Source: Ilex aquifolium (lineage: Eukaryota; Streptophyta; Magnoliopsida; Aquifoliales; Aquifoliaceae). From it: a stretch of 64,000 nt of DNA. The notes beneath the pieces were generated by a model. The model saw only the letters and a program-made list of their open reading frames with translations, did not search any database and was not told the DNA's origin. Both the position numbers and the translations under genes were made by a program. The stretch spans positions 13,711,001 to 13,775,000 of the forward strand of contig OX637394.1 in assembly GCA_951799425.1 (NCBI GenBank), given 5' to 3'. Shown one piece after another: positions 1 to 64,000 of the stretch (position 1 is the first letter of the stretch; the number at the start of each line of letters is the position of its first letter).

Positions 1-4
1 AGCA

Positions 5-2447
5 ATGGCTATGGTTGTGGGAGTTCTGGGTTGGGTTTATGTTGCAATTAAGCCGCCTCCTCCCAAAGTTTGTGGTTCACCAGGTGGTCCTCCTGTTACT
101 TCACCAAGAGTCAAACTCAGTGACGGGAGGCATTTGGCATACAAGGTGACTGGGGTCAGCAAGGAAGAGGCCAAGTACAAGATCATCATCATTCATGGCT
201 TTGATAGCTCCAAAGACTTCAGTTTACCTGTTTCTCAAGTATGCTTGATGTCTCTATTTAACTTTCACTGTACATTTTTATTTTGCTTTGAAATTGTGGC
301 TGGATTTCTATGCACATATCACTGCAATGGGACAAAAACATGAGGTTCTTAATCAGTAACTACCCAGAATGCACATTTACTAGCATTTAAATATGTATTT
401 AGGAAATAGCCAAATCAAAATGGTATGTGTCAAGTTGATGAGGTTTTGGGTGCGAACAACAGACCCAGATTTAGCATCCTGGACCCCGAGACTTGGGATT
501 CTTTTTACAAAGACGGGGAGAAATCCCTGTGGTAATCATTAAATATATGATATAAATATTTACACCAAATTTTAGTGCTCCTGATTTGCAGAGGCAAACC
601 TTCAGAAAAACCTACTTAAATTATGGATCTTCTGAATGCGGATCCTGTGAATCCTATATTATAATTAGTCTATTCTGGATTGGCTCCCTAGTTTGAATTT
701 TGGCTTTGCTGCCCTGCAGTCCTTTGGTTGATATAGCAAGGGAACATTGGATGGGTTTGTCATAATGGTATGGGACTATTGTAAGTCAGTTGATGTTTGG
801 TTTTTTATTTCACTTTTTCTTTGTGCATCTCGTTTTATCCCTTTTTAAATAAGTATAATGTATATTGTATTAAAACATAATACAGATGCAGATGCATGTG
901 AGATGTTGAAGCATGTCAGGCCGCAAAACAGATGCATATTCTTTTATGTAATACAAATGTGGTAACTGTTGATTGTAAGTTCAACAAATAGAGTTTTATT
1001 TCTCAAAAAGGATGTCCAACACCTCACTATGTTTGGAAAATGTTCCAGATATGATGTTTATTGTGCTTATTGTACGATAATTTTTCCCAATTTTCTAATC
1101 TAAAGGTAGGATTGCTCTAATATGGCTCTCTAAAAACTCTGTTTTTCAATTCCAGGAATTTGTGGAGGAGCTTCAGATTTGTTTCCTATCATTTGACCGA
1201 GCAGGGTATGGGGAAAGTGATCCGCATCCAACACGCTCAGTGAAGAGTGAGGCATTTGACATTCAAGAACTAGCTGACCAGTTGCAGATTGGTTCCAAGT
1301 TTTACGTGCTTGGTGTCTCAATGGGAGCATACCCTGTTTGGAGTTGCCTAAAATATATTCCACACAGGCATACTATTTCATTTAGTGGTTTCATATTTTC
1401 TCTTCCATTCAATGTCAAATGCTTAGTTCTCATTTAGATTTAGTACGCAGATTGTCTGGAGCTTCACTTGTGGTTCCATTTGTCAACTATTGGTGGCCCT
1501 GTTTCCCTGCTAGTTTATCTAAAGAAGCCTTCAAAAAACTTGTTGGGTCAGACCAGTGGGCATTTCGGGTTGCACATTACACCCCTTGGCTATTTAACTG
1601 GTGGATGACTCAAAAATGGTTCCCTTCTTTAAGTATGATGGCAGGGAACATGGCTATTTTCAGCAGCCAAGATTTGGAGATCATAAAGAAGTTATCGGAA
1701 ACCCCAAGTGTTGGTCAGGTAAATTGCCTCACCCTCTAAGTTGTTGTTTTTGTTTTCAATATCTGTTTAAAATTCTATGTGCAGTGCTGCCGAGAAAGGA
1801 TATTTTAATTTTTGGGCAAACTTCATTTTACCCCCTGTGGTATACCGTATACCCCAAATGCATTTTAGAGACCTCCACATAACTCTCCCATGCTTAATGG
1901 ACTAAAGTGCAGTCCTTACTCTGTTAACAGAAAAAGTAAAATGACATTAATACCCTTCCCTCTGTCTTCTTCTTTAGTAGACTCCCTACAACCTCCCTCC
2001 GGCAAAGCACTGAGGCCATTCTTGTGGCATGAATGCAATGCTTTCAGCCCAAAGTTAAAGGAAAAATTTTCAAATCAAATTATGAGGTCAAAATCTATTA
2101 GCAAAAACGAATGAAATCAAAATTAAAATTTGAAAAATCAAAATCAGAACATCACCGTCGGCGCCAAGTCCTTCTCTGCACCGTTATTGCGCCTCCACCA
2201 CTATTCCTCCATTAATATTAGTCTACAAAGATGGTCGAGTTCAAAGACTGATGGGTAACGATTTGGTGGGTTTTTGTTGGACTTTGGTCAGTTGCCTTTG
2301 AGAAAGGGACGGTGCTGTGTGTATGTGCCTGCCTGCCTGCGTGTGCTCGGTGTGTGTGTGTGGGTCGCCAGAGTATAGGGGGGTGACTGAGAGAGATCGA
2401 CAAAGGGACTGAGAGAGAGAGCTAGCAGATGATGATGGTTTTTAGGC

Positions 2448-2478
<31 letters not shown>

Positions 2479-3338
2479 GGTGCAGGCGATGATTTTTTTT
2501 TTTTTGGGTCAGCTGGGGATGATAGTTTGGTCATTTAAAAATATGTTTTTAAGGCAAACTCTTAATTTAAGAGCGTGAGGAGCACTGCATTTGGGGTATA
2601 CCACATGGGGTAAAGTGACGTTTGCCCTTAATTTTTTACACGATTTATACAACAATTGAATAAAGTTCCATAGGTATTGTTGCCTGAAGAGGACATATTA
2701 GTATTTTTCCCAGATCAGTTATACATATTTTTCTCTTAATCCTGCTAGGCACGTAAACGTATTCAGATAGATGTGTTATCGAGTTATGCGCCATAAACAT
2801 ATTACAGAAATCCTCCGCAGAAACCTTTTGATGGGAGTGGGGAGTTATTAAGAACACAGTCCTTGCTTTGGCACTAGTTGTCTGAAAATATTGAAAATAT
2901 GTTCAGACAAATTTGCTTCTGTAAAATACCACATCTTTACAAGTTAAGACGTAAAGCTCATATGTGAGGAGGTGAGATATGGTGTTATTTTTTGTGAGAG
3001 CAAATCAATCTACCACTGATAATTCTCGGGATATTTTCTGTTTTCAGGAAAAGATACGACAACAAGGTGCTCACGAATCTCTGCATCGAGACATAATTGC
3101 TGGTTACGGAAAATGGGAATTTGATCCCATGGATGTAACCAATCCTTTCCCTAACAATGAAGGCTCCATTCACATTTGGCAAGGCGGCGAAGACAAAATT
3201 ATTCCATCTTCACTAAACCGTTATATTTCGCAAAAGCTTCCATGGATTCGATATCATGAGGTTCCTGATGTTGGGCATTTCTTATTATATGACAGCAGCT
3301 TATGTGAAAACGTCTTGAGGGAACTTCTGCTTGGTTGA
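5..3338 (+). CDS. alpha/beta-hydrolase paralogue 1 (4 exons; 5' end may lie outside the window)
   Basis: Exons are 5-238, 1156-1367, 1451-1718 and 3048-3338, giving 334 aa from the first ATG seen. The fold markers are all visible: an oxyanion-hole IIHGF near residue 60, the nucleophile elbow GVSMG in exon 2, an acid in WQGGED and the catalytic His in DVGHF of exon 4. Members are predicted serine hydrolases (esterase/lipase-like) of unknown substrate in plants. The N-terminus is a hydrophobic stretch followed by a Pro-rich KPPPPK, so a membrane anchor is likely. Intron 2 (1368-1450) has GC-AG ends, as in both paralogues downstream. Intron 3 carries a Mutator-type insertion. The first bases match codons that are internal in paralogue 2, where the start is seven codons further upstream, so the true start may be cut off by the window edge. 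The family is sure; the substrate is unknown. Confidence 0.9.
1814..2627. mobile_element. non-autonomous Mutator-like (MULE) TIR element in hydrolase intron 3
   Basis: The ends form terminal inverted repeats of about 42 bp starting GGGCAAAC, rich in TACCCC and GGTATACC blocks. They are flanked by a perfect 9-bp target duplication TTAATTTTT (1805-1813 and 2628-2636), which is the Mutator-superfamily hallmark. There is no transposase. The interior contains GA and T microsatellites and no convincing gene. It lies wholly within intron 3 (1719-3047) of the first hydrolase and accounts for most of that intron's length. Confidence 0.85.
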
Positions 3339-3648
3339 AATCCATTACTGGTTATGGCTTAAGGGTATAGTTTTGTAATGGCAGTTTTAACTGATGAAAC
3401 TGCATAATGTCCCAGGCGACATCTATCACTTGTAAACTGTTTCAGCATCTCTGTGTATTTGTGTGTGTATGTGAATACATGACAACGCATGAATGTATTT
3501 TTCAGAAGAAAAAAACATAGTAGAACTGGTTCCCTGATGCTATGAAGTTGTGGATAATGTTAAAGTTTGTTTTGATTATGGTTTCAGAGATTACTCATCC
3601 AATGTTAAACATAGTAACCGCCTTGTCCTAGTGGCAGAGGTTTTTCTT

Positions 3649-3670
3649 GGGGGGGGGGGGGGGGGGGGGG
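3649..3670. repeat. poly(G) tract of 22 nt
   Basis: An uninterrupted G run in the 3' flank of hydrolase 1. The stretch 3339-4086 around it holds the presumed 3' UTR of the hydrolase and otherwise nothing I can recognise. Confidence 0.9.
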
Positions 3671-4086
3671 TGGGTGTGATGAGACAAAATTCATATGCAT
3701 CCTATGGGAATTATTCGTTAAATTTTCAATTTTATTAATTTCAGTCATTCAACTGCAAGTAAACTAATTTTTTTTTTTTTTTATTCTTCTGAAAAAAAAA
3801 CTAAATTCAAGTCAAGCTGTTGAATTAAAGACTTTGATGCAGAAGAGTAGACAGAAAATACAAAGCGGGACATCACAAAAAATATAATGGAGCTGCAGGC
3901 TAGCACGTCGGACCGCAATTTAGGCCCTCAATTTGTGCAAAAAGCAGGACACCCTGCCGTGGCCTGATGCATTTCCAAGCAACGGGCACATGGGGAGACT
4001 TAATTTAGGGGAGGATTTAGCGGTACAAAAATTTGGACTTAAGTAAATTAAATTATATTAAACTTATTTGGCCTTAAATGCATTTT

Positions 4087-4280
4087 TCTGAACTCTCTCT
4101 CTCCATTACTCTCTCACTCTCTCTTCCCTATTTTCTCTCTATCCCTCTCTCTCACATTGAAAATTTAATTTTTTTCAAATATGTAAAGATTTGATTTAAT
4201 TTTTTCATCTATCTCCTCTCTCTCTCTCTCGCTCTCTCCCTCCCTCTCTCTCACTTTCCCCATATTTTCTCTCATCGTTA
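4087..4280. repeat. CT-rich low-complexity block
   Basis: Two CT-rich bursts are separated by an AT-rich spacer. The reverse-complement composition (GA-rich) recurs at 24560-24750 next to sequence related to the neighbouring inverted repeat, so the two blocks probably belong to one repeat family. Confidence 0.6.
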
Positions 4281-4374
4281 CTCTTTCTTTTCTTATATCA
4301 ATGTTACAACAATACAAGTACACCAATCATTTATAGTAATTAGTTATAATTACTGTATAATACACAAAACAGTT

Positions 4375-4712
4375 ACTTATGTGTTCTTATAAATCAAACA
4401 GTTACACTAAACAATTATACGAAATTAGAACACCAACCCAATTTGTTATTCAGTTGTTTACATAAACCAAATAATTACACCATTTAGTATCACGATATAG
4501 TTACACCAATTGTATACAGTAAATTGAGTTTATCATTACACAAAAGACTATATCATTATATCAAATTTGATGTATATAATTGATGTAATCATGTCGTGAT
4601 ACTAAATGGTACAACTCTTTGGTTTATGTAAACAATTGAATGACAAATTGAGTTGCTGTCATAATTTTGTGTAATTGGTTGGTGTAAGTGTTTGGTTTAT
4701 TAGAACATATGT
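4375..4712. repeat. long inverted repeat (foldback) with arms of about 135 bp
   Basis: The left arm 4375-4511 and right arm 4578-4712 are reverse complements at roughly 75-85 percent identity, with a 66-bp loop. A good core is TTTACATAAACCAAA in the left arm against TTTGGTTTATGTAAAC in the right. A related single-orientation sequence with recurring GTAACTATTTGGT-like words occurs at 24040-24520. A LINE inserted about 30 bp beyond the right arm. Confidence 0.75.
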
Positions 4713-4745
4713 ATATAATCAGCTTCCTTAATTTCTCTCCCCTTC

Positions 4746-6959
4746 AGTGGTTTACCCCCAAAGGGGTATCCGACAAGGGGACCCAATTTCACCTTATCTC
4801 TTTATTTTGGTGGCAGATGTGTTGTCTATGTTGCTACAAAAGGGAATGGAAGAGCACAGATTCTTGAGAGTTAAAGTTCGCAGAAGGAGTCTAGTTGTTT
4901 CTCATCTCCTGTTTGCAGATGATTCTCTGTTTTTTATTAAGGCAAAGGAGTAGGGTGTAAGTAATTTGCTAAGAATCCTTGGGAAGTATTGTATGGCTTC
5001 AGGACAGTGTATGAACTACCAGAAATTAGGCATTTTTTTCTCAACAAATACAACAATGGAACAAAGAACCCACCTCAACAATCTCCTGGGTTTGCAACCA
5101 CTGTCTCTTGAGTCAAGATATTTGGGGCTCCTTGTTTTTTGGGTAAGATCAAAGAATGAGATCTTTGGCTATTTATTAGAGCGTGTTCTTAAAAAGATAT
5201 AGGGATGAAAAGGTTTATTGTTAAACACAAGGGCGAAAGGAAATATTTATTAAAGCGGTGATTCAAGGAATTCCAACCTATGCTATGTCCGTTCTTATAT
5301 TCCCAAAGAATTTCTGTGACAAATTGGATAGGTATGTAAGAAACTTCTGGTGGGGTAATGGAGGGAAGAAGCGTGGGATTAATTGGAAAAAATGGGAAAA
5401 GATGGTTGAGTCAAAGGCGAGTGGGGTATGGGCTTTAGAGACTTCAACTTCTTTAATCAAGCCTTTTTTGCGAAACAAGGATGGAGGATCCTCCAAAATT
5501 CAAATTCCTACTGGGTCAAGTTTCTCAAGTCTATCTACTTTCCGGAGTGTGACTTTATGATGGCAAAGAAGGGCGCAAGCCCTTCCTGGGTATGGAGCAG
5601 CTTAATGAAGGGGAGAGAGCTGCTGGACAAAGTGCTGATATGGCAAGTTATGGAGTGTAATGAGATCAGAATTTGGGATGACAGTGGATACCCCTTCTAC
5701 TAAAGGCAGCTCATCGTTCAAGTATTCAAAGTGTGGAATACAGATTTGCTGAAAGAACTTTTCAACGAAGAAGAGAGCAAAGCCATCTCGGCTATCCCAA
5801 TCCCAAAAGCAATAGGATCGACAGAAGAGTATGGCAACCAAGCACCAATGGAATTTATACAGTCAGATCGGGATACTCATTGGCGATTAGTCTAAAAAAT
5901 CCCAGCAATATAGAAGCTAGCTCATCATTCTTACCTTATCCAAAACTCTGGCATGTCATTTGGCATATGAAGGCTCTCCCAAAGGTAAGACATTTCTTGT
6001 GGAAAGTACGTAATAATGCATTGGCTTCTTCGGAAAACTTGTTCCAAAAAAGATGTGCAGAATCTCCATGGTGTCAAATTTGCAGAGATAGGGTGGAATC
6101 CATTGAACGTATGCTGTTTGGATGTGAATGGACAAAAAATGTGTGGTTTGGTTTAGAATTTGGATTCAGATTTGATAAGGAATTGAATGAGACAACTATG
6201 CAGTGGGCCCCTTCACTCCTGGAAACTATCAGCGACACAATCTGTTCATTAGAGATCATGGGCAAAGTCGCGAAAACAGCTTGGACAAATTGGAAAAGGA
6301 GGAATCAAATGGTTTTCAATCAAGAAGAACCTAATGCTCTGGCCATAATTTTAAAAGCTAAGCAACTGTGGAGCGAGGTAATCTCAGTTGAAAAAAGGGC
6401 AAAATGGAGTTATTCAGTTATCCCAAACACGTCAGAAACTCTTACCACCCATAGGTACCAAGGCCTCAAAATCAGTTGTGATGGGGCTTACAAAGACGGA
6501 AGGGCTGCTATAGGTATTGTTTTAAGGGACACAAATGAAAGGTTTTTGAATGGAATTGGAAAAAGAATCCCAGCTGTTTCAAGCCTTTATGCAGAAGCTG
6601 CAGCAGTTAGACAAGCTTGTCTGCTTGCAAATGCTTCACAGCTACAACACATCAGGATTGAGAGCGATAGCCTGGAAATGATCAAGCTCAGCTCAATTGA
6701 AGGGGTCCCTCCTTGGGAAATCAGTGCCTTTGTGGAGAATATTAGATTTTTTGCTAGACACCTAAATATTAGGTTTTTACACAAGCCAAGAACCCTTAAT
6801 AGGGCAGCTCATTGGATGGCAGCAGCGGCGTTGTCCGATTCTCTTGCAGTGAATTGGGTCAGTTGCCCCCTGTTGAGTTTAAGGCTTTATTTTCCTCTGA
6901 TTGTAACCAACATTTTTCTGCTTAAATAAATTTACAATCTGCTTGATAAAAAAAAAAAA
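4746..6959 (+). mobile_element. 5'-truncated L1-type LINE with poly(A) and target-site duplication
   Basis: The element begins within the reverse transcriptase. It retains the RQGDP block and the catalytic FADD motif (about 4750-4950), then thumb/connection sequence in several frames, then an open zf-RVT plus RNase H region, and ends in a 12-nt A tail. A 12-bp target duplication with one mismatch (TCTCTCCCC then T/C then TC) flanks it at 4734-4745 and 6960-6971, the expected outcome of target-primed reverse transcription. The RT part has a stop at about 4951, another near 5200 and a frame change near 5430, so it cannot move itself. Confidence 0.9.
5733..6929 (+). CDS. LINE ORF2 C-terminal part: zf-RVT and RNase H domains (398-aa open frame)
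   Basis: This is the longest open frame in the window. Residues of about 70-140 form the zinc-binding reverse-transcriptase-associated region, with WHVIWHMKALPKVRHFLWKV followed by CQIC and a later FGCEW. From about residue 248 an RNase H domain of the RVT_3 type follows, with SCDGAY, YAEAAAV, IESDS and NRAAHWMA supplying the usual acidic and His positions. The frame is unbroken to its stop just before the A tail, in contrast to the decayed RT upstream. It is a transposon remnant rather than a host gene; no host promoter or intron is seen. Confidence 0.85.
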   Translation: MEYRFAERTFQRRREQSHLGYPNPKSNRIDRRVWQPSTNGIYTVRSGYSLAISLKNPSNIEASSSFLPYPKLWHVIWHMKALPKVRHFLWKVRNNALASSENLFQKRCAESPWCQICRDRVESIERMLFGCEWTKNVWFGLEFGFRFDKELNETTMQWAPSLLETISDTICSLEIMGKVAKTAWTNWKRRNQMVFNQEEPNALAIILKAKQLWSEVISVEKRAKWSYSVIPNTSETLTTHRYQGLKISCDGAYKDGRAAIGIVLRDTNERFLNGIGKRIPAVSSLYAEAAAVRQACLLANASQLQHIRIESDSLEMIKLSSIEGVPPWEISAFVENIRFFARHLNIRFLHKPRTLNRAAHWMAAAALSDSLAVNWVSCPLLSLRLYFPLIVTNIFLLK

Positions 6960-6971
6960 TCTCTCCCCCTC

Positions 6972-8104
6972 TACCATGCTAGTGCAGTAGTGGATCTCAC
7001 TCTAGATTTCGACATTCTGAAACTAATAATTTTCTTGAATGTACTAAACATCATAATCAAAGGAAATATAACAAAAAATATGGATCAAATATTGTTCCAC
7101 TAAAAAGATACTCACAATCCGCAAAACTCAACTCACCTTGAAACTCAAATCAACCTCATATATCAAAATAATAAATATCCACATAAGCAACAAGACAAAC
7201 AACAACATTTAAGCAATGTTAAACTATCTACAACGTTCAAGCAATGTCAAGCTATCTCATAACAATTACGTAATGTCAAAATCAACAACATGTAAGCTAT
7301 GTCAAGCTATCAATAACCCGGAATAATGGATAATACTCAAATCACAAACTTTTCATAAAGCACATTTGATCCATAATTTAAGCAACTCAACTCAAATCAA
7401 TTCGGCAAAATTGATTTCTCACATACAAGAAAATAAACTTAATATCATATACTTTAATTTTTAATTATTATGAAACAATACATTTTACCTTTACCACTGA
7501 CAGATACCCCTCCTTACTTTATGGTCGATCCTTAGGTGTAACTGAGTTAGTAGTCTCCGACCCTAACAATTAGCATAGATACGAATGCAAACGAATATCG
7601 ATCCAAAAATAATATAGTGACTGCGAGTAAATGCATATGAACATGTATTTGATGCTCTACTTTGGTTGTATATGATAACCATACTTAGACTTCGTCAATC
7701 TTTTCAAATGAGTATATCTTGTTCACATTTAGGAATCACTCTAAGTCACTCAAATATTTCTTATAGTATTAAAATAATACTATACACCTAAAATGTGCTT
7801 ATTACCCTTAAACTAAATGTTCCAATAGACTTTGCTTAAAACCATTACAGTCATTGATTGTAATAATTATGGTATTATGCTAATTTTTAACATTAATGTT
7901 TACTCTGTTATCAATGATATACAACTTATAAAACACGTATTCGATCATATGTTTCAATTCTAACTACCGTAATCACACTACCAATTTTTAACTATTGTTT
8001 TTCAGTTCTTAAGGAATCTATTTCAGCTTCTATATAAAAATTCATGCATAAAACATTAATTTACACCTTGAATTTTAACATTTAGATTTACCCACTTATT
8101 TTTA
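6972..8104. other. AT-rich intergenic stretch, no gene seen
   Basis: No long frame, splice-compatible coding stretch or RNA gene is visible. A loose, degenerate repetition of AAGCAATGT and CAAGCTATC words occurs at about 7210-7310. Confidence 0.6.
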
Positions 8105-8411
8105 CTAGTTTATGCACATGTACGTTGCACGTGAATAATTTTAAATTATAATTATATTTTTTTTTGTTGGGATACGATTTTCTATACTAATATAGTCAAC
8201 AACGTTTTTGTAGGTACTATTATTTTAAATTTTTTCTTGGAGTTTTAGCGATTGAATTATGTAGTTCTAATTGCATTGTTGAATAACAATTTAGCTTTTA
8301 ATATTCATTTATGAGTTCTTTAACTCGTAATATTGTTTAAAAGAATGACCTTACACAAGATACTTCACAACAACTGCCTTATAAAGTGAAAACTGAGAAT
8401 GAAACACCAAG

Positions 8412-9211
8412 GGCGTGTTTGGTTTGTGTTTCGAAAACTGTTTTTTGTTTTCAAAATTTCAAAAACACCCAAAACCTGTTTGTTTAGCTTTTTTGTTCTC
8501 CAAATTTTAGAAAATTTTGAGAATTGAGTCAAAGAAACAGAAAATAAGTCTAGCTTATTTTCGGAGTTTTCTTTGAAAATTTTGAAAACAAGGAGAACAA
8601 TTTTGGACTTTAATGAGATCTGCCCTTCGAGTCTCCTTAGGAGCAAATTTCTTCATTCTTTTTTTTTTTTTTACTTCTTCCTCTCTCTCATAATATATAA
8701 TATACATATATATAATAGATATTATAATATAATATATTATATAATATTCTATTATATTATATATTATATTATATAATATTATTAAAATTCGTATATAAAT
8801 ATATATATATATAAATTGGTATATATATGTATATATATATCTACGAATTTATATATAAGAATTTATAAATATATAACTATAATATAATAGAATATTATAA
8901 TATATAATATAATATAATAGAATATTATAATATAATATATTTTAAAGTTTGGTTTATTGAATTTTTTTTTTATGAAATTATCAATCTAAAAATAACTTTC
9001 TTATATTTTTTTATTAATGTTTGAATTACTGTTCAAACATATATTTAGGCTGTCCAAACAGGTTTTACTATTTTCTGTTCTGTAAAATTGTTTTTGAAAT
9101 CATCTAACCAAACAAGTTTTTTATCTCAAAAAATATCAAAACCATTTTCTTAAAACTCTTCTCAAAAACTGTTTTCGGATACCTGTTTTTGAAATGCAAA
9201 CCAAACAGGCC
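8412..9211. mobile_element. non-autonomous TIR DNA transposon with AT-rich core
   Basis: The ends are inverted repeats of about 30 bp with the core TGTTTGGTTTG followed by TTTC and AAAAC blocks, typical of hAT or PIF-type plant elements. A CCAAG direct repeat sits at both borders (8407-8411 and 9212-9216), too short to decide the superfamily. Sub-terminal GTTTT/AAAAC words also pair. The core 8695-8945 is almost pure TA-rich repeat. Confidence 0.7.
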
Positions 9212-9350
9212 CCAAGTTTCTTTTCTAGTGCTATGCATGAAATTTGTAGCTCATTGGGAAGCGTTCTTATAATATTTAGGACACAAAATCATTTATTTGA
9301 TAAACCAAGGGCACAAAAAAATATATATCAAGACTCATCTTAATGATTAC

Positions 9351-11795
9351 TGTAACACCCCGTATTTTCTTTTATATATATGTATATAGATATGTAGTAA
9401 ATAAAAGTTGTAAAAATTTTGAATATGTGTAATGATGTAAGAATGAACTCTATAGATTGTAATAGTAAGAGAAATGTTAGAGATGCATATTGATTTGAGT
9501 AGTTTGAGTTTCAAAGACGTTTAAACTTGGAAAGGGTGATTAGATGAATTTCTAAATATTTTTAGGTCAAAATAAGGTCTCCATTGAATCCGGGAGGTCG
9601 AAAAACATTGAGAGAGGTGATATGACTTGTATAAGAGGTTAGAAAGGATTCCGGAGTTAAAATACGCTTTAGAGTGAAGTTGGGTAAAAAGTATCTTGGA
9701 CACCTTCTAGTATTTTGGCCATAAATTTTTATTCTTAAGTCCAATTGATCTGAAATTTTTACAGTAGATAGTAGACATCTAGGGCTACAAAAGTGTCTCT
9801 AATGCAAATTTTCCAATTCGACCTATAAATGGGTCAAAAATGCGCTAGAAGTTCCAGTGAGCAAAACCTTCCGGAAGAACGACAAAAACCTTCCGGAAGG
9901 TTAGTGTAAAAATTCAAAAATTTCTGTTTCGCGAATGCCGGCTCTTCCTCCACTACAAATACATAATGTCTTCTCTTTTGCCCTCATTTTCACCACTCCA
10001 AACCCTAGAAACATTAGAGAGGAAGGAAAGAAGAGAAAAACACAAGATTTAGAGAGATTTACACCCTTTGAGAAATCAAAACCCTAGTTCTTCAAGCACA
10101 CCCATCTTCACCATCTTCACCATTTTATTCCATTCCTCACACCACTCTCACCCAAATCTCTTGAAACCCTAGGAGGAGGAAATTAAGAAGAAAAGGAAGG
10201 AGAACAAGAAGGTTTTGAAGGTTGGGTCTTGGATTTATAGCTTGGCTTAAAAGGTAGGGGTTTTCTTCCATTCTCTTACATTGAGGCTAGGTGGTATGTA
10301 TATATGTATGTGTTTGACTCCTAATAGTATGTATTTGCTATGGGTTCTTTGTCCCTTGATATTCTTGTAAAATTGATGGTGTTTTGAACAAAGTATGGTT
10401 GATGAGCCATACAAATTATAGCTCTTGAGAAAAAATGGATTTTTTTCCCTTAATCTTCACTAAAATTGGGTTTCGAAAACTATAGGGCTTTATGTTGGGT
10501 ATTAAAATGTTATTTTGGAGGATCTCTTGTATTTTAGTTTAAATTGTATATTGAGTATATTACTTGTGAAAATTGTGGACTTTTAGAATTTGCTTGTAGA
10601 TTGGAAATTTATGGATATGCTTGCTTTGTGAGATAAATGTTTGGTATTGTAATTTTTGTATGGTAGTTTGGGGGCAACATGGGTTATTTTAGACATATTA
10701 TCATGGAGTGGATAGACGTCTTCACACCCCTTGTGGGTATGAACTTATCCTACCACTATTACTCATTAGGTAGACGTCTTCGTACACCGTGCGAGTATGA
10801 ACTTTCCCCTACCACTCATATTAGGTAGACGTCTTTGTACGCCGTTCGGGTATGAACTTTCTCCTACCACTCGTAGTGGATAGACGTCTTCGTACGCCGT
10901 TCGGGTATGAACTTTATCCTACCACTATTACTTAAGGGTTTACAATGTGGGTGTTCGTGGGACATGCAATGTGGGTTATTGTTCATTCTACCAGAAGCGG
11001 TTTCTACAAGAGTCTTGGGGTAGTATGGGATGCCACAAGAACTTATTCGAAGCGGGTTATGGTGGAAGGGATTATTAATGGTGTATTGTGTTCATTTCTT
11101 CATTTCAATTACTGTTGCTATCTAAACTTGAGATCTGTTAAACTGTTCCTGTTTTCCTTCAAAAAGTATATATGATAATTGTGAAAATGAGACCAACCTA
11201 TTTTACATGTTTTCTAAACCTTGTTTGGGTTTGGGAGAAATTTTCTACAGAGCTTTGTGCTCACCCCCTGCCGCTAACATTTTCAGATTATATACTTGAG
11301 GAGGAGTTGGGAGTCGAGGAGCCCGCATATTGGGAGACTCCGATCGACGGGAGTGTAGATCCCGAGGTGGACATGTAGAGATATAGTTTCTTTTGTACTA
11401 GACTAGAGAGTTTATTTGGAGATCATGTAAAGTCTAGTATTTTGTTATTCCGCTGCAAGTGTACTTTAATTCTCTTGGAATGTAAATGCCATTGCTTGGC
11501 CTATTCTTTTGGGATTATAGTGTGGATATGATAGATGGTGAATGGAAATTTATTTTATGATGGATAAATGGACCCGGTGTGGTCAATAGTTATGCATATG
11601 TGGACCCGGTGTGGTCAATTGTAATATAATTGCACAGGTTGTGTTGTTGGGTAGAGCTTACCGTACAAAGGAGACTCTGCCCAAATTTTGTTAAATTTAA
11701 GAATTTTCCTTATTTATGGAATTATATTAGTTGCTCTCATGCTATGAATGGTTTTAGAATGTAATGCCGTCCAGGGTGGTATTTGGGGCGTTACA
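9351..11795 (+). mobile_element. solo LTR of an LTR retrotransposon (probably Ty3/gypsy)
   Basis: A 2445-bp unit begins TGTAACACCCC and ends GGGGCGTTACA, with a perfect 5-bp target duplication ATTAC at 9346-9350 and 11796-11800. There is no second copy and no gag/pol, so it looks like a solo LTR left by recombination; a large non-coding terminal-repeat element is the alternative. TGTAAC...GTTACA termini are common in plant gypsy LTRs. Treated as a fossil; the perfect target duplication argues against great age. Confidence 0.8.
10703..10933 (+). repeat. minisatellite of four 52-60-bp units inside the solo LTR
   Basis: Four units share the words TAGACGTCTT, GGGTATGAACTT and CCTACCACT. Units start near 10710, 10770, 10825 and 10880 and differ by small substitutions. 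Confidence 0.85.
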
Positions 11796-12304
11796 ATTAC
11801 AGTGACAAATGCATGGGTTTTTATGCTAGCCAAATAAAGCAATGAGCTTAACTTGTGCCAAATGCACATGAAATTATAGAAGAAAATTAACTAACCTCAT
11901 ACAAATCCAACATTTATTTATAAGTTGTATAGTACGGCTCATTCAAAATGCAACTGAATAACATCAACAAATGATAACTGTTCATCATCCTTTAAGAATA
12001 ACTATTAAGCAGACACTTATTTCAAGGTAAGCTGGAACAAACCACCTTAAAAGTCATTAAACAACATTTCTGATGATAGAAAACAATAAGAATGACCATT
12101 ACCAAGAGCTTCATTTTTGCAATTTTCTTATTTAATTAACCAAAGACAAATATTGCAAAAACGTGAAGACAACCCTCATATATGCTTTATGAAAATCCCA
12201 TAGAATTAATGACCCATAGAATACCTATTACAAACAAATTAAGATTTTGTCACCCTATTCAAATGGTAAACTAAATATTATCAAAATTAAGATTCGGTAC
12301 CTTA

Positions 12305-12755
12305 TCCCTTATAGCAATTACAGATCTAACTAATTGAACCATCCTCCACATGAGCCATTTGAGGATCTTTTTGCAACCATCCAATATCATCATGAAGACC
12401 TATGTAAAGCTTCCTGTTCATGGGATTTAAGGCTAAAGGTGCAAACTCATTTTCAATACTACATAAGAGGTTAACCTAATACAAAGGAAATTAAATACAC
12501 CGAATTTATGTAATGCACATGATATGAAGGATATCAATTCCAAAAAATCAATTTGAAGACACCAATTTCAAACTCCCCTTCTGTAAATGAACACACTGCT
12601 TCACAAATTAAGAAGCACCACATTTATGATTTACCTCCGTCATCAAACTTGAGTGCATTTGACATAACAAGAAGAAAATTTTCAAAGAGGCCAATGATAG
12701 CCTTGTGAGCAATTCTCACACCACATAAAGGAGAACATACACCCACCACCAGATG
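12305..12755 (-). pseudogene. unidentified gene-like fragment: two exon-like blocks with splice signals
   Basis: On the minus strand, a block beginning after TTGCAG near 12755 reads in frame through LFENFLLVMSNALKFDDG and ends at a GTAAAT donor near 12635. After about 165 bp a second block follows TTAG and reads IENEFAPLALNPMNRKLYIG and LHDDIGWLQKDPQ before a stop near 12325. The spacing, open frames and splice signals suggest captured exons of a host gene. I do not recognise the parent. It lies within the candidate minus-strand Helitron and in the same orientation, as expected for Helitron capture. Confidence 0.4.
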
Positions 12756-13679
12756 AATGAACTGCAAGATAAATCATTCTAGCATTGGTGGAGCAAAAAT
12801 GAGCATGGAATGATCCAACTTCCAATTAATTACTGACATTCATTGCATATTTAATAATACCAATGAATAGACTTTGTTGTGTTGTGAATGAAGCCAAAAA
12901 CAGAGGAGATGAAAAGATTGAATTTTTTAATGGCCGATTGACATATTGATTGTCAAGAATTTGTATCATATAAAAATTATGTATTAAATACATATAGAAT
13001 GTAAGGGTCTGTGAGTTAAGAGCAATTGAATGTGTATTCTTAGAATAAGAAAGAGTCTAAAAATTACATAATAGAATGAGATATGATATAATAAGAATTC
13101 AAAATTTTTTCATTATAGTTGACATTTTATCATAGTATAAATAATTATTACAAGTTTAAAAAACTTACAAAATAAACTTTATAAAAAAATTAGGGGAAAA
13201 ATTAGGAAACACAAGGATTTTTTTATTACTATATTTTTATTAGTAGTATGAAATATATTAGTAGTATAGATATTAAGATTGGATAAGGAAAAATAGGGAA
13301 TTAAAACTAAAATGAATATAATTAATTGTTAACTTTATGTACATAATTAATTTAAGAAGATGAAGGATTTGAGAGTATATATTATGTAATTAAATAAAGA
13401 AAATGAAAATAGATGATATAATATGATGGACTTTATAAGATTGTTCAAAGGCAAAATAGTCAAACAAAAGTTTTTCACTTTTGTTGACATTTTATAATAG
13501 TATAGATCTATTGATTTCAGCAAATTAAATATCAGCCTCATAATTTCAATAATTTAATTTATGCTTTATTAGCATGACAGTCGCTATTCAACAATTATTC
13601 CATGAACTAATATTTAAACTACTTAACCTCATGTATAAGAAGTTAAGTACCATAAATACATAAATCTACTTAACCTCAT

Positions 13680-16600
13680 GATTGTTGCATGGCTAGAGTG
13701 TTTCAGAGACTTTTACTAAAGAGGCAATTTCAGGAGGAGAAGATGGAGGGGCGCCCTATGAAAGTCACTAGGCGAGATGATGGTATGCTCGTAGTATCCC
13801 CAAGTAACATGAACAAGGGATCTTCAGAATTGGGGTGTACATGTTAGGAACTGGAATAAAAAGGAGATGATGATTTTGAAGCACAAGCAGAAGCTGCAAG
13901 GAAAAATACAGAGTCTGCGAAGAAGGTGATCCCAAAAACTACTAGAAGCAGAAGGGTTAGGAAGTTTGTAAGAAATCATGCATTTCAAAAGCAGATAACA
14001 GCAGGGGATAATCAACTTCATGAAGTTAGCATCCAGTGGATAGAGGAACAGACAGAGATGGCTAAGGAGGCAAGCCTTACCATGCCCCCAACCTCTCTAT
14101 GAAGATAATTGCTTGGAACTGTCAAGGATTGGGGAGTTCCTTGACAGTTCTAGCATTACAGGACTTGTGTGTCCAACAAAAAACCCATGTTCTCTGTCTG
14201 AATGAAACAAAGATGAGTAGAATGAGGGTGGAAGGAATAAGGAGAAAATTATGGTTTGATGGAAAAGTTGTTGTTGAACCTCATGACATGTCGGGTGGAT
14301 TATGTATTATGTGGATGAGAGGTACATTTGGTTATTGAAGGGTGCAGTAAACACCAAATTGATATTACGTTTCAGAGTGGTCAAGGGATGGGGCCATGGC
14401 ATATGTCCTTTATTTATGGCCATCCAGATTATGAGACTAGATGTGTCCAGTGGAGAAGACTTAAAACATATGGCAACAATCTTGTCCTACCATGGTTATG
14501 CATTGGGGACTTTAATGATATCCTGTCTATGAGGGAGAAAACTGGAGGTAGAGATAGAGAAAATAGAAAGTTGAGGAGCTTTAGAGAACTGATTGATGAT
14601 TCCCAATTGATTGATTTGGAAAGTAAAGGGTGTCGTTTTACCTGGGATAACCATAGAGAAGGTGCAGCAAACATTTGAGAGAGATTGGATAGAGCACTTG
14701 TTAGTCCAGGTTGGAGAGTAATGTTTCCTAAGGCTTTGGTTTTTGTTCCCCCAGCTATTGGTTCTGATCACTCCCCTTTAATTCTGGACACTAATCCAGA
14801 GTTCCAAAGGGCAAAGAAAATTTTTCGATTCGAGAGCTTTTGGACAGAGGAGGCAGAGTGTCAAGAGGTGGTTAAACAGAGTTGGCATAACAGTACGCAA
14901 GGATTCAAAATGTATCAGCTGCGGCACAAGATCAGAGCCTATTCCTATGATCTGAAAATATGGAGTGAAAAGCATTTCAAGAACAACAGGAAGCAAATTG
15001 AGCAGAAAAAGGAAAAGTTGATTGAGTTCAACAATGATACAACTCAAGGAAGCCATATTGCAGAAATTCAGAGACTTAAGGCAGAGATTGAGACACTATG
15101 GGAACGCGAAGAACAATATTGGGGTCAAAGGTCGAGGCTGAGTTGGATTAAGTGGGGGGGGGGGGTAGAAATACTAAGTTCTTCCATGCCACCACACTTC
15201 AAAGAAGACAAAGAAATAAAGTGGTAATGCTGAAAGTGGGTGAGAATGAATGGATCACAGAGCAGACACAAATTCATCAGACAATTGGGAGCCACTTTCA
15301 GGAGGTGTTTGCTACTGAAGGACACCGGGATTATTCCCAGGTTTTACAACATCTCCCACAGATGGTAAATGTAGAGATGAACGTTGGTCTTGTTAGAATC
15401 CCTGAGTTGGAGGAAATAAAGAAGGCTATTTTTTCTCTTGGAGCACTAAAGGCACCTGGTCCTGATGGGTTGTCTAGTCTATTCTTTCAGAAGTACTGGG
15501 ATATTATTCAAAGTGATGTGGTTGGGGCAGTACATGCTTTCTTCCATTCTGGGTACATGTTAAGGGAGATAAATGAGATAAACATTACACTTGTTCCGAA
15601 GGTGCAACAGCCGGAGTTGATTGGGGAGTATAGACCTATAGCTTGCAGTAACTTTATCTACAAAGTTATCTCTAAGGTGATTACTACTAGGTTTAAACCA
15701 TTTATGGCTCATCTCATTTTGCCGAATCAAAGTGCTTTTGTGGGGGAAAGGCAGATTCAAGATAACATTATTGTGGCTCAAGATGTTTTGCATTCACTAA
15801 GACTGAGGAGGGGGACCATGAAATATCATGTGGTGATTAAGCTGGATATGGCTAAAGCCTATGATAGGGTGGAATGGGATTTTTTGAGAGATATGTTGCT
15901 TACAATGGGGTTTGATGACAGATGGGTTCATTTGGTGATGCAGTGTGTGACTACTATTCAGTATAATATTTTGGTGAATGGCATTCAGGCTGTTAGCGTA
16001 CAACCAACAAGGGGTTTACGTCAAGGGGACCCTCTTTCCCCCTTTTTTGTTTATTTTGGTCTTTGAATGCCTGACCAAGCTTATGAATAAAGCAATGGAA
16101 TCAAACCAGTTCACAGGTGTTCAAGTCTATAGGAATGACCTTATTCTTTCTCACTTATTGTTTGCAGATGACTCTATTTTCTTCTCCACAGCATCTCTAA
16201 GGGATTTTCAAGTGCTGAATGATGTGCTGAATCAGTACTGTTATGCTACAGGACAGCTGATCAACTTAAATAAATCAGGTATCCAATTTAGCAAGAACAC
16301 TCCGGTGCACCTCCAGCCGGATCTCGTGTTTTTTATGCGAATGCCACTCCTACGAACCACAGGAAAATATCTTGGATTACCTACTACTTGGGGCAGATCA
16401 AAAAAGAAAACCTTGGTATGGTTGAAGGAGCAAATCTAGGGCAAGATTGCGGGGTGGAAAAAGAGGCTTCTTAACCATGCAGGGCAAGAAACTTTGCTTA
16501 AGGCAGTGGTTCAAGCTATTCCGACTTATGCGATGACCATTTTCAAGCTCCCAATATCTCTCTGCCAAGAGATTTTTGCTGCAGTCTCAAGATTTTGGTG

Positions 16601-17366
16601 GAGTAAAACAAATGGGGAATGAGGAATTCATTGGAAGAGTTGGGAGATGATAACAAGAGGAAAACATGAAGGGGGACTGGGTTTTAGGGATTTGAAAAAG
16701 TTTAACATGGCAGTGTTAGCAAAGCAGGATTGGAGGTTATATCAATATCCAGATTCCCTATGGAGTCGAGGTCTGAAGGCAAAATACTTCCTAAATTCTT
16801 CCTTGTGGTGGGCTAATCATAAGGCTAACAGTTCCTGGATTTGGAAGAGCATTCTCACAGATAGAGACTTGTTAGAAAAAGGTATCATTTGGCAAGTAGG
16901 AAGGGGCGATTGCCTTGACTGTTGGGAGGATCATTGGGTTCCTGGTTTTACGAGTGTTATTAACTACACAGGCAGTGATGTAAGGAAGGTTCAAGAGCTT
17001 ATTAATTGTAATACAAGGAGATGGAAGAAGAACGTGATTAGAGAGATCTTTCCAAATGAGATGGTCACAATAATTTTGGTTGTACCATTATCAGCTTCTA
17101 TGCATGAAGATAAGGCTACATGGGAAGCTTCGACTTCTGGTTACTACTCGGTGAATAGTGGATACCACTTGGCAGTGAGGTTAAGCGAGTCTCAGAGGAA
17201 CAAGGGAAAAAGCCTCTTCCTCTTTTTCTCCACCTGCTGGTTTTTGGAAGATGTTATGGGCAATTAAAGCAACCCCTAAGATAAATTCCTTTCTATGGAA
17301 GGTGGTAGTGGGAGCTATTGCAACAAGGCATAATCTGTGGAGAAGGAGAATCTGTCAATTATCAGT
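13680..17366 (+). mobile_element. L1-type LINE truncated at both ends
   Basis: An ORF1-tail-like stretch (about 13690-14098) leads straight into ORF2 at 14099. ORF2 shows the endonuclease motifs (WNCQGLG, LNETK, GDFND, TWDN, SDHSPL), then the reverse transcriptase (APGPDG, YRPIA, KLDMAKAYDRVEWDF, RQGDP, FADDS), then the start of the zf-RVT region (ATPKINSFLWKVV), and stops abruptly near 17366. RNase H, 3' UTR and poly(A) are missing, so the 3' end was lost secondarily. Stops fall near 14336, 14676 and 16438, and frame changes occur near 14330, 15155 (at a G run), 16050 and 17250. No target duplication was found. Confidence 0.88.
15152..16066 (+). pseudogene. LINE reverse transcriptase core, fragment of ORF2
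   Basis: A 304-codon open piece of the second LINE's ORF2 holds the RT palm: GALKAPGPDG, a GEYRPIACSNFIYK block, the first catalytic aspartate in KLDMAKAYDRVEWDF, and RQGDP at its end. The second catalytic block FADDS lies in the next frame at about 16165. The change between frames occurs in a short C/T homopolymer region near 16045. It is a non-functional transposon gene piece. Confidence 0.85.
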
Positions 17367-17370
17367 TCGA

Positions 17371-17550
17371 AGTGATTATGATTAGTATTCGAATTGAGCT
17401 GAATTTAGTTGTCGAGTATAAAGTATATATTCTTACTTAAACTTAACTTTGCTTGAATTTTACGAGTATTCAAGTTGAAGTCAAAGTGAAATTGATTGTA
17501 AAAATAATAAAGAATAACTAAATTAAAAAAAAAAAGTTATGACATCACAG
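17371..17550. repeat. dispersed repeat, copy 1 of 3
   Basis: This stretch shares TTATGATTAG..ATTCGAATT, GTATAAAGTATA and TTTTACGA.TATTCAA words, in order, with 17630-17702 (continuing at 18460-18540) and with 21228-21400. Identity is not known, and no terminal structure is visible. Confidence 0.6.
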
Positions 17551-17711
17551 TGAACGGGAATAGATAAAAATTAGTTTGTAGATTTAAGATAGAAGTATTA
17601 ATTGAGTCGAACTTAAATTCAATTCTCGGTTTGACATAATTATGATTAAGACTCGAATTGAACTGAATTTGACTGTCATGTATAAAGTATAAATTATTGC
17701 TTAAACTTAAA

Positions 17712-18459
17712 GGGTGGGGTTATTCCCACCCCCAAATCTCCATTCCCACCCTCATTTAATTTATCATTATTAAACTATTAAGTCTATCATTTCTATACTC
17801 ATCTCATGCTACATACACCTCTTTTAAAAAGAAAAGAACGAAATAAGGAGAAAAAGAAAGAAATAATTAAATCGAAATAAGAAGGGAAAAAAAAAACCAA
17901 GCAAAGATTAAAGAAACAAGTAAAACTACAAAATGCAAAACCACAAGACGCAAAATCAGACATGAAATAAAAAGTATCAAGTACAAACACAAAATTGAAC
18001 AAGAAAAAAAAAAAAAAGCATAGATACAAAACCTAAACAAGATAAAAAAAAAACAACAAATAATCTGAAAAACATACATATATGTACACACATATACATT
18101 CTAAATAAAAAATTATTAAACTTGACAGAGATATCAAAATATACCGAAAATAATAAAAATTCATACAACAAACAATAAATCAAATATAGAATTAAATTGA
18201 AAAGTAATACTAACATGTATCCCACTGGAAAAATTCATATTAAAAAAATATTTTTGTGAGTGCATCAGATGAAATAGAGAATGAAACCATAATTAGGACA
18301 AAATATAAGGTGAGTTTATTTATTAAACGGGGTGTTTATAACATGGAGTGGACTTAATTACTAATGGGGTGACTATAGAATGGGTGAGTTTAGTAGTTTG
18401 ATAATGAGAAATTAAATGGGGTGGGAATAGAGATTTATGGGGTGGGAATACTCCCACCC
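17712..18459. mobile_element. non-autonomous Mutator-like TIR element
   Basis: Inverted repeats of about 51 bp begin GGGTGGG and contain two TTCCCACCC blocks, with high identity between ends. A 9-bp target duplication with one mismatch flanks the element (AAACTTAAA at 17703-17711, AAACTTCAA at 18460-18468). It split the second copy of the dispersed repeat described at 17371. The interior is A-rich with no transposase. Confidence 0.8.
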
Positions 18460-18917
18460 AAACTTCAATTCGATTGGATTTTACGAATATTTAAATTTAA
18501 CTCAAATGGAAACTGATTTTAATTACTCAACAAAATTTTTTACATCTATGAGAATTCACGTGAAACTTTTGGATTTTTTCCTCACAAAAGTTACACGAAC
18601 TCACATTAGAAAAATGGTGCAGAGATAATGTTATGAACTTTAAGTAGAAACCTGCAGATAAACAAATAGTCATATTTTTTTAAAATTTGAGATAAAGTTT
18701 ATTAAAAATTTTAAAATTGTGGATGTTTAACCAATAATAATTATATTTTCTCAAATTTTTGAATTAATATGTTGCAGTAGTTGTAGCGTGACTTTCGTTA
18801 TATAAATGTTTGATTATATATATTCTGTATACAAGTGGAATAATATTAATTTGATCGTTATATTGTTGAAATTATATTATACATTGTCTTTATTTATGAA
18901 AAAATATTTACAATTTT

Positions 18918-18957
18918 TACGAATAACGTAGTGCCTTCAGGCACGGGTAATTACTAG
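18918..18957 (+). mobile_element. Helitron 3' terminus
   Basis: The perfect hairpin GTGCCTTCAGGCAC (18931-18944) is followed after nine bases by CTAG and a T, the standard Helitron 3' end. The same hairpin recurs at the end of the 20-kb and 38-kb Helitrons. The matching 5' end could not be located, so only the terminus is annotated. Confidence 0.75.
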
Positions 18958-18967
18958 TATATTCATA

Positions 18968-19130
18968 TTAGGATTAATTCGTGTTTGAAGGCACGGTAAG
19001 TAAGAAGTGATGAATTTAGAAGAGGGGGAAAATTCAATGTGAATAGTTTTGAGAAGTATGTTGGCGACTGTTAGATGAGTCTATTTGACACTGTCAGATG
19101 AGTTTATTGAAGCCTGTTTTATATTATAGA
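18968..19130 (-). mobile_element. miniature Helitron, 163 bp (minus strand)
   Basis: On the minus strand it starts TCTATAATATAAAAC after an A, contains the imperfect hairpin GTGCCTTCAAACAC near its end, and finishes CTAA before a T. It closely resembles the 132-bp insertion at 49243-49374, which gives independent support for both borders. It carries no genes and lies 10 bp from an oppositely oriented Helitron 3' end. Confidence 0.8.
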
Positions 19131-19280
19131 TACACACAACAACTTAACGAAACAAACAATGGCCCACCAATAAAAACTTCAGTGACCGTCACTTTTACTC
19201 TCCTTTGGAATAAAAGACAAACATATTTCATTATATTTTATTTATTTTACTTCCCACCCATCACATATAATCTATATTAT

Positions 19281-20219
19281 TTATAAACGTTAGCATGTGT
19301 GAAAATTTTTGATTTCTTATTTTATCCTTAAATATTATAATAAAATCAATTATACGCACTATATACTTTCATCTAATTTTTATTTTTTACTCATATTTGA
19401 CTTTTAACTTGTTTTGGACTCTTTTATAAGAATTTTTCAATTTTTTTGAACTCATTTACTAGTAGTACAATTATATACAATTTTTTATATTTTGATATAC
19501 AATAATATAATAATATTATAAGCGATCACATCAATCTATTTAACAAAATAAAAATTAATAATTCTATAATTTATACGACTTATAAATGTCCACATCTACA
19601 AAAAAAAAATTGATTTCTTATTTGATTTCTAATTATTATAATAAAATCAATTATACCAACCTAATACTTTCATTTAATTTTTGTTGTTTACACATATTTG
19701 ACTTTCAACTTGATTTGAACGGTTTTATAAGACTTCAAATTTTTTTTAAACTTATTTATTATTAGTATAGTTATATACAATTATCTATATCTATATAAAG
19801 AAATAAAGTCTTTTATATGTTAAATTATTGTACACATGTTATATTTTATTTTTTAATATGTAATAATATAATAATATTATAAGTGAGCTAATCAATTTAT
19901 TTAACAAAATAAAAATTAATAATTCTATAAATCTATATCTATATCTATAGCACTTATAAATGTCAAGATCTGCGAATTTTTTTTGATTTTCTATTTTATC
20001 CCTAATTATTGTAATCAACTTATTTTGGATTCTTTTATAAAGACTTATAAAATCTTTTGAACTCATTTATTAGTAATACAGTTTGATACAATTTTCTATA
20101 TCTATATGAATAAGTAAAGTCTTATATATGTTAAATTATTATATACACATTTAGCCATTAGATTGAATTTTAAGGTCAAATATATATTTATATTTTATTT
20201 TTTGTATTCAATAATATAA
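19281..20219 (+). repeat. AT-rich tandem array of about three 270-375-bp units
   Basis: Units begin near 19281, 19578 and 19952. They share a TTATAAA(C/T)GT start, a TTGATTTCTTATTT block, an ACTCATTTATTA block and the tract AATAATATAATAATATTATAAG. The third unit is split by the Helitron at 20220 and continues at 23124. TCTATATCTATAT words at about 19782 and 20092 resemble Helitron 5' ends, so the array may derive from nested Helitron starts. Confidence 0.7.
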
Positions 20220-20941
20220 TCTATATAATAAAGTAGCCAGATTTCTTTGTCTTTAGCTTTTCGTGGCTCAGATCATTTTTAAGTTTTTGATCCAACGATT
20301 CTAATTAATCTACATTCCTACAGGACTCTACTACATTCCTTTTATCTCTCCTCATCCCCATTCAAACCATTGGAGAGATATCTACATCCTTACAGGACTC
20401 TACTACATTCTTTTTTATCTCTCCTCATTTCCATTCAAACCATGGGAGAGATTGACTTGGACGGTTACACACACACATATATATATATAATAAAAATAAA
20501 ATATATCTAAAATCTATTAAAACTCTAATAATAAGGATTATCTCTAAAAAAAATATAAGTTCATTAACATATGCCGTCATATTTATATATTTATATTGAT
20601 ATCTATATCTATATATATAATTCAATTTATATAATAAACAGTTCAAACGCGTAATTTAAAATTAACAAAATAATAGTACAATAACAAGGATTATCGCTAA
20701 CAAAGTATAGGTTTATTAACATATGTTTAATAAACGGGTCATATTCGGGTGAGACCTGTCAACCCGTTTAAATAAATTTAATATAATAATAAATTATATA
20801 TATATAAAATAATGAATGAGTAAAGAAAAAAAAAATAAAGAAAACATTTCAAAAAATAAAAATAAATAAGCATATCAATAGTAGGAAAGTGAAGTTTTGA
20901 GCCTTGAGGCATTGAATTGCCTTTTGGCCCTTTTCTTTGAA

Positions 20942-20991
20942 TCCCACATCGACAAGGAGTGGAGAGGGGAGACTTCAGTTGCCTATAAAAA
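20942..20991 (+). promoter_or_regulatory. snRNA-type promoter motif: USE plus TATA
   Basis: TCCCACATCG (about 20942) matches the plant upstream sequence element core, and TATAAAAA follows about 32 bp later (about 20983). That spacing is the one known for RNA polymerase II snRNA promoters. The sequence downstream does not resemble U1, U2, U4, U5 or U6. It lies in the part of Helitron A absent from its sibling, so it is probably captured. Activity is unknown. Confidence 0.45.
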
Positions 20992-21227
20992 GGGTAGTGA
21001 ACTTCTCATTTTAACCAACCTTTGTGGTGTGATTTTCACGTGAGCTGTTGGCTGGAATTCCTTCAATTGAGGAAAGTACAGTTGGAAGCAAATAAATGGA
21101 GTGTAAAAATTTATTAAAATAATATATATATTTTTTTTTTAGTAAATGGGTTAAACGAGTCGTGCCGTGTTACCTTTTTATTAAATGGTTCGTGTTCGTG
21201 TTAAAATTTTTTACCGATTTACTTAAT

Positions 21228-21400
21228 TATCGGTTTGACGTGATTATGATTAGAATTCGAATTTAGCTGAATTTGATTGTCAAGTATAAAGTATATATTT
21301 TTGTTTAAACTTAATTTTGCTTGAATTTTACGAATATTCAAAGTTGAAGTCAAAATTGAAATTGATTGTAAAAATAATAAAAAATAATTAAATTATATAG
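21228..21400. repeat. dispersed repeat, copy 3 of 3
   Basis: This matches the repeat at 17371-17550 and lies in the extra interior of Helitron A. Its position suggests it was acquired together with other host or transposon sequence. Confidence 0.55.
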
Positions 21401-21403
21401 TAA

Positions 21404-21910
21404 GTGAGACTGAAAACCCATCTATGTTCCTCTTCTTCTTCAATTTTCTTTCGCTCACTCTCACTCCAATCCAGAAACCTCCCCTCCCAAAAACCGCAAC
21501 CCATTAACCCACGTCCCGAAAACCCATCTCTGATCCTTTGCGTTTGTATATTTTCGTGGAAAAGGGTTATTTGGGTTAGGATTTTTTGGAGAAATCTTTG
21601 TTTGATTTGAGTGTATTTATTCTGTCTCTCTGTTTCTATCTCTCTTTCAATCTATGCCCATAATCTATTCGACAAAATGCCTTCTGCTCGATGACTGAAC
21701 ATTAGAAAAAGTGATGTCTCCTTTATAGAAGTTCATAGGGCCTATGGATGTAATGCACATTCAGGTGGTTTTCGTTTGAGGACCTGATTTATATTACTTA
21801 TGTGTAGGTACCTATATATGTTGAAACTCAAGCTTTTCTAAAAATACTTTTAAAGGTGATATGGATGATCTGGAGGAGAATTTTATTGGGGCATCTTCAG
21901 CATAGTTGTT
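21404..21910 (+). other. gene-like segment inside Helitron A
   Basis: A C/T-rich leader-like stretch (21420-21520) is followed by short coding-like sequence. One frame near 21650-21690 reads IYAHNLFDKMPS, reminiscent of a pentatricopeptide-repeat motif, and then stops. This may be a captured and decayed gene fragment; the identification is weak. It is absent from the shorter Helitron at 38164. Confidence 0.25.
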
Positions 21911-23194
21911 TTTTTTTATAAGTTTGTACTATACTGAATTTATACCATTGCCACCATGTGCTCGACGAAACTTCTTGAAAGAGCTATGGACACATTGCTG
22001 CCAACACTACAGGGTACTCCTCATTAAGGGTAAAACATTTTTCCTTAATATCAAATTAATTTTTATTGTTATCAAATTAATATTAAAATTCATTCAATCA
22101 ATTTTTTGGGGGTACTAAATTATATCAATTTTTTGGGTACTAAATCAAATCTTATTTTATTTTATTAAAATTTTAATTTTTTTGGGTACTCAAGTTGGAG
22201 AAAGACAATTATAAAAATAATAATTTTTTGGGGATAAAATCATCACTTTACGTTAGCAATATTGAAGGAAGGGAGACAAAGGGATCTCTGTGTAATAAAT
22301 TTTAAATTTTGGGGATTTTCGTGTTATTTATAAAATATCAGGGGGTGTCTTCATAATATTGTCAAAACTCAGGGGAAGCCCGTATTTTTTTACCTATTTT
22401 TTAATTAGATATTAATTTATTATTATTTTATCATAAAAAATTGAATTATTATATTTTTAATAAAAGCAGTTATTAATTAGGAAGGTTTTTTGGTAGCGAA
22501 AAAAAAATGTGTGAGAGTATGTTTCTGTGTATATTTATATGTGAAGGATTGAAAATTTGGTAATTAAATTTATAATTTTGTTGTGCCATTTGGGGTTGAA
22601 TGATGATAGTGGTGATAAATTCATGAGTTTTATAAATGAGTAAGATTTGGTTGATTTTATTTATCGCTTAACGATTGTGAATTTAATTGTGTTATGTTAG
22701 TATTTTTTTTTTTTTTTTTGCTTGAGATATATATTACATGGAGATAGGGTGGATTGAAAATATGGTGATTAAGTTTATAATTATATTCTATTATTGGATT
22801 GAGTGGTGGTAAATGTGATAAATTCTTGAGTCTTATAAATGAGAAAAATTTTATTTATTACTTAAAGATTGTAAATTTCAATGGATTATGTTAATATTTG
22901 TTTTTTTTTCGGAGGCATTTGTATATATGGTGTTGTTTTGAAGAGTTGTATATATTTTTACGACAGTTCTATTAATATGGAGGATATGATCGGCGATATA
23001 TTTCGAGTCATTTTAAAAGAAGAATTGGTATGAATATTTTTGGCCCATTCTTTTTGAATTTGGACAATTGTGTAAGAATTTTTTGTTTGTTATATAGTGC
23101 CTTCAGGCACGGGTAATGACTAGTATTATTATAAGCGATCTAATCAATTTATTTAACAAAATAAAAATTAATAATTTTATAATATAATTAGATG

Positions 23195-23677
23195 TGTAAA
23201 TGCCTAAAGAGGTTGGAGAGATACTTAAATAAATGACAAATCAGGTATTTAAAGATTTATAGAATAAATTAATAATTAAATTTAATAATAATTAAAGTAC
23301 ATGCAATAATTAAAATTACATTTTTATAATTAAATTTAATAATAATTTATTATTTAATATAATTATACATATAATTCATGTTTTCTATAAAAAAATATTA
23401 TTTAAATTTGTTTGCGTGTAATGCACGTCATACATTGCTAGTATAATTAATGTGTAAATGCCTAAAGGGATTAGAGAGATATCTAAATAAATGACAAATT
23501 AGGTACTTAAAGACTTATAGAATATAAATTAATTAAAATTAACAATAATTAAAATATAAACTAATTTTTCGACACCTAATTTATTATTTAATTTAATTAC
23601 ACATATAATTAATATTTTTTTATAAAAAAAAATTATTTAAATTTATTTTTATGCAAATGCACGACGTGCATTACTAG
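23195..23677 (+). mobile_element. two tandem Helitron 3' ends
   Basis: Two copies of a roughly 230-bp segment (23195-23441 and 23451-23677) both start GTGTAAATGCCTAAAG and both end in a short GCACG hairpin-like sequence followed by CTAG and T. Their 3' hairpin differs from that of Helitron A, so they belong to another Helitron family, probably the host of the tandem array at 19281. Confidence 0.65.
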
Positions 23678-23999
23678 TATATACTAAATACCTATATATA
23701 AGCACCTGTGGATATCTACCTATATCCAAATTACATCTCTCAAAACATTCAACCGTGATCCTTAAAACGAATATTAAATATCTCAATTTACTTTTGCTTT
23801 TGATCCCAATATTATTTGCTTCTTCTTTAATAAAAATTTATGTATGTTAAACAATTTTTTTAGCCTATACCATACATGACTCGCCAGAAAATATTAGGTA
23901 ATTACACTTATGTCCCTAAACCTTTAGGACATTGTACTTTTCCACAAACTTTTATACATTTTTTCCACTATACGAATACATTCAATTAAATGCAATGCA

Positions 24000-24960
24000 A
24001 TGCATGTCAAAGTTTCACAGTATCACAAAATCGTGTCGATGGTAAAACAATTTGTAACTTAAAAGCCCTAATTTGTAACAGTTGACGGTGAAACTATTTG
24101 GTATATGTCGTTGTTGTAACTATTTGATATCACTGAATGGTGCAGCTATCAGGTATAATAGTTTGGTTTAATACTACTTTATATGTATAGGTTGTTGATT
24201 TATCTGGTTGGTGTCCCTGTATGATGTACCTCTTTGGTGTGTTTTTTTGGTTCATCTATTTTAGTATATATACTTGTTGTAACAATGTGGTGATACTGAA
24301 TGGTGTAACCTTTTAGTTTATATAAACAACAGAATAATGCATTGGCAATGGTGTCGTCATTTAGTGTTCCTGTTTTCTGTAACTATTTGGTCTATCATAA
24401 CACATGTGTAACTTCTATGATGTATCATAGCGTTAGTGTAACTTTTTTTTTTCAAATCAGTGAAACTGTTTGGTGTAACGTTGATATTCGATTATGTCAA
24501 ATTTTTACATATTTTAAAAAAATATATCAATCAGTTATAATCTCTTTGGATGCACACAGAGAGAGAGAGAGAGAGAGTAATTGTACCTTGAATACGCAGT
24601 AAAGAGAGAAAATAGGGGGCGAGATAGTGAGAGAGAAAGAGAAAATAATGGAGACAGAGTGAGAGAGTAACGTATAGGGAGAGAGATGAGAGAGAGAAAT
24701 TGGGAGAGAGTAACAGTGAGAAAAAATAGAAAGAGATGGAGAGTGACTGAGAAAATAAGAATAAATGTTTAAAATTTAAATGAATGATAAAATCTAATCA
24801 AATATTTACATATTTGATTAGAAAATAACTGGAAATCAATTATGCATTATTTAAAGAAGGGTAAATAAGTAATATAAATAAAATGTAAACTGAATTGCGT
24901 ATCTAAGAAAGTTAAGTAAAAGTGAACTTAATAGAGTAAAAAATTATCAAAACACTTTCT
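24000..24960. repeat. T-rich repeat with GTAACTATTTGGT words and a GA-rich block
   Basis: Many variants of GTGTAACTATTTGGT recur between 24040 and 24520, followed by a GA-rich tract at 24560-24750. The same combination in inverted arrangement occurs at 4087-4712. No open frame of note and no clear termini. The stretch 23678-24000 before it holds nothing I recognise. Confidence 0.55.
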
Positions 24961-25140
24961 CTCAAATAAGTCTTACAAAATATATCTACACCCAAAAAAA
25001 ACCCTTAATTTATAGGCTCATACTTAGCACATTTTCAAAAAAATTAAAGATAATTCGTTCAATTTACGAAAAATTAAGAAAAAATATATTAAAAGAGATA
25101 TGGATCAGTCAAATCTTAATGAGATTTCTCATTTTATAAA

Positions 25141-25675
25141 GGGTTAATTATAAAATATCCCCTTCAACTTTGGATAATTTCTCATTCACCCTTTAGGTTT
25201 TAGTTTTAACAAATAGCCCCCTTAAAATTTAAATATTTTGCAATTAACTCTTACAGTTAATTTTAGACCATAAAACATGGCATAAGTTAAACATGAGAAA
25301 TTCACGTGATCTCTACTTTGTTAAAAAGACACAATTATCCCTGAAAAGTGTGTGAGTGTTGGGTTGAGGTGGAGGTGGAGGCGAATGTGAAGGCGAACAT
25401 GTTATTGTGCAGTGTGTTTGTGTTGGTAGAATAGATTTATTTTTTTCTTAAATTTTCTGTTTTTTTTTTAGGGAAAGGATTGATATCTCAAAAAAAAAAT
25501 ATGACAAAGAATGTATAAGATGAAGGGTGTAATGGTACTTTCATGTGTCAATTATTATTGTCAGTCAATTTAATTCGCTTGAAGCCTTGAGGGGGCAAAC
25601 TACAACATGTGAAACCACAGGAAGTTGATTGCAACAAGAGACATGATTCAAGGGGGAAAATAGTAATTGATGGTG
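25141..25675. mobile_element. possible decayed TIR element (Mutator-like)
   Basis: The left end (GGTTAATTATAAAATATCCCC) and the reverse complement of the right end share TAATTA, TATTTT, CCCCTTGAA-like and GCCCCCT blocks in the same order, suggesting diverged inverted repeats. No target duplication was found. The interior has no gene. Confidence 0.35.
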
Positions 25676-25771
25676 CTCGAAATCTTTCTACCTGATTGCA
25701 GAATAGAATGAGACGTGACCCAGATAGGCTTTGTGTGTGTTTGTGAGTGAGGGCGTGTTTAGTGTGTGGAG

Positions 25772-26474
25772 TAGGGATGTCAGTGGACCGAAGCGGGGGC
25801 GGGGAGTATAGTCTCCATCCCCGTACCTGCTTAAAAAAACTCCGTCCATCCCCGGTCCACCCCTGTTAACGGGTATAATTTTTATCCCCATCCCCGTCCG
25901 CGGGTAAATTTTTAATCCCCGTCCCCGTCCCCGTCCCCGTCCCCGTCCCCGTCCCCGCTTCCCCCATACCCGCCCATATTTGTAGCAATTAAATTCCACT
26001 TTCTTCTACTGTAATTTCTAAGCAAATCAAACAGGGTTCATTATAGGAAAAAAATAAAATAAAATGGACATTGGTGGGAAAATACAATCCTCAGTTTTTT
26101 TGTACCAAGAGGGGAAGGGGGGGAGGGAATACAAATTGACTTGGATTCTCACAAACTTAGACTTCTGAGTTCAACCTCCCAAAAACTGAAGTAAATTTAA
26201 ACTCATACACAGAAAACAATCAAATAAATATATATTAGGAGAGTAAGTTAGGGCTGGGAGTATATATATATTTAACGGGTATAGCGGGGGCGGGGAGGGG
26301 CGGGGCGGGGGCGGGGAGGGGGTAATGGTAAGTCCATCCCCGCCTTCATCCCCGTACGGGTTTATACGGGTATCCCCGTATACGTCCACCGTCCAATACG
26401 TATAGTCCATTCCCGGTCCAAACGGGACGGGTTTGGACGAATACCCGTTTTTCCCCGGTCCATTGCCATCCCTA
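25772..26474. mobile_element. non-autonomous hAT element with GGGGAC tandem repeats
   Basis: The ends are inverted repeats TAGGGATG(T/G)CA(G/A)TGGACCG. A perfect 8-bp target duplication GTGTGGAG (25764-25771 and 26475-26482) identifies a hAT insertion. The interior has runs of CCCCGT near 25915-25965 and GGGGC near 26285-26325. No transposase. It sits at the border of an LTR-like relic. Confidence 0.88.
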
Positions 26475-26482
26475 GTGTGGAG

Positions 26483-27112
26483 GATGATGCAAGCAGTAAT
26501 ATGAGTGGTTCATCTCAACCAAAAGACTAAGGCTACATCCACTGTAATGGAGACTCCTGCTCCTTGAGGATTATATTACTTGAAAAAGAAGGTAACAGTT
26601 ACAGCAGATTTGGCTGGGAGCCTTTTACAAAGTATTTCTTAGGTAGCCTATGAAACTCTCTCTTTTTACAGCGGCTTCGTCTTCTATTTATACCTCTTAG
26701 TCCTAAGGTTTCTATAATTCTTTCTTTTCTGGCTGATTCTGCAGTTCCCTCCTCATTTATCCTGTAGCGGGGTCTGCCAGCCTAACGTTTTCTACACCCA
26801 CTATCCTTGAAACGGAATGTATGTGATTCTTACTTTATCAGGGAATATTTATTCGTTAGAATTGTCAGGTATTGTCCCCTGTCCCCTGGCCACGTGGCGC
26901 GTTAGGGGTTATTGGAGATCCGTCTCATGTTGGGCTACATATTCTCGAGCAGGTGCTTATCACTAAGCTTGCTGGATCCGAGCTAGACGACCCCAGGCTT
27001 GCATGAGATTGGGCTATGGCGGGCTTCATGTAAATGGGCCACTTGGGTTGCCTTCGAGGGGCCTTCTGTACGTTCTAGGCTCAAAATGGGTGGCCAAGAC
27101 TTAAATTCATCA
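26483..27112 (-). mobile_element. LTR-retrotransposon relic (LTR-like sequence)
   Basis: On the minus strand the segment starts TGATGAATTTAAG, has a TATAAATAG box near 26690, and ends with GTGGATGTAGCCTTAG-type sequence that resembles the R/U5 part of plant LTRs. No partner LTR and no coding region is present. A fossil LTR or LTR fragment is the likely reading; the outer border near 26483 is obscured by the hAT insertion. Family not assigned. Confidence 0.4.
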
Positions 27113-27582
27113 TGATCGGTAATGAACTATACACTTTTATTATTGGAATACACTATGTAATCTCAAAGTAGTATGCATATTACCAGAATCCTGTGTGTGT
27201 TTAAATGCATTTGTAGAAAACGTACGCATTCATTAGCATTTGATCAATTAACCATTGTTTGAACGTGCTTTTGTGGAAAAATCTACTCCACAAAAGTTCC
27301 CACTAGCTAAGGTAAGTTGTAATTTAGAGAGATCAAAATTACTAATCAATGAGATTTAGCGACGGATCGATACTAAACCGATTCTTAACTTAATTAAATT
27401 ATAAATCTTAGCCAATAAAAATAAAAATGCACAGTAAGTTATAAGTACTAACCCTCTCTCTCTCTCTCTCACTAGATTGTTTCGAGATTTAAGAAATCTT
27501 ATATATCTGCTAAAATCTGCCATTGTTCCTTGTGCTCTGTCACATTGGATGGTGACTCGTATTTTTTCATTCTACTGAAGGG

Positions 27583-28153
27583 ATGTTTACAGAGGTAGCA
27601 GCAATGGTGGTTGTGGCTGTCTTCATATGGGCTTATCAGACCACAAAGCCTCCTCCTCCAAAGCTATGTGGGTCACCAAATGGTCCCCCAGTTACCTCAC
27701 CCAGAATCAGACTCAGTGATGGAAGATACTTGTCTTACAAAGAGAGAGGTGTTCCAAAGGAAAAAGCCAAGTACAAAGTCATCATCTCTCATGGTTTTAA
27801 CAGCAGCAAGGACCTTTACATTCCTCTTTCTCAAGTATGAACTTCATTCTTAACCCAATGAACTTAATTGGACAGATTAATCAGTATATATATATGGAAC
27901 AAAAGAAAAGTTAATAATTGCTTAATTATGCCATATTCAGGGACAGTTGGAGGATATGGATGCATATGTTCTGACGTATGACAGAACTGGTTATGGAGAA
28001 AGTGATCCAAACCCAAAACGCTCAGTGAAGAGCGATGCGTTTGATATTCAGGAGCTTGCTGATCAGCTTCAGCTAGGGCCCAAGTTTTATGTGGTTGGCC
28101 TCTCCATTGGAACTTGCTCAACTTGGGGTTGCCTCAGATACATACCACACAGG

Positions 28154-28225
<72 letters not shown>

Positions 28226-29665
28226 CCCTAACTATTGAGTTTCTTGAATTATCCTCTCGACTGTTTGAATTGATTTCTCACTGTCCAAAATTAAACGTTA
28301 GTTATGTTTTGGACATAAAAATTCTATCGAAGCAAAATATATGTTTTCAGTATCTAAATTCAGGTAGTGTGAAACTAAGAGTCATAGTTAGATGTGTAAT
28401 GTGAAGAATTTTGATAGGTGATCAAAAACTATTATTGGAGATACAACGTGAAGATATAATAGTTGAGGCGGCAATATGAGATATGAGTACAGTTAAGGGG
28501 TCAAAGTGTAATATATATATATAATATGCTTCGAATCACCCTTTGCAGGCTAGCTGGTGTGGCCCTAGTTTCTCCAGTCATTAATCTCTGGTGGTCTTCT
28601 TTGCCTTCAAAACTCAGTAATGAAGCCTTCAAAAAGCTACTTTTGAGGGATCAATGGGGTTTTCTCATTGCACACCATGCCCCCAAGCTGTTCTGGATGC
28701 TGCAAAACTGGTTGCCATCATCTACTATGATGTCTCTAAAGGAGTTTATGGAAAGAAACCCACAAGTTTATAACAAATCTGATAGAGAAATCTTCATGAA
28801 GATGTCTCAAATTCCTTCTACTGATGCTGTAAGCTTTTCAATGTTACTAAAATGCCTTTGACCTTTTCTTTTTAGCTTCAAATCATTCTCTAGTTCATAT
28901 TATATAAAAGATAGTCCTATGTACGAGGCAAGAGATATATATGTACAAAGCCTTAGCTTGTGTGTAGAGATTTATTTTCGTGACAATCACAATACTACAC
29001 GAGTCTCCCATTATTATAAGGCTTGGGAAGAATCAACATGTAGATAGACACAACCCGTGCATGGAAAAATATTTTTAACTCGAACATCTATTAAAGGGAG
29101 GACATCGTTTATAATTGAACAATCTTACCACTACACCAAATTCCGTCATCTACAATTCATCTAATGTATATTTTTGTAAATTCTTGAGGATTGCTAGCTA
29201 TTGAAAACTAAAAGTCTGATCTAATTTGCTAATCTAGTTCAAATAGCATTACTCTGAATTCTAAGCCAAACAAAATAAAAATATATTGATTTCTAGCAGT
29301 GTTCAAACTTGTTCTTCTCTTACTCATGGATGTGATACTATTTCCTTTCCATGCAGCATAAGGTACAACAGCAAGGTGTCTATGAATCCCTTTATCGAGA
29401 CATATTAGTGTTCTATGGAAAATGGGAGTTCGACCCAACGGAGTTGAAAAATGGATTCTCGGACGGTCAGGGCTTCGTTCATCTCTGGCAAGGAGACGAA
29501 GATGGGATGGCACCGGTTGAACTGCAACGATTCATCTCTCAGAAGCTGCCTTGGATTCGGTATCATGAAGTCCCTGGTGGTGGGCATTTGATCATTCATG
29601 ACAGTGTTTACTGCGAAGCTATCTTCAAGGCATTGTTGGTTGGAGAAGAACAATCCTTCATGTAA
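27583..29665 (+). CDS. alpha/beta-hydrolase paralogue 2 (4 exons, 350 aa)
   Basis: Exons are 27583-27834, 27941-28152, 28549-28828 and 29357-29665. The start is the first ATG in frame, upstream of a hydrophobic segment (about residues 5-20) and KPPPPK, suggesting a signal anchor. Fold residues are present: ISHGF (oxyanion region), the nucleophile elbow GLSIG, WQGDED and the His in GGGHLIIHD. It is a predicted serine hydrolase of unknown substrate. Exon 2 is exactly 212 nt, as in the other two copies, and intron 2 again uses GC-AG ends. Here the GC donor is followed almost at once by about 34 TC repeats, so the donor context is poor. Closest in sequence to paralogue 1. Confidence 0.93.
28155..28223. 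repeat. (TC)n microsatellite, about 34 units, at the start of hydrolase 2 intron 2
   Basis: The repeat begins two bases after the GC donor dinucleotide (28153-28154). It lengthens intron 2 to 396 bp, against 83 and 97 bp in the paralogues. Confidence 0.95.
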
Positions 29666-30322
29666 TATGATGGTGGTGGAGAATGGTCGCCTTGGTGGCG
29701 GAGGATTGAGGGGGTAGTGTCAGGCAGTTGATGGCACCATAGGAACATGTTATCGTGTTTAGATCACATTTGGTATGTAACTTCAAACAGTTTTATAAAA
29801 CTTCTACAAATATATATGGAAAAAAAGAAAGAACATGTTAAGAGTTTGTTTTCGCAGCTCGAAGATTATTATGTAGGTTCAAATTACATTGCGGGCTAGA
29901 GGCGTGCATAGAAAAATCTAATGCATGGGAGCTTCCATCTAATATAGATGATGCCTTCTTGTCTTTTCAAAGATAAAAATGTTATTTGAACATAATTTTG
30001 AGATCTAATCAACTATAATTAATGGATTATATATGAGAACTCATCTAACATTAAAAATCACCGATTAGTCAATAATTGTATTAAATTAGGACCCTGCATT
30101 TAATCATACTTAACCGTCCATAACCACTCTACTTTTTGTCTCCCGGTGGTTTGCCACTCATATATTCCACTCTTTTTTAATCACCCCTCTAGTTTACATG
30201 GATGCATATTTGTACCACTATATATGTAATTAAGTTTAGAGAAATGGAGCAAATGTGAGGGGGGGGGGGGGGGGGGGGGGGAGGGGGTAATATACCCCTC
30301 TTGGCCCAAACTTGGATCTGTC
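29666..30322. other. 3' flank of hydrolase 2 with a poly(G) tract, no gene
   Basis: The presumed 3' UTR is followed by AT-rich sequence. A G run of about 22 nt lies at 30259-30280. Nothing else is recognised. Confidence 0.6.
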
Positions 30323-30662
30323 TAGGGCTGTTAGTCGAACGAGTCCGAGCAGAGTTCAAGTCGAACTTGAAAAGTTCGTTTCTTAATCGATCTTAAAAAA
30401 TTGTTCAAGTTCGGCTTGTTTAGAAAACGAGCCAAGCCTGAACGAGTCAAAAACAAGTCGAGTCCGAGCCGAGCCAGAGTACTTGCACATAAACGAGCCA
30501 AGTCTGTCAAGTTTAAGCCGAGCTTGTGAGACTTGTTTTCTAAACGAGCCTAAAAACTTGTTCAAGTTTGAGCTCGTTTAGAAAACGAACCGAGCTTGAA
30601 TGAGTCGAACCCGAACCGAACTCAAGCCAAGCTCGAGTAACTCAGTTTGATTAACAGCCCTA
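30323..30662. mobile_element. non-autonomous hAT element, family copy 1 (340 bp)
   Basis: Inverted termini TAGGGCTGTTA(G/A)TC(G/A)AAC are flanked by a degenerate 8-bp target duplication (GATCTGTC at 30315-30322, GGCCTGTC at 30663-30670). The interior has repeated TTCAAGTTCG / CGAGCC words shared with the copy at 33678. No coding capacity. Confidence 0.78.
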
Positions 30663-30670
30663 GGCCTGTC

Positions 30671-31980
30671 CCTGCTCATCAAGTTCGAACCCACAATTTC
30701 AAGTTTATTTTTGCATCAAACTTATGTTGATATGCAATGATTATCTGGGTATTTTTATTTTAAAGTAATTTATTGGAGATTCACCATAAACAATTTTCTT
30801 TTGAAGATAATAAGTGATTTTTCTTGAATGAAAATGTTCTTCCTCAACACATGGCAAAGGATGTCATCAAAATGGTTCAACTATTCACCCCACCCAATAC
30901 CAAAGAAAGAGATTCTCATCTTAAACTGTCAGGACAAGAAAGGAATGGCGAGTAATATGTAATATGACGGCCCAAGATTGCAAAACAATGCCGTTTATTG
31001 AAAAATGATGTGTGCTGATATGGGCCTTCAAACTGTCCAAGGGCTGTTATTGGGCGAAGTTACCCTACCCATAAAACCCTACATGAGCCCTATTATTCGT
31101 AATCAACTACTGTTCCCAGGTTGCCTTCATCAATTTCAAGAGACCCGATGTGACCCGTTGTTATTCATGGATAATGGAGGTTGGCTTGACTTGGTTTGGA
31201 GTAGACCCAAATAAATACCAAGCCTTGGAAGGGCCCTTATTTAGAAGGGCTCTATTCTGAATTTGGCCCAAACAATTTGAGAATTAGAAGGCTACTCACC
31301 TGCAAAGTCCTAGGGCCTCGTATAACATTTTCGCCTAAGGCCCCAAATTAGATTGGGCCGCCCCTGTTGGTAAGGGTGTCAAAATATGACAGAATCTAAT
31401 ACCCCGACGAGAATACAACATTATGAAATTAGAAGATTTAGGTCTTCTTTAAGCCACCATTTTCGTTAACAAGTGGACTCAACACGACACGATTAATAAA
31501 CGAATTGAGTATAGGTGAAGTTAATCAAAAAAAATATACAATACGACTCATTTATATACTGATTATACATATTTTATATACGACATAAACTTAATATGAT
31601 ACAATTCGTTAGACACGAGTTAATAAAAGAATCGGGTATAGGGGTAGTATTTTTTTACACGAATTTATTAAGACCTAACACGAACTGGCATCATCCAACA
31701 CAAACCCGCATCATCCAATATGATTGATAGGCCTAATTACGGGTAGAGGCTGCTGGAGGAATTTTCATCATTTAAAGTGTCAATTTGCTAGGGGACTCCC
31801 ATTTTTTGTTAGCATATATGAAAAACTTTATAGTTTTAGTTTTGTCCAAAACTATATTATGTGTACAGTTTCATAATGTAAGGAAATAATACGTCACCAG
31901 TAAGTAAACATGGTTCCGAGTATTAGTTAGAACCGACTGAGAACCCACGTGACTTGGTCAATACCGAAACCAATACATAT
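30671..31980. other. intergenic, no gene recognised
   Basis: Mixed AT-rich and unique-looking sequence. Degenerate ACACGA / GGGTATAGG words at 31460-31720 resemble decayed hAT-type ends, but no matched termini were found. Confidence 0.5.
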
Positions 31981-32018
31981 TTAATGTAAATCACGAGTCT
32001 TATTTACCACGTCACAAC

Positions 32019-32240
32019 ATGGACGTTACCTACCTTACGACAAATCCAATCTTTTACAATCAGATGAAACACGTCAAAATAGCCATTCACTTTGTCCGCG
32101 AAAAGGTTGTTGTCAAATATCTTGAAGTTCATTGCATTTCTATTAAGGACCAAATTGTCGATGTGTTCACTAAGCCTCTATCCCTCCCTGTTTTCTCTTC
32201 TTTAGAGACAAGCTCATTCTTCTACCAGACACGCTTCGCT
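32019..32240 (+). mobile_element. Ty1/copia fossil scrap: RNase H C-terminus
   Basis: The translated stretch contains NPIFYNQMKHVKIAIHFVRE and the end motif DQIVDVFTKPLSLP, the standard C-terminus of copia RNase H, followed by a purine-rich ACAGGGGGC like a polypurine tract near 32243. Only this tail of pol is seen; LTRs were not delimited. An old broken fragment. Confidence 0.75.
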
Positions 32241-32269
32241 TACAGGGGGCATATAAGAGATAACATATG

Positions 32270-33677
32270 ACAATCCTCAGGAATCTGTTACAAAAATTCA
32301 AACATTCAATCTGACACCGTCTAAATTTTGTTTTCCCTAATCTTTTTTTAACTAAAATTTAAGGCATGATAATATAGTACATTCTATATTGTAGATAAAA
32401 TTTTCAAGACCATAACATCTTCATCTTTTATACCCGAATGTCACATTCGTAAATATAATATATGTTCTTCATACAAAATTCCGTTCTCCATACACTGAAT
32501 CTGGTGTTCCATCCTAATTTTATCGGATGTCTCCGAAGGGACAATGGTGTTCCATCCTACGCAACATGCCGAGAGTTAAAAAGTTTAATTTGGTTAAATT
32601 GGTATCCCGACTTAATAATACATTAAAAAAACATAACAGTATGATATTAAAATAAAAAATTTATAAAATACCAATAATAAGACAATAGATTCTTAGTGAC
32701 TGTGACCCAAAACTAGCCTGTTGTGGTGTATTGAAATTCAGAAGATAATGTATCAGAAAGGACCCCACCACCTGTTAACCATGTCTAGTCCAGCAAGGTA
32801 CCAAAAGAATATTCTTGGACTTAGGCATAAACCTTAGCCAATGATTCCAATATTCGAATAAACATGAATACAATGACATCTCGCATATTTTATAAAATTC
32901 AATTCAATGATTACACAAAAAGAGACGCAATTAGTTTTCCAAGCGTATAACTTAGTCTTATTGAATTGACTTTCTTACCCTTTCCATGTATACAATGTAC
33001 ATCCATTGCACGAGATTTATATTATAATTCTTCTTCTCTTTTTTTTTTTTTTGCATATTTAAACTCTATTTAAGTCGGTATAATTTATTTATTGATATTA
33101 TTAAAAATGTCGAGAGAAAAATAAAGGGAAATAAAATAAAGAATTAAAGAAAATAATCAAAAAAAGTGATTCAAGATATGAGAAGTCGTGTGGACGGGAC
33201 AATTTTATTCGACCATTTTATTTTTTGAATTCAATAAATTTATGAATCCATGTTGACCATATAATATACAGGAAAAAAAATGTGGCCCAATATACGAATC
33301 TTTCGACATTGTATAAGATTTAGGCAACGTTAAGTGTATACAGTTTTATCCCTGCATACAGGAAAACTATTTTCATAGTTCAAATTTTTTACGCCTAGGC
33401 TACAATGAAACAATTTTACTGCTGATCCTATAGCATATGTATACATTTTTTTCTGGGGCCGGGATTCTATATTATATAGAATGCATAAACAAATAAAAAA
33501 AGTATCAAAGTTATAATATATATATAGATACACACACTACATCATAAGTAATCTATACTTGAACGTAATTGTTTGTAATGAAGTAAACTTAATTGTAAGG
33601 AATGTTTTGCCGAAATTCCTCTCTGGATTCCTTGCCGTAAGCAACTGCATAACATAGGTTGGCAACCAAATTACATG
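32270..33677. other. AT-rich intergenic stretch, no gene seen
   Basis: Contains a T run near 33040-33055. Nothing else can be supported on either strand. Confidence 0.5.
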
Positions 33678-33848
33678 TAGGGCTGATAGTCGAAGTGTTT
33701 GAGTCAAGTTTAAAAAACTTGTTTTTTTAACCGTATTTAAAAAATTGTTCAAGTTCGACTTATTTTTTAAACGAGTCAAACTTGAACGAACTTAAAACGA
33801 GCCAAACCCGAATTGAGCTCGAATAGCTCGGTTTTATTAACGGTTCTA
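33678..33848. mobile_element. non-autonomous hAT element, family copy 2 (171 bp)
   Basis: It starts TAGGGCTGATAGTCGAAG and ends with the inverted ACGGTTCTA. The 8-bp target duplication is ATTACATG (33670-33677) / ATAACATG (33849-33856). The interior shares the GTTCAAGTTCG and GAGCTCGAAT words of the 30323 copy. It is shorter, probably an internal-deletion derivative. Confidence 0.75.
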
Positions 33849-34811
33849 ATAACATGTACATAACCATCTTTTTCGATTTTAGATTTCTTCCCATATATTT
33901 ATTTTTTAATTTTTTTTTTGATAAATCATCTACTATTAATAAGTGAAAAATTCACTTGTATATAAAATTTTTTACTTAAATGAATGATATGTGATCCGCT
34001 AAAAAGAGAATTGAAAAGAATATATGTCGAAGAAAGTTTATGATCATTTGATCTTTAAAGCATAATGAAATCTAATAATTAATGATTTAAATAAAAGTTT
34101 AAATCTCCTTTAATTTGAATAAAAAATTGAATTTTTTTTAATTTGTATGAGTTTGCGTGTAGAATTGGTGGAAAAGATTTTTAGAATATTTTTGGACGAA
34201 TTGCACTTTGTATCTTGAAAACTTAGGTTTTTAACATTACACTCTTAATATATTAAAAAACATTATAATGTGGTTCTTTCGTCAGTTTTTGGTATTCATT
34301 CCATCAGCGTCAATGGGTGGACTTTAACGGACTAAGCAATGAAAGATAACGAAAATGTCACATTGCAATATTATTTAAATATTGAGGGTATAATGTGAAA
34401 AAATTCATCTTTAAATGTGTACAATAAAAAAATTAAAATTTTTTGGGGTGCAAAGTAAAATTTCTCCAACATTATTGAGTTTAAAAAAAGATAAATGATA
34501 GAGATGCTGTAACACATAGCATCATGCTCTAACAATCAAAAGTGGCCAAAAAGCTACCATTGGAAACTCAAAAGGGTAGGAAAGCTACCGAGACCCTCAT
34601 CTCTGTAGTGCTTGAAGAATCTGAGGATTTTCCAGAACAAAAAATTCTTCTGAACTTGGTAAGCTCAAATCATCCCCAACCTTGTCAAATCATTGACCCA
34701 GAAATTCATCTGAATCTCATAAGCTAAAATCATCACCAACCTTGTCAAATCATTGAGTTTGGAAGAGTGCCCAATTATTGAGTTTATTTATGATTGACCC
34801 TTTCTTCAGCA

Positions 34812-35080
34812 ATGGTTTTCAGGAGAGTTGTTGTTCCGATGAGGGGTTGTCTGCGAATATATCACCAAACACAACCTTCACCTTCAGAGGGCACAGAATC
34901 AACATCAGATGTTCAAGTTCAACCTGTCGTTTCGCCTAGAATCAGACTCAGTGATGGAAGGTACTTGGCTTATGCAGAGAGAGGAGCCCCCAAGAACAAG
35001 TCCAATTACAGAGTCATAATTGTTCATGGCTTTGGCAGCTCCAAAGAGATGAATTTTGTGGCACCCCAAGTACTAGATTC

Positions 35081-35132
<52 letters not shown>

Positions 35133-37375
35133 CATGTCTTATATATTGACCTGAAGTTTTAGACACTGTCAATTTGATCTTGATTATAAAATCTTGGCAC
35201 TTCATTACAAAACTGAAACAGTTTGGTAAAAGAAACTGAAAATCAAAGAATTGGCTGAGAAATCTGACACTAGAACCGTCCGAACAGATAGATTATGCAT
35301 ATGTAGGTGTCTGATGGACCCGAAAATAGCATAATTTCTTGTTAACAGATCAAATTGGGATAAGGTTTTGTTGAGTTGATTTGACTTGAGTGGAGTTGAA
35401 TAGAGCAGATTGGGATGTTGGATCTCGCATTTTATTTTTTACAACTATCAATATCTTGGTGTTTGAGATAGTTATAACCAATGATTAGGATATGTTTCAA
35501 AACGGTCAAAAAATTTATGTTTTCAAGTAGACCGAAATGAATAAATGATTGAATTAAAATTTCAATGATTCGAGGTATTTCACAATGTTTTGAGGTATTT
35601 CGAGATGTTTAGGCATGTTTTCACCTCGTGGAGCAAATTTTTTAAAACTGGCCTAATAGTGCAGAGGTTTCCTTTCTTGTTCCCAAATTAGTTTCTTACT
35701 TTGGAGAAAGCTGTTCTGCTAAAACGGTGTAGAACAGGCACTGTATAAATGTCTCTAGACAGCTACACTTTGTGATTATAAGAAGACAGTAAGATTTACT
35801 TCAGTATCCCTTGGAAGTTTTATTTGTTAATTTCTGATGATATAGCAGAAATTAGGAATCCTTCTCACCTCCAAATCGAAAACAATTTGCTGCACCAGAT
35901 TAACTATACACTCCTAAATGAATCTTACCGTGTCTCGGTTTCCAGGAACTGCTGGATCAGTTGGGGATATATCTTCTGTTATTTGATAGAGCTGGATATG
36001 GCGAAAGTGACCCAAATCCAAAGCGATCGATGAAAAGTGAAGCATCAGACATCGAGGAACTTGCTGATCAGTTACAGTTAGGATCCAAGTTCTATGTGAT
36101 CGGTGTCTCTGTGGGATGTTACCCCTCCTGGAGTTGCCTTAAACGAATACCAGAAAGGCACAAGACACTTCAGACTTTTAACTTGTTAAGCATTTGCAAA
36201 TCCAAAATTGGCCTAATAAATAAAGTTTGTTTTAACTCAAAATTGTAATTGCAGGCTTGCAGGTGTGGCTTTGGTAGTTCCCTTTGTCAATTACAAATGG
36301 CCTTCTCTTCCTCAACACCTAATAAAGGATGACTACAGAAAGAATCTTGCTCGATCAATGCTTTGGTTTGCGCGCCATACCCCGGGATTACTGCGCTGGT
36401 GGTTAACTCAAAAATTGTTCCCCTCGTCTTCTGTCCTTGATAGGAATCCAACATTTTTCAGCAATAGAGACATGGAGGTCTTGCAGAATACACCAGGATA
36501 TCAACTGCTAAGTCGGGTAATTGTCGATTTTTCTCTGCTCATATAATTCAAAATTTTATTTGATTATGGCATAGTTCTACAATTCGGATAAGGATAATTG
36601 GTGGATGTACTGCATTGCTGATATTGATCCCAAAAAAGAAATAGTAGGTACAATTAGGTCATGAACAGCCAACCATCGCCCAGTAAAAATTAGTTAGTTT
36701 CAATCTATGGTCATCGGGGCCTCCTAATTAAAGCTACGAAATTCATGAAGTTATTCTAAAGATTCAAAACGGCCAGTTATTTATAAAATTTATTGTCGGT
36801 TCTCTGTGAACTAGTCGTTAGGCTGAGGGCTCCAGGATTGACTAATAACCAACCCGCATTGAGTAAGGAAGGTATAGTAAGGACATGAATAACCCAGTAT
36901 TGACTACTAGTAATAAAATCAGCAAAAAGCACATTCTCTTCTGTTTCCAGACATTCTGAGCTCCACATATTCAAGTAAGATGAGGAAAAAAAAGGTACCA
37001 TCTCCAAACCCATAACAATTTTGATACCAATTGTGTTTGTAATTACAGAGCAAGCTGAAAAAGCAAGGTGTTTTCGACTCTATTCGTCGGGATTTCATTG
37101 TGGCTTTTGGCAAGTGGGATTTCGACCCACTGGCTCTGAGTAATCCATTTCCTCAAAATGAAAGCCCTGTTCACATCTGGCAAGGTTTTGAAGACAAGGT
37201 TGTGCCTGTTCAGATACAAAGATTTGTCTCAAGAAAGCTGCCATGGATTAACTACCATGAAGTTCCTGGTAGTGGACATTTTCTTGTCTATGACAGTGCT
37301 GTATGTGAAGCCATTTTAAGGTCTCTTTTGCTGGGGGAAGATTCTCCCCTTTACAAACCTCAGTTAGCCAGCTGA
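34812..37375 (+). CDS. alpha/beta-hydrolase paralogue 3 (4 exons, 352 aa)
   Basis: Exons are 34812-35069, 35946-36157, 36255-36516 and 37049-37375. ATG 34812 is the first in-frame ATG. The hydrolase marks are IVHGF, the nucleophile elbow GVSVG, WQGFED and the His in GSGHF, so a serine hydrolase activity is predicted; the substrate is unknown. Exon 2 is again 212 nt and intron 2 (36158-36254) again has GC-AG ends. The N-terminus differs from copies 1 and 2: it lacks the KPPPPK segment and the hydrophobic anchor, and is basic ([19 protein letters not shown]), possibly an organelle-targeting peptide. That makes it the divergent member of the tandem family. Confidence 0.93.
35083..35129. repeat. 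(CT)n microsatellite in hydrolase 3 intron 1
   Basis: About 23 CT units starting 14 bp after the GT donor at 35070. Confidence 0.95.
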
Positions 37376-37897
37376 ATTTACATGTCTTCTCCTTGTCATC
37401 AACTAGATGACCTGTTAGTAAATTGATTTGTGGAGAAAGAGAACATGATTGCATTGTTTTACATTTTTTGTTGATAATGAGTAACCTCTTGAATATATTA
37501 GACCCACCGGGACAAGGAAATCTCAGATGTCTACAATCATCCACAAATCATCGTTTCAACTTAATTTTTTGGATCCCTGCAACCAAAATTGAGGTGCTTG
37601 CTAAAAAATTCATTTGGAATACTTTGGATCTCAAATTTGGGATTCCAAATGAGCAGAGACTATTAGATGAGCGGTTCTCGTTACTTTTTTTCAACGGGAC
37701 CACAAATCCAATGATCCTATTGATTTGACATGCCATTTGGGATATTTAACATTGCTCAAAATTCATTACCTGTTTATTACATTAGGACTAATAATTCAAC
37801 TCATCAGACAAAGTTAATCAAATGCCTGGGAGGTGATCAAATGAAACAGTATAACCCAACAATTACAATCCTGTGGATTAGCATCGATAAGACTGAT

Positions 37898-39922
37898 GGT
37901 CCGTTTGGTAGGATGTATAGAAAAATAGAATGATAGAAAGTGAGGGTGATACACTTTCTATCCTTTAATGGAGGAATTTTTTCACCCCTCTTTTATGTTT
38001 GGTAAGAAAGATGGAAAGTATGAATAATTGATTTTTTTGTATTTGGTAAAATGAAAATGTACTTTTTTTTTTGAAAAAAAGTATAAATACATATTGTACC
38101 ATTATATCTATACATAAAATTAATGTATACATAATATATAATTGATAAATATGATATATATGTATAGTCATTACCCGTGCCTGAAGGCACTATACAACAA
38201 ACAAAAAAATCTTAAACAATTGTCCAAATTCAAAAAGAATGGCCTAAAAATATTCATATCAATTCTTTTTTTAAATGATTCGAAATATATCGTTAACCAT
38301 ATCCTCTATATTAATGGAAGTGTCATAAAAATATATGAAAACTCCCAAAAACAACACCATAGATATAAATGTCTCTGGAAAAAAAAAAATACCAACATAA
38401 CCCATTGAAATTTACAATCTTTAAGCAATAAATAAAATCTTACTTATTTATAAGACTCACAAATTTATCACTTCTACTACCACTCAATCTAATAACACAA
38501 CATAACTATAAACTCAACTTCCATATTTTCAATCCACTATATCCTCATGTAATAAATACCTCAAGTAAAAAAAAAATTCTAATAGAATACAATTAAATTC
38601 ACAATCTTTAAACGATAAATAAAATTAATCAAATCTTACTTATTTATAAAACTCATGAATTTATCACCACTATCACTATTCAACCCCAAATGACACAATA
38701 TAATTATAAATTTAATCACAAAATGTTCAATCCTCCACATATAAATATACACAGAAACATACTCACATACATTTCTTTTTTGATTACCAACAAACTCTCC
38801 TAACCAATAATTGATTTGATTAGAAATACAACAATTCAAGTTTTAAGATAAAATAATAACAAATTAATGTTTAATTAAAAAATAGGGTAAAAATCGCGGA
38901 CATTCCCTGAGTTTTGACAATATTATACGGACACCTCCTGACATTTTATAAATAACACAGAAATTCCTTGAGGCTTGAAATTTATTAACCCCTTCTGTCT
39001 TCTTTCCGCCAATGTTGCTAACAAAAATTGATATTTTTATCCCAAAACTTTATTATTTTTACAATTTCCTTTTTCCAAATTTAGTAACAAAAAAATTAAA
39101 AATTTAATAAAATCAAATAAAAAATTGATCTAATTTAGTACTCTAAAAAATTAATTAAATGAATTTAAATATTAATTTGATAATAATAAATATTAATTTA
39201 ATATTATTTCGACAAAGTTGAATATAAATTGGACAAAATTAAATGTCAATTTTTGATAAAATTATATATTAATTTAAAATCTAAGGTTCATTTCGTGTTG
39301 AATATTATTTGGTGTTTATAGCTAATGTGCTATTTTTTATTTTTTTTCGGAAGGTACAATATTTTTTATTTACATTAAGTGTTATTTACAAATTAAGAAG
39401 CAAGTGACAAAATACATGTCGTCAAATATATAAAATTTTGAATTAGTTTCATGGAATAAATAATTGTATAACATGTAGTTTCATCTATGTTATGAAGTAA
39501 ATAATAACAAAAATAACACAAGGGAAACGAAAAAAAAAAGATAATAGTATGAGATGGAGAAAGGGAGAGTATAAGATAAATAGATCGAGAGAGTTATATG
39601 AGAGATGGGGTCTTAGAGTTGTAAAAAGAATGAAAGTCTAATTAGAACCATCGGATCAAAACGATCTGAACTGCGAAAAACTCAAGATAAACAATCTAGT
39701 TATTTTATTATATAGATATATCAAAAGATATATGGACAAATAACATATATTTTACCACAAATAATTAAATTTTCATTCATTTTTTCTCTCAATTTTAGAA
39801 GGACTGATTTTAGTAAGTTAGAAGGAAAGTTCATGAATTCTTTTTTTTTTTATCCTTTTTATTTTTTTCTTTATCAAACATGATTTTTTTATTCTTTCAT
39901 TTTTTCATTGTACCAAACGAAA
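37898..39922. mobile_element. TIR DNA transposon remnant hosting Helitron B
   Basis: GTCCGTTTGGTAGGATG at the left and the inverted TTTCGTTTGGTACAATG at the right make a 17-bp terminal repeat with four mismatches. Without the nested Helitron the element is about 470 bp. No target duplication was identified, so the superfamily stays open (hAT or PIF-like). The flanks 37376-37897 and 39923-40090 hold the hydrolase 3' UTR and no gene. Confidence 0.5.
38164..39716 (-). mobile_element. non-autonomous Helitron B, 1.55 kb
   Basis: On the minus strand it starts TCTATATAATAAAATAAC and ends with the hairpin GTGCCTTCAGGCAC, GGGTAATGA and CTAT (a decayed CTAG). It is colinear with Helitron A at both ends but lacks about 1.6 kb of A's middle. 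No coding capacity. It sits inside the TIR element at 37898. Confidence 0.85.
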
Positions 39923-40094
39923 CAAAAGGCTAAAGTTTTTCAAAAGTTTGTTCGCTAGAAGAGAAAAAGCGTCTCACGACATTTTATTTCTTCCAAAAGG
40001 CTTTTACAATATAGTACAAATAAGAAACCCTAAAAGTCCGAAATTACCAAAAACCCAAGCCTAGAATGCGAAATTAACTAAAATGTTGAAAAAA

Positions 40095-40922
40095 TATAAA
40101 TGTGCATAAAAAGCAATTTCTTTTTACCTAAAATGAATTATAAATATAACCGTGCATAAAAAGGCATCAAGATACTTGTTCTTCGGAAAATTCTAAAATG
40201 GGATCTCGACAAATATTGTAACGCGTGTAGTTAGAATTTGTTTCGTTCAGCACCGTAACTATTCCCAGATTTGATTTCCGATGATCATGGATTGTCATAT
40301 AGTCTCTAGTTGCGCGTGTTGCATCACTGTTATAGAATTTGTCTCGTTCAACACCGTAACTATTCTCAGAATTGATTTCCGATGATCATGGATTGTCGTA
40401 TAGTTGTCGTTGAGTGTGCTGCATCACTGTTATAGAATTTGTCTCTTTCAGCACTGTAACTATTATCAATTTTGATTTCCGATGATCATGGATTGTCGTA
40501 TAGCATTTTCGTGTTGCATCATTGTATTTCAACTATCAATACCCCAAAATTCAACAAAGAAATAACAAAAATTAAAGTAATTGACATCTATACATTATTA
40601 CTATAAAAAGAAATGTAGGCACACATCTCATGCAATATATTATATTTCTTCACGTGTTTTATAGATTAATAGTTCTAAATTATTCCAATCAAAAGTTATA
40701 ATTGAGAAAAAATTGTCTAATACGATATTAAAAAAAAATTATTTTTCGATACCATAATATTATCCCAAACCCAATAAATTACATGCATGCAAGTACCCTG
40801 AGGACAAACTTGTCAATGGAGAATATCTTTGGCATCAAATTTAAAGGCCATGCAGGAGGATACAATGGACTGCTAGGCCACCAGGAAAATACAAAGTAGG
40901 GATTGGGATGTACTTACTGGCA
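40095..40922 (+). repeat. duplicated block, upstream copy (bZIP promoter side)
   Basis: This is colinear at high identity with 43255-43886 in intron 1 of the bZIP gene, in the same orientation. Shared landmarks are GTGCATAAAA.GGCATCAAGATA, ATTTCCGATGATCATG, ACATGCATGCAAGTAC and GACTGCTAGGCCACCAG. The 196-bp length difference is explained by an internal 100-bp unit present three times here and once in the intron copy. No inverted ends were seen. Confidence 0.88.
40233..40527 (+). repeat. three tandem 100-bp units
   Basis: Units start at 40233, 40334 and 40434 with AGAATTTGT(T/C)TC. Each contains GATTTCCGATGATCATGGA and a TTGCATCA.TGT end. The block in the bZIP intron has a single equivalent unit near 43393-43492. 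Confidence 0.88.
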
Positions 40923-40932
40923 GAAAACTTGT

Positions 40933-41013
40933 GGCACGTGTCACTAACGTGTCAAAGAACTGCATGAAATCTTGGGGCCCACCCTAACCAACCACAAATC
41001 TTACACTATATAG
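40933..41013 (+). promoter_or_regulatory. ABRE pair and TATA box upstream of the group A bZIP
   Basis: GGCACGTGTC (40933-40942) and TAACGTGTC (40945-40953) are ACGTG-containing ABA-response elements, and CTATATAG (41006-41013) is a TATA candidate. Transcription would start near 41038. A strong GTAAGT donor at 41092 with acceptors at 41225 or 42126 suggests a 5' UTR intron before the ATG at 42222. ABREs in front of a group A bZIP fit the known ABA feedback control of this family. Confidence 0.6.
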
Positions 41014-42221
41014 CCGCTACACTGTGACAATTCCTAACCTCAACCACCACCACCACCCCCGTTCCTCTTTCGTGTAGTTGGTGAGGTTGAGGTAAGTGCT
41101 TGGTTTTTTCTGGTTTTTTACATGCAAATTGTTCATTATGTTGCTTTCTTTTTCTAGTTTCCTTCCCTTTTTGGGTAGTCATCTTCAAAGCCTTCTTTAA
41201 TGATTAATGATTGTGATTGTTGCAGATGACTATTACCGGGTTTCTATTCTTATGACATCGTTTCTGTTTAATTATCAAAAGTAAGTAATCTTACACCTAT
41301 GTGGAAAGAGACTATTTACGTGGCTCAGAGCGTGTGACGCGTTGACTCAAATAGAGCAATTTCGCCCTCATATATTCTTATATATGTTCGTATACGACAA
41401 GTGTATTATTTATGTGCGCGCACGCACTTTTTGACTAATGTTTCAATAATTTGTCAAACATGTTTTCAGCAGAATAAACTGAAGGACTGATGATCAGTTT
41501 ATGCATGCTTAATTCAGTCAGGGCAAGTCCAAAATTAGTGCACTCAGACATCATGAGCACCTGGAGAGGGATTGCAAGTAAAGGGGGATTGCAACAAAGT
41601 AAACCTTGGCTTTTTCTTCTTTTTGGTGGAAACTTTTTCCACTAGAAAGTAAATAAGTTCTATTGATTGGGATAAAGCCATGATTTACAAGTAAGGGAGG
41701 ATTCCCTATTACAAATAAAAAAGTAATTACCTTTTGTAATATTGCAAGCAAATAAAAAGACGCTAACTCTAAAAATGCAGAATTCTGAAAGAACTATAAA
41801 TTTTAAGTCAATATTTCAAACTAAATTTCGTATCAGTAGAGTTAACAGAACATTAATTGATATCATCGTAAGCCGGAATTCGTTATTGGCATGATCCAAG
41901 GTGGTTTCTTTTTCTATATATATAAATATATACTTTGGTAACCAAACATGCAAAAAATGTGACATCGTCCTCACCTTCTTCTAGCTTATCACCGACGGGG
42001 TCATCCTTGAGTCGACACAATTAATGAACAGCATATCCTTTAATTACCTCTTCTGTGCATACAAATTTCATGTAACTATTTCTTTTGGATCTATTGGTGA
42101 CTAATTTCCTTCCTTGGTTCCTACAGGTTCATCATTGCTTTCAAATGATCAAAGCACACAAGACTAGTTTTTGAATCATATCTTTAAGCAAATAATAATA
42201 AGTTCTACACTTACGCTCAAA

Positions 42222-44416
42222 ATGGATGTTTCTGAATCTGAAAGTTTCTCTTGTGACACCATCAAACCAGAGGAACAAGGAGAACCAAAAGAAAACCACT
42301 CACTTTCTTCACCAAACAAACAAGACTCCATCTTTTCACTCTCTATAGATGAATTCCAAGACAAAGATGGGAAGAGTTTTGAGTCCATGAACATGGAGGA
42401 ACTACTCAACGGTGCCTCCCCGAGTGAAGCTTCTTTAAATCCCAATGAAATTGAACCATCAAACAACGAAAATGAACCTCTAAACGCCTCCTTTTCGATT
42501 CCTACCTCAATGTACTCGAAAACTGTGGAAGAAGTTTGGGCTGGTATTGCTGTGAATCAATCACAGCAATACAATTTTGGTACCATTGACAATCATGGTC
42601 CAATTTTGCACAGTCAAACTGCTGGAGAAATGACTCTAGAAGATTTCTTAGTAAAGGCCGGTGTCATTCGAGAATCTGCAGACTTTTCTTATCAACAAAG
42701 GGTATTGGAGATTTTCCAAAACCATTGTCAGAATTTAGTGAGCAACAATGCATTTTTGGACCCGAACGCTGTACCAGGACAGGTGATGGGGTATGAATTC
42801 CCAGGCCAAACAAATTTTATTCCAAATAATTTCGTTAACAATGGTCCTTTAATGTACCAAACTGGCATTCCCAGTGTTGGTATTGTCGGTGATCCAACTA
42901 ACATTAATATTGGAGGAGGAAAATCCATTTGTTTGTCCGATAAGAGTGAACCGAGTGGTAGAGGGAGGCCGAGAAGCTCTTCAATGGAGGTCGTGGTGGA
43001 GAGGAAACAGCGTAGGATGATCAAGAATCGCGAGTCAGCTGCGCGATCTCGAGCTAGAAAGCAGGTTTGCATCTTTCCTATATCATCATCATTTTATATA
43101 GATGTCATACTTTATATCACCTTCTATTGTCGTCCTGTATGTAAATGGATAATTTGTACGATAGTATTATAATATCGATACATCTATATATATGGAAAAA
43201 TAATAATGATAATAACAGATGTATGGATAATTTTTTTTTACCTACAAAGAATTACAAATATAAATGTGCATAAAAAAAAAATCTTTTTTTTACCTAAAAT
43301 GAATTACAAATATAAACGTGCATAAAAGGCATCAAGATATTTGTTCGGATCATTCTAAAATGGGATCTCGACAAATTTTCTAACGCATGTAGTTAGAATA
43401 TTTGTCTCATTCAGAACCGTAACTGTTCTCAGTTTTGATTTCCGATGATCATGAATTGTCGTATAGTTTATCGTTGCACATGTTGCATCATTGTATCTCA
43501 ACTGTCAATATCCCTAAATTCAACAAATAAAATAAAAAAAATTAAAATAATTGACATCTAATACATTATTACTATAAAAAGAAATGTAGGCAGACATCTC
43601 ATGCAATTATATTTCTTCATGGATTTTTGAGATTAACAGTCCTAACTTATTCATATAAAAAGTTATAGTTGAGAAAAAACTGTCTGATATGGTATTAAAA
43701 AAATATTTTTCGATACCATAGTATTATCCCGAACCCTATAACTTACATGCATGCAAGTACACTGGGACAAACTTGTCAATGGAGAATATCTTTGGCATCA
43801 AATGTAAAGGGCATGGAGGAGGATACAATGGACTGCTAGGCCACCAGAAAAATACAAAGTAAGGATTTGGACATACTTGTTGGCATAGTGGTGGTTTTCC
43901 ATGCTTTACTTTTGTATCTTCATTCTAATTTAAAAAAAAAAATAATCATTTGGACTATAGGAAAAAAATATGAGAAACATCAAGAAATAGTTTGTTATGT
44001 ACAGTAAAATCAAATTTGTTCTTCCACAGGCATATACAGCAGAACTCGAAATAGAGCTAAACCGACTGAAGGAAGAGAATGAAAGCCTGAAGCATATATT
44101 GGTAAAGAAAGATCTCTCTTTAAAAATAATTCGAACTTGTTTTACAAGTTTTTTTCTTGTTTGTAATATATAATAACCCAATATTTCCTTGTTCTAATCT
44201 CAATTTAATAGGCAGAAGCAGAAGAAAAACGAAAGCAAAGGGTAATTTCTGGCTTAGCCTTGAAAGAATAACTAGTTATATATGTAATTTTTTGACAAAG
44301 TGTAATGATTTATTTTGCATTTACAACAGGTTATGGAGCAGACAAACACAACAAAGGCAGAAAGGAGAGCTGAGAAGCTTAAATCAATAAGGAGGGCCTC
44401 AAGTTTGTCATGGTGA
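42222..44416 (+). CDS. group A bZIP transcription factor, ABI5/AREB/DPBF type (4 exons, 343 aa)
   Basis: Exons are 42222-43064, 44030-44101, 44212-44241 and 44330-44416. Conserved group A segments appear in order: SIFSLSIDEFQ with SMNMEELL (about residues 35-65), SKTVEEVW (about 105-115), MTLEDFLVKAGVIRE (about 140-155), then the basic region KNRESAARSRARKQAY, a leucine zipper (ELNRLKEENESLKHIL) and the C-terminal RRASSLSW. The Ser/Thr-containing C1-C4 motifs are known kinase targets in ABA signalling, and the protein is expected to bind ABREs in the nucleus as a dimer. The first intron splits the basic region just after ARKQ, the usual position in the family, and contains a duplicate of promoter-side DNA. 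The start at 42222 is the first ATG in the open frame. Exact orthologue not assigned. Confidence 0.93.
43255..43886 (+). repeat. duplicated block, copy inside bZIP intron 1
   Basis: Direct-orientation copy of 40095-40922, ending about 140 bp before the 3' splice site at 44030. It stops short of the ABRE and TATA motifs that follow the upstream copy. Confidence 0.88.
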
Positions 44417-45361
44417 TGTAAGCATATATAATAGGATGAAACTGCTAAGTGTGTTTGAAAGAGAGATGTCTTTTTGTTTTTTGAAGTCCATGTAAAAACC
44501 ATTATGTCTGTGTCTTAACAAATAATGCTGAAGATGTTGTTTTTGGTGAATGGATTAGCCTCCATATATATACTTGGTTCAAGCCAAGCATTGCTACATC
44601 CTAGCAGGTAACAAAGAATCATCTCCACCACGTGGCTTTTCGATGCTCATTCAATGTGTGGTGCACATGCATTTAGGATGCAAAATTTGGTATAAGACTT
44701 GGGCAGCACAACATTTTCCTTCGTCTTTCTTCCATCTTACTCATTCTCTATCCTCTCTCTCTCTCTCTTCCATCCTATTCATTATATCTCCTTTCTCTTC
44801 CATCTCACTTCTTCGATCTAAACAATGTATTACACGTTTTAATGTTTCTTTTTACGCCAATTCATATTCTCATATATTCTCCTTAAACCCATTAATATAA
44901 TTGATAGAACATATGTTGGTCATATCGATGTGGATATTTGGCTCATCATCTATAGTAAGGAGTGTCATCAGTGTTGTCATTAGATATGTTACAAGTATCG
45001 TTATTGATCTTGCAATCTTTAAAGAGATTTGTGTATTACTTATTACTGTATTGAGAATTTTTTATTATTTTTTGGTATGTGTTCTTGTCAGATAAGCATT
45101 TGAATAACTTCTTGTGGCATAGGCCTTTAAGTACTTTACTGTCCCAGTGACAATAGCATTTGTCAGTGTCCTGGAATCCAAGACAGTGACAGTGGGTTAT
45201 TTTCACTATCCAAGAATAATAACAATAGAATTTTATTAACTGTCTAGGACAGTGACAACGACGTTGTCATTGTCCCAGGAAATGATATATATATGTAAAT
45301 CTAAAATGAAGAAGATTTGAACTTATTTTTAATTTTAAAATGTGTATTTTATATGCATATA
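44417..45361. other. 3' flank of bZIP, no gene; short palindromic cluster at 45137-45290
   Basis: Unremarkable sequence to 45110, then several GTGACA / TGTCAC inverted repeats, the best being GGACAGTGACAAC facing GTTGTCATTGTCC at about 45249-45277. Confidence 0.55.
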
Positions 45362-46239
45362 ATTAACCAAAGACACCTCTTTAGAAGGGTCATGTCTTTT
45401 AATGAAAATGTACATATTCGGAAGGTTGTGACTTTTGAGAAAAGATACTAAGAAGTCTATAAATAGAACTCTAGACTTCATTCACATTGACACTAGAGTC
45501 TTGTATAACTCATCTTTCTTTCCCTCTCACTCTCTCTCAAAATAAAAACTGTTCAAAAAGATTTTTTTATAAGTTCTTCAATATTGTTAATTACAGTTCT
45601 TCACCCAAAGGTTTTGTTGTATCCTAAAAGTAATTTGTCAAGAACCCTCTAGCAAACTCTTCGAGTGTGGGTAAATATCACTTTAAAGAAAGCGATCTTA
45701 CGTGCCTCAAATATTTGATTCTGATCTATTTTATATCTACTCGAAGTAATATCCCAACAATTTTAAAGTGATATTCGCAATAGCTACCGAATCAAGTGCT
45801 CCGTTCATAAGTCATAAATCAAGACTTTGTGAAATTGGATCATTTTGATGGAACGAATTTCACTCGTTGGAAGGATAAGATGATGTTTCTTCTCACTGCG
45901 TTGAAGGTTGCTTATGTATTGAATCCAAAGCTGCAACCTATTCCCAAAGAAAAAGTAGAAGACACTGATCAGGTAAAGGAAGAGCGAAAGAAGCGAAAGG
46001 AAGATGAATTTGTCTGTCGAGATCATATTTTGAACACACTATCCGATCAATTGTATGATCTCTATGTATCGTTGAAGTCTCCACAGGAAATCTAGAATGC
46101 ACTGGAATAAAAATATATGTCTAAGAAGTAAGTTATGGACAAATTTCTAATTATAAAATATTTTGAGTTTAAGATGACTGATAACATACCTATCATGGAT
46201 TAAGTGCATGAATTGCAAGTTCTAATAGACTCCGTGATG

Positions 46240-47095
46240 CAAATCATAGCACAACTTCAAGGGATCTAGTTCAAGTTCCAATTGGGCCAGTTACGAGAGC
46301 ACGAGCAAGGAAGTTTAAAGAGATACTTAACGGGCTGATTCAAGAGGCATGGACTCACGCAAATTCGTGGAGGCCCATTGAACATGATCCACTTGGGCAA
46401 CAAAGAGTCATCAACATGATTCAAGTTCTAGAAGAATCTAGCTAAGGCTAAGCATAAATGGGCATGTTTTAAATTACTCTTTTTGGGTCTGATTGTAAGG
46501 CTTGCATGCCAATTATTTTTAGGAAAGTAAGGCTTTCCTTGTCTATTTAGGAGTGTGATCAACCTAGTAAAGGGCTGATTGTCTTTCTTTTCTTCTTTTA
46601 GGCAAGTAAGAGTTTTAGTCTTTAGTTATTCCTATTTGGGTTTGGATTGTCAAAATATAAACTCAGATTAGGATTTGTTTCCTTACTAGATTAGGATTTG
46701 TTTCTTTAGTAAATTAGGATTTGTTTTCCTTAGTAGATTAGGAATTTTCTTTGTAATGACCAGCCTATAAATAGATGTCTAACTCAATGAAAAGGTAGAT
46801 TATTATTCAGTAAATTTGGAGAGTGTTTTCTCTACGGTTCTTTGAAGAACTATACGAACTTATCGGGATTTCCCGTGGCGTTCACCAGCGACTTATCAAA
46901 CGGAATTCCACCACCGTTTGTGGCGTCTTCCTTATACCAAGGTTCTTGTTTCGCATCAAACAACGGGTTGAGGTCATATATACCAAGGTTCTTGTTTGTC
47001 GTAAACAACGGGTCAAGGTCTATCATTCAAATCTGATCATAGAACGATCTTGGGTTCCTTTTTCGTTGTTGGATCTCGTTAATTTGGCGGATTCA
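46240..47095 (+). mobile_element. Ty3/gypsy fossil fragment nested in copia gag
   Basis: It contains the characteristic gypsy pol tail VPIGPVTRARARKFKEIL followed by LTR-like sequence with a TATAAATAG box (about 46767), three to four tandem 25-bp TTAGGATTTGTTTCC units (46665-46745) and a duplicated CCAAGGTTCTTGTTT segment (about 46937 and 46982). Copia gag-like sequence resumes at about 47096. Broken, old. Borders are approximate. Confidence 0.7.
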
Positions 47096-48910
47096 CATCA
47101 CTCTGTGAAGTTAAAGTTACAGTTATTGAGTCAATTCAAGTGGGGGCATTTGTTGTCAAACTTCCTCCTACTTGGAATGGTTATAGGAATAACTTTTGCA
47201 CATGACAGAAGATTTCAATGTAGAACAAATACAAAAACATTTGAGGATTAAAGAAGCAAACATGATGTTGTGTATTTGAGTTCTAAAGTGAATAATGTGT
47301 CTGAAAATGAGTCTAACAAAAATCAAAAATTTCAGAAACATCTCAAAGTGCAGAAGGGTTCTGGTTTTAAGAAGAATAATAATTCCAACAAGAAGAATGT
47401 CTAATGTTTTCATTGTGGAAAGAAAGGTCATTATATTCGTAAATGCAGATACCGTCAGAATGATAAGAATGACAGTTCAAATTCTAAAAACACGGCAAAC
47501 ATGGTGGAAGAGGAGATCAAAGATATCGTTGCTATGGTCTCAAATGTGAAAATTGGTATGATTACTGAAGTACACATGGGAACATCTAATAAATCCGTTG
47601 ATTCGTGGTTTGACTCTTGGGTTACAATTCATATTTGCAATGACAAAGACCAATTCCAGACTTATGAAAGTGTTGTAGATCAACAAGTGCTTATGAGAAA
47701 TTACAACCCTGTAAAAGTGTTTGGAAAAGGGAATGTTGAACTTCAATTCACTTCTAGGAAAAAACTAACTTTGGTCAATATTCTGCATGTTCCAGAAATT
47801 ATGAAAAATCTTGTATCTGCTAGTCGGTTATGTAAGAAAGACTTTAAGGTCGTTCTAGAGTCTGATAAGTTGATTCTTTCTAAGAGTAGGATCTTTGTTG
47901 GAAAGGGTTATTCAAGTGATGGGATGTTTAAACTCAGTTGATAATATTAATAAAAAGTCTACACATTCTACTTATATTGTTGATTCTTCTTCTATATGGC
48001 ATGCTAGATTAGCACATTTAAATTACAAGTCTTTAAAATTATATTTGTAAGCATGGATATATTTCATATAAGCATAAAGAAAATAATAAGTGTGAAATAT
48101 GCATTCAAGCCAAAATTACAAAGAATTATTTTCCTAAGGTAGAAAGAAATAGACAAATATTAGAATTAGTACATTCTGATATTTATGAATTAAAAGTAGT
48201 TCTAACAAGAGGTGGTAAATAGTACTTTATAACATTTATAGATGACTGTTCAAGATATACATATATGTACTCAATGCGATCTAAAGATGAAGCATTTAGT
48301 TTCTTTAAATGTTATAAAGTGAAAGTAGAAAATCAAAAGGAAAAGAAAATAAAGATTCTCCACAATTATAGGAGTGGAGAATAGTTTCCCAATGAATTTT
48401 TTGCATATTGTGAAGTGCATGGTATTATACACCAAACATCAGTATCGTATACACCTTAACAGAATGGTTTGGTTAAAAGAAAAAAAAGACATTTGTTGAC
48501 ATAATTAATGCAATGATTTTATTTGCAAAATTGCCTTTAAATTTATGGGGTGAAGCATTACTTTCTACATGTCATGTACACAATAGAATTCCATCTAGGA
48601 AAATGCATGTTTCACCTTATGAGTTATGGAATGAGACTTCATTTATTATTTGATTTAATAATTGATTTATTTTGAATAGTTATAACTATTAAGAAAGGTT
48701 ATTATTTGAATCGTTATGACTATTAGGAAAAGACACTATTGAAGAGATATGACCATTGGGAAAAAAAATCTCTTTAAAAGAGTCACGCTTTTTAAGAAAG
48801 GACACATTTTTAAAAGGGTCACGACTATTAACCAAAAGATACCTCTTTATAGAAGAGTCGTGTCTTTTAATGAAAAGTCACATATTCATAAGGTTGTGAC
48901 TTTTGAGAAA

Positions 48911-49081
48911 GGGAAATGATGTTTGAACCTTATTTGGGGACCTTATTTACTGACATAATGATGTGGCTTCAATGCAACAATTAGATTAATTGTGAGTTAC
49001 AATGTTAGATAGAACCCAAAACTAATTCAATAATTAGGTCCCTAAAGAAAGTCCTCAAATAAGGTCCCTGTAGCATTGCTC
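48911..49081. mobile_element. 171-bp Mutator-type MITE in the copia right LTR
   Basis: Inverted ends share ACCTTATTTG(G/A)GGAC. A 9-bp target duplication TTTGAGAAA lies at 48902-48910 and 49082-49090, and the left LTR has this word once at the corresponding place (about 45434), giving a clean empty site. Confidence 0.85.
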
Positions 49082-49242
49082 TTTGAGAAAAAACACTAAG
49101 AAGTCTATAAATAAGGCCCTATACATCATTCACATTGACACTAGAGTCTTGTATTAACTCATCTCTTTTTCCCCCTTACTCTTTGTCATCTCAATAAAAA
49201 CTGTTTAAGAAATTTTTTTTGGAAATTCTTCAATATTGCTAA

Positions 49243-49374
49243 CTGGGGATAATCCGTGTCTGAAGATACGGTGCAATACGAATAGTTTTGACAGAAATGT
49301 TGGTAGCCGTTGAATAAGTCTATTTGAGACCGTCGGATGAATTTATTGAAATCTGTCATGTTTTATATTATAGA
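49243..49374 (-). mobile_element. miniature Helitron, 132 bp (minus strand), in the copia right LTR
   Basis: On the minus strand it starts TCTATAATATAAAAC and ends with an imperfect CCGT/ACGG hairpin and CCCCAG, inserted between A and T with no duplication. The left LTR shows the uninterrupted AA/TT target near 45592. It is a close relative of the element at 18968-19130. Confidence 0.83.
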
Positions 49375-49443
49375 TTGCAGTTCTTCAGTCAAAGATTTTG
49401 TTGTATCCTAAAAATAATTTGCCAAGAACCCTCTAGCAAACTC

Positions 49444-50454
49444 ATGGTTTTGAAAAGCGGTCGTTACACTGCGTAACGCCCGTTACGTAACGGTAACGGA
49501 GGTCAGCGATACAGTTACACCCCGTTATAGCGGTCAGAATAAAATTCACTCCTGTAACGACCGTAACGGCCTATAACGGTTCATAACGGCCTCCGTAACG
49601 GCCTCCGTAACGGCCGATACAGGTCATTTTCAACCCGAAAAAACAAATACCCAGAAGAAAAAAAAATTCTCCAATATTCTGTAAAAATATACAACAAAAT
49701 CTTGAAATAAAATACAAAGAACCCATCTAGAAGCAAATTTTGAGACATAGAAGAAAGAATCTGCTTGTAGAGTGAAAGATCTGAAACATGACCGCCACAC
49801 CCATTTACGGTAGAGATTCGTCTGCACAGAAATCATCCAATGAAAAAGAAATGATTTGAAAGAGATAGATCTGACAAAATCATCCAATAATCAAAAACCC
49901 AATAGAAAGACACAAAAAACGTTAGATAATACGACCCCATAGACAAAAGAGACCCAACAGAAAAAGTAAATTTGGAAGAGAGTGAAAAATGTCCTTTTGT
50001 AGTGGGTAGAGCAATCTGCCATGTGTTAAGAGGAGAGGACATGTGTTGTCCTACAAAAGTTGTTACTTTTTTTTTTTTTTTTGAACAAGTTTAAAAGTTG
50101 TTTCCTCATTTTGTCATTTTACAATAAAAGCATTATCCACAAATTAATTTTTATTTAATTTTCTCCTCGAATTTAATTGTGTTTATTTGTTACCTTAAGT
50201 TAACAATATCTTATTTTCGTGGAATTGAATTAAATATTATGTTCATAATACAATAACATAGCATCATGACTCACTAAAAATATTTATTTGTCTGATATGA
50301 AACTTAAAATGTGTATATATTTAATTTTGAAGGTGTGAGCCCGAAAAAAAAATTCACGTCTCCGATTTTCGTTATTGTTATGTAACATCCGTTTCACCCC
50401 GCGTCTGTTACACCGTTACCGTTACGACAGCCGTTACCGTTATTCAGAACCATG
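49444..50454. mobile_element. 1.0-kb Mutator-type element with GTAACGG-rich ends
   Basis: Termini ATGGTTTTGAAAAGCGG and the inverted CATGGTTCTGAATAACGG are flanked by a perfect 9-bp target duplication AGCAAACTC (49435-49443 and 50455-50463); the left LTR has this word once (about 45651). Both ends are built of many GTAACGG / CCGTTAC units (49460-49620 and 50380-50440). The interior 49625-50340 has short open frames on the minus strand but no recognised protein. Confidence 0.87.
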
Positions 50455-50562
50455 AGCAAACTCTTCGAATGGGGGCAAATCTCACTTTAAAGAAGCAATC
50501 TTACGTCCCTCAAAGCCTTAATTATGATCTATTTTATATCTACTCGAAGTAATTTCCCAACA

Positions 50563-53500
50563 TTATAAACATTATATTATTGTTGTCCATATGTATTTGA
50601 TCCATGTGTATGTCAATACCCAGCAACTCACTCTCTCTCTCTCTCTACACCCTCAACTCTCCAGAGGCTGTCTCAAAAAATATACAAACCACCATCCGGC
50701 ACCGGGCAAACAAGCATCGCCATAGGTAACTCAATCTTCTTATATATATATATATTTTTTTTGGGTTCTTAGATTATTTGCACTCATGAGGGTGTATGTC
50801 TCCTCACTGTCAACGTTAAAGATGCGGTGGGTGGTGGTGCCATACCCAAAAAAATCTGTATAGGTTGATGAAGTAAAAACTAAAATTCGGACACATGATA
50901 TTCAAGAAAAGAAAAAAAAAGATCTATTGTCTCTTGGAAATACGTTTCTTTTCTTTGATGTTTTATTTTTGTTCCTTGAATATCATTGGCGAAGTTCAGA
51001 GCCTCAACCCCCTTCTCCTCCTCTCTCTTCACGAGCGAACCAAACCACCAGCCACCAACCGTTAACCACATCCACAATCTGTTTGATGAAATTTGGCATT
51101 GTTCTAAGTCATTTTAGCTCTTTTAAAGGCCTCCAAAGTTATGTTATTTGGCTTTTTTGAATTGGGTTTGAGCTATTCATCTATTTCTTATATGTATTTG
51201 ACGGATTGATACAGGGAGTGGAAGACTATTGGGTAAATTTATAAGTACTGTATATATATATATATATGCCGAAATCCACATAATCTAATAATACGTAGAG
51301 AATGGTGCCCATTCTCAACAATCATTACATGGTGTGTGATCAAAAAGAATTTTTACTTTTTTTTATTGTTATGGGGTTTGGTTAGTTCACTTTATAGATT
51401 ATAATTGTGTGGCCATTCGTTAATTTTAGGTAGATTATAATAATGGAAGACACTGATTTATTTTTTTATCATGAGTTTTATTTTTATAGAATTTTGTTGT
51501 CCTGCATTGTAAATTGTGATGCCAGTTTGCATTTTGATTAATACGATGATATAATGGGAGTGGATAAGAGGTATTCAACTTGGAGAAGGTAAGATCATAT
51601 GTCATAGCTGCTAGCAATTTTTTGTAGTGCACTGTACAATACAAGATACTTCAAACAGTAATTGCCGAGTGACACAAAAGGATCAAAGTGGGGAGGAAGA
51701 AACATGGCAGCATTTCCAAGTTTATCCACCCTCCAAACATATGCCTTCAACCTAGAAACTTGGTAATTGGTCGTGTTTGTAAATGATTGTGTCTAAGTAG
51801 GACTCTGATATGATAGTGAGTTTAGCGTGTAGGATATGATTATAGAATGTATAAATGTTTACAAAGGTTAACATTTTTGTTGGGTCTTGTTTTAGAGGAA
51901 ACTTTCATTTTTTTTATAAAAAAAATAGTAGGTCTAAATTAATTTTAAAAATAGTTTAAAAATGAAAGAAAAATACGTTGCAATTACAAAATATTTCTGT
52001 TACATAACCAATACTCAATAGTGTATTCAGGCATTGGTTATTACTACTGTATATATGTGAGAGATAGAGAGAGAATTTTAATTATGAAATTTCTAAAATG
52101 AAGGAGATTTGATTTGATTTAAATTTTGAATTGTGCATTTTATATGGTTCTTATTAAATTTTCTATTTGTATTTAAATAAGGGTAAATGAATTTTTTGAT
52201 ATGAATTTGTCTTTAATAACCCAAAAGGTGGGCTTTCGAACTCATTGACAAAAAAGATAGGTACAAAGGACCAATCTCCGAAAAAACCCAAGTTTAATTA
52301 TGTTACACTTAAGGCCCATTAAATGGATGGTTTGTTTAAGGCCCATCAGGTCCAGCTTTGGACTGTCCTTTATTCTGCCGGATCCACCCGGTTCATTGAC
52401 CAATCAACAGTGGGCTGAATTGATCGGTGGGCTGAATCAACATTTAACATTTCGCTAGTGGGCCACTTCCTTCGCTAGCTAGGGAAAGAAAAAGACTGAC
52501 CATAGTCAGTGTAGCAGTCTCATCCATAATCTCTGTCGATATCGAGGCATCCCCGTCATGCACATTTGGCAAATATCAAGGGGATCTCGTCTTTGCATAG
52601 TTCAAATCGAAGAAAAATGCCATCGAATGTTCAACAAACAGTCTTACGGTGGTATAATTACAACGGTACATCTCTTGTGAAATTTGGGCCCTCGAGCTGC
52701 TCACCCATAAAGCTCTCCCTTCTTGTTGACTAACTTGATGTAGGACTGATGTCCTATCCCATGATTAAACACTGCACTTGTATTGTGGTCCTCCCTTACT
52801 CGAATCCCTCTCTCTTGTATTGATACTGTCCTCCTCCATGGGTATTTCTTATATGAAAGGTCGGAATTAAAGCCTTTGCAATCATGCCAGTCAATGCCCA
52901 ACAAAGCTCTTGTGAAAAATTTTATTGTTTACTTACTGTCTAAATTATTAGTTGACGTCCTTTCTGAAAGCAACCAGATTTAGTACATATCATGATCAAT
53001 AAGTTGACAATGTGATGGTTAACTGAACTAATCAATGCTCATCAAGTTCTGCATCTAGCTAGGTGCTCTATAACCAGATCAGAACCCTCTTCCAGTCCAG
53101 AATAATATCATCTTGGACTGAAAAGTATTGTCCATAATCCGATCAGAGCAACGCTACTTGAAGACTTGATCTATTGTCTTAGTAATATCTGAAGCAAAAC
53201 ACCAAGATTATATACCACAAGCTACAACCAGAAGTCAAAAAGAAGAAAACCCTCTATTTTGCTGCCATTATTAGGAAGCCCCTTCAGAAAGACCCACCCA
53301 CATCACAACATACTTGCTGGGGTAGTAAACTAATTACTATGAACAACCTAAACTCTTTTGAAGTTTAAACATGAGACAAATGTACTTCCAAAAGTGCACT
53401 AGCAAACTGTAAAAAGTCAGACTTTAGAATATATCCAAATAGGATAATGAGGCGGACTTATCTGCTCTAACTCGAACATTGAAATAATGGGAGAAAGAAA

Positions 53501-53972
53501 CTAACCTATGGAATGAAGTCCCTTCGCTACCACTCTTTCTTGCAATGAAGTCCAAAAAAATCACTATTATAATGAACCAGAGGATTATATTCGTCTGAAA
53601 AATTAAGTAATTCGAATTCCTTTAACGCTTTTTAATTACATGGAAAAGGTAATGATGAAAGTAGCTTTACACTTTGATAAACCAAACCTAATCTGTAAAA
53701 CGACGTATGATTAAACAAAGGGAAGATAAGGTCATCTTCTACCCAATAATCTAATAGGGTTTGCAAAAGCACGCTGATAATAAAAGATAGTGCGACACTC
53801 TTCTGTAGTTTAATTTGTAATACTCATAATGGAACCAAAAGCAGATAGGCTATAAACCATAAATTTTCATGAACTTCTTTTTTAAAAAATAGTTTTCATT
53901 AACAAATCTAGCATCGAAGATGAGTCTAATGAGGTACAGGACCATGTTAGTTGTCGTCTTTGTTGTCTTCTG

Positions 53973-54011
<39 letters not shown>

Positions 54012-54948
54012 ATACATGGTGATAGGTCTGCTACAAAAATTTAGAAGGAGAGAGAGAGAGAGATTGACAATTGCAGGAGTGCAGTAAGCCTCATAAGATA
54101 TGGTTAAAGAAGAATAGCTTCGTCTAATTGTAGTTGATACGTCAAACTGCTCTTCTTGTCCTGTAATATTGCATACAACTTCCTCAAGTAAGTCTATTCT
54201 CTGTGATTGAAGGGTAATTCTACTTTATACACCCAGAGTTGCACGTGGAAATTTTAAATGGTTTCACAATGGCACATAGGAAATGGTTGAAAGTGAGAGT
54301 ATAGAGCAAATAGTAGAGCTGAAAATGAATTGTGTCGTGCAAAGTATTGTACATATATATAGTCACATATAATTAGATTCATATCTTATATGTGTAGTCA
54401 AGTTTATAACGACGACTAACTTTTAAATGAGTTTAGCTGAACAATTCGATAATCATTAAGATTAAACTCATACTGATAATTTTATATTTGATTCTGAACC
54501 AAGTTGACCGATCACATTGGCCCTTATCAAATAGTGCTTTCTTTAAATATTCTCCTCCCCTTAAATGGTTTGATAGTGTTGTTTTCCTTATCATACAAGG
54601 CAAAGTACCTAATACATTTGGCCACGCATATAGCTACTTGGCTCGAATTAATGCAATCTTGGTTTAGCCACAAAAGTTGGGGTATAAAGTGTGATAAGAG
54701 CTTTAAGGGAGAGAGAGAGAGAGAGAAGTTAGGTCACATGACATAAACCCTTAGGCTATTGTGCCTTGTGTCACAATATTGTACTTCTTCTCTTTAAGTA
54801 AATTTCTCCTACATTCTCTTAGTCCTTCCAAAGGGTATGCAAACACTTAATTAGTTTGTCTATCAAGTCGCAATAAAAGAATTAAAAAGATGGATCTCTT
54901 TAACTAATCACAAGGTAAACTATTCCAATCTGTAAACTTACAACATCA
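50563..54948. other. intergenic, no gene recognised
   Basis: A degenerate Helitron 3' end (GTGTATTCAGGCAT hairpin remnant, then TTACTACT) ends near 52047. A TA microsatellite lies at 53976-54009 and GA runs near 54046-54063 and 54711-54726. A 67-codon minus-strand frame at 52701-52904 looks compositionally protein-like but I cannot identify it. GGCCCATTAA / GGCCCATCAG words at 52313-52350 resemble plant TCP-type promoter elements without an adjacent gene. Confidence 0.5.
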
Positions 54949-55441
54949 GTATGTTTGGTTTAGGTCCTAAGGGGTGGATTAGATTTATTTAATCTGGTAA
55001 TAATATAATGAATGAGTTTATAGTGATTCGGTATTAATTTTAACTAATCCCGACTTGGTTCACTATTATCATTTAACACTTAATATTAGGTAGTAATGAA
55101 TATCATATAGTAGGTGGTATTATTTTTAACAATTATTCAAAATGCAATGACTTTATTATCCTCGCAATCTTAAAGTCACACATTTATATAAAAGTTACAT
55201 ATTATGTAAATTCTTACCCTCAATATTTGTTTTGTTATTTTTAATTTAATATCATACACTATTACTTAATCTAAACATAAATTTGGTATTATAATTATAG
55301 ATTTATATATTATCTCAATCTTGATCCAAACTTGTTATACAATGATAAGATTAAATAGTACTCTTGTTAACACCATTTTATGGATTGAATGAGAACTAAT
55401 TATCCAATCTCATCCTTTATTTGTACCTGAACCAAACATAC
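54949..55441. mobile_element. non-autonomous TIR element, 493 bp
   Basis: Terminal inverted repeats GTATGTTTGGTT(T/C)AGGT (16 of 17 match), with AT-rich filling and repeated TAATAT words. No clear target duplication, so the superfamily (hAT or PIF/Harbinger) is undecided. Confidence 0.65.
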
Positions 55442-57232
55442 CCCAAGAGTTCAAATCGAGCTTTTGCAACAAAACACAAAAGATTTAACATGGGATCTCC
55501 CTGTTAAAGATGTGAATTCTGACCTTTCAGTCTCTCATATATTTATTAGTGAGTTTTAGGTTGTCCTCAGTGTCAAAACATCCTGTGTCATATGATATAT
55601 AGTTTCAGTGAATATTTGTAGCTTGGAAACCAAGGAAAGTGAAATGTACAACATGCTAAAACAAACAAAAAAAAGCATATATGAATCACCCTCTTAGATG
55701 GGGAAAAACCTAAAATGTACTACAAAATTTAAAAATTTCAGCACAAGTGCCTGAACTTCAACCAACATATTAATTCCAACTAATAGACTAAGTTCATTCA
55801 TGTAGACATGCATCTACCTGTGTGTGTGGGTGTGGGTGTGGGTGTTTTGGGGGTGGGGGTTGGTGAGTGGGTGGTGGATTGCATTAGTGTGGAGAGACAT
55901 GGTGATGGGTACTTCTGGATATGTATAAATGTGTACACATAAAAACTAATTCTGGTCATATTGCTACAAGAGACCAAATTATAAGATATTGGCATATGGT
56001 ACTATTGCATCATTTAGTCAGTATAAACCACAAGAAAATTAACACCCCCCCCCCCCCCCCCACCACCACCACCACCACCACAAAGGAAAAAAGTCAAAAA
56101 CAAATGGAAAGAATCCAAAAACTGATTCCAACAAAATCATGAAAACCCATGCATGCTTCTTTTAATATTTTCGAAACTAAGGTCTCAATACAAAAATTAG
56201 AGTTTTTTGAGATAAGTTTTGGTGGCAATTATGTTCTCCATCACAAAAGCGTATTTTAAAGAAAAAAATATTGTGACGATAGTTATGATAGTACTTTTGC
56301 CGCCAAAAATCTTTTTTCTTGTAGTGTATGTTATGTTTATAACTGAAACATTCATTTCATTACATGTGTACCAATATTTGTCTGCCATTTATATTTGAAT
56401 AAAGTTAGACCGACAAAAAATTAAAATGAAAAATAAGAACCAAATGACATAACAATTGAATATGTTTAATAGATTCTTAAATATTAAATAAATTAAAATA
56501 AGACTAAAAACATCATTATCACAATATTATATCATTTAATTCTTTTTTTAAACAATTTAACATTACTCACTATATTTTTCAATTCAAAACCGACAAAACT
56601 TATGTCTGCCCTTTGAACATTAGAATAATGACCCCTCATAACCTCTTCATTCAAACGAGAGCAACCACCCACCCCCCTTCTTTCCCTCACAATATTATTT
56701 GTGTACAAGTCATTCTTAGAAGAAGACAACACACTTCAATGTATTCTCTTCCTATCTGACTGTCCTTTGTGCTTGGATTAATAATCTTTGCAACCACTTC
56801 ATATTAATGATGAACCACCACCCACTTTTCTCTCTCTTCCCTCTCATGTTTTTGTTACTTGACTCCCTACTGTTTCCAGGCAGATATGAAGAAGACAAAC
56901 TAATTCAGTTCATTCAAGTAGACCATGACATTTAGAAGAATACAGCATAGCATGATCAAATTTTATATTTATATGTATGCCAAACTTCCATAGTCTCTTC
57001 TCTCTCTCTCTTCAACTTAAGTGAAAAGCTTTCCTCATGCACATAAAATTAATTTACATTTACAAAGATAACATAATGATAAGAAGGTACTATAAGGCTA
57101 AAGTGCAAAAAAAAATAAAGACAAATATCCTATCTCCTATGGAGTAACCGAGAAGAAGTCCAACAACGCCAAGACAACGATAGGCCATGGTGTTTTGAAC
57201 ATCAAAGCAGCTACTGGCTAGCTTGAGCTTGG
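55442..57232. other. intergenic and 3' flank of the TGA gene; simple repeats only
   Basis: A GTGTGG-rich stretch lies at 55817-55877, a C run at 56046-56060 continuing into CAC repeats to 56081. Otherwise AT-rich sequence. The last few hundred bases are likely 3' UTR of the minus-strand TGA gene. Confidence 0.5.
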
Positions 57233-60200
57233 TTAGAAGTTCGGGAAATGGTTCTGCAAAGATTGCATCATTTGCAAATCCGTCGTTGTTTGACAAGAGT
57301 TTTCATCGGCAATCAAAGTGCTGATAGATATTCAAGTTAGACATTAGTTAGGAAAAAATAAGTTATAAGCATACGCCATGAGATGACAGTCAAAAACTCT
57401 AGAACTACACATCCATAGTAAACTTTCACATTGTTTTGAAAGAGTACTGAATGTTTTTAAGTAATTAAAGAATTACATTACTGGCAGGCTATATAAGACT
57501 TTTATTATTCTTATATAGTTATCTGTTTCAATTAATCATTAATTCTTATCATCATCTTCATCATTATTAATTGTTGCTGGTATTATTATTAGTCATCAAA
57601 TCATAGCTGTTACTTGCTCAATAAAGAGGAACAAAAGGAAAAAAAAACTACATTTTCGCTTCTATATACACCCACATTATTGTAAAGACGGACATATTTA
57701 GCAATGGAGTCCAAAAGAGGGTAACAATCCTATCCCAAATTTTTATTTTCAAAAAGAAATTCCTATTTCCTAGTCTCTCAAGGGTGAAAATAGAAAACCT
57801 TAATCTGGCTTAGCAAAAGAAGATACTTTTAGGCCTTTTCCTCATCGATGTCTCTACTAAACACACCCAAAAATCTTAAAGAGCACACATAGGGAATAGG
57901 AATACTTGGGTCAGATCTTACTCTCGCGGTCCAGACGCCCAGAGGGAACTTAGGGCTCTTAATCGTCCATAATACTCTCCAATCACCAAAAAACATCTTG
58001 CAGCTTGCCGAACTGTCAGTATCCGGCGCAGTTGATGAAGGGTTTGTTGCCTTAAATTATCAGCCTGCAGTTCAAAATAACAAATCATGGAGTATGACCT
58101 CACAAATAAATAAAATATAAACAATTTGTCAAAAGGGTTGAAACCCATGAAGTTGTCTTATCTATGAGATTTGGACTATTTCAATTATAGGTTAAAAAAT
58201 AGATCTTTTTAACATTTTTTCAACTAACTTGTTCATATAATCTTGTCCCAAAATATTTAATCTTTTGTTGATAGGTCTAGCAAGGGCTTTTATTTCAATA
58301 GAAGCCATTGTCAAACCACCTTCAGATAGAAACGTGTTAGATGGAACACTACATCAAACACTAGCATTCAACATGGTAAAATGACTTCTTCAACACAAAG
58401 CAATCTATATTTCACTACAAAATCATTTGCAGCGCAATGAAATTACAATCCAATCAAGTATGCGATTGATAACTGCTATTTCAGTGTTATATGCTTACCA
58501 CCTAACCTAATTAATGGAATTATATGAAAATCATAATCCCCGGTCATGTGGACTCCATCTATATATTAGTCTTGTACATACTAGTTCTAAATGGGAGACT
58601 AAATAAAAGAGCTTTGATTGGTTTAATTTCTTTTCTTCATTATGGGTGATTCAGTCACCTACATAGACTGATAAATGTCGCCTCAGTTTTCTATATGACC
58701 AACTCTCAAACAGTCTTTACACTTCTTAAAGTCATTTGATAAAACATTGACAATATTGTTACTTCAGAAAGTAGTAGTCTCTTACTCTTGTGGTAGGTAA
58801 GGAAGTATTCACAATGACTACATTTGCCTTTTCCTCTTAGTATGGCACCGCTGAGATATCATTTTCATCACATCTTAGGCAGTTTTGGAAGGAAAGGAGA
58901 GCAGACTGGACTATTCCGCAATTATTTTATATTTTTACTGCATCCCTTTCATGGTAAATATTATAGGTACCAACAAATCAAAAGACAATTCCTTGCTACA
59001 ATGCATGTTAAACAACAAAATATAAGAGTAAAAAGTTGTCCGGATAAGACAGTTATGCACTAATGCAATGGATTTACCTGACGAACAAAACCTTCAAGAT
59101 TGGTTAGCTTGCCAAGAGCAACAACCATATGATGCATACCATCATTGATAGACCCACTAGCAATTGTGTCGATAAGGGACTGTTGAAGCTGTTCTAATCC
59201 TTGGGTAAGGGCTTCCTCTGCTTGTTGTGAGGATTGCTGGAGGTTGTAAATCCCCACGATTTGCTGCTCGGTTAATGGGTCTAATTGTGGTATTAACATC
59301 TGAAAAAAGCATCAAGCCAAAAATAAGTTAGAGAAAAGACATCAATAACTGAATCAATGAGATGGCCGGGTTAAATAATGAAAAAGTGGTACAATGAAAG
59401 ATCAAATGCAGATACAAATGTTGTTCTATTCATAACTGCGATCTACATTAATATATTCTAGAAAACAAGTAGTAGCTTAATTTCAACCTTAATTAGCTCA
59501 GATGGCCGAAAACCACCCATCCAGAGGAAGCATCGTTCAGCTGGAGTAGTCCACATTCCAGTAATAAGGTGGAAAACATCAGATTTGGCAGCCAATACCT
59601 TCAGGCTGAAAATTTCATCATAATGGGCAATATAACCATCTACAGTCACCCTGAGATCTCCATCAGATAAATGTGCTTGCAACCCCGTTCGAAGCTCTGA
59701 CATGAGCCTTTGGTCATCATCTAACCATCTTGAATATTCCATGTCAAATATTGCAGCACCTGAAATATTAGCCAGTAAGTCTTTTATACTTACTGCAATT
59801 TAGGTATAAGAGTGATCTCCACGGTTAAAGAAGTTTTATAGTCAACAGTTTAGGTAGGTGCTAAAGTATAAAATTTTATAGCCTTAGGAGTATGTCGTTT
59901 GGACACGCCCAAAAGTAACATCCATACTAGGAGAATTAGTGAACAATTTTTGGTTAGATGAAATTTTACGGCGTGGAATCTTGGCAAAAACATGGACCAG
60001 TACTAATTACCAAACGACTTGGACAACGTTTTTTTTTTTATCTTTTTGAAAGTATTAGCAAACTTTTGTCGCATTAATATATGATGCTTTTGACCTTAAC
60101 TCTTATGAAAATGGAAAAAACAAATACTACAACACAACTTCTACTCAAGACTTTACTTGTCATCAAGCCAGTTCAGAAACTTAGAGCTTCAAATATTTGA

Positions 60201-61517
60201 AAAAAGACAAGTCTGTGTAGATATTATGGGGATCCAATCTCATCCATTTTGTCAAAATGATCAATGTCGGTAATTGACGATTACACAAATAGACTGTTGG
60301 CATAATTTGACTGAAAAAAAAACGTGGAAAATTTAGACTGAGGGTGCACCAACCTATGGTCAAATTAATAACACAAAGTCATACTTCCAATAGGGAATGC
60401 CAATAAATTTTCTTTCTTAAGACATGTAACAAAGGATAAATTTATTCCACATACTGTGAATAACAAGAGTTTTGAATTGACAATTGCTCTTTAACATAAA
60501 TTCTAGTACCCATTGAATACCAGGAATATACTACTAAGTCTTAGAAACTATGATAGCCATGGATTACCAGGAATATATATTATAGTAGTACTTAGAAACT
60601 ATGTGCCTAGTACCTAAACCTGGAAAGGCAGGTCTTAATTTGTAAGTATATGAAATTTCATTCTTCCCCAAGATAAAACAAAGAATTTCCATCTGCACCC
60701 ACTTTCCATTGAAAAGGCCCAATAAGAGATGGGTATTTTGGTAAAAATCACTGTAGACATATTGGACTCACCAGAGCTTATGTTCCCAGAGACACCACCA
60801 CCTCCTCCCAAGAACAATCCCTATTAAGTGTTAACCAAAGTAATCAATTATTACCCACTAATAAAATAGTAAAAGATTATGATTTTATTTATTAATTTGC
60901 AAAAATGTTTGAAGTTAAACTGTAAGAACCTGAGACCGAGCACGTTGAAGGTCTTGCTCTAGCTGAGTGAGCCGTATCCTACTTGACTCTAGCTGCTGTA
61001 CATAGGCCTGCCCAGCACAAATACATAAGTAGAGATAGAGAGAGAGAGAGAGAGAGAGATGGGAAGTGAGACGGTAGAATTTCAAGAAGGAAAGTTTGCC
61101 GGAAACGGAACTTCCGGGCGACATACTGTCACCGGAAACTGACACTCACCTTTTTTCTGAGCCTGCTCTTCTTTGCTGCTTCTCTATTTTGAGCTAAACG
61201 TCTCAATGTCTGTGACCAGTGAACACATTTTTAGCTTCAAGTCTGAATCTTTTTTTGAACTAGTTTAAATCCAAAGAATATCCAGAGAAAAATCAAAGAA
61301 GAAAAGCTTGGCCTTCAAACAAAAACAAAGACAAGCAGCAGCTAACACACACACACCTTAGCATCGAGTACTCTCTCTGATGTAGAACCAACACCCTTTC
61401 TCTGCAACATTCAGGAGAAAAAAACCAGTAAAATTAGTGTTCATTTAAGCTAGAGACACCCTTCTGGAATAAAATGTACGGACCAGCAACTACACTACTA
61501 CAGTAAGTTTTTTCTTT

Positions 61518-61548
<31 letters not shown>

Positions 61549-63494
61549 GGGGGAGGCGTTTGTATCTTTGTAAAGATTGTGATTTTCATGAACAAATTTG
61601 TAATGATCAAATGCTGATGTGAGTACTGTTTGAAATGTGATTATGTGAATACTGTTCTTCAAACAAGGTGAAACTAATGATGATGATGATTATAAGATAG
61701 ACCAATGAAACATCATTATCTCCAAGTTGCCTAGATTTGGGTGCTCTAATTCGTAGATTAAGGGCTTAAAAAAGGAGGAGTTGAACTACTGTTCTGGGGA
61801 TTGAGTAAAAGGGTCATTATTATAATTATAACATAAGAAAAGAAAGGATGGTAATTCTACTGTAAAGCTTGTATCTTTTCTTGCACATAGATTTGGTATA
61901 AGTCTCTCTCATACTCTCAGTTCAGGTCAGACATATAAATAAAGGACCATCAAAAGAACCCTCTGCCTTCAATTAATTTTCTGGCAGCTGTTGGGATCTG
62001 TGATATGTCTAGAGAGAGAGAGAGAGAGAGAGTAAAGATGGCATTAGAGATTCCACCTTTTTTCCTGAGCTTTTGGGATATGATAAAGAGGAGAATTGGG
62101 AGAATAAAAATAGTTCGGGAACCTTTTCTGAGTTGGTTTTGTGAAGTGGTTGAGTCTGTGATACTCCTGTTCTTGGGCTGTCACTGGCCATCTCTACTTG
62201 GTGCTGCTGTAGTTGGTGGTGTAGTGGTTGATGAAAATGCTTCTGATCAAGAGCCTGATGGTCTGAAGATGCCTTTCTACTTATGGGAGATTCTGGCTCC
62301 AAATGGGCCTCAACTTTACTTGAAAGTGTGTTAGCTGCTGATCCTGAATCAGTACTCTCTCCTCCTGATTTTGAACTCCCCTGAATGAGAAAAAAAGAAC
62401 AAGAAGATGATCAACTGGTTATTCAAAAATTATTCAGAAATTCACAGTATCTACTCCCCAATAAACCCTTTTTCCCAATGGGAACTCAAAAATTACCCCC
62501 AGATCACCTCCAAATTGTCACTTATCTCACAGAATACTATAAGAAAAACCACACCCTGATAGAAAAGTTCAGCAGAGGTTCTTTTTACGGAGTTCTGTTG
62601 AAGTTACTTATTTGTTTGTTTGAGGCTGTGAGACCATATAGAAACACGAGTCAAAGATAGGAGAGAGTTGAGGAAACTACTACAGAGGTGCGTTGGAATC
62701 TCATAGGCCAAGAAGGGAACATCTCCAAAGTAGCTGCAGGCTTGGCAGTGTATAAAGCTGCACAGAATCACAAATCACAAAAGTAAAATCTCTGAGGATC
62801 AGCAAAAACAAAACTTGTAAGACTTTCAAAACTCATAAAAGGGGAGGAACCTAATCCCCCTTTTTTCTTTTTCCCCCCAGTTGGGGAGTCAGTAAATCAT
62901 GCACAGAGGTCAGGTTTCCTTGTTTACATCCCCACGCCATTCAAATCCCTTGCCCAAGAATGATTACTGTATTGAAAATGGCAAGTCCCCAACCCCCACC
63001 CCTCTGGCCTCTGTAAGACATATTCAAACCTCTCTCTCTCTCTCTCTCTGTGCTTTTAGGAGTTGGTTAGACTTGGCAAACGTCACAGAAAGGAGAGAGG
63101 GCAGAGAGAGAGCAGCCTACGTGGTTTAGTTTCATCATGGTGGGTTTTAACTCCTTGCAGCGCAATAGCCTCCTCCAACTCTCCAAAATCAAAAGCAGAT
63201 CCTTCTTGATTACTGAGACAAAAAAATCAAAAACCCATGTCAGAAAGGAACAGAGAGTTCATGTTAAATCAATCAAATTTGAGAAATGAAGAAAACCCAA
63301 ATAGCAATTAATCCAAAAGTTCGTGTTTTCAGAACAGAAGTAAAAATTTGTGAAGACCCATGAAGAGATTTGTGAACCTACTTGAAGCTTGTACTAGTCG
63401 GATTAAGGCTATGAAGAACTGCATATGAGAGATGGCGGTGGTTTGAAGGTCCTGAATCATACAAACCAGTCTCTCCAATTCTATGAGTCGCCAT
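57233..63494 (-). CDS. TGA9: TGA9-like group D bZIP transcription factor (12 exons, 497 aa)
   Basis: Minus-strand exons: 63494-63382, 63212-63121, 62757-62684, 62380-62123, 61401-61357, 61209-61150, 61007-60930, 60820-60772, 59759-59488, 59299-59078, 58064-57922 and 57320-57233; phases agree throughout. The N-terminus has FDFGELEEAIALQG, LEMFPSWPMRF and SSKSGGESTDSGSA, all typical of the TGA9/TGA10 clade. Then come the basic region LRRLAQNREAAKKSRLRKK, a zipper starting AYVQQLESSR, a Gly-rich linker, and the DOG1 domain (WLDDDQRLMSELRTGLQAHL, AERCFLWMGGFRPSELIK, RQAARCFLVIGEYYGRLRAL). The C-terminus ends SCQTTTDLQMMQSLQNHFPN plus F. TGA factors bind TGACG (as-1) elements in the nucleus; TGA9 and TGA10 act in anther development with ROXY glutaredoxins in Arabidopsis. 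The last exon is only 29 codons and is easy to miss. TGA9 rather than TGA10 is my best match. Confidence 0.95.
61529..61553. repeat. poly(G) tract next to poly(T) in TGA9-like intron 4
   Basis: A T run directly followed by about 25 G (minus strand: C run then A run) within the intron between exons 4 and 5. Confidence 0.9.
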
Positions 63495-63531
63495 GCAAGT
63501 CCTTTTCAGACCATGCTTATCAGAGCAGAAA

Positions 63532-63656
63532 CTGCAGTACCCAAATGATCAAAATGAATTAACAAGAAAAGAAACAAAAGAAAACAAACTGTTTTTTTTC
63601 TTGGTAGAAACAGGGGACCTGGAAAACTACTAGCTGAAATTTTCTCCATGTTTTAC
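63532..63656 (-). other. probable 5' UTR intron of the TGA9-like gene
   Basis: On the minus strand, ACTGAG followed by GTAAAA (63656) and an acceptor TACTGCAG at 63532 bracket a T-rich 125-bp segment 38 bp before the ATG. The upstream C/T- and GA-rich stretch 63657-63960 would be the first, non-coding exon and promoter-proximal DNA; no TATA box was identified with confidence. Confidence 0.55.
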
Positions 63657-64000
63657 CTCAGTTTGCTGTGGACTTCTAAGAGACAAAGTCCTCTTCTGGA
63701 ACAAAACCCAACTGAGAGAAGAGAGAGAAGAAACAAAAGATCAAAGCTTTCTTGTCAAAAGTACATCTAAGTAGCCACCACAAGAGGACCCTCCAGTCTT
63801 TTTCTCAAAACTCTCTTTCTTTCTCTCCTGTTTGTCTCTCTTTCAGCATTGAACCTTTTGCTCTCTCATGGGTCTTTATCTTCTTTCTTCTCTCCTTCCC
63901 AACGAAGAAACCTTATTCATTAGCTTGTTTGGACTGCTTTATCTACTTGTGCAGTAATTATTATCAGATTTGAAACTCATCCCACAGTACAGAAAATCTT

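Follow-up and report, generated by a model that had tools for sequence, protein, structure and literature searches.

Results

The bZIP gene and its hinge intron

The window, that is, the whole 64-kb stretch of DNA analysed here, carries a plant bZIP gene at 42222-44416. Its four coding exons are bounded by GT...AG, and the frame is open over 343 residues. The spliced protein matches the Pfam families bZIP_1 (PF00170, 5e-12) and PF07716 (1.3e-9), and the N-x7-R signature and the leucine heptads are present by eye. A PDB sequence search with the protein gave 0 matches at 0.001. By sequence likeness, we take the gene to belong to group A rather than group G, presumably to the ABI5/ABF/EEL type. 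A second copy of about 650 to 850 bases from upstream of the gene sits in its coding intron 1. The gene parts and the two copies, named block A and block B, are as follows.

40073..40922, plus strand: block A, the upstream copy, about 850 bp by alignment, ending 12 bp before the first G-box/ABRE
40232..40503, plus strand: tandem array in block A, unit of 100 bp in 2.7 copies, by repeat detection
41007..41013, plus strand: likely TATA box of the bZIP gene, judged from its position
41092..42126, plus strand: probable intron of the 5' untranslated region, GAG/GTAAGT ... CTACAG/G, placed by eye
42222..43064, plus strand: coding exon 1 of the exon model, 281 codons, holding the DNA-contact residues
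43065..44029, plus strand: coding intron 1 of the exon model, 965 bp long, with block B taking up 649 bp
43237..43885, plus strand: block B, the intronic copy, 649 bp by alignment, with a single 100-bp unit
44030-44101, 44212-44241 and 44330-44416, plus strand: coding exons 2 to 4 of the exon model, encoding the zipper and the C terminus

The first-pass annotation had placed block B in a first coding intron that splits the basic region. Block B does lie in coding intron 1. The intron itself, however, falls between ...RARKQ and AYTAELE in the hinge, outside the DNA-contact part of the basic region, and separates the Gln and Ala codons. In a study of Arachis, all group A and group G bZIP genes are described as having an intron between Gln and Ala of the hinge, termed pattern a (PMC6335788). 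The position of intron 1 is the same, and the intron is therefore very probably ancestral. The hinge intron is common to the group A genes and to the present gene; here it is filled to 649 of its 965 bp by block B. Without block B it would measure 316 bp. If block B is the newer copy, intron 1 would have been enlarged from about 316 to 965 bp.

Two diverged copies of one block

That a promoter-side block is duplicated into intron 1 in direct orientation is confirmed by BLAST of 39001-41300 against 42901-44300, with coordinates essentially as first annotated. The longest alignment joins 40429-40922 with 43392-43885 (434/503 identities, 86%), a second joins 40074-40330 with 43238-43494 (220/261), and a third piece (82/99) arises from the tandem unit. 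The best score between the blocks is 503 bits, against a maximum of 35.4 bits in 100 dinucleotide shuffles of block B.

The first-pass annotation had proposed aligning both blocks for divergence, and the alignment shows them to be about 11% diverged, with differences spread like neutral drift. In the version starting at 40094/43256, 558 of 622 gap-free columns are identical; the 64 differences comprise 37 transitions and 27 transversions, giving a K2P distance of 0.11. The longer version, from 40073/43237, has 570 identities in 643 gap-free bases and 73 differences. No heterogeneity of divergence is visible along the blocks (longest identical run 44, p 0.28; variance p 0.12), in a test that is weak with only 73 differences. 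Nor do the last 125 bases contrast in divergence with the remainder (p 0.35). The distance of about 0.11 and the drift-like spread of the differences indicate that the duplication event is old. Plant sequences accumulate about 0.65 to 1.3 substitutions at each site in a hundred million years. At these rates, the divergence corresponds very roughly to 4 to 9 million years.

When the window is compared with itself, the pair ranks second in strength among the repeats. No third copy was found in the 64 kb by BLAST, by a core-motif scan or by the self-comparison; the next-best match of either block, with the pair excluded, reaches 36.8 bits and lies in A/T-rich DNA. Exact-match scans of viral and prokaryote contigs for block pieces gave 0 matches, a result uninformative about plants. 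An assembly error as the cause of the pair is ruled out by the 64 differences among the 622 aligned bases.

The first-pass annotation had given the block about 630-830 bp. This size gap is due to the tandem unit of about 100 bp, present in 2.7 copies in block A (three in round figures) and in one copy in block B. The unit core TTTGATTTCCGATGATCATGGATTGTCGTATAG occurs four times in the window at no more than 3 mismatches, three times in A and once in B, with 0 expected. The units of A differ from one another at 5, 8 and 9 of 72 bases, and from the unit of B at 7, 8 and 8. Since the differences within A are similar to those between A and B, the unit number changed at about the time when the block was duplicated.

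Block edges and the question of a transposable element

The absence of transposon ends, as first annotated, held as far as could be found: terminal inverted repeats are at chance level, and there is no convincing target-site duplication. Both facts bear on the reading that the two copies are separate insertions of one short, non-coding, worn transposable-element family favouring sites near genes, for instance a non-autonomous DNA element or a solo terminal repeat. We regard this as a serious possibility, with a chance a little short of even.

The edges speak partly for such a family. Both ends are common to A and B, and the right edge is sharp, with both copies stopping together at ...GGCA. 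The left edge is ragged, at about 40073-40095 in A, and T-rich in B. The internal 100-bp units vary in number between the copies, and short elements often have internal tandem units. The pentamer GAAAA lies directly after the right edge of A, at 40923, and again at 40088. However, the copy at 40088 lies about 15 bp within the left homology. The sole 5-bp match at B, TTTAC at 43237 and 43905, likewise falls about 20 bp past the right edge. Both pairs thus look like chance matches in A/T-rich DNA; A has two further 5-bp flank matches, and no target-site duplication beyond 5-bp matches was found at either copy.

The lack of inverted terminal repeats beyond chance also argues against an insertion family: shuffles did equally well or better in 186 of 300 trials for A and in 234 of 300 for B, with the 25 longest listed of 51 and of 69 inverted pairs in the blocks. 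The copies end in CA as a solo LTR does, but no TG start (judged by eye) with a 4-6 bp duplication stands beside either of them. No TC start, CTRR end with hairpin or A/T insertion site of a Helitron was seen on inspection of the edges by eye. As for a SINE, the window contains no tRNA and no Rfam family at gathering score, and the copies show no duplication, although a worn head would escape such a search. No stop-to-stop ORF of at least 85 aa lies within A or B. The lack of a further copy within 64 kb speaks against a transposon family; the LINE and Copia remains and the unclassified dispersed repeat in the window speak for one.

Two further signs of a mobile element were considered. Block A has a CpG observed/expected ratio of 0.97, or 0.85 when its two extra units are left out, and block B one of 0.68, compared with 0.25 and 0.34 in two LINE stretches, 0.72 in the Copia stretch, and 0.69 and 0.95 in the two copies of the dispersed repeat. 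The ratio does not discriminate, and methylation history was dropped as a transposon sign. CpG changes show no significant asymmetry between the copies: B has TG or CA at six CpGs of A, and A has CA at two CpGs of B (p 0.29), a further CpG of B that is AG in A being excluded from the test. Block B contains a hairpin at 43370-43406 (14 of 15 positions paired, 7-nt loop), which is weaker in A by eye. In single-strand DNA folding, B beats 20 of 20 shuffles (z -2.9), while A is matched by 8 of 20 (z 0.16). With only B folding better than its shuffles, a folded single-strand element common to both copies is ruled out.

Other content of the window

The strongest repeat of the window is dispersed, unclassified and about 1 kb long. 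Its copies at 38165-39206 and 22046-23122 are in opposite orientations and 82.7% identical, with a G+C of about 0.25; one copy ends about 870 bp upstream of block A. LINE-type remains at 14066-17267 and 5682-6929 contain reverse transcriptase (4.8e-19), zinc-binding and RNase-H-like domains, and are strongly depleted in CpG (the ratios 0.25 and 0.34 above, the second measured over 4000-6929). Directly 3' of the bZIP gene lies a Copia-type relic at 45362-50569 with broken repeat pieces at 45362-45767 and 48827-50569; it matches Pol_BBD and, below cut-off, gag. The stretches 1-3338, 27600-29665 and 34932-37375 are related to one another and share one orientation. They probably make up a local family of tandem genes; five of their ORFs match alpha/beta-hydrolases weakly, none of them reaching the Pfam cut-offs. 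A minus-strand ORF at 59458-59799, about 15 kb from the bZIP gene, encodes a DOG1 domain (7.8e-31). Together with the plant-type bZIP gene and its ABRE-type sites, this ORF and the LINE and Copia remains mark the window as plant DNA.

Cis elements and internal starts

The sequence motifs in and beside the blocks, and the possible coding starts within intron 1, are listed below. RY and G-box/ABRE are the names we assume for CATGCATG and for CACGTGTC and ACGTGTC, respectively.

40601..40609, plus strand: TATA-like CTATAAAAA in block A, consensus match only
40782..40789, plus strand: RY-type palindrome CATGCATG in block A, motif match
40935..40953, plus strand: CACGTGTC and ACGTGTC of G-box/ABRE type, outside the block, motif match
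43746..43753, plus strand: RY-type palindrome CATGCATG in block B, motif match
43747..43803, plus strand: cryptic first-exon candidate in block B from a sequence scan, ATG and GT donor, 19 residues, joining exon 2 in frame
43997..44029, plus strand: open in-frame stretch from an ATG before exon 2 (MYSKIKFVLPQ) by frame reading, a zipper-only route without splicing

One could suppose that the pair is a retained regulatory duplication, with block B serving as an enhancer or as a promoter inside the gene. Taken furthest, this reading would have a zipper-only peptide bind and block full-length bZIP proteins. We consider the regulatory reading improbable.

The first-pass annotation had suggested that the block could bring cis elements into the gene body. 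CATGCATG and CTATAAAAA are indeed retained in both copies, which agree at 46 of 47 bases around the TATA-like site. Against a regulatory role, B has neither the G-box nor either of the two CGCGTG sites of A, and the ABREs at 40935-40953 lie outside the duplicated block and were not copied. The divergence shows no sign of constraint, the shared CATGCATG lying in a block without visible heterogeneity, and the plus strand of the window has 83 occurrences of TATAAA. The idea of working cis elements carried into the gene stays hypothetical.

The suggestion of an internal start yielding a zipper-only protein fared no better, even though routes to such a protein exist. From the ATG at 43997, the frame, which is open back from exon 2, gives 73 residues including the zipper. 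Three ATG-to-donor candidates in intron 1 could join exon 2 in frame, one of them (43747-43803) inside block B. By a crude donor score, each of the three reaches 4 of 7, as does the donor of the gene itself, and the cryptic first exons can therefore not be dismissed by donor strength. However, shuffled introns yield an open in-frame ATG in 18% of 5000 trials, and at least three cryptic first-exon candidates in 21.8% of 1000 trials. In a transcript with an assumed start at 43603, moreover, ten ATGs precede 43997. The right part of the block is well kept, and a conserved small peptide of 27 codons, starting at the ATG at 43779, was considered there. Inspection of both copies by eye led to its rejection: most changes between them alter the amino acid, and there is a one-base gap just upstream.

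That block B might be a second, seed-type promoter, with a transcript starting inside it and translation from 43997 or the cryptic exon at 43747 giving a zipper peptide that lacks the basic region and dampens the full-length factor of the same gene, is a far-fetched proposal.

Discussion

The block pair is a real, old local duplication or a pair of worn insertions, and no function has been demonstrated for it. We favour an old local duplication, plausibly a templated break-repair insertion with block B passively carried, and give this reading about an even chance. A segment of about 650 bp beside the bZIP promoter would have been duplicated into the conserved hinge intron, which lies about 3 kb further downstream; the reverse direction, from the intron to the promoter side, is less likely. 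Templated insertion during double-strand break repair is a plausible route. Block A may then have gained 100-bp units, or block B lost them, while the two blocks drifted. Block B is presumably removed by normal splicing, which would leave the protein intact, and any regulatory effect would be incidental.

In favour of a local duplication, only two copies exist in 64 kb and they are 3 kb apart; a random pair would lie that close in about 9% of cases, with orientation uncounted. The nearby donor expected of a templated insertion is at hand in the match between A and B. On the other side, no empty site was seen, the window is rich in mobile-element remains, and matched ends and internal tandem units are also expected of a short non-coding element.

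The closest known events are break-repair insertions in rice, described in a review (PMC7407515); the underlying study is probably that of Vaughn and Bennetzen in 2014, to judge from the reference list of the review. According to the review, that work suggested faulty repair of breaks as the likely source of 10-1000 bp insertions, among them short duplications taken from ectopic donors. The present block resembles them in its size below 1000 bp, its nearby donor and its lack of transposon ends, although 649 bp falls in the upper part of the quoted range. It differs in that the non-tandem donors, according to the review, lie within 200 bp of the break, whereas the donor here is about 3 kb away; this greater distance speaks against a local duplication. 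Another article describes how repair junctions can carry templated insertions, and how filler DNA occurs at the T-DNA junctions of plants (PMC8871565).

A promoter-region segment of a transcription-factor gene is also present in extra copies in teinturier grapes, where VvmybA1 is reported to carry a 408-bp promoter repeat (PMC7464560). The grape copies all belong to the promoter, vary from clone to clone and are correlated with expression; here, an intron holds one of the copies and the pair is about 11% diverged. No published report of the present arrangement appeared among the titles and abstract beginnings listed in literature searches, which is no proof of absence.

The first-pass annotation had also raised unequal recombination that removes exon 1. 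The geometry of the direct repeat would allow a loss of about 3 kb with the promoter and exon 1, but no trace in the window shows that such a loss has occurred.

As it stands, the locus is one more case in which a copied block has lengthened an intron. Events of this kind are ordinary in plant genomes, and this one lies at an eye-catching spot. The block pair is useful mainly as a marker: promoter and exon 1 could be lost in one step, so that presence/absence alleles are conceivable. If block B turned out to be active, the locus would offer a clean natural example of how a promoter-side block came to lie in the intron between the DNA-binding half of a bZIP protein and its zipper.
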